A DNA stretch of 64,000 nt, taken from positions 62,001 through 126,000 of the forward strand of contig JAJOHG010000029.1 of NCBI GenBank assembly GCA_021029095.1, in the 5' to 3' direction. This DNA comes from Phellopilus nigrolimitatus (taxonomy: Eukaryota; Basidiomycota; Agaricomycetes; Hymenochaetales; Hymenochaetaceae). The notes under the pieces were generated by a model. That model was given only the letters and a program-made list of their open reading frames with translations, did no database searches and was not told where the DNA came from. Made by a program: the position numbers and the translations under genes. This document shows positions 1 through 64,000 of this stretch, piece by piece (within the stretch, counting starts at the first letter, position 1; each line of letters begins with the position of its first letter).

Positions 1-481
1 GCATGATGAGAAACGCTCCACGAGACTGATTAAACTGCCATTGGCCCTTGAGATACGCATTTGTAACACCAGCGACGTTGCTGCAAATCCAATAAATTTC
101 AATAAAGGTCGAAACGACATTGGATACTCACACGCCGATGTCAGCTCCGAGTTCGCATTGTTTTGCACTCGATGAACTTATTATATATTTGTCGAGAACC
201 GGTTCGGATACCAGCTGGAATTGTGCCGTGAGATCGACGATAGATTGGTCACTGCTAGTATAGATATTGCCCTCCTTGACAAACTGGCCAGACGTGGTTT
301 CGATTTCTCCATAGTCCCCTGCCTGCAACCCATGTCCATGTGAGAGAATGCCATAAAACATAGGTCGGATTGAGCTGACCGTAATCTGAATCGACGGATT
401 CCAATTTGCCCACCAGGACGAGGCCCGTCTAATTAAGTCTATAAACTTGCGAGAGGCCTCTTTTTTGAACCAAAAGTTCAT
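1..481 (-). CDS. Gasdermin-like candidate, paralog 1 (partial, runs off the left edge)
   Basis: This is the 5' part of a gene whose paralog is complete at 8514-9612. Exon 1 is 481-380 (34 codons from the ATG at 481), exon 2 is 322-132, and exon 3 starts at 80 and leaves the window. Exon lengths (102 and 191 nt), splice phases and intron positions match the paralog exactly. The protein begins with a Lys/Arg-rich helix containing KKEASRKFIDLIRR, then a Trp-rich strand. Next comes a Gly-Asp-Tyr-Gly turn leading to EGNIY, and then alternating polar and hydrophobic residues of the kind seen in membrane beta-hairpins. No stop or frameshift is visible in the part present. Family assignment is inference, as for the complete copy. 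It could instead be an unnamed fungal family. Confidence 0.55.
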
Positions 482-532
482 ACTGCATGTGTTGAGGGGA
501 TACGGAGAGGAACCTGTCGACGCTCGGATGAG

Positions 533-538
533 TATATA
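533..538 (-). promoter_or_regulatory. TATA box of paralog 1
   Basis: A TATATA motif read on the minus strand lies 52 bp upstream of the ATG at 481. The same motif is kept at the same relative place in front of the second paralog (9656-9661). Confidence 0.5.
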
Positions 539-1424
539 AATGACTTGAAGTAGTGTTCATTTTGATCACCTCCTATTGCTATCCGTTCTTATCTGACGCC
601 GAATCGACAAATATCCCTCTACATAGCTAAGCGATGATGAGAAGAGGCGCTCATATACTGAAGTTTGCTTCCTTAGAAGCTCGGGTAGGACACCGCACCG
701 TATCGCTTACGAATACGGCCGTATAAATCGAACCCGAGTACGAGCACGAACCATATACAACGTGCTGTACAGGTGTTTGGAAGCCACATACGGTACAGCG
801 CGAATGTCTTTCGTTCGTAGACGCCGTTACAGTACATACGCACATCACATTGACACACCATGGCAATGCACATGCGGAAAGTCCCAAGAGCAGTGTGCTG
901 AAAAGCTCCGTATCGCATCGTTTACTGTCTCCTGTGCTCTCATCAAGCGTAAATAAAGGATGAAAACCTCTTCTATCGATACGAATGCCATTGCCTCCAG
1001 GAGCCTCCATCGGGGGAGAGCAGCAGCGCGCGGACGTAGCGTGAGGACGAGGACACCGTCGAGAAGAGACGTGCAAATGCGGTACACGCGTCGGCGGAGG
1101 GAGCATGCATGCTCGTACCGCTGAACCTCGGTGCACTGCGCGCAGACGGACTGCAGTGAGGCGGCGAGGTCTACGTAAGAACTGCTCGGTATGCATTCAG
1201 CGGGTGAAAAAAATAGGAGAAGATATGCTTTTACCGCGCAGGGCGTGCCTCGCGTCGAGTACGGCTTTCAAAGCATCGTGAGTATCGGAAATAGAAAAAC
1301 TGTGTTGCTCAGCCGATCGTCTACGTACGTCCTTGGGACTACGTCTGGCGCAGCACGAAATCACCATGGAGAAAGAAATAACCAATGCGAAAGATAAGAA
1401 ACAAATATAACTAAGAGCTCACCT

Positions 1425-1610
1425 CCGGATGCTCTCATGAATTTTGATATCAAGTCCTCGTACACCTGATTATCGACAACGATGCTCGATACCCCACGAA
1501 CGTAGATATTCGTTCCCAGCCAAGAGATTGACGTTCTTGCCTATGACGACCCGATAATAGCATTAGTGCACATATCGCATGGCCTGTGAGTGGACAGGCT
1601 GTCGCATCTT
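1425..1610 (-). pseudogene. Cytosine deaminase remnant 1 (C-terminal half)
   Basis: On the minus strand, three out-of-frame pieces match the C-terminal half of the yeast FCY1-type cytosine deaminase family. They are the zinc-binding PCDMCT motif near 1580, a piece around GKNVN, and a tail reading SSIVVDNQ. Between the first two pieces, the stretch that follows the zinc motif is deleted and the frame changes. A 2-nt loss then changes it again just before the IVVD strand. The upstream half with the catalytic HGE motif is absent. A donor-like GTGAGCTC follows the tail. The gene cannot make an active enzyme. The paralog at 10830-11290 carries the same two lesions. Confidence 0.7.
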
Positions 1611-1650
1611 ACCTGATGATAGTGTACTCGCGTATTAAATTTTGTTAGCG

Positions 1651-2219
1651 CGGCAACCAGTGCACAAGAATCTCATGGTCAAACGGTCGGCAAGGAAAAC
1701 GGTCTTCCAGTGCGACGATTTGGACGGGATGGTCAGCGTCGAGTAGTACTTTCAACGAAGTAAGCACAACGGGATGTGTGAATAACTGGATCTTACATAA
1801 ATACGCGTGGCAGTGTTCGATACAGAATTCAGTATTCGCCTCCAACATGCGGATGACTGTCATCAATATGGGAAGCAAAGCCAACGATACATTAGGTCCC
1901 TGCCGAGCTCTGCGAGGTCGAGCGAGGCCAGCCTTTCGCGGGCATGCTCTCTGGGAGGGGGACTGCGGAGATGACGAAGCACTCGACCAACCCTCCGTAC
2001 ATGGCATCGATGCTAAGGCGATCACAGAGCAAGGAATCGAAGTACTGGTCTGCGTTAGGGCGCGCCGCCCATAAAGGGCTTCGGCATCGAAGCTCTGGAA
2101 ATGGCAACGTACACGACAATTCCACCAAGGAAACAAAGTACTGGGTCTGTGCCAGGGCGCGCCGTTCATACAGTAACAATCAGGATGCCACAATTACACT
2201 GTGCTATTCGCCTCCGTTT
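1651..2219. other. Unassigned interval
   Basis: A 182-codon reading frame on the minus strand (2193-1645) ends in a protein-like stretch, but I recognise no domain and see no splice pattern. Two short similar segments (about 2037-2075 and 2137-2175) suggest a local duplication. No gene is called. Confidence 0.3.
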
Positions 2220-2753
2220 CAGCATCCAGCGTCTCGCCTTTCGGAGTGCGAAGCTTGCGGAAATCAAAGTCAAGACCATATAGATACGAATACCAAGGGA
2301 GCGCTGCTTTCACGCTTTGACCCTTTCCCCCCTTTCATGTTACGTGGTCTTTGCCGCCTGAGGTCTATCTCAAACTCGATATAAGAACGACATATGAAAG
2401 CACAAGACCCAGAAGGTGAGCGATATCTGGAATCGTCGAGAGCATCATCGAACTCGGCAATGACCACTTTTCTGACACTCATAGCCCACGGACGCACTTA
2501 CAGCCTCGCGTAGCATTTTTCCTCGGGCTATCGTAGCAAAACAGACAGAGGTAGGATCTACCTTAACCCGACAATAGATTGCTCTAATCCTTCTTGTGAC
2601 ATGCTGTACAGAGCGCGCAAATTTTCAGTATAGGCAACTATATCCTTCAAACCCGGCGTGAGTAATATCTCCAGATACCGAGTACCGTGATCGATCAACG
2701 TTCGTGTTCATCCTCGCAGTTGCCGTCAAAGGATTCTCAAGTAACTCGTCCGG
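2220..2753 (+). repeat. Duplicated 5' region of the TPR genes, copy 1
   Basis: This sequence aligns by eye with 41050-41578. Shared blocks include the polypyrimidine stretch near 2590, the segment around 2620-2680 and the acceptor-like tcctcgcag at about 2713. Both copies therefore kept the promoter and leader of the TPR gene, which may contain unrecognised 5' exons and introns. Confidence 0.65.
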
Positions 2754-5700
2754 ATGGATATCATTGCCGGCGGTCGTAATATGCAAGATCATCTTCCGCC
2801 TGAAGACCCTTCTCGTTCCGGGTTGGATTTCCTTGCAAAGGCTCTGTTCACTCGTTTTAAGCAGGCCGGTCGTATGGATGATCTCAAGGTGTCTATTTCA
2901 CTCTATCGCGGCTCGCTAGAACTGCGTCCTCCTGGACACCCTCATCGTTACATCTCACTTTTCTACCTTGCAAATGCCATGTGAACTCAGTTTGAGCAGA
3001 CCAGTCGGATAGAGGATCTCGAGGAGACCAATGCACTCTGTCGCGATGCGCTTGATCTGCTTCCTCCTGGATGCCCTCTTCGCGTCGCATTTCTTCGATT
3101 GCTTGCAATAGTCGTGAGCACACGGTTTATGCGGACCGGTCGGATAGACGGTCTCGAGGAGCCCATTGTCTTCCATCGCGACGCGCTAGATCTGTGTCCT
3201 CCTGGAAACCCTGATCGTTCCTCATCGCTTGACAACCTTGCAGCGGCCGTTTGGATTCGGTTTGAGCAAACCGGTCGGATGGAGGATCTCGAGGAGTCCA
3301 TTGTCCTCCTTCGGGACGCGCTGGGACTTCGTCCTCCTGGACACCCTGACCGCTCCTCATCGTTAAACAACCTCGGGGGTGCCGTGCAGGCTCGGTTCGA
3401 GCAGGCCGGTCGGATGGAGGATCTCGAGGAGTCCATTGTCCTCTATCGCGACGCGCTAGAACTGTGTCCCCTTGGACACCCTCTTCGCATCGCATTTCTT
3501 GGAATGCTTACATATGCCGTTTGGACTCGGTTCAAGCAGACCAATCGGATGGAGGATCTCGAGGAGTCCATTGCCCTCCATCGCGACGCGCTGGAACTGC
3601 ATCCTCCTGGACACCCTGACCGCTCCGGACTTCTTAACAACCTTGCAGCTGCCGTGAGCACTCGTTTCAAGCAGACCGGTCGGATGGAGGATCTCGAGGA
3701 GGCCATTGTCCTCCATCGCGACGCGCTGGGACTTCATCCTCCTGGTCACTCTGATCGCTCCTGCTCACTGAACAATCTTGCGAGTGCGGTGGGGACTCGG
3801 TTCAAGCAGGCCGGTCGGATGGAGGATCTCGAGGAGTCCATTGTCCTCCTTCGGGTCGCGCTGGGACTGTATCCTCCTGGACACCCTGACCGCTCCTCGT
3901 CATTAAACAACCTCGCAGTTGCCATGCAGACTCGGTTCAAGCAGGCTGGTCGGATAGAGGATCTGGAGGAGTCCATTGTCCTCAATCGCGACGCGCTAGA
4001 CCTACATCCCCCTGGACACCCTCATCGCTCCATCTCACTTAGCAACCTCGCAAGAGCCGTGAAGACTCGGTTCGACCAGAGCGGTCGGATGGAGGATCTC
4101 GAGGAGTCCATCATCCTCCATCGCAACGCGCTTGCGCTGTGTCCTCCTGGGCACCCTGACCGCTCCGTATCTCTGAGCATTCTTGGAGGAGCCATGTGGA
4201 CTCGGTTTGAGAAAACCGGTCGAGTGGACGATCTCGAGGAGTCGCTCCGTATTCATGAAGAAGGCGCTGATCATGTCTTCTCCAGTACGCTAACGCGGCT
4301 CGAACTAGCAGTGCAATGGGCAGCTTTCGCGCGATCGCAGAGTCATACTTCTACCTTGAAAGCTTACCGTCTTGCTCTGTCACTCCTCGAAAGCTCCCTC
4401 GTTATAAGTCCCACGGTGCAGATGCAGCATCAACTTCTTAGCGGTAGAAATGGCTATCCAACTCTCGCTTCGGATGCGGCTTCATATGCTATAGAGATCG
4501 GTGATGTGGCTCAGGCTGTAGAGATGCTCGAGCAAGGAAGGGGCCTTATCTGGTCGCAGTTGCGCGGTTTCCGAACGCCAATTGAACGGCTTAGAGAAGT
4601 CAATAAAGGCTTGGCAGACAGGTTCCAAGGTGCCAGCCGTGAACTGGAATCGCTTGTCACTTCATCCGAGTCGAAGCCAATTACTTTGGTCGCGCAGGAT
4701 AGCGCGACAGGTGCCTCGCAGAAACTCGTGGATGGAATGTATTCTCGAAAGCGGCGTCTTGCATCCCGATTGGAGGAAATCCTTTCAGAGATTCGCGCGA
4801 CATCAGGATTTGAAGACTTCCTACGAGCCCGACGATTTGACGTTCTTCGAGAGGCTGCTGTCGAGGGTCCCGTCATCATCGTCAGCCACAGCAACTATCG
4901 TTCCGACGCTCTTATTGTCCTTCATGATCGCCCACCTGTCAGCATCGAACTGGATTCAAATTTCTCCGATAATTGCATTCAGCTCTTTAGAGATCTTAAG
5001 TTCGCACTTCGTAAGGTTCAGACGGAGCCGAATGGATGTGATGCGGATATCAGAGATGTGTTGGAGTCCCTGTGGAACTGGGTGGTTTCGCGGGTGGTCG
5101 AGAAGCTTGACGAGTTCGGAATCCAGAAACAGAGTCGTATTTGGTGGTGCCCGACATCTTTCTTATCTGCTCTACCTTTCCATACGGCAGGCCCGATTCG
5201 CGTTGTGGATGGCATAAGACAGTATCTCTCAGATGATTACATCTCGTCGTACACCCCGACGCTCACAGCCTTGATAAATGCTAGGGAGTCCAAGCCTGGT
5301 ATTAGGAGACACGACATTGGACGACCACAACTCTTCGTTGTTGCTCTGCCTGAGAGTATCCCCCTAGTCGAAAAAGAGTATCGTGTCATACAGGAGGACA
5401 GAGATTTTGTCAAATGTCTCGTTCGTGAGCAAGCTACTCGCGAAGCGGTTATTGATAAATTCCGCGACCATCACTGGGTTCATTTTGCTTGCCACGGCCA
5501 TTTGAATCACGAAGAACCCTTCCTCCACGCTTTTCAGCTTTTCGACAAAGACCGTCTCACTTTACTCGACATCATTCAATCCAATCTACCGAACGCTGAA
5601 TTCGCATTTTTATCCGCCTGTCACAGTGCGGGACAGGTTATTGACGGGGCATACGGGGAAGTGCTTCATCTTGCTGCGGCCATGCAGTTTTGCGGCTTTC

Positions 5701-5912
5701 GAAGTGTAATCGGTACAATGTGGGCGATGGCTGACGACGATGGGCCTTTCCTCGCCAAGGAATTTTACAAGCGTATGTTCTCGGAGGAGGACTCACCCGA
5801 GTTGGGATTCAGGCGGTCTGCGAGGGCTCTTCGTGAAACGATCCAGCGCTTGCGAAAGAGGCGGGGCGTCACGGTTGAGAGATGGGTCAATTTGATCCAC
5901 ATTGGAGCATGA
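2754..5912 (+). CDS. TPR-CHAT protein, candidate caspase-related protease, with an in-frame stop
   Basis: The frame 2754-5912 encodes eleven 45-residue TPR-like repeats, each carrying a version of GRMEDLEES...LxPPGHPDR. A helical linker follows, then a C-terminal CHAT domain, the caspase-like peptidase fold found with TPRs. The catalytic His lies in HFACHGH (about 5485-5505) and the Cys in FLSACHSAG (about 5600-5630). The ending WVNLIHIGA is usual for fungal CHAT proteins. One TGA (2982-2984) interrupts the frame at a position where sister repeats carry TGG. The first ATG after it is at 3129, so either the N-terminus is shorter or the allele is damaged. No intron is visible in the CHAT half. 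It lies between two gasdermin-like genes. Fungal gasdermin genes are known to cluster with subtilisin or caspase-related protease genes, so cleavage of that partner is a possible role. Confidence 0.8.
2866..4250 (+). repeat. 135-bp tandem repeat encoding the TPR array
   Basis: The conserved core CCGGTCGGATGGAGGATC or a close variant recurs at 2866, 3001, 3136, 3271, 3406, 3541, 3676, 3811, 3946, 4081 and about 4216. The spacing is exactly 135 bp, giving eleven 45-codon units. Such even spacing at the DNA level suggests recent unit turnover by unequal exchange. Confidence 0.9.
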
Positions 5913-8513
5913 TGAACAAGATAGCAGTTGAGTTTCCGCCCTTTTTCAAATACGGATATTTCTGACGAGTTTTCCATACAGCTGCATGTAGTTGTCTTCT
6001 TTCGATCGATTTTCAACAAGTGCTCTGGTTCTCTGTTTTTTGTTTTTCCTTTTTTCCTTTTTTTCCTTTCAATACGCATTGTACGCATCTGCAGACCGGA
6101 TTACATTGAGATTAGCTCAGTTACTATTATATTCATTGCTCTTGTACCTGATAATTAAAACATTGTTTACCGCCTAGTGCTTTGAATTTCACCGTTGTCG
6201 TTTGCAACGATCGGTCGCTAGAGAGCGTCGTCGGCTTGCTTCGTGTACGACTTAAGGAAGCGAAATACGGGCACGAAGATCCGATTAGAAAGTAGTACTG
6301 CAGATGAACGATACTAAGTAAAAATACAGAAGCAATGTAATAGCTAGAACACTCACATCTTTCTCTATCCTGGTCGTGACCGTCTGAGGTGATCATTTAA
6401 ACAAAAGAAGTATTTGAGCGAAAGGTGGTTTGTGCCGAGCGCCTGCTATCCTCTGTGCAAGGCTTGCCTACTGGCACGTCTCTTGACCGCGAAGACGAGA
6501 AAACAAACGAAGGAGAAAGGGAGAAAGACAGTGAATCAGAGTCCAAGTATACAAGGTTTTCTCTCGTTTTTCTTCGCCGACCCCTTGCGTAATGCACCGA
6601 AGTCGAGCGGCACGATCACGTATCCGCCGACGCGCATTTGCGCATTTCTCTCGACGGCGACGCATGCGCCTGCGGCATATCCTAATTACCTGGTTGTCGT
6701 CTCTCCCAACAGCCCGCATTTCCAACGCAAACAAAGGGAAGATGCTCTCAGGCTCCATCCTCTGGAACTAGAATGCGCACCCTGCACCGCCGCCACCGTC
6801 CACGTCCTTGCGCTACCGAGCCGCAGGTGCCTTCTCGATGTTCTAGCCCAGCTCCGGACACGCGCACGGGCATGGCTCTGGGCACCTTAGGCAGGGCAGC
6901 TTTTAAGGCATGTTTTTCTACGCGGTCCCGGTCCCGCTGCCGCCCTCCGTCGCGAGGTTCTCGATGTCTGCCACGAGGATCGTTCCCGCGAAGCACAGCC
7001 ACAAGAGCCGGAGGAGACACTCAACGACGAGTACGAATGGGAGTTTGAGGAGAAGAGATGCAGAGTCGGCGGGTGGGAGATGGAGGTTGACTCGTTAAGT
7101 TCGCTTTTCTTTTATTTGTGAAGTCTTCAATACTTATACTGACTAGCGCTTTGTACTCCCAGCCGCCGTTCTCCCCGCCTGAACATGTACATGCACATGC
7201 TGCCAACCCATATCCACGAATCCCACCTTCTTTCCGCGCACTCTTCCGCGCTTTCCGCCGCTTCGGTCCCTCGCGTCATTTAGGACGTACGTCCCGCACC
7301 CAGCTTCCTGGACCATGATACTGCGCCGCACCCGCACCCTGGCAGTCGGTCAGCGTATGTTCCGGCGATAGACCTCTGCGAGCGTAAAACCTTTGGTACA
7401 AGCGGGCTCGTATCTGTTTCTGCACCACCCGGTGCGGATGGAGTGAAGTACGGCAGCAGGTTCGATGCGAAATAAGAGGATAACACACGCACACGCATGA
7501 TATATGACGACGCAGGTCGGAATTATATCAGCGTAGACGCACGGGAGCTTGTAAGAGACACGAAGGAATGCGAGCGCCGTGGGTGTCCCGACGCGTTAAC
7601 ACCACCGAGAACAAAACATATACTGACGCAACATGCATTACAGACAGCCCGCGACCGCGCCCCAAACTGCAGCGCTCCCTGGCGGCGGCTTCCCGCGAGG
7701 TTGATGGCTGAGTACGTAACTACAATTCATGCTTGGTGCAAGTATTTTCGCACGATACAACCCTCACGTCTAATCTACATTCGTCTCTTTTTTTTCCACT
7801 TACCGTAGTACTTTCCCTTTGTCTTTCCTCCCGCTGAATCTATGACATTTGCCAATGTTTACATGTGTTATTTCTTGAAGCTGTAGCTGCAAACCGAACG
7901 CAAGCTACTCATACGACAAGGGCCAGTACGGCGGGTGTCGGTCGACATTACCATACATAAACCACAACAGTGCTCCGCCTTGAACCGTGAGACGTCGATG
8001 TCAGAACATACGTCGGCCCACAATACGGGCGGCGCAGCATGCGCGGTTCGTACAGGTCATACGCTAAGCGTAGTTGTGAGCGCGGAAAAAATGTGGGAAC
8101 CGTAGATATAGTGTATGGCTAGCAGGGAGCGCGACCGCTGTGATTACATAACCCCGAAAGGAGAGATTATACACTCGTAGCGGGAGTCATCAGCGAAAGC
8201 ACAGAAGACGGAGAGAATGAGTCCTGTGCTGTACATATACTGCCCATATAGCAACTAAAGGGCTTTTGTACATATTAGCAAACCCGTTCCTACGCTTACG
8301 AGTATTGATAACACCCTTCTGCATGTCAAAAGTTCCTCTTCGGATAGTGGGCCTCTCATCAGGCGTCATGGGGTACTCTGCAAGTGAAGTGATTGGAAGA
8401 TATATCTTCTAGTTCATGTACACAAGGTTAAATTCGCTTAAAAGCAGTTTTCGGCATACGCATCCAGCTTCGAGTTTGGAAAGAAACCAATCGTCAGACA
8501 AGCTTTATCGCTT
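5913..8513. other. Gene-poor interval
   Basis: No conserved coding sequence is recognised in these 2.6 kb. The first 250 bp is T-rich 3' flank of the TPR-CHAT gene. The segment 6600-6790 is an inverted copy of part of 10095-10330. The rest has only short frames without family features. Confidence 0.4.
6600..6790 (-). repeat. Inverted copy of the 10095-10330 segment
   Basis: The reverse complement of this interval matches the region upstream of gasdermin-like paralog 2. Landmarks shared are a Gly/Cys-coding stretch around TATGCCGCAGGCGCAT and the block GAGATGCTCTCAG. Part of the same segment (about 10060-10250) is missing from duplicate copy 1. This suggests a small mobile or recombined fragment. 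Confidence 0.55.
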
Positions 8514-9612
8514 TTAATCAGAGTCCGAATCATCCTAAGTTCAAGCGCCATCAATAAATTATAATTCAATAGTGCTACGAGACTCACCATGTACTCGATA
8601 ACCTCTTCCTCTCCATCGTCATCCAGGAAGCCCCACGGAGCTTCCACGTTTGCCCAGCTGATCGTCGCAGTGTTATCCAGATGTGCTCGCGAACCAAGAA
8701 TAAATACTTACAAATCACCCCTGGGAGCATTTTCGTCAAAACTTTCGCGTCGTATTTTACGCTTTGTGATTTTCCTAATGGAATACAGAGGGACGAAAAC
8801 CGCCTCGTCGTTATATCCCTTCTGCAATAGGCCAGCAATGCCGTCGTCCACCCATTTTACACCTTTTCCTGCCCCTGGTGAGACCCCCGGAGCAACAATG
8901 CTAGGAACGTCCGCTGCTAAAGCCAGACTGACCGTTTCGTTGGCTGTAGTATCATCAGTGTCAGATCGGTGGATCCCAAACTCAGGATTAAATACTTGCT
9001 CTTGTTGGAAAGATACAGCGCATATGCGGGGCATTTATACACACGTGTTACGAGTGTCTTGTCTCTCAACAACCCGTCGGCAAGGGATTTATCGAGAAAC
9101 TCGTCCGGAACTCTTGTGATGCTAGGCATGTGCATGATGAGTAGAGCTCCACGAGAATGATTGAATTTCCATTGGCCCTTGAGACACGCGTTTGCGAAAC
9201 CAGTGACATTGCTGCAAATCCAATTAACTGCAAGTATCATGGAGCTGGCATTGAATACTCACAAATTGACGTCAGCTTCAAGATCGTGTTGCTTTGCCGT
9301 CGATGAATTTATGATATATTTGTCGAGAGCAACTTCGGATACCACCTGGAATTGCGCCGCGAGATCGGCGATAGATTTGTCGCTGCTGGTATAGATATTG
9401 CCCTCTTTGATAAACTGGCCAGACGTGGTGTCGATTTCACCATAGTCCCCTGCCTGCAACCCACGTCCATGTGAGAGAATGCCATAAAACCTAGATCGGG
9501 TGAAGCTGACCGTAATCTGAATCGACGGATCCCAGTTTGCCCACCAGGACGAGGATCGTCTGATCAAATCTATAAACTTGCGCGAGGCCTCTTTCTTGGA
9601 CCAGAAGAGCAT
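8514..9612 (-). CDS. Gasdermin-like candidate, paralog 2 (complete, 6 exons)
   Basis: Six exons (9612-9511, 9453-9263, 9211-8996, 8927-8712, 8657-8588, 8534-8514) sum to 816 nt, or 271 residues. All introns are 51-90 bp with GT...AG ends. The protein starts with a basic amphipathic helix and a Trp-rich strand. A GDYGEI turn and EGNIY follow, then a strand pair with alternating small and hydrophobic residues around ADVNFNVTGF. After that come a helix with LRDKTLVTRV and a strand ending YLSNKS. The last two exons add an acidic tail (GEEEVIEYMDDSDSD). The order of beta-hairpin, helix, then a V-T-x-V strand resembles gasdermin N-terminal domains, and fungal gasdermins such as HET-Q1 and RCD-1 have similar length. 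The neighbouring TPR-CHAT gene supports the idea. No homology search was possible, so the family is a hypothesis. The exon structure itself is well supported. Confidence 0.6.
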
Positions 9613-11060
9613 GCTGAGTGTGTTGATGGAAAGCAAGCGTTGTCGTTCGAATGAGTATATAAGTGATTGTTAAATAGTGTTCATTTGGATCACCTGCTAT
9701 TGCTATCGGTCTTATCAGACGCCGAATCAACAAATATGAATCGAACCCGTGTACGAGCACGAACCTTATACAACGCGTCATATAGGTATTTGGAAGCCAC
9801 ATCCGGTACAGCACGACTTTCATTCGGTCGTAGACGCCGTTACGGTACATACGTACATCACATTGGCACACCATGCGAAGTACACGAGAAACGTCCTAAG
9901 AGCAAGGTGCTAAGAAGGTCCGTATCGCATCGCTTCCTGATTCCTGTGCTGTCGTCAAGCGTGATTAAAAGACGAAGACGTCTTCTATCGATGCGAAAGC
10001 CATTGCCTCCAGGGGCCTTCATCGGGGAAAGCAGCAGAGCGCGGACGTAGAGTGAGGACGAGGACGGCTGCGCCGGCACGACGTATGCACCTTGGACTAG
10101 GAAAAATGCTAGTTCCAGAGAATGCGGCGCCAATGGCGTGCTACGGAAGGAACGCGAATAGGCTGAGAGCATCTCCCCTTCGTCCGCATTTCAAATGCGG
10201 GCTCTTGGGAAAAAGGCGACAGCTAGGTAATTGGGGTATGCCGCAGGCGCATATGACGCCGTGAAGAAGAGACGTGCAAATGCGGTACACACGTCGGCGG
10301 AAAGGAGGAAACATGCGTGCTCGTACCACTGGACCTCGGTGCACTGCGCGCAAACGGGTAAACGGACTGCAGTGAGGCGGCGAGGTCTGCGTAAGAATTG
10401 TTCGGCATTCGGCAAGTGAAGAAGAACCGGAGAAATCATGCTTTTGGCGCTCAGTTGTGCCTCGCGTCGAGCACGGCCTTCACGGCATCGAGAATACCAG
10501 AAATGTAAACTCAGTTGCTCTACTGAACGTCAACATCCTTGGGACTACGACTGGCGTCAGCACGAAATCACCATGGAGAAAGAAAGAACCAATGCGTACA
10601 ATATCACCAAAAGTACATCCTGATTGTATTATCGGAGGTACGTTGTTGAATAGTCAAGGCGGTCCTGGCGTGTCTGTCTTCGAATCCGAGGTTTGGTCAT
10701 TTCGAGTCCCTCGATGACACGCAAACCGTCCCTATTGACGCTTCTTCATGTACGATAATGATAACCGATTCCATGTCTTCGTTGCCAGAATCATCGTACC
10801 AAACATAGAAAACGAATATAACTAAGAGCTCACCTCCGAATGCTCTTGTGAACCTTGACATCAAGTCCTCGCACTCCTGATTATCGACAACGATACTCGA
10901 CACCCCGCGAACGTAGATATTCGTCCCCACCCAAGAAATTGACGTTCTCGCCTATGACGACCCGATGATAGCATCAGTGCACATATCGCACGGCCTGAGA
11001 GTGGGCAGGCTGTCTGCATCGTACCTGAGAGTAGCGTACCACGCGTATGAAAGTTTGTTA
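9132..11060. repeat. Segmental duplication, copy 2 (partner 1-1650)
   Basis: This is the direct-orientation partner of 1-1650. It carries the same order of gasdermin-like gene, spacer and cytosine deaminase remnant. It has about 190 bp extra at 10060-10250 and about 200 bp extra at 10595-10800. No gene is recognised in 9670-10820 apart from this homology. Confidence 0.8.
9656..9661 (-). promoter_or_regulatory. TATA box of paralog 2
   Basis: A TATATA motif on the minus strand lies 44 bp upstream of the ATG at 9612. It is conserved with the motif at 533-538 before paralog 1. Confidence 0.5.
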
Positions 11061-11290
11061 GCGCGCCCGGCCATAACAAAAGGACATAGTACGCACAACT
11101 ACAGAGTTCCAGCATACGTATGCCTTCAGCCTGCCTGCTTGTTTGAGCGTCGCCATCTCGCCATGCAGGACGGCCGAGTCCTTCTGGATGCGCTGGTTGA
11201 GTGAGACGCCAATAACCTCAGCTTGCCATCCTAGTTCGCAACAATCGACGAGCCGATCGGGATGCCGCATTCGCTAGAGCTCTTTATGTT
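10830..11290 (-). pseudogene. Cytosine deaminase remnant 2
   Basis: On the minus strand the parts of a yeast FCY1-type cytosine deaminase appear in order but in different frames. They are GIPIG near 11265, the zinc and catalytic segment SAVLHGEMATL near 11170, PCDMCTDAI near 10995, GENVNFLGGDEYLRSRG, then IVVDNQECEDLMSRF ending at a GTGAGC donor at about 10832. Lesions include an in-frame TAG after GIPIG, a frameshift before the HGE segment, loss of the stretch after PCDMC with a frameshift, and a 2-nt loss before IVVD. It should be inactive. The family converts cytosine to uracil in pyrimidine salvage. Confidence 0.8.
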
Positions 11291-11299
11291 GCCTGTTCG

Positions 11300-12195
11300 A
11301 CTGCAATCTCGCTAGCGAGTACATCGTCAACCCTCCAGTCGCGATTCAAGCCGGAGTCGTGGTAGTTGTGATTTATGGTACAATCAACCGTCGGCCGTCG
11401 GCTGCCAATACTGGTCCTTAGCTTCGCTTCAATTTCCAGAGCACAGCACACGCAGTTTGAAAAACAACATATCGATAAAATGTCAAAGATTCAGCAGGAG
11501 GAAGGCGTACTGTGGTAGAGAACAGACTAATTACATAAATACGAGTATAGGTCTCCGGCCCTCCTAAATAAGGAAGGCGGTTCCCGTCCGCCTCGCAAGT
11601 CCGCTTCCACACTCAAACCAGACGTCCAACTTTACGAAACCCTCATTTGAGAAATATACTTCATTTGCTCTGAGTTTTGTCGTTACATACTCAGGCAGAG
11701 TTCCAAATTGTCTTAACGATGGTTTGAAAAGATTTAGGAAATGAGATCTTTAGATCGTGAATCGCCATTTAGCTGCGCTTTTTACCCGGACCTCCACATA
11801 TATACTTATTTCTTCTGTTCTCCTAGCATTACTGTGAGTAGCTTATGTCTTTTGTGGTCTGCATTTCATTCAACATGTTACCTTGTGATCGCAATGCATC
11901 ACAGCACACGCGCGCGCAAGTAGTATCTGAGGCGCGTACAAGATCAAATTGTCCTAGTCCATCCACCATCTATTGCAATGAACCGGTTCTTCAAAAATTT
12001 CGAAGGAGCAAGGAGATCTACACAAATATACTACAGGTACACAGTAAGCTCAGTAACTGGAATCGAGCCAGGGTACTACCTCCCTCCTTTAATCCTAGAA
12101 CGAGAAATAGTTGGACATACATGAGAAGAGTGAGATGGAAAGAGTCGTCTAAGTATTCTATGGGTTTTTGTAACCGCAGGCGCCGGTGAAATTAC
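11300..12195. other. Intergenic, no gene seen
   Basis: Only short reading frames without conserved features occur here. The right end is the 3' flank of the transporter that ends at 12196. Confidence 0.5.
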
Positions 12196-14206
12196 TCAGA
12201 AAAGGAGCGCAAGCGAATAGGCAGAGAGGATCGTCATAGTCACGAACATGAGAGCGTACTGCGGAATGAGGAACGCGGACAGCGTCTCTGCGCTTCCTGT
12301 ACCGGAGTATACCTGCGTGAGGAAGACCTGAAAAAAAAAACGATTAGCTCGAGCTTGCTCGGATTAATTATTACAAAATGCTTACTTGTGTCGTTGCAGT
12401 CGGAATGCAGGATATAAACCTGAAAGAGGCGTGTGGGTGGTCAGCGTCAGCAGTCGAAAAACGCCGGTGAGACACGCACATGCAGACGAAGCGCAGGACT
12501 TTCTGGTCCTCCCCAATTACTCCGCCGTGCACGAGCCCCTGCGTGATCAGGACGCCCAGTACGGGCATGATGATCATTTTCCCAATCGCGAGCCACGTGA
12601 TCGCGCCAATCGGCAAGTCTTTCCACTGGTCGCGCGGCACGTTCAGGCGCGCGAGCGCGGAGCCGAGGCAAGTCAGGCCGAGCGGCACGCTCGCCGCGCC
12701 GATGAAGTTCGCGGTGTCCAGGATGAACGCCAGCGGGGGCTGCCCGTCCGGCGCGTTCGGGATCGGCGAGTGCGGCACGGGCGTGAAGAGCGCCTTGAGC
12801 GGCGTGATCAGCGCGATGGGGAACGCGACGAAGATCGCGATCGCCTGCGGCGTGAGCAGCGACGCGAGCGCCGTGCGCGCGTGCGCGAGCATGCGGTGCT
12901 GCAGCGCCCGCGAGCGTGGCGGGACGGTCGTCGACGGCCCGACGCTCGTGGGGTGCGCGGGCCCCGGGGATTTGGGTGTCTCATCGCCGTCGAACCGCGT
13001 GACGGAGGCCACCGGCGAGGTGATGCATGAGGGGACGTGCTCGGTGTGCGCAGGCGAGCACACGCGCGAGGCGAAGGGCTCGGTGGGGACTGCGGTCGCT
13101 GCGTCGTCCGTGTGTGCGTAGAAGGAGACGTGTTTTGAAGGCCCCGGGCGCACATGGCGCTGGGAGAGGTGTGCGCACTTTTCTTGCGCATCCGTCGCTT
13201 CTCCAATTGTCGTCTCCGTGAACTCTGTTTTCTTCGGTTCGTTTTCGATATCCCGCTGGGAAGATTTTTCGTCGCTGGCTGAACGCTTGAGAGGGTTCGG
13301 CACTACGTGTCGAATGAGGGTGGCGCCCTTTGTCCAGTTCCGAAACGATTCCTTGGTTTTGGCGATCATAGACATCCGGAGCTCAGAATCGTCTACCTCT
13401 GGACCAACAAAATCCAATGCGATCAAGCGGTGACCGCCCATAGGAAAGAGGGAAACCTAGCAATGTTCCATTCAATGAATGGGAGAGGAGGAGGGAATAG
13501 TTTCTCAGCCGTATCAATCGTGCTCACAAAAAATACAAGAATGAAGGCAGCAACATAAGCAACAGACAATGTCTGGTCAGTAGATGGATTAAAGGGCGCA
13601 GCACCGGTGATGCTCATTATAACGGCCGTTGCTGAAGAAAAAGTCAGTTCTTCGGAGAAATAACCCATCTGCGGAAATGTTGCTTACGGACATCGCCGAC
13701 GTTACCCCATCCTCCTGCTACGAGAATACCGTAGCGGAAGCGATGGGGTACCCAGAAAAACTGTTTAATTATCCATGCCAAGAGTATACCTAGTAGCTCG
13801 TACGTGACACCCACGAGAACAAGGGGGCCTGAGTACACTCAATTAACAAAAAGCGTGACTCGACAAGTCAGAACACTAACCGAGAGCACTGATGTTTTCC
13901 GAAGTGAAAGCGGGAACAATTTTGGAGAACATTAGGGATGGGTATGTTATGTTCTGAACCTCGGGCATAAGCCGAAACGCAGCGCCATCCTGAAGGTCTG
14001 AACATACCAGCATGATTTGTCCGGCGCCTCTGGCTGCAACGAGTGGGAAGATGTCCGCCTTGGTAATTATGAAACCACCAGCTGTGCATATCACGCTGAA
14101 AGTAATCTCGATCGGACATATACATTTGCGCTGTAGAACATTCGTTGACTCACAGCCGCAGTAATGGGCGAATAGAAACCCAGATCAAAGCGCCCACAGA
14201 CAACAT
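12196..14206 (-). CDS. Auxin efflux carrier family transporter (PIN-like, ECM3 type)
   Basis: Seven exons (14206-14154, 14095-13881, 13828-13688, 13631-13528, 13456-12480, 12419-12386, 12327-12196) sum to 1656 nt, or 551 residues. The N-terminal half has conserved blocks of the fungal membrane transport protein family: GGFIITKADIFP, then GILVAGGWGNVGDVPTAV, then SITGAAPF. A long hydrophilic loop rich in Ser, Pro and His is encoded by the large fifth exon. The C-terminal bundle contains FIGAASVPLGLTCLGSALARL and ends with CIPTATTQVFLTQVYSGTG. The family spans membranes (plasma membrane or ER) and exports small organic compounds. The fungal substrate is not known. The reading frame is intact. 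Confidence 0.88.
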
Positions 14207-14735
14207 CTCGACAGTAGCGCGGCTCCGCACAGTGCACTTTCCGCGGGGAAGATGGGCGTCGTTTGCAGAGTACTCCCAATCTCCCACAGAATTTGCCCCA
14301 CATAATAGAAGAAGTGGGGGCCTCAAGTTTTGTACGCGACCGCACGCGAAAGAAAGTCCGGACCGAGGACTAGAGTTTCGGTATCAATAATGATCCATGA
14401 GCGATTTTTGCGCAATTTCATCCCAAAACATACCATTTCGGAATGCTAAAAAGACGTAGGATGTCATATGAGCAGCATAAATAGGTAGCAGGATGCTGTG
14501 CATATCTTCCACCAAGGGCAGCCGTAGCATGCAAAAGACAGGGAAAAAAGAGCCCCCTGGAAGATTTGTCAACCTTTTGTAAGTTTTACGAAATTCTCCT
14601 ATCGCACAGCCACCCGAACACTCTGGCATGTCGTATGACAGCCGATCTGGATTTCCCAAAACTCAAAGTGTAATTAATTCTATCTTTAGATTTTGTAACG
14701 GGCGTCTGTTAACTTTCAAATGCCCGAGGCAAACT

Positions 14736-14742
14736 TATAAAA
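14736..14742 (+). promoter_or_regulatory. TATA-like element before ArAE_2 copy A
   Basis: A TATAAAA motif lies 143 bp before the ATG at 14879. It is followed by a CA-rich leader that resembles the leaders of the two other copies on the minus strand. The rest of 14207-14878 shows no gene. Confidence 0.45.
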
Positions 14743-14878
14743 ACCCTCATGTCTTTCAACTCTCAATCACCACCACCTCGTAGACTAAAGCTATCTGGCT
14801 GCGCTTTTTTCTCGGTTTTCCTTCTGTCGCGTACTTCATGCTTTGATTCAGAATACTATACTAGCCGACGCGGCGAAT

Positions 14879-17800
14879 ATGGACCCCCACTCGCCACGGA
14901 ACGATCATGACTCGGAAGGCGATCACGGTTTTCATCTCTGCGGGCGCACGGACTATAACCTACCGGGGAGAGGAAATCGTCCGAAGCTAAGGGTACAGCT
15001 TTCTGAGCGTCACGATAGCTCGTCTACGGAAGAAAAACCAGAGGGATTCGACTCGGAATCTGACCTTTCGAATAAAGGCGCGGCAGGCGGCACTTCTACT
15101 ACACCCTCTAATAACAAACTTTCGAATCCGAAATATCTGCTTTCTCGTCCTAATGTTGCCTGGATAACTAACAACTTGGATATTGCTCATCTAAAACCGG
15201 TCATACGGACAGCGGTTGCGACTTGGATATGCATAGTGCTATTAATCATCCCTGCCACAGAGAAAGCGATGGGAACAGTGCGTGTGTTTCTAACTGTAAA
15301 CACCGCAAACTACGCTGACTGATAACATCCAGGCGAGCTATCTAATTCTCGTAGGTACGGAATTCGGTATCTCAATCAACGAGCCCGTCTGATGTTCTTA
15401 TATCCAGCCGCCGCTCTTTCTCCTCCTGCAGAACCTTTCATAGCCGTCTTTGAGAGCGAAATAGCGATCCTTCTCTTCGTCACTATTTCTTTCGCGTGAG
15501 TTAGTACTCACTGTCATCTTCATCAAAACGTCATAGATTCTTCTAGTTGGACCTGCTTAGGAATTTGTCTCGCGAATCTAGCTCGGAAGGAATTCAACAC
15601 CTCCGCATCAATGGAGGATATAATTTCTGGCCAGTATCTTGAAGCTGCGGTATGTCCCAGACTTTAAGTTTGATATAGCTTTTATAGAGTTTTGACACCC
15701 AACCCAGCCAACCATCATATGTTCTATTTTTCTTTTCGTAGGCACTGCGGTTTTTCAATACACGAAAGCACGAGTCGGTATGGGACCCTACACGATGGCT
15801 CTTGTTCTATCTTGTATTTTAATGAGTACGGTGCAATAAAACGACCAGTTAGCCTTTCTTACGTTTTATATTTAGATATGTCGTTGACCGTAGGCCAATT
15901 GTACCCATATCCATTCTATAAAGTGAGCTTCTCTTCAATTCTGCTTCACCGATCATTTAAACAGATTTGTTCAGGGCGGAGAAGCGGTTCTAATACCAAT
16001 AGCTGTGCATTCCGCCGTCTCTTTGGTGTGCTCGGTATTCGTTTTCCCAGAAACTGTCAACGCACAGTTCATCAAGCGCTTCCGCAATGTCTTCATACCT
16101 CTTTCCAAAGCTATGCGCACGCAGACCGCCCTCTTCACGACTCCAGCAATATCACGCGATTTCGATACAGGGTTGTTCAAGCAAATATCGGCAGCGGAGG
16201 CTGCGCTCGCCCCGCTCGCTGTTTCAAGTCGTCTCTTGAAGAAGGACCTCTCGTGGGGACGGTTCGGATCGAAGGACTTTTCGCGCCTGCACGAGTTCGC
16301 GCGGCGTATGGCGGTCCGTGCGAACGGAATGGCATTTTACTTCAAGATTATCGACCCCGTTGTGGACAAGCAGCCGGGTTTCGCGACGTCCTCGGCTGTG
16401 AACACTCCGCTATCGACGCCTGGACAATCACTTGCACCAACACGTACACCATCGCCGACACCGCCGCAAAGCGGAGCCAGTACCTCGTCTAATAATTCAA
16501 TTGTTTCGACCACACGGCCGCGCAATCGCCATCGCCACCACTCGCCCCATCACTCTATATACCAGCATTTTCACAATTCGCACCATCGCCAGTACCGTCA
16601 CAAATTTTCCGTTTTCGGGAACCCGGCCTCGCTCTTCCAGGAAGCGCTCAGCCGCTCCACCGGAAACGCAGTGGGCGTGTTTGAATCACAGCGATACCTC
16701 AATTTAGAATCGCGTCTTGCACACCCGGACGCCGACCAACTAAGACAGCATGTTATGGAGCTCCTCGGCGAAAGCACAAGCGAGCTTCGAGCATGCTGTG
16801 CGGACGCGCTGGACCACCTTGTGAGCTGGCTCGAGCGGATGAATCAGGACCGTTTCTGGAAGTTGTTCAGACGAGAGCGCTTGAAGACATGGGAAGAGAG
16901 TATACGCGATGACGAAGCTGTAAAAGACAGACTTCGGCGAGTTCTAGATGAGTTCCGAGAGAAGAAGAGGTTTGTTCGCCAAATATTTTATTTTATGACT
17001 ATGAAGTCAAGCTTACTTGTATACGCTACAGGCATCGTGTGCTAGACATGTATCGCAGTTATCTCGATCCCGATTATGTCGGTTCACTTTCTGGCGAAGA
17101 AGTACCATCGCACCGCTACCTCTTCCAAAGTTATTTATACCAGTATCATCTCATGTCCTTCTCTGAGCTCCTCTTCAGTCTGGTGAGCCACAAACTGCAA
17201 GATTTCTCCGTATTCTCATTCTCGCCTTATTTTTATTTTTTATTTTTATTGCTGTGAAGCTCGAGGAAATCACTCGTCTGGGAAAGACACGGTCTCGCTC
17301 GCGTCTATGGTTCCCGGTCCTTCCACTGAAGAAGATCTTGACTTGGAGTAAATGGGAGCCAACGGAAACTAATTTACAGCAGGACGAAGATGAGGATCCC
17401 AGTGCGCATACACCATTGATCGTGTCTCAGGCCGGGACAGACCTCTGCTCTCTTTGCAGACATTATTCAAGGCATCGATCCCGAGACGCAGGAGTCACTT
17501 GGACAGACAGAAAGACGCGATCCCGATGCGCTACCTCCTGGGAACGCATTCGAGGCTATCGGGAATGTGTTGTATCATTCTATCAGCGCACTGGGACGCG
17601 GGAACGCTATCTTCGGCTTTAAGGCTGGAGTACTTTCTAGTGAGCTGCACTCTATTATTCATGCCCGAAAAGCCCATCAAAGAATTTACTCTGAATGACT
17701 TGTCATCGCTAGTATTGATGAGTCTGCCGAACTTTTTGCCAAGTTCTACGCACTTTGCATATGGTATGCCCCCTATTCGACCGCTTTTACTGCGTTCACT

Positions 17801-19435
17801 GAATCAGATATGTTATGAAGTTAATAGATCCATCTGGGCACTGTACGGACAATAGTAATTTACAGAAAACCCTAATACTGAAACCCTTGACTTGACAGCG
17901 TTATCGGCCAGCTAACCCTCAGCCGCTTTCGCGGCGACACGAGTTACAACTGGTCCTCCAGAGTGATAGCCACGTTTCTCGGCGGTTTGGTGGGCTCTGC
18001 AATGTGGTGCGTGCATTTTGAAGACAATTCTCCTTCCCATGTTTCGCGATTTGAGCCTGATTTTTATACAGGTATATGTCAACGGGGTTGGGTGATGGAA
18101 ACGCCTTCGGCTTAGCAGCCGTTTGCGCCGTCTGCTTCCCGGTTATCTTCTTCATAAGGCTGTATTATCCTGCGCCGATGTTGACGCTTATAATTTTCCT
18201 TTTGACAATTGTACTTGTCTTAGGCTATTCATGGCAAGACGAGCACTTTCCGACACTGTCGAACAAAGGTAAGTGATGATTTCTATTGTCCACTCCGCAG
18301 CGTTCACCAGGCACTGCATTTTAGGGAAGGGAATTCATGTCGCCTGGGTACGTCGAAAACGATATTGCATTACTCACTATAATCCAATCAGTCCTTCCGT
18401 TTCTACCACTTAGGTTCGCTTTGTCTTGGTCTCTATCGGAGTCACGGTTGCTTTGTGAGTACATCAGTACTCCGTTTACCCAAATTACTCAAATATATCT
18501 CAGCATCTTTTCCTTTCTACCGCCTTCCACGACACTCCGCCGGTACCTGCGCACGACATACTCCACGACCTCGCAGCAGCTCGGCCAGGCGTACTGCGAC
18601 GTCGTCTCGCACGCGACGCTGCAGGACGGCTCGCACTCTGGGGTCATCGTCAAGGACCTCATCGCGATCCGGATGAAGCTCAGGCGCTCGCTCGTGCTCA
18701 TGACGAACGTCACGTACGAGTACTCACTTCGTGGAAAGTGGCCGAAGGAACGGTATAATACTGTCTACGAGATCCAGATGTAAGTCTTGCCAAGGACACA
18801 AGTAGAATTTAAAAAAAGTGGCGAACTGTGTTGACTATTGGCTGTTTGGTTCACAGGGAAATTGCATACTTACTTTCCCATTTGCGTTCGATCACGGAGC
18901 ACCTCGAATTGTCGTGGTCACAGGTTTTTCTGAAACGCACGCGGTTCCTAGAGCCGGACTTCCAAGGTGACGTGCTAGCAGTCATCAGTATGCTTTCCTT
19001 TCCAGTTCTTATTCTTTCGATGCTTATTAACGCCATTTCAGGTATGATCTCGACGGCGCTACGTACGGGCGCACCGCTGCCGCAGGTCACGCCGTGCCCG
19101 CTGCTAGACCGCTTCGTCGCGCATAGCCACGGACTGAACGTCCTGCGCAAGGAGGAAGATGGCGATTATAGCCTCCCGCGCACGCTCACCATCGAAACGC
19201 TCGAGGACGAGCAATATCTGTACGCCCTTCTCTCATTCCACGGTGCTTCTCTCCTTATTGATTCTGCGCTTGCCTTTGAAAAAAAATCAGAAATTTCAGC
19301 GTCGGCGTCTCGACGGCGTTTGGGATCGTGACGCGGCTGGACAGGCTGATGATGGCGACGAAGGAGCTCGTCGGGGAGCAGTTCCACATACACGGCCTGC
19401 CGGTGCACGTCGCGAAAGCGAAGAGCGCGCGCTGA
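14879..19435 (+). CDS. ArAE_2 / DUF2421 membrane protein, copy A
   Basis: This is a large multi-exon gene of the fungal family with an ArAE_2_N six-helix N-terminal domain and a C-terminal ArAE_2 (DUF2421, Bre4-like) domain. The start ATG at 14879 opens a hydrophilic leader beginning MDPHSP. The first membrane block is LKPVIRTAVATWICIVLLII. Further exons give VHSAVSLVCSVFVFPETVNAQF, a cytosolic region with LLKKDLSWGRFG, a His-rich linker, then FESQRYLNLESR. The second half has SRFRGDTSYNW, STGLGDGNAFGL and PPSTTLRRYLRTTYSTTSQQLGQAYCD, and ends with IVTRLDRLMMATKELVGEQF. The stop is at 19435. Relatives include the yeast brefeldin A sensitivity protein Bre4 and aromatic acid exporters; the substrate is unknown. 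Copies B and C lie in inverted orientation 6 kb away and resemble each other more than this one. Confidence 0.85.
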
Positions 19436-19643
19436 GTTGTGATAGAAGATATACTTATTGTAGAATTTAGCTTATACAATTTAGATTATGTAGAATGAAA
19501 CCGAGGATGCACATTTTCGCCCGGGCGGACATGACGCATATGTAACTTCCTCCAAATTTGCGAGAGCTGCTGGCACTCGAACTATTTTACACCATGTATG
19601 CATCCCTTTCCGATGCTTTTCACCCGCTTCAGCTCCCCCTTTC

Positions 19644-20202
19644 TTACTTCCTTCGTGCAAGCTTATTCTGCAGCGCTTCTATCCGCAGTGCATATTGCGC
19701 CGCCGCGTCATTTAATTGGGCCGCAATATCTTTCAGGGGGTCTATACCTATCGTGTTGTTTCCTTTGAGATCTTTGTGCGTCACTGACCGTTGAATTATT
19801 TTCCGAAAGCTCAAATAAGAATTGCTTCAGGTAAGAAAGGCTCAGTACTTACGCTTTATGCTGAGCTTGTTGAGGTTGTTGAGACTGTAAGTGACCCTCG
19901 GCTTTTCTCCATTCAACGCCAATGCCTCAATATCTAGAACGTCGCGTCATAGCGCACGATTAAGTCGGCATGCAAGTGTGCTTCCTTACATTTGGTCAGA
20001 AACGCACCTTTTTTAAAACTCTCTATTAGTTCTCGAGACTCTTGAACCCGGCGTGAAGCCTCTTTTTGGTCTCTGGTAGACATGCCTATAACGTGTGGAG
20101 GCTTTCAGTATATATAATCCGTTAACAGCCATAGATTTCTAATTACGAACCTTTTTGTGGACTATTGCGCCGTCTGCTCAGATACGTTTGAAGAAAGGAC
20201 AT
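19644..20202 (-). CDS. Small orphan protein with a coiled-coil C-terminus
   Basis: Four exons (20202-20151, 20085-19990, 19933-19853, 19783-19644) sum to 369 nt, giving 122 residues with clean GT...AG introns. The protein starts MSFLQTYLSRRRN and is rich in Lys, Arg and Gln. It carries VTYSLNNLNKLSIKL in the middle and ends in a predicted helix, AQYALRIEALQNKLARRK. I do not recognise the family. The length and charge would suit a small subunit of a nuclear or kinetochore complex, but that is a guess. Conserved phases and a frame open across four exons argue that it is real. Confidence 0.6.
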
Positions 20203-21555
20203 GTATTGCTGTGCAGAGGAACACCTGTATCAAACAGGCAAGTTGTCTACTTTCACAGAGGAAGGACCTAGGTGGAGTTCAGGATATGCGCTCTCAGAGT
20301 TGACAGAATGGGAGTGCCCGCAGCAAAACGGTCCTCGTTGCGTCTCTATAAAGGATGCGAGCATGTCATTATAGCCGGTCGACGGACATTGCACCTGGGG
20401 CACCGCAGCCGTTTGGGCCCGTATATAATGTGCTTCGGAACTTACCTGCTCGCAAAGATATGGTTTCGTCCTTAAAAACTAGTTTCAGATTCATTGCAGC
20501 TGTGGACGGAAGCAAAGTTAGAAGTCTACGACGTGGGACTGAACGAATCAGGGATAGGTTCTAAAGCTTGGATTCTGGGATGGAAAGAATCGCATTGTCT
20601 TATCTAGGTGGACGGCAAGGACATTGTCGCCATACCACGCGTACTTGAGAGGATAGATGAGAACCGTTTTCTGAAATGCGTTACCAAACCTCGGGGCGAG
20701 CGCATCAATATCAGATAAGGCCTTGGCTATGGAAAGATAAAACATAAATGCGCAAGCAAAGTTGACCTCCGAGTCTATAATTAAAGCCGCCACGCGGCGG
20801 CTTGTGGGAAACAACATATTTCAACTGGCATATCGCTGTGGCGATTAGTTACGAGCCTAGTAGCATAGTGTCCGGGCTCATGCCACCATACCAATACTTT
20901 GCTTCGGGCGCGGACTTCAAAACGCAAAACTGAAACCCAAAGCCCACCGTCAAATTCGGATTCAAATTATGTACGAAGGAGCTCACCCAAAAGCGCGTCC
21001 CACAAGCATTATAAGATGATTTTTCTCTTTCACGAAAGTGACCTTTATATTCATTGTGAGGCTGCGAGGACACCGAAGCCCGCGTCAAGCCCGAGCTAGG
21101 TAGGGCGCTGGCGCCTTAATGTTCTTCAAAAACAATGATTTATAGGGATGTCTCAAAGATGCGCAGCCAGAGAACATAGAGCATTCGATCGTCCAGCTCA
21201 GGCAACTCAGCGCCGCTATTCAATATCTCTGAAGGTAGGACGACGATTCTTCAGTACATGTAGAATCAATCCAACGCTAAACACGTACCAGTGTGCTCTA
21301 AATAACAGTAATGTTGAAGCGGGAATTTGATCTCGATACTCATTGGTTCTTGTCTCAAGTCCAGATGCTGCATATTCTTCCTGCCTTCCACGCCGAGTAG
21401 AGCATCCCGGGCAAGTCAGCCGTCCCCCGCGATGAGCTCTTCAAAAGATTTATAATCCCTTGTTCGCATCCAGATTGGAGACGTTCGAAATAAAGGCAGA
21501 AAAGACACAGGGGAATAAGATAATACAAAAGGCAGAAAAACGCGCCGCACGCGCC
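20203..21555. other. Unassigned interval
   Basis: Two minus-strand frames (20817-20548 and 21088-20849) are protein-like but have no recognised domain and no convincing splice partners. No gene is called. Confidence 0.35.
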
Positions 21556-22068
21556 TCACGAAGCGGCCTTCTCCGCCGCCTGCCCCGTCTCTGCCGTCCC
21601 CAGCGTCGACCCCGCCGTCGACCCCGCCGTCGACCCCGCCGCCGACCCCGGGCCCCGACCCGCACGCTCCGTCTCGGGGCTCTTCAGGACCTTGTACAGC
21701 GCGAAGCGCTTGCGCGCGGACACGGGCGGGCAGTTCTGGATCGTGACCACGTCGTCCTGGCGCAGGCCTGCGTGCGCGCGCGCGCGCGGGTCAGCTTCGT
21801 CGCTACTATGAAGGAAGGAATGAGCAGAATGGGGGAGGGGGCACGCACTGTTCTGCGGGTCGTGCGTGAGGTATTTTTTTGACCGCTCGAGGCGCTGTGT
21901 GAGGAGAGAGCGTCGGGTCAGCGGGCGCGAGGATGCGAGCGGTAGGGACGGGATGGGGCGTACCTTCCGCGTCCGCGGGTGCACGGTCCAGCGCGAGACG
22001 GTGACCGTCGCGGTCTTGTTCATGCACCCGGCCTTCGTGACAATTCCTTGCAGGATGAGGGGCGGCAT
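21556..22068 (-). CDS. MRPS17: Mitochondrial small-subunit ribosomal protein uS17m
   Basis: Three exons (22068-21964, 21894-21849, 21767-21556) give 120 residues. The start MPPLILQGIVTKAGCMNKTATV, followed by VSRWTVHPRTRK, is the OB-fold opening of bacterial-type S17. KKYLTHDPQN and DDVVTIQNCPPVSARKRFALYKVL follow in family order. The ending is a Gly/Ser/Thr/Ala-rich low-complexity tail encoded by GTCGAC-rich tandem units. It is bacterial in type, not the cytosolic uS17, so it should act in the mitochondrial ribosome. The start is 223 bp from the divergent VTI1 start, so the two probably share a promoter region. Confidence 0.9.
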   Translation of the reverse strand: MPPLILQGIVTKAGCMNKTATVTVSRWTVHPRTRKVRPIPSLPLASSRPLTRRSLLTQRLERSKKYLTHDPQNSACPLPHSAHSFLHSSDEADPRARAHAGLRQDDVVTIQNCPPVSARKRFALYKVLKSPETERAGRGPGSAAGSTAGSTAGSTLGTAETGQAAEKAAS

Positions 22069-22270
22069 CGCAAGAGGTAGGGTTGTGCACGAGTTGCAAG
22101 CGGGAAGAAATGTCGCGAGGTAACAAAATTGTGTATACATTATACATTATGTATTGACGTTGCGCGTTCCCACGAATACAAACGTGTGCGCGATTACACG
22201 TACGTACTGCGCACGGGTGCCACGGCGATGCGACGTGCGCCGTTTGCTTGCTTGCTGCTGACCACCGAAC

Positions 22271-22291
22271 GCCGACCGCCGACCGCCGACC
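22271..22291 (+). promoter_or_regulatory. GC-rich heptamer leader directly before VTI1
   Basis: Three copies of a CCGCCGA-type heptamer abut the VTI1 ATG. A 20-nt identical block sits in the same place before the prefoldin 6 ATG on the other strand. Confidence 0.6.
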
Positions 22292-23320
22292 ATGGACACA
22301 TCGCCGACCGCGCTGTTCGACTCGTACGAACAGGACTTCAAGCAGATCGTCGCCAGCATCCGCGACAAGGTCGATGGCGACGGCGCGGGCGAGCGCGGAG
22401 GTGAGCGCCGCCGCCTCCTCTCCTGTCCGCCGACACACCAAGCGCGCGTTATGCTGACTTACCCGTTCGTAGAGCAGAGGAAGGCCGCGCTGCGCCGCGT
22501 AGAGATGGAGCTCGACGAGGCGGACGAGATGGTGAGTGCGCCCCCCGCCCCCTACCTCTAACAATAAACCAGGACGATATGCTCACGCAACGCCCCGCGG
22601 GCGCACACAGGTCTCGCAGATGGAGATCGAGCTGCAGGGCATGCCGCAGTCCATCCGGGCGTCCTTCGGCGCGCGCGCGCGCAGCGCCAAGGCCGAGCTC
22701 GGCGCGCTCAAGGCGCGCGCGCGGGAGCTGCACGCGCAGGGCGCGCGCGCGGCGCTGCTCTCCGACGCGGGCGGCTCGCCGTTCCGCGACGCGCCGGATG
22801 ACGATGGCGGTGCAGGCGGAGACCGCGTGCGGCTCCTCGCGGGCACGGAGCGCCTCGAGGGCGGCTCGCGCCGCCTGCAGGGTGCGCAGCGCGTCGCGCT
22901 CGAGACGGAGGACCTGGGCGCGGGGATCCTGCGCGACCTGCGGCAGCAGCGTGAGCAGATCGAGAACGCGCGCGATACGGTGCGTGGCGGCGTTCTTTCT
23001 CTCTCTCTTTAATATTTATTTACCCTGGAATATGTACTTTTTTTATTTTCTTCGTTTGCGGCTTAGCTGAATACGGCGGACTCGTCCCTCGACCGGGCGT
23101 CGGGGACGCTGAAGAAGATGATCAGGAGGTGCGTCCCGCGTGTCCCGCCCCTCCCGCGTCTCTAAACGCGTGAAAAACAACAACTGACGTTCAGATGGAT
23201 CTGACTCATGCCGCTTCCACCCCCGACAGTATGTACAAACAGCGCGTCGTCACAGCAGCAATCATCGTCGTGCTCATCGTGCTCATCGCCGTCATCCTCT
23301 GGGAGAAGCTGTCTAAGTGA
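22292..23320 (+). CDS. VTI1: v-SNARE Vti1
   Basis: Five exons (22292-22400, 22473-22531, 22611-22979, 23067-23128, 23230-23320) sum to 690 nt, or 229 residues. The N-terminal three-helix part contains LFDSYEQDFKQIVASI and MEIELQGMPQSIRASFGARA. The Qb SNARE motif starts near RLLAGTERLEGGSRRLQGAQ and runs through QQREQIENARDT. A single C-terminal membrane anchor, AAIIVVLIVLIAVILW, ends LSK. Vti1 works in fusion at the Golgi, endosome and vacuole. The frame is intact and GC-rich, and Ala/Arg runs in the middle exon reflect that. Confidence 0.92.
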
Positions 23321-23587
23321 CCGCCAATCTCGCCCGCCTCGCTGGAGGGCGGTTTCTTTTCTTTCTTCTTTCTATGATTTATGATACAAATACCACTGCT
23401 TAGTTCTGCGCACTATGTATTTTCTCTGCACCCTGTTCTCTTGTTATTGGTATTGTTCTTGTCGCCCGGCTACCGATACTTTTGTTCCTAAGACGTCCGA
23501 GCGGACAGTTTAGTGAAAGGTGTTGACCAGTACCCGACGAGCCCGATGAGCCCGATGGACTGTCGGTTGTGCGTTTGTGCATTTTGT

Positions 23588-24160
23588 CTACTGGACCTGC
23601 ACCGGTGCGCCTGGCTTCTGCTGCGCCGCCTGGTGGGCGGTCTGAATCTCGACGATCTAACGCACAACAATCAGTATAAAGGCCTTGCACCACATCGACC
23701 TCGAGACGCACCTCCATGCGCCGCTTCTCCGTCCTCTCATTAATGTCTTTGATCCCCGCCTCTACGCGTTGTCTGCGCATTCCCCAGTCAGCTTTTTACT
23801 GTCTCGACGGTTAGAGGAAACAGAGCGGGTACGCACATCTCGCTCTTGATGAAGGCGAGCCGCTTGTCCACGTTCGCCTTCGCCTCGGGCTGGTCCTGCT
23901 TCACGAGGATCGGCCCGACGAGCTTGTACACCTCGCTCGCGGGCTGCAGCAGCGCGAACTCCTGCGCACAGAAGAGAAGAGGACGTTATTCCCGGAAGAC
24001 GACGGGTGTATGCATGCACGCGCGGGCGCACCTTCTTGACCATGCCCGTCTCGGTGAGCTGCGCGTCGAGGCGCTGGCGCGCGTCGACGGCGGCGCTGAG
24101 CTCGAGCTGCAGCTTCTGGTAGTCGGCCGTCGCGCTCTGCAGGCGGGCTTCGAGCGACAT
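23588..24160 (-). CDS. YKE2: Prefoldin subunit 6
   Basis: Four exons (24160-24032, 23961-23837, 23772-23712, 23656-23588) give 127 residues. The beta-type prefoldin pattern is clear: N-terminal helix with YQKLQLELSAAVDARQRLDAQL, the linker VKKEFALLQPASEVYKLVGPILVKQD, then EAKANVDKRLAFIKSEI and a C-terminal coiled coil. The protein ends in a Gln/Pro/Ala tail. Prefoldin is a hexameric cytosolic chaperone that passes actin and tubulin to the CCT chaperonin. The start is 280 bp from the divergent Mpv17 start. Confidence 0.92.
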
Positions 24161-24161
24161 A

Positions 24162-24184
24162 GTCGGCGGTCGGCGGTCGGCGGT
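24162..24184 (-). promoter_or_regulatory. GC-rich heptamer leader directly before prefoldin 6
   Basis: Read on the minus strand, three CCGCCGA-type heptamers end one base before the ATG at 24160. They match the block at 22271-22291 before VTI1 over 20 bases. Confidence 0.6.
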
Positions 24185-24440
24185 GGTGACGGTGCGTACG
24201 GACGAACGCGGTTGGCTGCCTAAAGCGTGCGAGGCGGCCCTGCCTGTCTAAGTATATGCGGGGCAGTCGGCTACAAAAGAAGTATGTAGGGCGGCGCCTG
24301 CCTAGTCCTGGGAGCCGACGCCAGCGTAGTCGACCTGCAGGTTCCTTCCTGCGTCCATCTGCTCGCCTCGCCTCGACCTTTTTTTTCTTTCTTGGTTTTA
24401 TCCTCTACCTCGTCGAGTCGAAACAAAAAAAAAAGAAAAG

Positions 24441-25501
24441 ATGGCATCGCTACTCCGCGCCTACAAGTGCGTGTTTCTCAAACTGACGGGATAAAAAGAA
24501 AAGAAGCTGAAAATTTTCCGCGGACACAGCGCGCTCCTCCAGCGCCGCCCGCTGCTCACGCAGAGCGTGACCGCAGGCGTGCTCTTCGGCGCAGGCGACG
24601 TGATCGCGCAGCAGGGCATCGAGCGGCAGGGCAAGAACCACGACGTGCGTCTGCGTCCGCCTCTATCCTTCCCCGCCCCCGCCTTTCCCCACACCCATCC
24701 ACACCCATCTACACTCATCTCACACACGCCCCGCACACACAGTTCGCGCGCACCGCGCGCCTCACGTTCTACGGCGGCGCGCTCTTCGGGCCGCTCATGA
24801 CCAAGTGGTACCAGGCGCTCAACCGCCTCACGTTCGCGTCGCCCGCCCGCGCCGTCGCGGCCCGCGTCTGGCTCGACCAGGCCCTGCTCACCCCCGGTGC
24901 GTCGCCCCCCCTCCCCCCTCCTCTCTAATGCGTGTGTTTAGCGTGCTGACGCGCCCGCGCGCAGCGGCCGTCGTGTTCTTCTTCTCGTCGATGACCTTCC
25001 TCGAGGGCAAGGGCGTGGGCGAGGCCAAGAAGCGCGTCGAGACGGTGCGTGCACTCCCTTCCTCTCATCTCCTCCCCACCCCGCCCGCCGCGCGGCGTAT
25101 GCTGACACAAATCACCCGGCGCAGGCCTACGTCCCGACGCTCCTGCGCAACTGGGGCGTCTTCGTCCCCGCGCAGATCGTCAACTTCGCGCTCGTCCCGA
25201 CGCACATGCGCTTCGTCTTCGTCGGCGTCGTCAGCTTATTCTGGAGTGCGTCTTTCCCCTGCCTCCTCCCTCCCCCTCCTTCTCCCTTCCCCTCCCAATC
25301 CACATTTGACATTCTACATTTTGTATGCGATCTGTTGGTTACCCGCCTGCTCACGCGCGCACCCTAGACACCTACCTGAGCTACGCCAACACGCAGACGC
25401 AGCGCGCGCTCCTCGCACAGCAGGTCGGCGTCGACGCTGAGGAGCGCGCCACCGCCGCTCTCGAGAAGGCAGAGAAGGGCGAGGCACCCGTGCCAGTCTG
25501 A
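24441..25501 (+). CDS. SYM1: Mpv17/PMP22 family protein (Sym1-like)
   Basis: Six exons (24441-24466, 24530-24644, 24743-24896, 24965-25044, 25125-25245, 25368-25501) sum to 630 nt, or 209 residues. Family hallmarks in order are ALLQRRPLLTQSVTAGVLFG, then GDVIAQQ, YGGALFGPLMTKWYQAL, RVWLDQALLTP, and NWGVFVPAQIVNFALVPTHMRF. The last exon gives SLFWNTYLSYANT and an Ala/Glu-rich tail. The family forms four-helix channels in the mitochondrial inner membrane (Sym1, Mpv17) or the peroxisome. Which of these applies is not settled from sequence alone. Confidence 0.92.
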
Positions 25502-25855
25502 AAAGCCACCATCTCGAGATCTTTTGTAGTCTGCCGTGGTATCTTGCGGGATTTGCTAGAATATATAGGTGCGCCTATCTGGTCTTTGCGGAATGCCCGG
25601 CGTGCATGCTGATACCTCTTTTTCTCCCCTTGGTAGAGGAAGAATACAGTACTTATACGGATGCATTGATTTCTGACTGCTTACGAGTGTGGAGGAACAA
25701 AACGAGGGAAAAGGCCCGCGTACACTGATACGTACCCCGCGGTCACATAATTTCTGTCTTGCAGCTTGTACCATATACAGACCTTCAGAGTTCTTATTCA
25801 TCCCTTTTTTCTCCTTCTGTTTTCGCACAGAAGACCGGCCAGCCTCTACCGCAGG
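25502..25855. other. Intergenic with duplicated 3' flank
   Basis: This spacer lies between two convergent genes. About 25580-25800 aligns with 30750-30930, downstream of ArAE_2 copies B and C respectively. The duplication that made copies B and C therefore included 3' flank. No gene seen. Confidence 0.55.
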
Positions 25856-28800
25856 TCAGGGCACGCTCTTCGCCTTCGCGACGTGCACCGGCAGGCCGTG
25901 TATATGAAACTGCTCCCCGACGAGCTCCTTCGTCGCCATCATCAGCCTGTCCAGCCGCGTCACGATCCCAAACGCCGTCGACACGCCGACGCTGAAGTAT
26001 CTGAAAATTCGCACAGCAGGCGAAAAATCCGTGATGAGGGTGGCACAATGAGATGCGAAGAGATCGTACAGATATTGCTCGTCCTCGAGCGTCTCGATGG
26101 TGAGCGTCCGCGGAAGGCCGTAATCGCCCTCTTCCTCCTTACGCAGGACGTTCAGCCCATTGCTATGTGCGACGAAGCGGTCTAGCAGCGGGCACGGCGT
26201 GACCTGGGGCAGCGGCGTGCCCGTACGTAGCGCCGTCGATATCATGCCTATTAAGGCGTCAATAAGCATCGAAAGAATAAGAACTGGAAAAGGAAAGCAC
26301 ACTGATGACTGCTAGCACGTCGCCTTGGAAGTCCGGCTCTAGGAACCGCGTGCGCTTCAGAAAGGCCTGCGCCCACGACAATTCGAGGTGTTCCGTGACC
26401 GAGCGCAAATGGGAAAGCAGGTACGCGATTTCCCTATGAGAGGAAAATCCCAAATAACCAATAGTCAATACTAGTCACCGCTAGTTTGCTACAGGAGTAC
26501 TTACATCTGGATCTCATAGACGGTATTATACCGCTCCTTCGGCCACTTCCCGCGCAGCGAGTACTCGTACGTGACGTTAGTCATCAGTGCGAGCGAGCGC
26601 CTGAGCTTCAAACGGATCGCGATGAGGTCCTTGACGATAATCCCAGAGTACGGGCCGTCCTGCAGCGTCGCGTACGAGACGACGTCGCAGTATGCCTGGC
26701 CGAGCTGCTGCGAGGTCGTGGCGTATGTCGTGCGCAGGTACCGGCGGAGCGTCGTTGAAGGCGGCAAGTAAGAGAAGATGCTAAGACATATCTGAGCAAT
26801 CTTGGGGGTTGAGCATAGCATTGGTGTGCTCACAAAGCGACGGTGACTCCGATGGTGACCAGGACAAAGCGTACCTAAGGGATAGCAAAAGGAAGACTGA
26901 GTACTTCATGGTAATGCAATACCGTGCTCGACCGTACCCAAGCCACATGAATGCCCTTCCCTAAAATGCAATGCCTTGTGAACGCTGCTAAGTGAACAAC
27001 CGAATGCATCACTCACCCTGATTCGACAGCGTCGGAAAGTGCTCGTCTTGCCACGAGTAACCTACAACAAGCCCGACCGTCACCAGAAAAATCGTGAGCG
27101 TCATTGCCGGCGCAGGATAGTTTAGCCTTATAAAGAAAAGGAAAGGAAAACCGACAGCGCAGACAGCCGCCAAGCCGAAGGCGTTCCCATCGCCCAACCC
27201 TGTTGATGTATACCTATGTAAAAAATCAGGGGAAGAAGAAACGAAAGCCCTCCCAAAATGCACGAACCACATCACCATGCCCACCAGGCCGCCAAAAAAC
27301 GTAGACATCACTCGAGAGAACCAGCCAAAAGTTGTATCGCCGCGGAAGCGGCTCAGGGTAAGCTGACCGATAACACTGACAAACCGAAGGTTTCAGTAGG
27401 AGTCTCTTCAGCTCATGATTATAGTCCGTACAGTGCCCAAATCGATCTATTAACTTTAGGGTATATCTGTGTTATTAAACAGTGCTTTCAGCAGAACGTA
27501 AAAGACGAGCGTACCATATGCAAAGTGCGTAGAACTTGGTAAGAAGTTCGGCAGACTCAACAATACTGTGTATTTTTCGATGAGCTCCTTCGATATGAAT
27601 GATGAGATGTAACTGACCAGAAAGTATTCCAGCCTTGAAACCAAAAATAGCGTTCCCGCGCCCCAGAGCGCCGACAGCATGATACAACACATTCCCGATA
27701 GCTTCAGATATGTTCCCGGGAGGTAACGCATCAGGATCTCGCCTTTCCGCCTGTCCAAGCGAGTCCTGAGTCTCGGGATCGATGCCCTGAATAATGTCTG
27801 CAAAGAGAATAGAAGTCAATCTTTACTTCAAGGACAAACACTAGAGTATACGCACCGGGATCCTCGTCTTCGTTCTGCTGCAAATTAGTCTCCGTCGGCT
27901 CCCATTTACTCCAAGTCAGGATCTTCTTTAGCGGGAGGACTGGGAACCATAGACGTGATCGAGCGCGTGTCTTTTCCAAACGGGTGATTTCCTCGAGCTT
28001 TAGACAGAAAATAAAACGGAGTAAGGATCAGAACAGTAGCACGCCCTCGCAATCTCTGATTTACCAAATTGTAGAGGTGCTCAGAAAAGAACGTGAGGTG
28101 ATACTGGTACAAATAACTTTGGAAGAGATAACGGTGCGGTGGTACGTCCTCGGCAGGAGGTGAACCGACATGATCAGGATCGAGATAACTGCGATACATA
28201 TCCAGCACTCGGTGCCTGTAGCGTGTAAGCATAGGTAAGCTTCAAAGCTTTTAGAGTGAGATGTGTAATTAACAAACCTCTTTTTCTCACGAAACTCATC
28301 CAGCACCCGCCGAAGTTTGTCTTTTACAGCTTCATCGTCACGTATGCTCTCCTTCCATGTTTTCAAGCGCTCTCTCCTGAACAGCTTCCAGAAGCGGTCC
28401 TGGTTCATGCGCTCGAGCCAACCCGCAAGATGGTCCAGTGTGTCTGCGCAACATGCGAGAAGTTCATCCGTGCTTTCGCCAAGGAGCTCCATGATGTGCT
28501 CAGTTAGTCGACCAGCGTCCGGATGCGCCAGACGCGACTCTAGATTGAGGTAGCGCTGGGATTCAAACACGCCCACCGCGTTCCCGGTGGAGCGGCTAAT
28601 TGCCTCCTGGAAAAGCGATGTCGGGTGTCCAAACATGGATAGCATGTGACGGTGATGCGGGCTGTGGCTCTGGCCGTGAAGATGGTGGTATATAGAGTGA
28701 TGGAGCGAATGCTGACGATGGCGATTTCGCGGCCGCGTAGTCGACACGATAGAAACGTTGGATGGGGTGTTGACTTCGCTATGTGACGGTGTGGGCGATG

Positions 28801-30394
28801 GCGGACGTGTCGGCGCTCTTGACTGTGCAGGCGTCGATAACGGGGTGTTCACAACGGAGAGTGCCACGAAACCCGGCTGCTTGTCCACAACAGGATCGAT
28901 GATCTTGAAGTAAAATGCCATCCCGTTTGCGCGGACCGTCATACGCCGCGCGATCTCGTGCAGGCGCGAAAAATCCTTCGATCCAAACCGTCCCCACGAG
29001 AAATCCTTCTTCAAGAGACGACTTGAAGCAGCTAGCGGGGCGAGCGCCGCCTCTGCTGCCGCTATGTGTTTAAAGAATAGGCCTGGATCGAATGCGTCTG
29101 ACATCGCTGGAGTCGCAAAGAGGTCAGGCTGGGTGCGCATAGCTTTGGAAAGAGGCACGAAGACACCGCGGAAGCGCTTGATGAACTGTGCGTTGACAGT
29201 TTCTGGGAGAACGAATATAGAGCACACCAAAGAAACGGCGGAATGCACAGCTATTGGTATTGCGATGGACTCTCCAGTCTAAATAATTTAGCTTAACAGA
29301 TAAAAGAGCAAAAATCTAAGAGAAAGTCACTTTATAGGATGTATACGGGTACAGATGGCCTGTGGTAAACGAGATATCTAGACATAAAATGTGAGAGGCG
29401 TCAACTTGTTGTTATACTGGAACCGTACCCATCATAATACAGGATAAGACAGTAGCGATAGAATAAGGTCCCGGGCCGACCCGTGCTTTCGTATACAGTA
29501 AAACGGCGGTGCCTACAAAAAGGAAGATGGCACATATGATGGCAGGCTGGGTTGTGAGTCAGTCCTTTATGAAAATCTATGTCGACACAAGAGGTTCGAA
29601 CATACCCAAGCTTCAAGATACCGGCCAGCGAATATGTCATTTACTGACGCGGAAGTGTTAAACTCCTTCCGAGCGAGGTTTGCGACCCGAATTCCTAAGC
29701 AGGTCCAACTAGACGGACCTAAGACGTTTTGTTGGCACTGACCGTGACCACTAACTCACGCAAAAGAAGCATTGACAAAAAGAAGGATCGCCATTTCACG
29801 CTCGAAGACGGCTATGAAAGGTTCTGCAGGAGGGGAAAGAAAGGCAGCTGTACAGAATCAACGTTACATGGGCCGATTAGCTGGGATACTGGATTTCATA
29901 CCGACGAGGACCAGAAAGCTAGCCTTAGTGCTATCAGTCATCATCTTTAGGGCACTTGCAAATATAAACACACTCACTTGTCCCATCGCCTTCTCGGTTG
30001 CAGGGATAACTAATAGCACTATGCATATCCAAGTCGCGACCGTTGTCCGTATCACCGGTTTGAAATGAGTGGCATCCAGGTTGTTATTTATCCAGGACAG
30101 ATCAGGAAAAGGAAGCAGATGCTTCAATTTTAAGAGTTTGTTATTACAGTTCCGCTTCAAGAAAGAAGTGGATCCGATTGCAGTCCGCGCAGACCCGTGC
30201 GCTTTATCCGAAGGATTTGATACAGAGGCCTTTGGTTCTTCTTCCCTAGACGTGCTGTATTGAGGCTCAGGAAGCTGTATCCTTAGTTTTGGATGATTTC
30301 TTCCCTCCGTTAAGTTGGAGTGTGTTTGCTCGCACAGTTCAAGACCTCGGCTAATTTCCGAGTCACTGCTGTTCTGCGGCGAGTGTGGGTCCAT
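25856..30394 (-). CDS. ArAE_2 / DUF2421 membrane protein, copy B
   Basis: This minus-strand gene has the same exon order as copy A. It starts MDPHSPQNSSDSE at 30394 and has LKPVIRTTVATWICIVLLV in the first membrane block. The long exon near 29248-28250 runs from VSLVCSIFVLPETVNAQF to FESQRYLNLESRL and includes a His-rich linker (about 28660-28730). Later exons carry DIIQGIDPETQDSLGQAE, TSTGLGDGNAFGL, PPSTTLRRYLRTTYATTS and the closing IVTRLDRLMMATKELVGEQF. The stop is at 25856. I saw no disabling change in the exons I checked. It is closest to copy C, which lies head-to-tail upstream. Its role is probably export of small aromatic or organic compounds, but this is unproven. Confidence 0.83.
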
Positions 30395-31114
30395 CGTGAT
30401 AACGTTGGCTAGCACAGTACTCTGGAGCAGAGATCAAGCATGAAGTACCAAGCAAGAAGCGAGAAGGAAACGGAGACGAAAGCGCTGCCGGATAGCTTAA
30501 GACTGAGATGGTGGTGGTTGAAGTACAAGAGAGCTAAGGTCCGGCTTTTCAAGATCCAGAACGCGTCTAGACGTCATTTATCTTAAAGAAGATTTCCCGA
30601 TTATGTAACTCTTATCTAAGCGGCGACGATGACTACGACGCTGTCGCCCCGGCGTGCGAACTTCAGCAGTGTTGTCACACTTCAATACAACGATGGCGAG
30701 ATGGCAGTGGGATTGTGAAGTCGAAAAGTGACGAAGCGGACAGGTGGCAGCGCCTTTGTGGAATGTTCGGCGTACATTTTGATACCGCTGTTTTCACCCC
30801 GTCTTTCGTCGGTTGGTAGATTATACGGATGCATTGACTTCTGACTGCTTAGAGAGACCGCGTACACGGATATGTACCACGCGGCCGTATAGTTTCTGTC
30901 CTGCGGCTTGTAGCATATACAGGCCTCTAAATCTACTCATTACGAAACAGCTCTTGTAAATCCCTTGTTTCCGTACAGAAGGCGGTCAGCAGCGAGGCGA
31001 ACCCGTAGCCAAGGATTAAGCGATTAAGCGCCGGCGCTTTCTGCACTCTCGTATACTTCCAGCCTCGATCCTCTCCAGTTTTTTCACTTCCTGGTTTTTC
31101 GGTCCCTGGAACAA
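30395..31114. other. Spacer between ArAE_2 copies B and C
   Basis: It contains the copy B promoter, with a CA-rich leader like that of copy A. About 30750-30930 is a duplicate of 25580-25800. No gene seen. Confidence 0.5.
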
Positions 31115-34100
31115 TCAGCGCGCGTTCTTCACCTCCGTGACATGCACCGGCAGGCCGTTTATATGGAACTGCTCCCCGACCAGTTCCTTCGTCGCCATCA
31201 TCAACCTGTCCAGCCGCGTCACGATCCCAAACGCAGTGGAGACGCCGACGCTGAAATATCTGAAGTTTTCATACACAAGTGCACAATCAGGGGATAGCTG
31301 CAGCATTGTAAACCGAGGAAAGGGCGAACAAATATTGCTTGTCCTCGAGTGTCTCGATGGTGAGCTTGCGCGGGAGGCCGTAGTCGCCATCTTCCTCCTT
31401 GCGCAGGACGTTCAACCCATGACTATGCACGACGAAGCGATCGAGCAGCGGGCACGGCGTGACCTGCGGCAGCGGCGTGCCAGTGCGTAGCGACGTAGAG
31501 ATCATGCCTAATAAGACATCGTCACTAAGCAAGGACCAGGAATAAGAAAAACTGGAGAGAAACCCACTGATGACTGCCAGCACGTCGCCTTGAAAGTCCG
31601 GCTCTAGGAACCGCGTGCGCTTCAGAAAGGCTTGCGCCCACGACAATTCGAGATGTTCTGTGACCGAGCGCAAATGGGAAAGTAGGTACGCGATTTCCCT
31701 ATGAAATAAATTGAAATCAAAATAAAGAGCAGTCAATACAATTCGTCATTTTGTGTCCTAAAGGTACTCAGCGAGACTTACATCTGGATCTCGTAGATGG
31801 TGTTATACCGCTCCTTCGGCCACTTCCCGCGCAGCGAGTACTCGTACGTGACGTTCGTCATCAGTGCAAGCGAGCGCCTGAGCTTCAAGCGGATCGCGAT
31901 GAGGTCCTTGACGATGATATCAGAGTGCGGGCCATCCTGCAGGGTCGCGTACGAGACGACGTCGCAGTACGCCTGGCCGAGCTGCTGAGAGGTGGTGGCG
32001 TACGTCGTGCGCAGGTACGCTCGGAGTGTCGTGGAAGGCGGTAAAAAAGAAAAGATGCTAAGATATAGTTGAATAATTTCGCGGGTAAACGGAGCACTGA
32101 TGTACTCACGAAGCAATCGTGACTCCGATGACGACCAGGACAAAGCGTATCTAATGGAGAAACGAAAGGAAAAGACTGAGTACTTTATTGCAATGCTATA
32201 TCGAATTCGACGTACCCAAGCGACGCGAAAGCCCTTCCCTAAAGTGCAATGTCGGGTGAACGCTGCGGAATGAACAGCCGAATGCATCACTCACCTTGAT
32301 CCGATAGTGTCGGTTGGTGCTCGTCCTGCCAAGAATATCCTAAAACAAGTCCAACCGTCAAGACCAAAATTGTGAGCGTTATCTCTGTCGCAGGATAGTT
32401 GAAGTTTATAAAGAAGAGGAGTGGAAGACCGACGGCGCAGACAGCCGCCAAGCCGAAGGGGTTCCCATCGCCCAACCCTGTTGAGGTATACCTGTGTAAA
32501 AATCAGGCTCAATTCGCAAAGCGGTAAAAGAACAAGAAAGGATTCTCTTTAATAAATGCACGAACCACATAATCATGCCCGCCACACCACCGGCAAACGT
32601 GGCCATCACTCGAGAAAACCAGCCGAAAGTAGTGTCTCCGCGAAACCGGCCTATGGTTATCTGGCCGATAACACTGTCAAGTCAAGGGTTTCAGTAACAG
32701 TTCCTTCAGTTCATGATTATAAACCGTACAGTGCCCAAATAGATCTATTGACTTCATGATACATTTAGGTTCGTGAACGCGTGCGTACAGCAGAACTTGA
32801 ATGGCGAACGTACCATATGCAAAGCGCGTAGAAGTTGGCAAGAAGTTCGGCAGACCCAACAATACTGTGCATTATTCGATGAGCTCCTTCGATATGAATA
32901 AATGAAATGTAGCTAACCAGAAAGTATCCCGCACTTCAAGCCAAAGATAGCGTTCCCGCGCCCCAGAGCGACGACAGAATGATACAACACATTCCCGATA
33001 GCCTCAGTTATGTTCCCGGGAGGTAACGCATCAGGATCTCGTCTTTCCGCCTGTCCAAGCGAGTCCTGAGTCTCGGGATCGATGCCCTGAATAATGTCTG
33101 CAAAGGAAACGGGAGTCAATCTTAACCTTGGAGACAACTACTACAGTATACGCACTGGGATCCTCATCTTCGTTATGCTGTAAATTGCGTTCCGTCGGTT
33201 CCCATTTGCTCCAAGTCAGTATCTTCTTCAGCGGAAGGATCGGGAACCATAGGCGCGACCGAGCTCGTGTCTTATCCAAAAGAGTGATTTCTTCGAGCTT
33301 TAGACAGAAAATAGAACGGGGAAAGAATCAGAACAACAGCGCGCTCTTTCAGCCTCTGACTTACAAAATCGTAGAGGTGCTCAGAGAAGAACGTGAGGTG
33401 ATACTGGTACAAATAACTTTGGAAGAGGTAGTGGTGCGGTGGTACGTCTTCGGCAGGAGATGAACCGACATGATCAGGATCGAGATGACTGCGATACATG
33501 TCCAACACGCGATGCCTGCAGCGGGGAAAGAAAATGAATAACTGTGACTTCAAAATCATAACAATTGTTGAACAAACCTCTTCTTCTCCCGAAACTCGTC
33601 TAGTACTCGCCGAAGTCTATTCTTCACAGCTTCGTCGTCAAGTATGCTCTCCTTCCACGTCTTCAAGCGCTCTCGTCTATATAGCTTCCAGAAGCGGTCC
33701 TGATTCATGCGCTCGAGCCACCTCGCAAGATGGTCCAGTGTGTCCGCGCAACATGCGAGAAGCTCGCCCGTGCTTTCGCCGAGGTGTTCCATGATACGCT
33801 GGGTTAGTTGAACGGCGTTCGGGTGCGCAAAACGCGATTCTAAATTAAGGTATCGCTGCGATTCAAACACGCCCACCGCGTTTCCGGTGGAGCGGCTGAG
33901 TGCCTCCTGGAAGAGCGATGTCGGGTGCCCAAGCATGAATAGCATGTGGTGGTGATGCGGGCTGTGGCTCTGGCTGTGATGATGATGGAATATAGAATGG
34001 TGGAGCGAGTGGTGGCGATGGCGATTGCGCGGTCGCGTGGTTGACGCGATAGAAAAGTTGGATGGGGTGCTAACTTCGCTATGTGACGGTGTGGGCGACG

Positions 34101-35693
34101 GCGGTCGCGTTGGCACGCGCGACTGCGCAGGCGTCGACAGCGGAGTATTCACAGCCGAAAAAGCCGCGAAAATCGGCTGCTTGCCCACACCGGGGTCGAT
34201 GATCTTGAAGTAAAATTCCATTCCATTTGCGCGGACCGTCATACGCCGCGCGATCTCGTGCAGACGCGAAAAGTCCTTCGATCCAAACCGTCCCCACGAA
34301 AGGTCTTTCTTCAAGAGACGACTTGAAACAGCGAGTGGGGCGAGCGCCGCTTCTGCCGCATCTATGTGTTTGAAAAACGGCCCTGGATCAAATTCGTTTG
34401 ACGTCGCTGAAGTCACGAAGAGGTCAGGCTGGGTGCGCATAGCTTTGGCGAGAGGTACGAAGACACCGCGAAAGCGCTTGATAAACTGTGCGTTGACAGT
34501 TTCGGGGAAAACGAATATAGAGCACACCAAAGCGACGGCGGAATGCACAGTTACGGGTACTGCGACGGCTGCTCCAGTCTAAATAATAAATTTTAACAGG
34601 GGAAAGACCCATAATTTAAGAAAAAGTCACTTTATAGGATGCATACGGGAACAGATGACCAGTAGTAAATGAGAGATCTAGATATAAAATGTGAGAGGTA
34701 TGAACTAATTGTTATACTGGAACCGTACCCATCACAATGCAGGATAGAATGAGAGCGGTAGTGTAAGGTCCTGGGCCCACCCGTGCTTTCGTGTATAGTA
34801 AGACAGCGGTGCCTACAAAAAGGAAGATGGCACATATAATGGCAACCTGGGTCGTGAGTCAGTCGCTTTTCAAAAGGTATTTCGGTATAAGAGGCTTAAA
34901 CATACACGAGCTTCAAGATACCGGCCAGAGTATATATCGTTTGTTGTCGCAGACGTATCGAATTCCTTCCGAGCGAGACTTGCGAGACCAAGTCCTATGC
35001 AAGTCCAACTAGAACAATCTAAGACGTTCGTTGGCGACGACAGTGAGCACTAACTCACGCAAAAGAAGCATTGACAAAAAGAAGGATCGCCATTTCACGC
35101 TCAAAGACAGCTATGAAAGGGTCTATAGAAGGGGAAAGAAAGGCAGCTGTACGAAAACAATGTCACACTGGGCCAATTGGCTGGGATACCGAATTTCATA
35201 CCGACAAGAATCAAAAAGCTCGCCTGAGTGTTATAGGTCAGCATATCTGGGACGTTTGCAAGTAGAAATACACTTACTTGTCCCATCCCCTTCTCGGTTG
35301 CAGGGATGACCAATAGCACTATGCATATCCAAGTTGTGACCGATGCCCGTATCACAGGTTTGAGATGAGTGGCATCCAGGTTGTTACTTATCCAGGAAAA
35401 ACCAGGAAAAGGAAACAGATGCTTCAGTTTCAGAAGTTTGTTAATCCAGTTTCGCTTCAAGTAAGAAGTGGATCCGATTGCAGTCCGCGCAGACCCGTCC
35501 GCTTTATTAAAATGATTTGACTCAGAGGCTTTTGGTTCTTCTTCCCTAGACGTGCTACCTTGACGCTCAGGAAGCTGTATCCTCAACTTTGGATGATTCC
35601 TTCCTCTCTTTGATCAGAGTCCGTGTGCTCGCAAAGTTCCAGACCTCGGTTAAGTTGTGAGCCACTGCTGTTCTGCGGCATGTGTGGGTCCAT
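31115..35693 (-). CDS. ArAE_2 / DUF2421 membrane protein, copy C
   Basis: This is the third copy, in tandem with copy B and read the same way. The start at 35693 opens with MDPH; membrane block one is LKPVIRASVTTWICIVLLV. The central exon (about 34548-33590) carries VALVCSIFVFPETVNAQF, LLKKDLSWGRFGSKDFSRLH and the longest His-rich linker of the three copies (about 33930-34010). The C-terminal ArAE_2 part has PPSTTLRAYLRTTYATTSQQ, and the gene stops at 31115. One exon differs by GPFFKH versus GLFFKH, and FKIIDPGVGKQP versus FKIIDPVVDKQP, so the copies are old enough to have diverged. No stop or frameshift was seen in the checked exons. Confidence 0.83.
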
Positions 35694-36450
35694 CGTGATA
35701 GCGTTAGCTAGTACAGTGCTTTGAAGCAGAGACCAAGCATGAAAAACCAAGCGAGAAGGAAACGGAGACGAAAGCACAGCCGGATAGCTTAAGATTGTGA
35801 GGTGGTAGTGGTTGAAGTGCAAAAGAGCTATGCTAAAATCCAAGACGTCATGCCCGAGACTTTCCAATTATGTAACTCCTCATTCTCCGACCAATGACAG
35901 CAACGACGACGAATGACGACGACGATGATGCTGTCGCCTCACAGTGTGTTCAGATAACCTCAACATTTCAATATAACGATGGCAAGACCATAGCAGGATC
36001 ATGATGTTGGAGGGTGAGAAGGCTGCAAGAGTGGGCACGAAGCGGGCGCTCGTCGAGTAATCAGTGGCACGTGACATGAAAGTTCTGCGTCTTATCCGAT
36101 TCGCGGAGGCGGGCGCGCTTCGATGTGTCGTTTCTCTTTTATTTCTCTTTCTTTTCCATGTCCTGTATATAGTATGTAGAATTTAATCCAAAATTTCCGG
36201 ATACAATTGGCATTGACATTATGTGTCCCGCTTTCAATCTAATAACCTCCGCCCGTCCGTTTTCGACAGTCGGCGGGACCAAGTAGCCACCGGAAATGTC
36301 CGACGTGTGTTCTACATAATTAAAACATATTCATTTTGTGTTTGTTCGTGAATGGTTGCCGATAGAGCCGTCGATTTTAACGCCCGCATCGCCACGGAGT
36401 GAGACATCGAACTCACGTAAACCTGGACTCCTTCCGTGGCACCCGAAAGC
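35694..36450. other. Intergenic, divergent promoters
   Basis: This spacer holds the upstream regions of ArAE_2 copy C (minus) and uridine phosphorylase (plus). A pyrimidine-rich stretch at about 36125-36165 is typical of fungal core promoters. No gene seen. Confidence 0.5.
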
Positions 36451-38019
36451 ATGAAAGATACCTTCACTGACGCGAGTGCGTTCTTTCTTCGATACAGTGC
36501 TCTCAGTGTCATCTGGATTTACTTTATATCTCAGACTTCCAAGGACTGCTGATGGTAGAGTATATCACCTCGGTCTTCGCAGAGGAGAGGTAGCGAATCG
36601 CATTGTGAGGCCCATCAAATATAACGTAAATCAAATGACTTATGTTTTGTCCTTTAGCTTACAGTGGGATCTCCGTCACGAGCGGAGGCTATCGCTGAGC
36701 TCCTCGACGGAAGCGAGTCCGAGGTCTTCAAGCTTTCTTCTGAAAGAGGATTCCTCACGATTACTGGGCGATACAACGATGTACCCATCAGTATCGTCAG
36801 TATAGGAATGGGCTATCCAAACATGGACTTCTTCGTCCGTGAAGTCCGCGAATGCGTTTCGGGAGATCTAATAATCGTTAGGTGCATTATTTCCCTCGAA
36901 TCTCAACAATGCTAGATCCATAGCTAATCGCTTCTTTTCTTGCGCTTCAGGCTTGGCTCCTGCGGTGGTCTGACAGGCCTGCCCGTCGGATCGCTCGTCG
37001 TACCATCTGCTTGCGTCGCTGTTCATAGGAACTATGATTTCGATTTCACGTCCGACTCCGTGGATGAGTATCAGAAAGAACAGCCATATTACATCTCCAA
37101 GCCCGTGAGTTTATAGAACTCAGTCAAAGGGTGGATCATCTAACTTACTTCTTTCGCTTCTCGAAGGTTTCTGCGGACCCGGAACTGCATGCTATAGTAA
37201 GTGTTATGCCGCATTTTATCGCAGACAATAAGATGTCGCTCACGATGTTATTGAATCGCTCAGCTGGCGAAGACACTGAAAGCAACTGCATCACCCGAGC
37301 CTGCTGTACTTGTATCTGCTGACACTGTCAACGCAAGCGCAGACAGGTTCCTTCTATTCTTTAAAGGTTTTATTTAGAACGCTAAATTGTGCTTTCCGCC
37401 CAGCTTCTACTCTTCACAAGGACGGCAAACATCCTTTCCCGATCATAATGAGACGCTAGTCGATCATTTGGTCGCATCCGTGCCGAATCTTGCGAGTTTG
37501 GAGGTTAGTATTGTGACAATTTAGCCATCGCTTTCTGATGCCCTGCAAAACCCCATTTCTCTCTCATTTAGATGGAGACATTCCACCTTCTGCACCTTGC
37601 ACACGTCTGGCGCCCACACCTGCCGCAAGCCGGAGCGGGTCCGCCAACTCTCCCGCCGACTCGTCTTCCTGTCTCGCCCGCTATCTCGCCCGCGCACTCT
37701 GCCCAGCGTGCCTCCGCAGACCAGACTTCTGCCGCGCCGAACTCGCCGTCGACAAAGACAGCAGCTCCCGCTCCGCGCATCCGCGCCGCCGCCGTGCAGA
37801 TGATCTTTGCGAATCGGCGCTCGCAGGAATTCATCGACCCCGCACGCGTAGGTGCACTCGAGGCATGGAGCGGGCGCGCGACGCTTGATGCGCTCAGTGC
37901 GTTCCATGTCCCTAAGGAGGTGAGCTCGGACTTACGAGAGGCATTCTCGGCTTGAGTTGGCTTATATGTTCTTGTAGAACCTCCAAGAGGAGAATGGGAG
38001 CGTCTGGGCAACCAAGTGA
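36451..38019 (+). CDS. Uridine phosphorylase (nucleoside phosphorylase family)
   Basis: The product is a PNP/UDP-family phosphorylase that splits uridine and phosphate into uracil and ribose-1-phosphate. Conserved parts in order are LPRTADGRVYHLGLRRGEVAN, then TVGSPSRAEAIAELLDG, ISIVSIGMGYPNMDFFVRE, and LGSCGGLTGLPVGSLVVP. Further exons give AVLVSADTVNASAD, then SFYSSQGRQTSFPDHNE, and LEMETFHLLHLAHVWR, where the Met-Glu pair binds ribose. An unusually long Pro/Ser/Ala-rich insert (about 37625-37770) precedes the last helix region. The stop is at 38019. The first exon is uncertain: the ATG at 36451 reads MKDTFTDA, but the obvious intron leaves the next exon one base out of phase, so the true start or splice differs or there is an indel. 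Confidence 0.85.
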
Positions 38020-38400
38020 GGAAGTGAAGAAGAGAAGGCTCAAGTAGTATTGATAGAGAAAGGGTGGTAGATAAGGATGAGTTATTGCTGACTTATACTC
38101 GGACTGTGACCGAACGATGTAATGCGAAAAAGAAATAGAGACATAATTATCAGTGTACCAGCGATTATGTTTCTACGTATTATTGACTCTTTTCCTCTTG
38201 GCACATTGTAATGCTGAAATAAAACTATACACGAGTGCTTCCTATAAACCAAATAAAGACAAGATGACCAAACCCTAAGCCTGTAATAAATTATATTACC
38301 TTGGCCCTACTATTCTCTATACCATGGATCAATTAAGTATATGCGATGCGAGACAATAACGTTGCCAGACGTCGTTGCGGTCGTGAGTTGTGAGAAGAAA
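38020..38400. other. Convergent 3' spacer
   Basis: AT-rich sequence lies between the ends of uridine phosphorylase and the first AA9 gene. No gene seen. Confidence 0.5.
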
Positions 38401-39473
38401 TCATAGGCGCCCGTAAACGCCGCGCATGACACGACTAAAGCGTCGCGGTCGGAGAAAAAGATCGTCGTTAGACAACGCAGTGGGGAAGACTTTAGCATCG
38501 AGGGCGATGGTGGACGTGATTGCGAATGAGGTGATGGTGGATACAGCTGGCGGGGTAGAGGAGGAAGGTGAGGCGGCGCTGGAAGAAGAGCTGCCACCAG
38601 CACCGCAGTGGTCATTGCTGCTGCTCCCGCCATCGACGAGCGTTGCGATGTTGGGGCCGGGGAAGACATAATTCGAGTCATCGTCGAAGACCGTGGGGTC
38701 GAAGATACCAGGGTCGTTGTCTGAATATGCACCTGGCAGAGACACGAGGTCGCTCGAACTCGGAGTGCCCGTTTCGTTACCGCCGACACGGATCTGGGAA
38801 CACGACGGGTAAAACTCGGCTCCGCCTTCCTCGGTCGCGAGGTGCAAGGCAATGATCTCATGGCGTACGAGGTAGTCACCCGAGGTAAGGTTGGAAGGGA
38901 GAGCGACGGTGTAGTTTTGCCCATTCACTAAACGGCAGTTGTGTAAGTAGAAAACACACGAGGGGGGTCTTGCACTTACTGATGTCCTGTTGAACCCAAT
39001 TACCGTCGTCTTTTTTTCCGGCCTCGTCGATCTTGAACCATTGGGCATTGATCGCGTCGAACTGATCGCACGTCGTGTTACCGCAGGTAGAGAGATATGT
39101 CATTAAGGGACCTGTGTTATGCGGCCACTTCAGAGAGAAACATGTCAAAGTTGTCTCTATAGCATGAAAAGAAAATGAAGCTCACGTTGCCGTTATCACC
39201 TCCAGCCCAATCAAACGTAATATTGCTGCCCGGATTTGCGTTTGCGAGGAGGGTAGCGATCTTTGCATTCTGACCACAATTAACCGCACGGTTCGTCGCG
39301 CCCTTGACAGGGTCGACGCTGTCTATGAGGCGTATTGCGCTGTCGTCATTGGTCGTCTGAGGTATGTTGCCTTTATACAATGTGCCGTCGATGCTGATCT
39401 GCCGGAGATAGCCATGCGCCGCTGCGAAGGGGAGCGCAAAAAGGAAAGAGATTGCAAAGAGTGTAGACTTCAT
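38401..39473 (-). CDS. AA9 lytic polysaccharide monooxygenase 1
   Basis: Three exons (39473-39186, 39127-38980, 38927-38401) sum to 963 nt, or 320 residues. A signal peptide (MKSTLFAISFLFALPFAAA) ends just before the mature N-terminal His of HGYLRQISIDG, the first copper ligand. The second His is in WPHNTGPLMTYLS and the axial Tyr in AEFYPSCSQI. NCGQNA and DFDAINAQWFKIDE-like segments follow AA9 order. A Gly/Ser-rich stretch and a basic Ser/Thr-rich tail replace a cellulose-binding module. The enzyme is secreted and cleaves cellulose or hemicellulose oxidatively with copper. The frame is intact. Confidence 0.92.
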
Positions 39474-39494
39474 GTAATGAATGAGGTGCGAGGC

Positions 39495-40285
39495 TATAAG
39501 CTGCAAGAGTGCTCAGGAAATCTAAGGTCAAAGAGTGAGGGGCTGAAGCGTGCAAGAAAAGGAGGCAGGTATCAAAAGATAGGTGGACAACTCGGCACTC
39601 ATCCAGAAGTCGATTTATGTACCTTGAAAAACGTGTTTTTCATCTTCGTCCTACACAACATGAACCACGGGAAGAACGGGAGGACAATAGAAATTCCACA
39701 AGAGCGCCTAATTGAGCCGCTTTTAAGTAACTATGGTGGGCGCCAAGACCCGAAGCATGAGATTTTTGGCCCATGCAAAACGTCAAGGCACTCTTTACAA
39801 ACAATTGTCCATGGCAGGCGCAAGCAGGAGTTTTGTAATTCAGATGTCTGCTGCTCGCCGAGTCATCCGCGAGAGACTAGAAGAGCAAGTTTCCGACTCT
39901 ACATTGTTGAATCCATCCTTCACGTTGTACAGTCTTGAGCAACGCAGTCACCAGAAAAGATTGCGCCCTTGCTTGAGCTAAAGATAATGTGAGGCATAAA
40001 GACTGTGGCAGCTGAGCGAGTGAACCGTCATGGAAGCAGAAGACAAATGGTTTTTTTGCAGATCCAAATCGGTTCCGGCACCGCACGGCAGCGTCGCGCC
40101 TGTTGCAACGCCCATCATGCCATTTTCTTTTGTCTCTTCAGGATCAAGCATCTCACAAGAATAAACTTGCTCAGAAAATGCCTGAGGCTTTCTTCGGGCT
40201 CAACTGCAACTGAACAGTCTCAAGACAAAGCCGACTTGTGTATCGCTCATTTCCCGTCATTCTTGAAGACTACCAGAGACTTACC
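39495..40285. repeat. Dispersed repeat R1 (related to 43365-43905 and 48700-49120)
   Basis: The block GGAGGACAATAGAAATTCCA, its flanks and a later part ending TTTCCGACTCT...TGAATCCATCCTTCAC are shared with two other places in the window. It lies directly upstream of AA9-1. Short plus-strand frames (for example NGRTIEIPQERLIEPL) are similar in R1 and R3. I cannot tell whether a gene, a promoter or a small mobile element is repeated. Confidence 0.6.
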
Positions 40286-40394
40286 TGGCACTGGACGCAT
40301 TCGACCATTACCCGCATGCCTCGCCGGCCTTCCCTTGTTACAAAGGCGGATCCCCTCGCTTCCTCACAGCACCCCGGGTCTTCATCAGAGAGAA

Positions 40395-40582
40395 AGTGCG
40401 GATAACCATCTCACGAGGTGTCGAGGTCATCGTTGTCGATGATCAAGACTGCAAAGACTTGATGTCAAAGTTTATTAAGGAGTACTCAAAGCAAGCTATT
40501 TTCTCCATTTGTTATTTGAGTTTGGTACGGTGATTCTGGTTATCTTCGAAGGGAGTGGAATGAAGATATTGGCATGCCGTAA
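40395..40582 (+). pseudogene. Cytosine deaminase remnant 3 (last two exons)
   Basis: SRGVEVIVVDDQDCKDLMSK, followed after a gap by EWNEDIGMP and a stop at 40582, matches the C-terminus of yeast FCY1-type cytosine deaminase. The intron between them starts GC instead of GT (about 40490) and ends AG, so the splice donor may be mutated or a rare GC-AG type. No zinc-site exons (HxE, PCxxC) were found upstream. Unlike remnants 1 and 2 it keeps the two bases before IVVD, so it derives from a less damaged copy. Confidence 0.65.
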
Positions 40583-41049
40583 ATGGTCAAAACGTACAGC
40601 ATGAATCGTTACGGACTGCAGTGCATGAAGAAGCGTATGACTTCCAACAGGTGTGTAACCCCTGGAAGTCTCGAATGGACATATCAATTACTTATAGCAC
40701 CGCGCCTCCGACAATCTCGCAAGGATACGTTACAAATGATAGGGTGAGTACTTTTGGCAAGCAACATTACTTGCACCTTTGATACTTCTAATGCTTTTTG
40801 TCTTTTAAACAATGCCGAATGACTACTGACCTTGTCTCCTTCTTTGCCAGGCGAAAGGCGTTGTCATAATCGTAGAGAGTGGCAGAGGAGACAACGACGC
40901 GGCGAGAATGGGCGGGTGAGAATCAGGATGATACAAGTAAAGCCAGGTACGTGATTGTTCACACTCTGCCATCCACCTTCTCAATAAGGGCTAAGGACAA
41001 CACGGCCTCGTTGTTTAGTATATGTATGTGTATTTAGGTCTTAGCTTTC

Positions 41050-41578
41050 GGCAACTCTCCTCGCCTTTCGAATGGTTCGAAGTTTGCGGAAGCTGAAGTC
41101 AACACGATACAAACCCGAGGAGCGCTGCTTTCACGTCCACCCTCGACCCTTTCCTCCTGTCATGTCAAGTGGTCTCCGCCATTCAGGAACTATCTAAACT
41201 TCGACATAGTAAGAACAACGTAGGAAAGTACAAGATCCCAGGAAGTGAGCGATATCTAGGATTGTCGAGAGCACCATTGAACTGCGCTGAATACCTCCTC
41301 TGATGCTCATAGCCTACGGATGCACTTGCAGCCTCGCGTAACACTTTGCTTAAGACTATCGTAGCAAAACATACAGGTAGGATCTACCTTACTCGCCGAT
41401 GAATTGCACTAATCCTTCTTGTGTCTTGCTGTACAGAGCGTGCAAATTTTCAGTATAGGCAACTATATCCTTCAAACCCGGCGTGAGTATATTTCTAGGA
41501 CACTGAGTGCCATGATCGGCCAACGTTCGTGTTCATCCTCGCAGTTTCCGTGTAAGGATTCTCAAGTAACCCGTACGG
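41050..41578 (+). repeat. Duplicated 5' region of the TPR genes, copy 2
   Basis: This is the partner of 2220-2753. It includes the same leader blocks and the acceptor-like tcctcgcag at about 41540. The interval 40583-41049 shows no gene. Confidence 0.65.
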
Positions 41579-43130
41579 ATGGAGAATCGCGAGAAGTCGG
41601 TTGCCAAATTCCGTGACGCACTGGACCTGTGTCCTCCTGGACATCCTGATCGCTCCTCATCACTGAACAACCTAGGAAATGCCGTGCGGACTCGTTTTGG
41701 GCATACAGGCCGGATGGAGGATCTCGAGGAGTCCATTGCCCTCCATCGCGAAGCGCTAGAACTGCATCCTCCTGGACACCATAACCGCTCCACATTACTG
41801 GGCAACCTTGCAAATGTCGTGCGGACTCGTCATGAGCAGACTGGTCGGATGGAAGAGTCGATTGCCCTCAACCGCGACGCGCTTGAGCTGCATCCTCCTG
41901 GCCACCCCGATCGCTCCTCATCAATGAACAACCTTGCAGCGATCGTGCAGGCTCGGTTTGAGCAAACTGGTCGGATGGAGGATCTCGAAGAGTCCGTTTC
42001 GCTCCTTCGCGAAGCGCTAGAACTGCATCCTCCTGAACACCCTTACCGCTCCTCATCAATACACAACTTTGCAGCAGCCTTGAGCACTCGTTTTGAGCAG
42101 ACAGGTCGGATCGAGGATCTCGAGGAGTCCATTGCCCTCCATCGTGATGCAGTAGAGCTGTGTCCTCCTGGGAATCCCGATTGCTCCGCAGCTCTTACCT
42201 GCCTTGCAAATGGTGTTCTCACTCGTTTCAAGCAGGTCGTATGGATGATCTCGAGGAGTCCATTACCCTCCACCGCGACGCGCTAGAATTGCGTCCTCCT
42301 GGACACCCTGATCGCTCCGCATCGCTGAACAACCTTGCAGTAGCCGTGAGCACTCAGTTTGAGCAGACCGGTCGGACGGAAGATCTCGAAGAGTCCATTG
42401 TCCTCCATCGTGACGCGCTAGAGCTGCGTCCTTTTGGACACCTTAGTCGCTCGACATCTCTAAATAATCTCGCAGGAGCCGTGAGTACTCGTTTTGAGCA
42501 CATAGGTCAGTTGGAGGATCTTGAGGAGTCCATTGCCCTTTATCGTAACGCGCTAGATCTGAGTCCCTATGGGCACCTTAGTCACTCCACAATTCTAAAC
42601 GATTATGCAGTAGCCGTGGGCACTCGTTTTGAGCAGACAGGTGAGATGGAGGATCTCGAGCTGTCCATTTCGCTCTTTCGCAACGCGCTAGATCTGCGTC
42701 CCTCTGGGCATCCTACTCGCCACACATGTCTGTACAATCTTGGGAATGTCCTACAAACTCGGTTTGAGCTGACAGACCGGACTGAAGATCTCGAGCAGGC
42801 CATTATCCTCCAACGCGAGGCGGCAGATCTGTGTCCTCTTGGGCACCCTGATCGCTCCGCATTTTTGGACAGTCTTGCACGAGCCGTGCGCACTCGTTTT
42901 GAGCAGATAGGCCTGATGGAAGATCTCGAGGAGTCCAACGCCCTCTATCGTGCTGCACAGGATTTGCTTCCTCCTGGGGACCCCTGATCGTTCTTCTTGT
43001 AACAGCCGTGCAGACTCGGTTTGAACAGACAGGTCGGATGGAGGACCTCGTACAGTTCGTACAGTTCATTTCCTTCCGCTATATCTGCGTCCTCCTGGGC
43101 ACCCTGGTCGCTCTCGATATCGAAACAACT
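41579..43130 (+). pseudogene. TPR array copy without CHAT domain, broken
   Basis: The 45-residue repeats here belong to the same family as those at 2866-4250, for example GRMEDLEESIALHREALELHPPGH. The first frame runs 41579-42286. A 4-nt loss at about 42236 (compared with sister repeats) shifts the frame. The second frame continues to 42987, where one extra base in a G/C run shifts it again and a TGA follows. One repeat also lacks three residues (GRMEESIAL). Beyond 42987 the repeat decays through direct duplication of a short GTACAGTTC segment, and no CHAT coding follows. The N-terminal repeat part alone could still be made, but the protease domain is gone. Confidence 0.8.
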
Positions 43131-43364
43131 GTTTTGCAAATACTGTATCGTAGGAAGTAATAAACCAACTAAAACTTGTCAATGTATATCAGTTTTTGTG
43201 AAATCGCTCGTCGTATTCAACCAAGATATACATGTAAACTAGCATCCCACTGGGTACTACATATAGTGTCAGAGTGGCGAAATATGTACGGGTCAATATT
43301 AAATAGAATTTACGGTATGAGGACTCAGAATAAAGAATTTCAGAATCATGAGGCTGTAAGCGCA

Positions 43365-43905
43365 ATGCTGCAAGAGTGTCTAGAATGTTTGAGGTCCTGA
43401 AGCGCGTCGAGAGCACGCAAGAAGAGGAAGCAGATTTCAAGACCCGTCAAAATGTCCTCTTATATCTTTGAAGGCAGTGATTTTCATCTTCGGCCTACAC
43501 AATGTAGACAACGGTAAAAACGGAAAGGCAATAACAATTCCACGAGAGCGGCTAATGGAGCGGCTCTTGAGTAACTGTGGTGGGTTTTGATGTCCGAAGT
43601 ACGAGAGAAACTTCAAGACAGACTTCACAAGAAATTGGCAGGAGCAGATGTCGGCTGCTCGCTGAGTCATCCGCGAGAGCAATTTTCCGTTTCCGGTGCC
43701 GGCAACCGCAAGGCGTCGTGCTTTGCAACGTCGTGATCAAGCACTTTCACAAGAATAATCGTCTCTGTTTGACCCTCAATAACCTGGGCTCGACTGGAAC
43801 TGCTTATATCTCAACACGAAGCCGACCGATGTATTGATCAACTTTGAAGCTTCCATCTTTCTCAAAGACAATACCAGAGAGCTTACCCTCCGAAGCAAGC
43901 TGCTC
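43365..43905. repeat. Dispersed repeat R2
   Basis: It is related to R1 over most of its length, sharing ATAACAATTCCACGAGAGCG-like sequence and the TGTC(T/G)GCTGCTCGC block. On the minus strand about 43840-43890 reads SGIVFEKDGSFKVDQYIGRL, which looks protein-derived. The family is unknown. No gene is called for 43131-44500. Confidence 0.55.
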
Positions 43906-44518
43906 CAAGTTCTCAAGTATCGCACCACGTTTTTATGCAATCTTTCTATACTTTCTCGGAGCTTGGAACGCTGAGGGGAGAAGTGCAGCCCCACTAAATC
44001 ATATCAACACTTGTCAATCCGAGGCAGCTATCACTATCTAAAAAGCGTATGGATAAATAACTATCTCTATGTTTTTAAGATTCTAGTACGCTTGCGCTAA
44101 TTTTCCGAAATTATCTCTGGCGTGTCTTGCCAAGGTCTTCCAGAAGTTAGGACTTAGGACTTCGTCTTGGCAGAACTAACTATCCTTGTGTAGCGGGGTT
44201 ATTTCTACACATTTTGAACTGTAGACCTCGTCTACTGAGAACATAGTTATTCCGGAAAATGACCGAATGCGCGCTGATGCGTATGTTCGATCTTCTGTTT
44301 TCTTTTCCTGTAGGGCGGGTGGGGCACGACATACAGGACGTCAGCATCCGAGTTCCGGAAAAAAGCCATGGCTTTTCCTCGATTACAGATTGAGGGGTGT
44401 GTCGGTCTTCCTCCGGGCAGGTCGATATGAAATACGCGCAAGCTCGGAAAGAGCTCGGCGCGCAGCGCTGCAGCCACAGAATGTTTTCGGTAAAAACAGG
44501 GGTCATTTCAGTTCATGG

Positions 44519-44524
44519 TATAAA
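44519..44524 (+). promoter_or_regulatory. TATA box of AA9-2
   Basis: A TATAAA motif lies 69 bp upstream of the AA9-2 ATG at 44593. Confidence 0.6.
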
Positions 44525-44592
44525 GGGCTCATAGCAAGCAATGCTGCTGGTCCTCACCAGCGGCTTTTACCCTGTTTATCAGATTGGCGACA

Positions 44593-45564
44593 ATGTTTGG
44601 TACCCAGCTCGTCGCTGTCCTGCTTGCCGCAAGCTCGGCGCTCGCGCATGTCCGTATGACGGCCATCTCGGTCAACGGCGGCGCGTTCGAGACCGACTCT
44701 GTTCGTCTCCCGCCCAGCAACTCACCCGTTACAGACGTAACCTCGGTACGAGCCACCACCCATTTTCCGCGGACGCATTTTGAATTTACCATTGTGTGTC
44801 TAGGATGATATTGTATGTACTTGTCTTCGCGCGGATAGATGAACTCGGACAGCGTCTGACCGTGTCATAGATATGCAATGTGAACGGCGACATCCCCGTT
44901 TCTGGCATCACGACGGTCCCCGCCGGCTCGACGGTTGTAGCGCAGTGGGATGCCGGCGCGCATCCGGGCCCGAACCTCGTGTACGTGGCCAAAGTGTTGA
45001 ACGCGACCACCCCGACGATCACGGGCTTGTCATGGACGAAGGTCCGTCGCATCTAAATTTCTTCCCATTCAATATGCAATAGGCAGCTTATAATAACTTC
45101 CCTCATTTTTGTTGTCCCGCAGATCTCGCAGCAGGGTATTGTCGACGCCGCGCTCGGTTCGAGCTCGGGCGGCTGGTCCTCGCCGCTGCCAAACGGGCAG
45201 TACAGCTTCGTGCTGCCGGACTCGCTGCCCGCGGGGCAGTACCTCCTGCGCGTCGAGACGATCGGCCTGCACGTCGCCTCGACGTACCCGGGCGCGCAGT
45301 TCTACTCGTCATGCGTGCAAATTGCCGTCACAGGCGGCGGCTCGGGTACGCCGACGGGTGTCGCGTTCCCCGGCGCGTACGTGGGCTCGGAGCCGGGCAT
45401 CACGAGCGACATATACTACCCCGTGCCGCAGACGTACACGTTCCCCGGCGGTGCTGTTTGGCCTGATGGTGAGTGCACAAACAAAATCTGGCTTATTGGC
45501 AGTGGTAAATGTTGATACACCAGGCTCTACCGAGAACGATAATGATGCAGGAGACTGGTCCTGA
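44593..45564 (+). CDS. AA9 lytic polysaccharide monooxygenase 2
   Basis: Five exons (44593-44745, 44804-44812, 44871-45041, 45123-45468, 45524-45564) sum to 720 nt, or 239 residues. Exon 2 is only 9 nt. A short signal peptide precedes the mature N-terminal His of HVRMTAISVNGG. The second copper His lies in WDAGAHPGPNLVYVAK, and the axial Tyr in GAQFYSSCVQI. PVTDVTS, CNVNGDIPVSG and GLHVASTYPG are typical AA9 blocks. The end is short and acidic without a binding module. The protein is secreted and should oxidise crystalline polysaccharides. Compared with AA9-1 it is compact, and its third exon onward is more GC-rich. Confidence 0.92.
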
Positions 45565-45997
45565 CGGATTATGATATTGAAGAGTTTGTGTGAATACTTA
45601 CGTTTACTAGAGGAGAGTGCCGGTTTTCGCTGGCAGTCTCTGGTGAAACTGAGCTTAAATTGGGTTGCACATGTAAAGTAACACGACATGTGAAGCGATG
45701 CAGTGAATGAATATGTTAGACAGTGTAGGTGCGGAAGAAAGGGAAAAGGCGCCAGAGCGCAAGATGATTACTGAGATTCGAGAACGAAGCCTACGTAACA
45801 GTAAACCATCTGTCATTCTGCGTCTTTCCTCTGGTATCATTTCACTTTCGATCTTCTAAACTGCCAATACTTCCAAGTAAGATACATACATAGAAGTGCG
45901 GTGCAAATATACGTTCCCATCACGACTAGGAGGTAAAAATACATGAAAAGTATTGTCCCATTTTTAGAGATCTGAAATGACAGGTTTACTATAGGGC

Positions 45998-47590
45998 CTA
46001 ACGTCTCCTTGCATTTGGAGGCGGAGCACCATGTAATGCTCTGGGATCAACAGGCTGGGGCCTATGGGCCACTGGTTCTTGTGGGGGATAAGCCAAATAA
46101 GCCCTATACCTTGGCGGAGGGTTCATGCTGAACCTATTGGGGCCATATATGTTTATAGGGACGCTGGAATATTTATAATCTTCAATCCACTGTAGTATAT
46201 CGCATCAGAAAAGGCAAGCATGAAAAAATTGACTGCGTTGCCAGATTAACATACCGCTAGGCCAAGTGCCACCGAGGCAGTAGGTCTGTCAACTGGGTTC
46301 TTCACAAGCAGGTTCTTTACGAATGCCCTTGCTGCCGTATAATAAGCACCCAATTATGAGACTCAGCTGTAAAACCTTACCAATACATGATCCACGCCTT
46401 TGATCTACCAAATGGTTCCAGTGTGAATCTTCAAATTTAATGTCTTTGTGTATAATTTGCTGTACTATATCAGGATCCGGCCTTCTAATATCCAATGGGT
46501 GAATCCCAGTAAGTAGCTCATAAGCAATAATCCTGGGTATAAAGAAAGCCATGTCAGAATCCCCTATTGTGAAGACCAGCAAGTCGTTCAGTCGAGCCAC
46601 ACACCCAACTGCCCACATATCAACTGCCAAGGTTCTCGAGCCTTCTGAGAATATCTCTGGTGCCATATACCAAAGTGTTCCTAGTACTTCCTTGCGGTCT
46701 TGATCTCTTTTGCTCGTCGGGTAACTAACTCCCCGTGCAGCGCTATGTTTGCGGTGAAAATTAGCAAAACGATACACAAGCAACACAGCCCGGTGAAAAT
46801 AGTTCTCACAGGCCGAAATCAGCTATCACTATGTTTGTGCTCGATGGGTCTCTGCAAAGAATATTTGCCGGCCTTTCGGTGGGAGATTGAACACCATACC
46901 ACTAACAAGAGAATAGGCTGCTAAACTCACTTTATGTCCCTATGCGCTATATGTTTCTTGTGCATAAACTTCAGTGCCTTTAGAATTTGCCTTAAGTTCA
47001 ATGAGGAGGAAGTAAGTATTTCACAGCTACCGGGCTTTCTCCAGAGACATACTTTATATATATTGCAGCTTCAGCTTCGGTATGCCTTCCCTTGCCGCAG
47101 ATCCTTGCATATAGCTCGCCACCTGCTATATATTCCAAGGCTACATAAATGATTTCGCTGCCGGTCTCTGATTTCCAATAGTCAAATATCTTTGTCTAGA
47201 TCAAAGAAGGATATAAGTATCCCATAGGTGTCGAGACTCAAACGCCACCAAAGAATATGCAATACAGCCGACCTACAATTTTATCAGATTTCTCTTCCTT
47301 CCTGAGCTCCAATAATATCTGTATTTCATTGTTGACTAATGCATATTCATGAACACTTTTAGGTGAGACGGCCTTTAGAGCAGCATAAATAGGAGGTTCG
47401 TTTCTTCCGAGAAAACACTTGTATTTCTAAGGAAATAATTGAGAGTGATCAGGTATCTCAGTAACTGATTGAGTCTTTGGCAGTTCGGTTGAATATGACA
47501 TACTCCAACTTGTCCGAAGGTACCAGATCCGAGTGAAGCCCTGAATTCATAGGTCCTTCCGGTCGTACTGTTGTAGAGGGTTTTTTCCAT
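45998..47590 (-). CDS. Ser/Thr protein kinase, CAMK-like, AT-rich gene
   Basis: About eight short exons read from the ATG at 47590 to the TAG at 45998. All kinase landmarks are present and in order: Gly loop LGSGTFGQVG, Lys in AALKAVSP, Glu in NNEIQILLEL, hinge YVALEYIAGGELYARI, catalytic HRDIKPANIL, IADFGL, then GTLWYMAPEIF, DMWAVG, YELLTGIHP and DRPTASVAL. The last exon starts WIEDY and adds a Pro/Arg-rich tail ending NARRR. The layout is closest to CAMK/Chk2-type kinases, but no FHA domain is visible. Codons and introns are AT-rich, unlike the GC-rich CaMK 3 kb away. All catalytic residues are kept, so it is probably active. Confidence 0.82.
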
Positions 47591-49350
47591 ATTGCGATAC
47601 TGAGAGTTTGAATGTGAGCTTGATTAAGGTTTAGCAGTCGGATCTATTCTTCGAAGTTGAAGCTATCGGTCAGGTTGATAGATGGCCTCGATCCTCGTCG
47701 GAAGGCTTTTATAGAAATTCGAGTCACGACTGAGTATCGTTGCTCCCAAATGCTGAAACACCATTATCCATCTAGGATGCAAAGAAGCAGATATCAACTA
47801 TGAGAACGAAAACAGACGAAACACCGGCTTTAGCACGGATGATTCTTAGCACTAGTATGCACACAAGAAATGTGAGAAAAAAAAGTGGCGTCGCGGAACT
47901 GCGGGAGTAGACCTATCCGCGCACATAAGGCGGCATGGAATCCTCCGCCACCGCAATCCACGGCACACGTCGCGTACAGACGTGCCCCCACACTGCTCGC
48001 GCGCAAGAAAGGCCAGCCAGCGCGCAGAGCGTGGACAAGCCATCCCGCGTTTCCCACTGGGTGGACAGCCCTTCACAGATTGCTTTTAGCCAAACTGCGA
48101 AAAGAGAGCTGAAACATATGCGCCTGTTCTCCGAAACATTATATGTAACGATATATGCAATGCAGCAAAACGAGCAGCGGCCAGCGGGAGTTTCGAGACC
48201 ATGCCGTTCTCGTTTTCGCAGGCCGTGCTTAGAGCACGAACCGTGCAAACGATGTCGGCCGTCTGCGCAGCGGGGACACTTGGCGCCTCATTTTGACGGT
48301 GGGCGGAACACCTGCCTGAGGCGATATTCGCGATGCCCATCTTCTCGCGGCAGTGTCCGTTCATTTGCACGAACTTGAGCATATTTTCTGTCGATGAAAA
48401 CGGAGCTTGACCTAAAACACGAAAGATACTATATGGTTTGGCGATTAGCATCTTCTTCTGGCAAGTACACACTCGTTGGATCACCTTGAGAACGATGAGA
48501 CAGTATCTAGCTCCAGTGGATCACAGATTCACAGCACTTTGCAGCTCAAGGTCTTCGCACATCCACGGCATTACTGCAAAGGTCTAAATATATAGCGCAA
48601 CCGGGGTTGGGCTACCAAGTTAGAGACGATGCTGATTGAATACTGACACCCCGAGACGTCAAGAACATTTGGTCTCTTCGTTGAGATCCTAACGACGAGT
48701 GCTTTTTTCGATGCCAAGCTGGGTCGAGTCGCATGCGCTCGCGAGCAATGAAAGGCGTTGTAACTCCTATACACCTTGGAAAAACCACTTTTTCGTCTTC
48801 GCTCTAAGCAATATCGACCACGAGGAAAACGGGAGGACAATAGAAATTCCACGAGAGCGCCTAATTGAACCGCTCTCGAGCAACTAGGCGCTCGCGAGTA
48901 ACAACCATGGCGGGCATCGAGCCCCTCGTCGTAAATTGCCCAGCGCCCGTGCAGACCGTCAAGATAATCTTTACAAGGAATTGGCCACATGGCCATGTAA
49001 CCAGGAGCCCTATATTTGCAGGTACCGGCCGTTCGTTGAGTCCCCATGAGAGACGAGAGAAGCAAGTTTCCGACGCATCTCTGAATCCATTCTTCACATT
49101 GTACATCTGAGAAACACAATTAACAGACAATGCCATTCCAATAAGTAGAACGGTCCAGCCGTTATGGACGATATCTGGGAATTTCGCGCTGCACTATGAG
49201 CGACCGAACAGAGGTGCAGGGCATATAGTACACAGTCAATTAAAAGTGTGCACTCGCGTGCTCGCACTTACCATAAGAAAAGAATACGCAAAGTATAGAA
49301 TAGATGCAAAATGAATATCTCTGGCAGCTGTGTCTTGCCAGAAAGAAAGA
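47591..49350. other. Intergenic, no gene called
   Basis: The stretch holds several overlapping short frames on both strands without recognised features. Repeat R3 occupies 48700-49120. Confidence 0.4.
48700..49120. repeat. Dispersed repeat R3
   Basis: It shares with R1 the block GGAGGACAATAGAAATTCCA followed by GAGCGCCTAATTGA, and the later GCAAGTTTCCGAC and TGAATCCATTCTTCAC parts. Internal parts differ by indels. Confidence 0.6.
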
Positions 49351-49357
49351 ACAAAAA
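49351..49357 (-). terminator. RNA polymerase III terminator of tRNA-Asp
   Basis: A run of seven T on the minus strand begins 18 bases after the 3' end of the tRNA. Confidence 0.7.
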
Positions 49358-49374
49358 AATGGAATTAAAGCAGA

Positions 49375-49446
49375 CTCTCTGGCGGGGAGTCGAACCCCGC
49401 TTTCGCCCGTGACAGGGGCGTGTACTAGCCGATATACTACCAGAGA
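49375..49446 (-). tRNA. tRNA-Asp (anticodon GTC)
   Basis: A 72-nt cloverleaf folds by eye. The acceptor stem TCTCTGG pairs with CCAGAGA, followed by a G discriminator. The D stem is GTAT with GTAC, the anticodon stem is CGCCC with GGGCG around the loop CTGTCAC, and the T stem is CGGGG with CCCCG around TTCGACT. The anticodon is GTC. There is no intron. A T-run terminator follows. Confidence 0.93.
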
Positions 49447-49587
49447 ATACATTAGAAAAGAAACGTACAATAATATGTCCATAGATTGTGAATAAGCCGT
49501 GACAGTCACACAAACTTTCTCTCAGTCTTTCGCTGGCGCCGTTGTCCTCCAAAGCTACCTCCAACCCGAACATATAAAAAAACGAAC

Positions 49588-49833
49588 ATGGCCCGCCGCT
49601 CCGCACCCCCAGGCTCCGGCCCCTCGTACATGGCGCCGTCGTACGGCGGCGGCGCGCGGGGGCAGCTCGCGGACCCGCACGAGTCGTGGCTGGCGCGGAC
49701 GTACCGCGAGCAGGTCGTCGCGCCGCAGCACCTGCCGGGAAACATCAGCATCCTCGGCGCCGTTGCGCTCTTCGCGGGCGGCATCTTCGCGGTGCGCCAG
49801 TGGGGCGGGGACGTCCTGACTGTTGGGCTGTGA
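49588..49833 (+). CDS. Small tail-anchored protein, TOM6-like
   Basis: This single-exon frame encodes 81 residues. The first half is basic and Gly/Pro/Tyr-rich. The C-terminal half has PGNISILGAVALFAGGIFAVR as a single membrane segment, followed by a short end, GDVLTVGL. This arrangement fits Tom6, the small subunit that stabilises the mitochondrial outer-membrane import pore. The match is by pattern only. An ACATATAAAAAAACGAAC stretch directly before the ATG may be the promoter. Confidence 0.55.
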   Translation: MARRSAPPGSGPSYMAPSYGGGARGQLADPHESWLARTYREQVVAPQHLPGNISILGAVALFAGGIFAVRQWGGDVLTVGL

Positions 49834-50684
49834 GGAAGTGATTCGAGGAGGTGCGTGTTGATGCTTTCATTTTACTTGGAGTGCGCTGACTGACGGGCTT
49901 GCGCAGATACCGCACCACTACACATACACCTTTTCCCAACTCAAACCCACCCGCATACTTCCCAGCATCGTCGCATCTGCTCTTGTGTATTCTAGCCTAT
50001 TGCGTGCTGCAACCATAATGAAACGTACAAAGAATCTCGCCGCATCTGACTTTGTCCGCTTTTGCTTGCTGAAGTCGTTTCGGGAATTTCAATCTTTTCC
50101 GGACGGGTTCGAATATCATGGCCAAAGTCCAATCGGGACGTCGCCCCAAATCTCTCTTTGTTTCTCTGATGAGTCATATAAGAGAAGGATCGTGCACGAG
50201 TTTGCTGAGGGATGCGTAAGAAAGCGGGGTCCCTTGTAAAATAGGTATTCCTGTAAATGCGGAAATTGAAACGCTGCAGCATTTTTAGTTCATACATACG
50301 TCACAAGTTTGGGGGGACAGAACGCACATTTATTAAATGCGTTGGATTCTACTCAGTGCGTTGGATTCTACTCCGAGTCAGCCATGATATGAAATAAATG
50401 TGACCCAGCTTCGGCTTGAAAGACTCCAGTTGAGAAAGCATACAAGAGAAAAAAAAAAAAGAAAAAGAAACTACCATTAGAAAACAGTGTGCAGTTTGCA
50501 CAACAGTTCTCGCCATAAACAGTAATTTTCGAAATAGCGAGGGAGGAGTCGGCATACAAGTCTCCCTCCCAACACATTCAGCGACCAGTATCGCATGTGA
50601 TTACATTTTATATTCCTGCTTCCAGTCGAAACATCCGCGCAGTGTTCAACCTGGACTTCACTTGACGCGCAGAACAGAACAAAC
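49834..50684. other. Intergenic
   Basis: No gene is seen. A short direct duplication (GTTGGATTCTACTC repeated at about 50341 and 50360) and an A/G-rich run near 50450-50470 occur. Confidence 0.45.
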
Positions 50685-52562
50685 ATGAAGCTGTCCATCG
50701 GCGAGTCCGCCCTGCTCTCGCAGCCCTCCTCGTTCGCGAAGAAGAGGAACTACGAATTCCACGAGGTCATGGGCCGCGGCACCTTTGGCAAGGTCATCGT
50801 GAGTCCCGAGAAAAAACCATGGAAAGAGAAAGCGAACTCACGAGCCCGATAGCGCGCGACGTGGTACGTCCCCGCCGGACAGGTGCTCGTCGCCGACCAG
50901 GGCGCGTCCAAGGGCGACCGGCCAGCTACCCCGCCGGGCACCGCGCCCTCGTCCACGTCGCTCCTCGGCGGCCACACGCGCGCGCTCACGTTCGGCTCGG
51001 AGAAGGGCTCCAGCGGCATCAAGTACGACGTCGCGCTCAAGGTCATCCCCAAGAAGAAGGTCAAGGGCAACGAGGAGGCCGTCTGGGGCGAGATGGAGGT
51101 CCTGCGCGGGCTCAACCACCCGAACATTGTGCGTGCTCACTTTTTCTCTGTTCCGCGGACGAGCTGATTGGTGACATGCGTGCGCGGGAAAGGTCAAGTT
51201 CTACGAGTGGTTCGAGTCGCGCGAGAAGTACTACCTGTCGTTCGAGCTTGCCGTCGGCGGCGAGCTCTTCGAGCGCATCTGCCAGCAGGGCAAGTTCACG
51301 GAGGCCAACGCCATCCAGGTCGTCCGGTGACTCCCGTTCTCTCCGTTTCCGTTTCCGCGCGCCGCGCGCCCGCACAAGCTAACCCCTCCCTTCAGCTCGA
51401 TCCTGAGCGGCGTCAAGTACCTGCACGACCACGACATCGTGCACCGCGACCTCAAGTGCGTGTCCAAAAACATTGCTCATTTATTCTCTCCTTATGTACT
51501 CAACGCATTTGCTTTCCTTGGAAACGGCAGGCCCGAGAACATCCTCTACCGCACGAAAGATGCCGCGTCCGACATCGTCATCGCGGACTTCGGCATGTGA
51601 GCCGTCTGCCCTGCCTCCCCCTGTGCGCCCCGCCTCACCCCCGCCAGCGCAAAGCACCTGCACTCGCCCGACGAGCAGCTCTTCTCCGTCGCGGGCTCGT
51701 TCGGGTACGTCGCGCCCGAGGTGCTCACGAAGACCGGCCACTCGAAGAAGGTCGACACCTGGTCCACGGGGTGCGTGCGCCATTCCTTCCTTCCCTCCTT
51801 CCTTCCCTCCTCCTCTCTTCTCCTCTCGGCTGCATGTATGCTGACGGCGCGCGCACAGGATCATCACGTACGTCATGCTCTGCGGCTACTCGCCCTTCCG
51901 CTCGGAGGACCCCGCGGACCTCATCCGCGAGACCGCCGAGTGCAAGCTCACGTTCCACGAGCGCTACTGGAAGAACATCTCCGCGCCCGCGAAGCACTTC
52001 GTCGGCGCGCTCGTCTGCGCGGACCCCGCCGCGCGCCTCTCCGCCGCCCAGGCGCTCGCGCACCCCGTGCGTCTCCCTCCCTCCTTCCTTCTCCCACTTC
52101 TCCCCCTTCTCCCCCTTCTCCCCATTCGTGCTAACCGACCGGCCGAAACCAGTGGCTCACCTCGCACGCCCCCGCAGAGGAGCACGACCTCGCGGGCCTG
52201 CGCGAGCACTTCGACCCGAAGGCACGCTGGCGCTCCGCTATCCACGGCGCGATCGCGCTCGGCCGCCTGTGCCGCGCGGGCACGGAGCGCTCCGGGCGCC
52301 GCGCTGGCGCCGCCGCGGGGGACGGCGAGGACGAGGACGGGCATAGCGGCGACGAGGACGGGCATAGTGGCGACGAGAGCTACGGCTGGCGCACGCCCAC
52401 GCCTGGCACCCCAGGCGACGGCGGCGGCGGCGGCGGCGGGGCGCGGACGAGGAGAACGAGAACGTGCGCGTGCACCCGCCGCACGCCGCGCAGGAGCTAC
52501 GGCGCGAGGACGAGATCGCGCACGCGGCACTGGCGGCCGCCGTACGTCGTGCTCGATTTTGA
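50685..52562 (+). CDS. Calcium/calmodulin-dependent protein kinase (CaMK)
   Basis: The start at 50685 opens a kinase with the first exon to 50798 and later exons separated by short GT...AG introns. Landmarks are [12 protein letters not shown], then a Ser/Thr/Gly-rich insert before [97 protein letters not shown] and [21 protein letters not shown]. The last exon starts [13 protein letters not shown] and continues into an acidic Asp/Gly/His repeat and a GGC run. In the straight frame the sequence after that run becomes Arg/Thr-rich. A frame change there gives a more protein-like acidic tail ending at 52562. The C-terminus is therefore unsettled: 52562 assumes the frame change. Confidence 0.85.
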
Positions 52563-52695
52563 CAAAAACGGGATCCGAGAAGGGCGGCGGCACAGTGTAC
52601 AAGGTGCGTATTCGTATGAAATTTCTCCTGTGCCCCGTCGCGTACCGTCGCGCGCCGCTTGCCGCTTGCCGTTTCCCAGCAGCGCGCGCGCGGGC

Positions 52696-52806
52696 CGTGT
52701 CAAATGTAACCACATTGTCGACAACAGACACAACGAGACCGGTCTCATCAGCATTCTGACTAGACATGACCTTGACATGGTCTCCAAGCTTGAAGCGCTT
52801 TTGAAC
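52696..52806 (-). pseudogene. Spt5 remnant, downstream piece (KOW region)
   Basis: On the minus strand, KRFKLGDHVKVM, then NADETGLVVSVVDNVVTFD, is the KOW segment of the transcription elongation factor Spt5. It directly continues the piece at 57385-57838 once the intervening element is removed. Homology stops at 52696 next to a GC-alternating run. Confidence 0.8.
52799..52806. repeat. Target-site duplication, left
   Basis: TTTTGAAC here is repeated exactly at 57377-57384. It fits the nTnnnnAn preference of hAT transposases. Confidence 0.8.
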
Positions 52807-53482
52807 ACTGGTACCAGCTGCCTGATTGATTCAAGGTCAGCGAACGCTCTCGGTGACATGTTGCATCAATCTCAGCAAATGCTGAGCGTTTGAGTATTCT
52901 GTTTTCAGCATTGCTACCAGTATCAAACTAAGGTTAATAAGCTAGTATTAGAGCTGCAAATAGGTTTAATTGGTATTTTTGTTATTGTATCCCATTTAAA
53001 GTAGTTTATAAAGATTTTCATATCAATAGCTGTCGGAACAGTATTCTTATCATGTGATCATCAAACGACGATCTTCCGTCATCATGATCTTCAGGTGATC
53101 ATTTTGTACCTTACAGGGCTTGATTTGTCAGAAATTTAGTATTATTATTCCTATTTATTTATTTATTTACAGAATAAATCCCCGCCCGCTGCGCGCGCTC
53201 CCCCCAATGCGCAAAAGCGCCCAGCTGCAATGCACACCTGTACGCTGGTTACCCCGTAGTGGCGGGCGTGCCCGTAGGCTCGCCCTGGCGCCGGCGCGCA
53301 TAATGGCGTCCCAGGACGCTCAAATGTATCATTAATAGTAATTTATTGTTCATTTACAAAAAAAAAAAGCCCCCGCACTTCCCCTCCGCCATGCACACAT
53401 ACGCACCAGCCCCTACTTGCACGTAGCTTACCCTGGCGCCTGCACGCGTTATGGCGCCTCCAGACAGGCTGGCGTCCCTGTA

Positions 53483-53640
53483 CGCTCGTCCAGCGCGCTA
53501 CCTAGCACACCTTCGCGCTCGTCCCGCGCGCTGCCCGACGCACCTCTGCTCTCGCATCCCGTACGCCGCCCGACGCGTCTTCGCACTCGCGTTCCGTGCC
53601 CTGCCCGGCGCGCCTTCGCGCTCGCGTCCCGCGCGGTCGG
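53483..53640. repeat. GC-rich degenerate tandem repeat
   Basis: Units of about 35 bp around CGCGCTGCCCGACGC and CTTCGCGCTCGCGTCCC recur with variation. They occur inside the hAT-like element. Confidence 0.5.
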
Positions 53641-53739
53641 GAGGTGTTTCGAGTGAGGATCGGTCAAAGCGAAAGAAGGTATGAATAAACAGCTGGAATT
53701 CGACGCGATCGGAAAGCAGATTTTCGCGGCGGCAGCGTC

Positions 53740-54400
53740 GTCAGCATCTACGATAATAGGGTCCTTTTGCCGTCCTTGTAACGCACATGAGGAGTGTGGG
53801 GCACGGTTGCGGCGGCCTTCGCGCGAACGGACACGGACAACCGTGAGATAAGAGGTCAGTACTTTGAAAGAGAAGAAAGAGGAAAAGAGACGTACCGTGC
53901 GAGTAGATGACGCACAGGCTATCTTGACGTACCGAGAGGCAGTTAGCCGGCACATCTCGCTAGCGGCAGCACCGGCAGCAGCTGCGACGGCCAAGTCGGC
54001 CTTTTTACCGTCCTTGTAACGCATATGAGGGAGTGGAGCACGGTTGCGGCGGCCTTCGCGCATCAATTGAGGACCAAGGAGTCAGCATAAAAAAGAGAAT
54101 GAAAGAGATATGAGGCTCACCGTGCGAGTGGATGGCAAATGATATGCAGTAGGCGATCTTGAGGTACAGTTTCAAGATCACGTATTCTGCTCAAACAATC
54201 AGGGGGATAAGAGTCCTCGAAACTCGAAATGAAGTTTTAGCTTACCCTGGTAGACTGATGCCTCGGAGATGTCACGGACAGCGGCGGACTCGGCCATGAT
54301 GCGCACGGTGAAGCGCTTGATGGCTTTGTCCTTGGGCACACAGCGCGAGCAGTTCGAGCAACGCAGTGGCCCGGCGTGGAGACTAGCAAAAGGCCCGAGG
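53740..54400 (-). pseudogene. Ribosomal protein eS26 fragment with duplicated last exons
   Basis: On the minus strand one exon (to the GTAAG at 54245) reads [19 protein letters not shown] and [14 protein letters not shown], the core of eS26. The next exon gives KLYLKIAYCISFAIHSH; the second Cys of the zinc ribbon is Phe here. REGRRNRAP and YKDGKK then follow. A second, more decayed copy of the last two exons follows at about 53740-53960, with VRVRSREGRRNRAP and then a frameshift. The 5' part of the gene is missing. It is a dead, internally duplicated fragment of a normally essential 40S subunit gene. Confidence 0.8.
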
Positions 54401-54433
54401 AACGAAGACTAGAAACACAGAGGTATGAACAGA

Positions 54434-54475
54434 GACGATGAGCACGATGAGCACGACGAGCACGACGAGCATGAT
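54434..54475. repeat. 9-bp minisatellite
   Basis: GAGCACGAY-type units repeat about four times. The same motif occurs in the hairpin at 63763-63797. Confidence 0.6.
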
Positions 54476-56210
54476 GATGTCGAGACGACGAGCACGAAAT
54501 TCAACATGTCACGGGTGACTTACCGAAATAGGTCGTCACTTTCGTCTAAATAAGGTATGTTTTGGATCAGCAGCGATTGATGGGCTCGCCGCAGCTACAA
54601 AACATTGCTGTAGCGCAGCAGCATCTTAATTATAAATTACCAAAAAATCACTTTATAATTATAGCTCATATAACCTTGCTTTTAAGAAGAAATTGGATAT
54701 CCCCAAATGCCATAAACTGAGTTATTAACCTAGCAGTGCAAATATCGGTTTTTCCTCAGTGTTGCCTTTGTAGTGCTATATACAGAGTACCCGAACCAAT
54801 GTAAGTATTTAGTCTAGGTTTCTAGTATATATTTCTTCGTTATTGGAAAGTTTAAGCACCTGAGAAAATCTACATCTTGTGTATAATAGCTTACAGTACA
54901 TGATACTCTGTATGCAGCAGTTTCGGGTCTGATTGATTTGTTCTACCTCAAAAAAAGCACCTAACCACCCAGATGTTATACATACAGGCTTATATACTTT
55001 ACTGATATCATATAAAAAAGTCCTGAGCTGTCTAAAAGTTGGGCAGCTACACTGGAAAGCAAAGATGCTGCAAAAGACTGTTTTGCAAGCTGTAGCAAAT
55101 TCTGGATATTTTATGAGCACACAAAAAATATTTTATTGGTAGCTTGAAGCACTTTGAATACACCCAATGCCCCCCATATTTTTTGTTTTGAGGTTGCCTA
55201 TGAAAGTATCAGATGTGAAGGCTTCGAACCAGTAAGCCGGGATGACTTACAAGAAAAGCAAACCGATCTTCAGCTTTGAAGGTACCTGTTTCCTAGATCT
55301 ATATATTATAGCCTCTCAATCAATAATCAAAGTACATTAAAGGTTCTTAAACATGCTGAAGACATATGACACGAAATTTAAGCCCATTCTGCCCAGCCGA
55401 TCGAGGTTGAAAATTGTTTTGGTGAAAAGTAACACAAATCCCTAATGTACATTAACTAAATGCTCTATCCATTAACATCGCGTGCGAACTAGTCGATCTA
55501 ACTTTTTATAAGAATAAAAAATTACTATCTAAATGTAACCACGCGACGACAAGCCAATCCATTGCGTCGTTGAATTGTAAAAAGCGAAATAGTTGTGCGC
55601 TAACGGGAGCGCTTACGAGCGCTTGCGCGGTTCGCTACAACATTCGCACGGTTGAACATGCGTGCCAGTCGCTAACACAGCTGTCGACGACGACTGGACA
55701 CGGATTCACCAACTTCCCCGCGACGAACTACTAACCTGCCTGCAGCCTGCCTGTCGCGCCGGAGCCCGTGCAGCACAAGACACTTCACTCTGCACCTGCT
55801 CGGGCGTGCAGCGACGACGGCAGCGACGTCTAGCGCACCGGCACAAGGCTCAACGGCCGCCTTCCCGCACCAGCCGCACCCGGGCTGACGGTTCTCATGC
55901 GGCCCGCCAGTATCCCATGACTGGGTGTGTGTATGGGCGAAGGCATGTGAACTCCCATCTGGCGATGATGGTAGCACGGACGAAGACTTCGCGCCGAGCA
56001 CGGGAGGACGCAATGCAGCAGAAAGCACGAGCACCAGGCCCGAGGATAAGGTTGCGAAGACGACGACATACTATGCGGGCTCCTGGGACAGGGTACGTGT
56101 CCTTCACACTTTTCTGTCTTTTCTATTATTCTACTCTAGTTTGGGCTGGGCCGACGCGTGTCTCATACAAGACAGCACGATCCGCACGCACTTCCTGCAG
56201 CCCTAGCAGG

Positions 56211-56565
56211 CGACGCTCACCAACTCAATCGCGGTCGGGCTCAAGGCGCGGCAGGCGGTCTCCGCGTCGCGGCTCAAACTCGACTCGGCGAAGCGGCGAA
56301 GCAGGCGTTTAAGACCGCGGGTCCCGCGAGGCAGGAACAATCGCGGCTCGAAGTCGAGAACGCCGAGGACGACCTCGTGCAGAAGACGGAGGTCGCGATC
56401 ACACTCATGAAGACCGTCCTTGAGAACGTGCGTACAAGCTCGGTTCAATCGTGATACGTCCTCGTGCTCAATGGCATACTAAATATGTTTTATTGCAGTA
56501 TTGAAAAACCTGAACGAGCTCGTCAAAGCTCAACTCGCCTACCACGCGTCCGCTGTAGAGGCGCG
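56211..56565 (+). pseudogene. BAR-domain protein fragment (Gvp36-like)
   Basis: Three pieces in shifting frames match fungal BAR-domain proteins. They are TNSIAVGLKARQAVSASRLK, then KQAFKTAG...QSRLEVENAEDDLVQKTEV with ITLMKTVLEN, and after an intron-like gap KNLNELVKAQLAYHASAVEA. A frameshift lies between the first two pieces, and the sequence decays after the last. It is carried inside the hAT-like element. Confidence 0.75.
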
Positions 56566-57376
56566 CCCCTCCGCCTCCCTTTCACCAGCAAGAGGGCCCG
56601 CACGCCAGGACGATCGACTACGCGAGGATGAAGGGGGTGGCGGAGGACTGCGCACTGAGCAAGCGGCGCTGGCAGCGAGCGCGGCGAGCGGAACAAACGC
56701 TCGCGCGGTGAGGACCCGAAGAACTGAATCCGAACAGCGAGCATGCCGGCGACAAAGGCGGCGCTGCGCTGTGCACTATCAACGAGGCGAGCCTGGGGTT
56801 GCGAGCGCGACAATACGCGTCATTGCGTTTCGCTGCCCGACGACCGGCGCGTTGTCCCCTCTATATATATATTCAATAATAGGTGTATTTACTAGTACAA
56901 TATAATATCATATCATATCATTTTTCTCTGTAATAAATATAAAAATAGACGGTAAAGGGTCCTGCATAGTTCGAGGCCGGAATGACTTGTATGCTGCGAA
57001 AACGACAGTACGTAACCATCAATCAATACTGATAGTTTTTACAAGCAATCAATATGTTAATCCTCAAATTGATGTGCCTCCCGAAGAAACAAATCCTGCT
57101 TTCTTCTTTTTGACATTCTTCCATCAATTATTGCTGCATCTAAATGATGCAGCTGCTCGGGATAATTAATGCAATATTATTAAAAATTTCCAACCTAATA
57201 TGTCCCTTTTCAAGCAAAATTTTGCCCCAGATTTGAATTTTCATTCAGAGCAGCGTTGCTGATCTATTTTTTCTCAAGCAAACGCTGACATTGATGCAAC
57301 ATGGCCATATAAGCAACGCTGCATTTCATTGAATGAAACTGCTGAGGTTTATTGAATGAATGAGCTGGGAGGACTG

Positions 57377-57384
57377 TTTTGAAC
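57377..57384. repeat. Target-site duplication, right
   Basis: TTTTGAAC is identical to 52799-52806. Confidence 0.8.
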
Positions 57385-57838
57385 GCTGCGAGCTGGGACG
57401 TCAACCTTTTGGCCGTCAATGTCCACACCGACGGCTCTCATAGTGACGACGTCGTTCGCGATATAGACTCGACTACACCGCGCACACCCGTTTGCTCGCC
57501 CTCGAAGACCTCGACGTGATCTCCTGGCTGCAAGACCTGGATAGCCTCCTTCTATGCTGACTCGGCGACGATGGACAGGTCTACGTTCGCCTCGTTCTCC
57601 GCGCCGTCCTCCTGCCTTGTGAACTTCATGATCTCGTTCGACTCAGTGCCGAGAGTTTGAAGTCCTTTTCGATGTATCCGTCTTTGAAGGTGTCGTTATT
57701 GACGACGTACACCTGATTGCGCTTCGCGACTGCTCGCCGACGGTGTGCCTCAACGACTTCCTCGTAGTTGAAGAAATGCTGAGGTGGGCGAGAGACCGAA
57801 AACCCCCCGGTGCCCTTCAGCTTCCTCTTCTTCCCATG
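57385..57838 (-). pseudogene. Spt5 remnant, upstream piece
   Basis: Minus-strand reading gives KRKLKGTGGFSVSRPPQHFF, then NQVYVVNNDTFKDGYIEKDF, NVDLSIVAESA, LQPGDHVEVFEGEQTGVRG and DIDGQKVDVPA, all in Spt5 order. A TAG (57552-57554), a frameshift after KDFKLSAL and another near the DVVTMRAV strand kill it. No introns are visible in this stretch. The break at its 3' end is the insertion point of the hAT-like element. Confidence 0.85.
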
Positions 57839-58536
57839 CCTGTGCGCTGTCCAGTAGAGCCGCGTGATGCGTTCGTCGCGCAGCATTTCTTGTGTAGTTA
57901 GTGTATGTAGTATTGAATAAACACACTTAGTTACTATCAGACAACGTCGGAAAATAAGATATGAAAGATATGAACATTGCGCGCGATCGAGATGATTACT
58001 ATCAGACAACACTGGAAAGATAGATACGAGTAAGATAGAATAGAAAAAAAAAAGGATTCAAATTGGTGTTTGCACGGGTGCGCCGCGAAAGCACAATACA
58101 TCACTTCTCGCTGCAGTCCGTACGCTGGTCGAGTCCGAGAACGCGAGAGAGCCGGAAAGGCTTTAATCCAAAACCAATTGTATATTCTTGAAGTCACTAT
58201 TGTACATTACACACAGACTCGCGCCGACTTGCGCAAGTTGGAGTCGAGACGAGCAAGCCTTCGTCTTCGCAGCAACACAGGCTCCGGGTGCCAGAACTGA
58301 AGTCCCGTACGTCCAAATCACCGACTCGCGGCCAGCAGCGCAAAGCCCAGAAGACGGATTCCAATAAATAGTAGAGTGCACTAGTTTTACAGGTAGGAGA
58401 TGCAGCTGTGCAGTAAGACGTGAGCGAGCGAATATGTAGATTCACCGCCAGCCACATTTGCACACTGCGCGCCGCTCCGTGGATTTGCGCTCGAAACATC
58501 AAGTCTGCCCTGAGCCAACTCTTGAGCTCGGCCGCC

Positions 58537-58583
58537 ATGGTCTCTAAAATTCCCATCGTCAAGAAGCGCACGAAACACTTCAA
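58537..58583 (+). pseudogene. Ribosomal protein eL32, exon 1 only
   Basis: MVSKIPIVKKRTKHFK followed by a GTGCGT donor matches the start of eL32 and its usual first splice site. The Kozak context (GCCGCCATGG) is kept. No later exon (RHQSDRY region) was found downstream. Confidence 0.72.
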
Positions 58584-59311
58584 GTGCGTCTATCTCCTGT
58601 TGCGTGCTCACACTTGCGCCGCCTCTCTCTGGCACGCTGCAGCTGTAGATACTAGCGTGGCTTCGCAACTCAAAACACCAAAGCTGCTCTGAGCTTGCTA
58701 GTTACGTTCCATGCCGTCCGTCGCACTCGTCATAGAGCAGCCGGACGCGTTTAGTTTTCTCCGCGCAGACGCGCCTACTTGCGGCCGGCTCGCTTTCACG
58801 ATAACTGCTCACTCACTCCGTAACTACCGCTACACTCCTTACATGCTCTCTCGCACTTCATCAGGTCAAAGCACATTTGGGTAAAGTAACTTATCATGTT
58901 CGGAGAGTCAGAATCTTTCTACAACTACTTATGTGCCGACTCTGATTAACTTTATATAACTAAATAACTTTTTGCAATTCACTCAAGTATTCTTTCTGGC
59001 CCGGAAATGAGAAAAGGTGCTTAGTTTGGAGAGCCAACTTAAAATCAAATGATTCGGAGGTAGATTAAAAAGATAATTGCATTTGAAACCGAGTACAAAA
59101 TTACAAGTGCAGAACTAACTAACTACAGACAAATCGAATATCTGAAGAGGTGAGTCAGCAAGACAGCAAATAAGACACAGCGAAACAGACTTATCTTCTG
59201 AATTACAAATAGTTAACCTGTTTAAAGAAATACACGAAGGTCAGCACAGAATTCACGGTCATAATAACCCACTTACACTTAGTCAAAGGTTCCCAGCAAC
59301 TCGAAGTCGAG

Positions 59312-59341
59312 ACGAAGAAAAGAAAAGAAAAGAAAAGAAAA
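59312..59341. repeat. GAAAA microsatellite
   Basis: About six uninterrupted GAAAA-type pentamers. Confidence 0.8.
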
Positions 59342-59563
59342 TATACGGCTAGCCATTTGTGTGTGTCACTGGCCAGGTGGCACGCACAGATGGCTAGAAT
59401 ACAAAACTAAACTACGAGTACAGTAAACTAACAGAACGAAGTGTCGGCGACAAAAGCATTGTCTCGAATCTAGAATACAAAGTCAGCAAGAACAGATTAA
59501 AGAAAGGGAGACGTACTATATTCAAAGTAAAGAACCAGCGGAGCTAGAGTAAAAACATAAGAA

Positions 59564-59953
59564 ATGAGCACGCAAATAGAAGAATTACTTACCTGTTTCG
59601 CAGCAAAGCAAATCAGGGAAAGAAAAGAAATGATACCCCGACTCAGCAGACAGAACACACCATGCGACACACCAGTGCACATGCACCACTCGACTGCCAA
59701 ACCACATTCCCGTCCAAACCCTCCTTTCATGATTCCCAGGTTCACTCGAGCACATTTTTCCCACAACTTCGCGATAGAAGTGGTACTAGATACGCCCAAG
59801 CTACTAAGGTACTACACTACTGATGAGGATTTTCAACCACACACGACCACTTACAGGGGCCCCCTGGGTCTGCGTGCATGGAGGGGATGGTTTGCGGACA
59901 GAGAGCAGGTCGAGCAGTACATGAAGAGCGTGCCAGCAGAGTCAGTGGCCTGA
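59564..59953 (+). other. 129-codon reading frame, possible retroelement ORF end
   Basis: The frame is protein-like, with DTPKLLRYYTTDEDF, then GLRAWRGWFADREQVEQYM. It is followed by a purine-rich tract (about 59955-59987). It could be the end of a retroelement ORF or an orphan gene. I recognise no domain. Confidence 0.3.
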
Positions 59954-60065
59954 AAGCGAGCGAAGAGGGGAATGAGGAAAGCGGCACGTCGAGGCCACCT
60001 TATATGTAATTTCCTGTTGTTCTGTGTTGTATCAAGTTATCGTGTGCATTACCAATTGTAGTAGT

Positions 60066-60680
60066 GTCACCCACGGCCCGGAGGCAGAAGCAAGGGGCAA
60101 GCGTTGCCAGGGAATTCGGCAGCAGCGGGCGCGAAATGCAGCTCGCTAAGCTATGACTTCTTTCGAAGCCTTGGCTTCCACCTCAAGACAATCCCCTGGG
60201 CCTCTCAAAGGCTAGAAAATCAGGACAAAAACTCAGGTCTTAGGCTCAGATACTTGTTTGGCTCTCAGTGACTCTAAACCATTGACTGTGAAGTGTAAGG
60301 GAATAAAACTCAGAGAAGGGACTCATAAGAAGCAATGACTTGAAATGACTGGCAAGGAAAGCTTCCAGAGTAGACTGATCAGAGAGAGGACACATACCGT
60401 AAATCCAAGCAACAGAAGCTCTCGCTAAGCATGAAACAGATCGCCTAGCAGAACAAGATTATCCACCGGAGAGAATACGAGCCCAGGCTGCACCGCGTAG
60501 CAGAGACTGGCAACCAGAGAACCCCGGAAAGGCCGCCGAGATCAAGCCCAGAATAGATCAGAAAAGCCCAGGCAAGAAAGCAGATATAAAGCAAAGGTCC
60601 TAGAGATGAAGCGGCATCCTGTCTTGCTGCCCCCCAAGCCCACAATCGGTGTCGATGCGCAGACGATGGCTGCGAGACGA
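60066..60680. mobile_element. Possible solo LTR
   Basis: The stretch begins TGTCACCCACGGCCCGGAGG, a start like that of basidiomycete gypsy LTRs. It shows a GC-poor middle and no coding. I could not find a matching second copy or flanking duplications, so the 3' border is a guess. Confidence 0.3.
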
Positions 60681-61760
60681 ATTTGATGTCGATCATGACC
60701 GTCTGTCTGGTCACCGTGTCACACGCGGCACGAGCGACATGTCTTCTGCCTTTCCTACACGGCCTCCAGGTACGCTACTTTATTTTGCTGTTCTCTTTTT
60801 CTTTTCGTTGACATATCTTCTAAAAGCTACTGGGGGTCACTGCAAAATGACACACTGCCAGATTGGGAGCTTTCGCGATTTTGTGACACTGGATACATGA
60901 CCTGCTCGCTGGCATCACATTTTGTGCTTGTCGCCGCAAGTAGAAGCGCGTACGGTGCCGCTTCCCGCAGGTCCCGACAACCTTTGAGCTTTGAAGGGAT
61001 GAGATGCGGGTCTGAAGTATGTTGGTTGGACATTTCATTACTTTTTGTTTACTGACTTGGTTTTGTAGAACGACTAGCAAATTTGGCTAAGCGGGTTACG
61101 ACATTCTGGACACATGAATCCTTGGGCCTGCGGATGACCATCACCCCTTGCACTTCGCAAACTCCGAGACTCCTGTACGAGTCTCGAAGCTTAGCGAGCG
61201 ATTCAAGAAGGACGCGAAGTTTTTATGCAGTAAGGTATGTAATGTCTGTTCTTATTTATTCGAAAAAATACACATGTTAATCGCCTTTTTTCATCAGATC
61301 GAGGCCCGCCGGCGAGGCGACTCACACCTACTCTTTATGAAGATAATGTGGCCGCCGCGGAATGTACTAGAGTGCGAAATCATCAGGTTCAAGTGCAGGG
61401 CAATATATATATGTATCGAAGCCGGGCGAGCGGCTTCGATACGATCGGACAATGGTGAGTTCTATTTCGCTATGTTGTATTATTCATTAAGTCTAATTTA
61501 TATTAGTATACGTCTTAATCTTCTTGCGCCTGCCGCCTCATGTTGCGCGCGCACTCCATTGTCGTTAAGCTGGGTCCGGGGCCGCTTCGTCACTGAAGCG
61601 GCGGGGAGCGCGAAAGGGTACATACATAATAATTTATTCTCTATATTTATGATAACTGATCTCTCTTGCGTTTTGTAGCTCATCTGGCACGGTGCGACAT
61701 CATCAACGTACGCACGTGTTTGCGCAGCGTGTCACACTCGTTGCAGTCTGGGACGCAACG

Positions 61761-62075
61761 ACCTTGTATATATGTATCGCCGTCCGCCGAGCAGCATTTG
61801 CGCGCGAGTGGTAAGTTCTACTTGGCTATGTTCTATTACCCATTAAGTCTAATTTATATTAATATTTAGTTTAGTCTTCGGATGCGTCGCAACAGGCTTG
61901 TATATATGTATCGCCGTCCGCAGAGCGGTGTCTGCGCGCGAGTGGTAAGTTCTACTTCGCTATGTTATATTACCATATTTCTAATTTATGTAAGTATTTA
62001 GTTCAGTCTTCGGATGCGACGCAACAGCCTTATATATATGTATCGCCGTCCGCCGAGCGGCGTCTGCACGTGATG
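61761..62075. repeat. 132-bp tandem repeat
   Basis: Units beginning TATATATGTATCGCCGTCCG start at about 61767, 61899 and 62035, with a diverged relative near 61403. Each contains a splice-donor-like GTAAGTTCTACTT and an AT-rich second half. Confidence 0.75.
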
Positions 62076-62345
62076 CATCGTCGACGCGCGACGTTGTACA
62101 ATCTGTAAGTAATATCCTTTCTTCTTCATGTCTTTGCTTACCTGCGTGTCCCAGCCGGACGTACCGACCGCGATTCGTTCCGCACACGTCCTGCATACCG
62201 AGGCACCCGGCGGGGACTGGAAACGCGCCGACACGATAGAAATGACGCGGGCGAGCGTCGTTTCGGGCGTGCAGGTGCGTGATAGCATTCTATTGCGAGA
62301 TATACCGGTTCTGACTCGTTTGCCGTCAAATCCAGGCCTCGAAAC

Positions 62346-62555
62346 GCGGACTTCACCTCCGACAAGCTTCGCTCGCTCATCGAAGCCCACGTTGACGTGA
62401 AAACGACTGACGGCAGGACGACGCAGGTGAAGAAAACCACCTATGCTCAGTCTTCCCAGGTCCACGAGATCCGCAAGAGCAAGATGTTCGAGATCATGAC
62501 CCGCGAGGCGTTGTCGTGCGACCTCAAAGAGCTCGTGCAGAAATTCATCCCCTAG
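62346..62555 (+). pseudogene. Ribosomal protein eS1 (RPS3a) fragment
   Basis: A 70-codon frame contains [22 protein letters not shown], then [12 protein letters not shown] and [20 protein letters not shown], ending KFIP and a stop. These are eS1 blocks in order, but about seven residues before IEAHVDV and about sixteen after KTTDG are missing without an intron. The N- and C-terminal thirds are absent. It is a dead, internally deleted piece. Confidence 0.8.
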
Positions 62556-62664
62556 GCGAGATTGGTGCGCACGCACGGTCGGCGCTTCACCCTTGGAGCC
62601 GTTGTTCGCGCTTTTGAGCGAAAATCACAAAATCAGGGCGCAATGCAGAGGCGCCCATTAAGCT

Positions 62665-63035
62665 GTTGCGGCTCAGTGTAATCTACGGTTTACGGGGCCG
62701 CTTCTCCCCCTAGTCTTCGTCTGCGTGGTGGCATGCAAATCTTGCCAACGCAGGACTCGCGCGATTCCGCGGTACGTACAAAATCGTCTTTTCTCGAATA
62801 CATGCTAATTTGTAATTCGACAGATGGCGCAACTTTGCACAGGGCTGAGCTGCGAGGCTGCGCACTCAGTCCCCCAGCTCCTCTCCCCCACGGATTACAC
62901 TATAAGTACGAAATCTTTATTTCTCCAATTTGCGGCTCAAAGTAATTTACAGTTTGCACCGCCGCTTCGCCCCCTGGCCTTCGTCTGCGTGGTGGCATGC
63001 AAATCTTGCCAGCGCAGGACTCGAGACCGATTTCT
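62665..63035. repeat. Direct repeat pair, 265-bp spacing
   Basis: About 105 bp starting TTGCGGCTCA and including CTTCGTCTGCGTGGTGGCAT plus GCAAATCTTGCCA occur at about 62665-62770 and 62930-63035. Confidence 0.7.
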
Positions 63036-63484
63036 CGAATGCGCGCGCGCTGCAAGCGACGACGAGCGGCCAGTTGGAAGGAAGGCATGGGGAATGACGG
63101 GGCGTTGAATTTCACCATCTTTCCCCTCCCGTTTCTTTGGCACTTTTTCCCGAGCTTATGTCTGCGGACAGCCGGGGTGTCTCGAACTACGTAGAACCTC
63201 TGCTTAGGCCGTAAGCCGGCAGAGTGGCTCGCGCGGCGGGCCTGTTCTTGAGGGGACAGGACCCGTCGCGCCGTGTATAGCGTAGCCCTGCAAAAAAGCA
63301 AAAATCATAGCCAAAATTCCGGCATTTCGCTTGTTCAAACAGGCAATTCGAGTGATTTCGACCACTTTTTAAGGGAAAAGGTATGTTTTTTTCGCTATGT
63401 CGGAGCCGGTATTTTTAGCTTGCAGCGTACGTCACAGATAAGGACGTGCCTGGTGTGCCGTTCACCTGTGACCCTACCCTTCGC

Positions 63485-63535
63485 CTATCTAACTAGAGGT
63501 GTGTGACCCATGGTCACACACCTCTAGTTAGATAG
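63485..63535. repeat. 51-bp near-perfect palindrome
   Basis: Two 24-bp arms, perfect inverted copies of each other, flank a 3-base centre (CAT). It would form a cruciform or RNA hairpin. Confidence 0.9.
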
Positions 63536-63762
63536 TATAGCGCCTACCACCTACACTACGAATAAAACCGCCATTATTTTCTCGGGGACTTAGTACAGCT
63601 GACGTTGCCTGAGGGGCCCGGCGGAGACCGGCTATTCGCCATCGCCGATGGCCGCGCCACCACGCGCGGATCGCCGGCGCTGCCCGCGCCGGTGATCCAC
63701 GCGGCTTCTCGTTGCCATCAACACTCGCCGCCGGCTCCCACCGCCGCGCGCGACACCGACAC

Positions 63763-63797
63763 AGTCGTGCTCGTCGTGCCGCACGACGAGCACGACT
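63763..63797. repeat. 35-bp palindrome
   Basis: Two 16-bp arms (AGTCGTGCTCGTCGTG and its complement) flank CCG. The rest of 63800-64000 shows no gene. Confidence 0.85.
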
Positions 63798-64000
63798 ATC
63801 TCACTCATTTCTCCACTGTTTTCCTTCGTTTCTTTTGCATCGTACGTGTATTTTAGAGTAGAATAAATTTATATTTAAAAAAAGGGCCGCTCAGATACGG
63901 ACTACATCGCGGCATCATCGCCCGCTCACTACACGCCGTCGCTCGCTGTTGCACTCGTTATTTACAGTATCGGGCTTTTTTTGTTTCCTACTGTTCATTT

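Follow-up and report, generated by a model that had tools for sequence, protein, structure and literature searches.

A candidate gasdermin and TPR-CHAT protease locus in the wood-decay basidiomycete Phellopilus nigrolimitatus

Do two related genes of a mushroom-forming fungus, placed on either side of a TPR-CHAT protease gene, form a gasdermin-protease cell-death module of the kind described in ascomycetes? The question is raised by a stretch of 64,000 nucleotides (the window; positions 62001 to 126000 of contig C212) from Phellopilus nigrolimitatus, a wood-decay basidiomycete that is the source of the gasdermin/TPR-CHAT locus described here. About 80% of fungal gasdermin genes are reported with protease genes, and 19% lie within 10 kb of CHAT genes, according to the available part of PMC10197012; a Podospora gasdermin is activated by a TPR-bearing CHAT protease, as the accessible text of PMC12881547 has it. 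Somatic incompatibility in basidiomycetes is said to be poorly understood, with all current models based on ascomycetes, in the portion of PMC8229728 open to us. The features of the window that bear on the question are the following.

1..481, minus strand: 5' part of gasdermin-like copy 1, placed from P0003, a spliced homolog of 275 aa, and from profile matches, with its fold taken from the P0003 model
2754..5912, plus strand: TPR-CHAT protease gene (Pfam TPR_10, TPR_12, and CHAT; AlphaFold2 model; NCBI model P0125)
3081..4295, plus strand: TPR array of nine units of 45 codons, mean inter-unit identity 61% (protein) and 72% (DNA)
5055..5906, plus strand: CHAT domain, its catalytic pair being His837 (5493-5495) and Cys879 (5619-5621)
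8514..9612, minus strand: gasdermin-like copy 2, six exons and 275 aa, from the gene model, homologs, and predicted fold
8514..8746, minus strand: coding exon pieces of the acidic, conserved C-terminal tail formed by the roughly 41 residues that follow Arg234
8747..8752, minus strand: codons of Arg233-Arg234 in a variable linker, a putative cleavage site proposed from alignment conservation
41570..42984, plus strand: TPR array in two overlapping frames, with no CHAT match there; probably the remnant of another TPR-CHAT gene

The two paralogs do flank the TPR-CHAT gene at the positions given in the original prediction, and its estimate of about 271 residues was close to the 275 aa of the copy 2 model. 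Copy 2 has exons at 9612-9511, 9453-9263, 9211-9000, 8943-8712, 8657-8588, and 8534-8514, with a GC-AG third intron, and differs from NCBI protein P0001 at two residues over the 270 aa of P0001, one of them the last residue, where the NCBI model has another ending. The start codon of copy 1 is at 481-479, and only bases 1-481 are inside the window; the rest runs leftward to about position 61452 of C212. The copies share 79% identity over the exon 1-2 reading frame, and P0003, the counterpart of copy 1 on contig C617, is spliced at residue positions that match those of copy 2, so that the common exon structure predicted for the paralogs holds. Homologs of P. nigrolimitatus at NCBI are on C617 (118,483 bases) and C625 (1,106,303 bases), and P0125 is on C212 (404,151 bases). 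An early splice model of copy 2, with intron 1 retained and intron 3 misplaced, was the query in the first homolog search and in one Pfam search, and was dropped when homologs gave the corrected structure. We also rejected a reading of the gasdermin-like genes at C604, C625, and C617:53.8k as pseudogenes, since their in-frame stops arose where the query read through intron 1; for C625, NCBI has a full-length product (P0002).

The predicted structure of P0003 has the gasdermin N-domain fold by structural comparison, and the model thus comes out gasdermin-like, as originally proposed, rather than of an unlike fold. Structural alignments to bacterial gasdermins (8sl0, 9a84, and 7n50-7n52) are at 8-11% identity. 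Sequence comparisons are silent: none of the 124 family members matches the Pfam Gasdermin profile at an E value of 1, PF04598 has no match anywhere in the P. nigrolimitatus genome, and no PDB chain sequence matches the family at an E value of 10. The Pfam, NCBIfam, and PADLOC profile libraries gave nothing useful for the family, apart from a match of one member of the 124 to PADLOC PDC-M11B (E value of 0.0003), and a viral fold library gave nothing at 0.001. Because distant gasdermins are tied together by structure, we treat recognition by a sequence profile as a sufficient sign of membership and not as a defining one. The family is spread over mushroom-forming fungi, where NCBI annotates its members as hypothetical proteins, and its named homologs are all fungal. 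The locus genes are thus supported by modeling as divergent basidiomycete gasdermins, with a fold for which the computational support is good, and fold comparison recovers gasdermins that sequence profiles miss.

The CHAT assignment is direct, and the catalytic His and Cys motifs seen originally are borne out by Pfam matches to CHAT and TPR_10 and by the alignment of His837 and Cys879. The CHAT domain (PF12770) scores 110.7 bits against a curated cut-off of 24. The CHG and AC motifs that carry these two residues align with solved TPR-CHAT proteins at weak E values, 0.0019 and above, and a profile of 61 CHAT proteins matches the solved TPR-CHAT proteins at 1.4e-6. An AlphaFold2 model of the whole protein has a pLDDT of 85.0, and the Craspase TPR-CHAT protein and separase occupy Foldseek ranks 1 to 18. 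The His is kept in 59 and the Cys in 58 of 61 proteins (the window protein and 60 of the 120 homologs listed, the best 120 of 2947 matches). When the loci were read at the DNA level, both residues were kept at 12 of 15 CHAT loci; the C45 locus lacks the Cys, and those at C617:76.8k and C334 lack both. A feature absent from the original prediction is an early in-frame stop (2982-2984), which interrupts the frame that begins with the ATG at 2754; from 2985 the frame stays open as far as its stop codon (5910-5912). P0125 splices around the early stop and also omits several short TPR pieces. The window's own copy may therefore be shortened or broken.

In the modeled TPR units, helix A spans unit positions 1-19 and helix B positions 22-37. 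Among 67 units compared, variability is highest at positions 10, 13, 3, 45, 39, 32, and 37, a ranking that is descriptive only, the unit pattern itself fixing positions 1, 5, 8, 16, 25, 36, 38, and 40; N/S counts per position, which are not corrected for site numbers, are likewise descriptive. Positions 3, 10, and 13 are on helix A at helical spacing. Fungal NLR sensors are reported to have similarly alike and variable repeats, in the part of PMC9815663 available.

Linkage of the two gene families recurs within the genome (635 contigs, 56.4 Mb assembled). With four protein queries we located 11 gasdermin-like loci, and with PF12770 at least 28 CHAT loci, all 28 on eight contigs and mostly arrayed. 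Ten of the 11 gasdermin-like loci are 0.4 to 3.9 kb from a TPR-CHAT gene, in more than one order and orientation, well placed for the distance of 10 kb by which fungal gasdermin-protease pairs are recognized; at the other, on C312, no TPR-CHAT gene is present in the 18.5 kb read. Eleven of the 28 CHAT loci have a gasdermin-like neighbor within 4 kb and 17 have none, so that sensors lacking such a neighbor are the majority. An association of 10 of 11 loci with one of 28 CHAT loci in 56.4 Mb is more than chance would give, and the linkage has good computational support, but the ten linked loci share a history of duplication and a number of them are probably allelic (as C604/C625 and C617/C212 may be), so that they do not count as independent cases. 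The CHAT genes without an intact dyad at C45 and C617:76.8k both adjoin gasdermin-like genes, and the C45 pair appears to have decayed together, since its gasdermin-like copy has a frame change inside exon 1 beside the Cys-less CHAT.

The independent case of linkage is in Coniferiporia weirii, where M0805_001922 (gasdermin-like) and M0805_001923 (CHAT) have consecutive tags, each on a 30,256-base contig; M0805_001923 is also the best CHAT match outside Phellopilus, at 55% identity, among the matches listed (the best 120 of 2947). We compared the tag order of six gasdermin-like proteins of other species with these best 120 of 2947 CHAT matches, leaving out Sanghuangporus baumii because its listed CHATs carry no tags. 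Only the Coniferiporia protein, one of the six, has an adjacent CHAT within that set; for Sanghuangporus vaninii (three proteins), S. sanghuang (one), and S. weigelae (one) the same 120 CHATs include no adjacent one, the nearest Sanghuangporus gap being 46 tags (ACEPAH_9434 to ACEPAH_9480). The linkage expected originally in other species is thus present in one other genus.

The gasdermin-like proteins also have a feature that a protease could act on. In an alignment of 124 homologs, 114 of the 120 ungapped rows keep Arg233 and 67 of 78 keep Arg234, the latter with 46 gaps, and the linker (positions 226 to 245) is otherwise variable, no other position exceeding 53%. Downstream, among the rows that extend there, Trp254 is invariant (117 of 117), as is Gly261 (116 of 116). 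Counted independently of the alignment, some linker Arg occurs in 103 of the 105 proteins (of the 124) that have both flanking motifs, and an RR pair in only 62 of 105, which makes Arg233 the firmer candidate. In the P0003 model, residues 231-240 have a mean pLDDT of 68 and the tail is modeled as ordered, with pLDDT values of 81 to 91 at 241-270. A single conserved Arg in a variable linker is thus a putative CHAT cleavage site, most likely at Arg233 or else at Arg234. A cut after Arg234 would free 41 residues; HET-Q1 loses 40 residues after F238, according to the accessible part of a review (PMC10989679).

A second copy of the locus on C617 shows where the module varies. Copy 2 lies wholly within window stretches (1-1200 and 6401-10400) that are 99 to 100% identical to C617, the region of the TPR-CHAT gene (about 1601-6400) is at 75 to 91%, and sequence rightward of 10400 is at 90 to 99%; about 945 bases of TPR sequence in the window are missing from C617. 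Copy 1 is mosaic: identity to C617 is 100% in its first part and 90.5 to 95.5% in the part left of the window. In a check for allorecognition (het) features, the locus copies thus diverge most in TPR-CHAT and copy 1 differs too, but the C604/C625 pair has no such contrast, with 95% and 97% over its two main pieces and 89% beyond. The CHAT domain is under apparent purifying selection (dN of 0.083 and dS of 0.264 for the C212/C617 pair). The pattern could come from alleles, from a duplication, or from gene conversion within the arrays. RPB2-type genes occur at three places, the number that a single haploid set should give, and the assembly is therefore collapsed for the most part; the small contigs may represent either haplotypes left unmerged or duplications. 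We note that a DNA probe from window positions 51001-54000 matched repeats.

We consider it likely that the locus is a fungal gasdermin/TPR-CHAT cell-death module in which the CHAT protease cuts the linker and frees the pore domain. The computed support consists of the two predicted folds (gasdermin, and CHAT with its His and Cys), the linkage between the genes, the conservation of the tail, and the one Arg that is conserved in an otherwise variable linker. The TPR superhelix would sense a ligand and switch on the CHAT cysteine protease, which would cut the gasdermin-like proteins encoded next to it within their variable basic linker, Arg233 or Arg234 being the likeliest site; release of the tail of about 41 residues would free the pore domain to assemble in the membrane and kill the cell compartment. 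From these features we infer the trigger, the cleavage of this gasdermin by this CHAT and where it falls, an inhibitory tail, pore formation, and death. By analogy with published relatives, the locus could plausibly serve in cell death or self-recognition. A more specific proposal seems unlikely to us as a whole: a locus for somatic incompatibility or antiviral defense, where the TPR-CHAT sensors diverge between nuclear types, the gasdermins are nearly shared, and dead CHATs act as dampers or decoys. Under this proposal, the alike TPR units would undergo concerted evolution, with most of their variation on a single face of helix A, and each sensor would therefore read a different ligand.

Other explanations start from the same observations. 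The neighborhood could be a gene-rich block that was duplicated in tandem and is decaying, with the two genes linked through descent rather than function and many of the copies dying. The arrays of CHAT matches, the 17 unpaired CHAT loci, the early stop in the window gene, the damaged C45 pair, and the TPR remnant at 41570-42984 would all fit; but the varied order and orientation among loci, the purifying selection on CHAT, and recurrence of the pair in another genus speak against decay by descent, which we regard as quite unlikely. It is also conceivable, but very unlikely in our judgment, that activation is cleavage-free as in RCD-1, with two divergent gasdermin variants (copies 1 and 2, or versions from two nuclear types) co-assembling the pore and CHAT serving as a passenger or regulator. 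RCD-1 itself is the precedent (PMC10197012, in the part available), two paralogs as divergent as 79% over the exon 1-2 frame surround one sensor, and dead CHATs adjoin gasdermins; such a mechanism, however, has no need of the linker Arg and tail conserved in the 124 homologs, and the CHAT linkage in two genera also counts against it. A different beta-sheet pore fold, of the MACPF or cholesterol-dependent cytolysin kind, appears highly improbable.

A mushroom gasdermin family tied to a caspase-like sensor provides named candidate genes for regulated cell death, and the conserved linker Arg and the divergence of the protease between locus copies are specific, testable handles. No title or abstract opening among the open-access papers listed in our literature searches describes the Phellopilus gasdermin family or locus. 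Fungal gasdermins are described as more abundant in Ascomycota (PMC10197012, in the part available), wording from which some basidiomycete gasdermins, perhaps including this family, may be in published catalogues. In the literature examined, which was accessible in part, we met no description of the Phellopilus gasdermin family, of its tail, or of its location next to large TPR-CHAT arrays.

Pairing of gasdermins with proteases is of a kind known in ascomycetes and bacteria and barely studied in mushrooms. Ascomycete HET-Q1/HET-Q2 and the Podospora gasdermin/TPR-CHAT pair (Clave et al. 2022, through the available parts of reviews) have the same fold with a protease next door, and the same sources give ascomycete gasdermins that resemble the Phellopilus proteins in their length of about 275 aa and short C-terminal tail, with a TPR-CHAT protease in one published pair. 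Unlike the ascomycete pairs, the Phellopilus family matches neither the Pfam gasdermin profile nor a PDB gasdermin sequence, and it has large TPR-CHAT arrays, two gasdermin genes around one CHAT, and some dead CHATs; the candidate cleavage site is an Arg, compared with Phe238 reported for HET-Q1 in the accessible review text. Neurospora RCD-1 (8jyy and 8jyz) acts by the meeting of two antagonistic allelic variants, as stated in the part of PMC10197012 consulted. Bacterial gasdermins reach the Phellopilus model at 8 to 11% identity in structural alignments, and the named homologs of the Phellopilus proteins are fungal. The Craspase TPR-CHAT protein (Csx29) and separase are like the Phellopilus protease in having TPRs followed by CHAT, with the His and Cys aligned, but the Phellopilus protease differs from both in having highly alike 45-residue TPR units and no CRISPR partner, and its presumed substrate is a gasdermin rather than Csx30 (Craspase) or SCC1 (separase).

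Some features of the window beyond the gasdermin-like pair and the TPR-CHAT gene, and related genes on two other contigs of the assembly, are as follows.

Window 12374-13456, membrane transporter (Mem_trans)
Window 14763-19446, 25845-30536 and 31111-35830, repeat block in three copies, each ~4.7 kb
Window 38404-39099, AA9 lytic polysaccharide monooxygenase
Window 41570-42984, TPR array of the kind in the window TPR-CHAT gene, with broken frames
Window 51845-52756, protein kinase piece, scoring slightly under its Pfam cut-off
C334:31713-34454, TPR-CHAT gene (loci L002 and L039)
C312:198153-199051, more distant gasdermin-like gene (locus L042)

The Mem_trans, AA9 and kinase-piece genes are ordinary neighbors. 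Each window copy of the repeat block contains a frame matching the ArAE_2_N domain (putative ER transporter), and the block is further repeated on contig C617. We note that each gasdermin-like copy is adjoined by a short coding-like stretch on the minus strand (window ~1440-1560 and 10850-10940), the two being alike as judged by eye from reading frames.

A CHAT profile search shows no CHAT domain in the TPR array, which is probably a remnant. The C334 TPR-CHAT gene has both catalytic residues altered, and searches of that contig with gasdermin-like protein queries revealed no gasdermin-like locus. No CHAT gene lies near the C312 gasdermin-like gene within the 18.5 kb examined; frames close to it match DUF6699 and a shikimate-kinase-like domain, and its similarity to Coniferiporia is 49% over a single piece.
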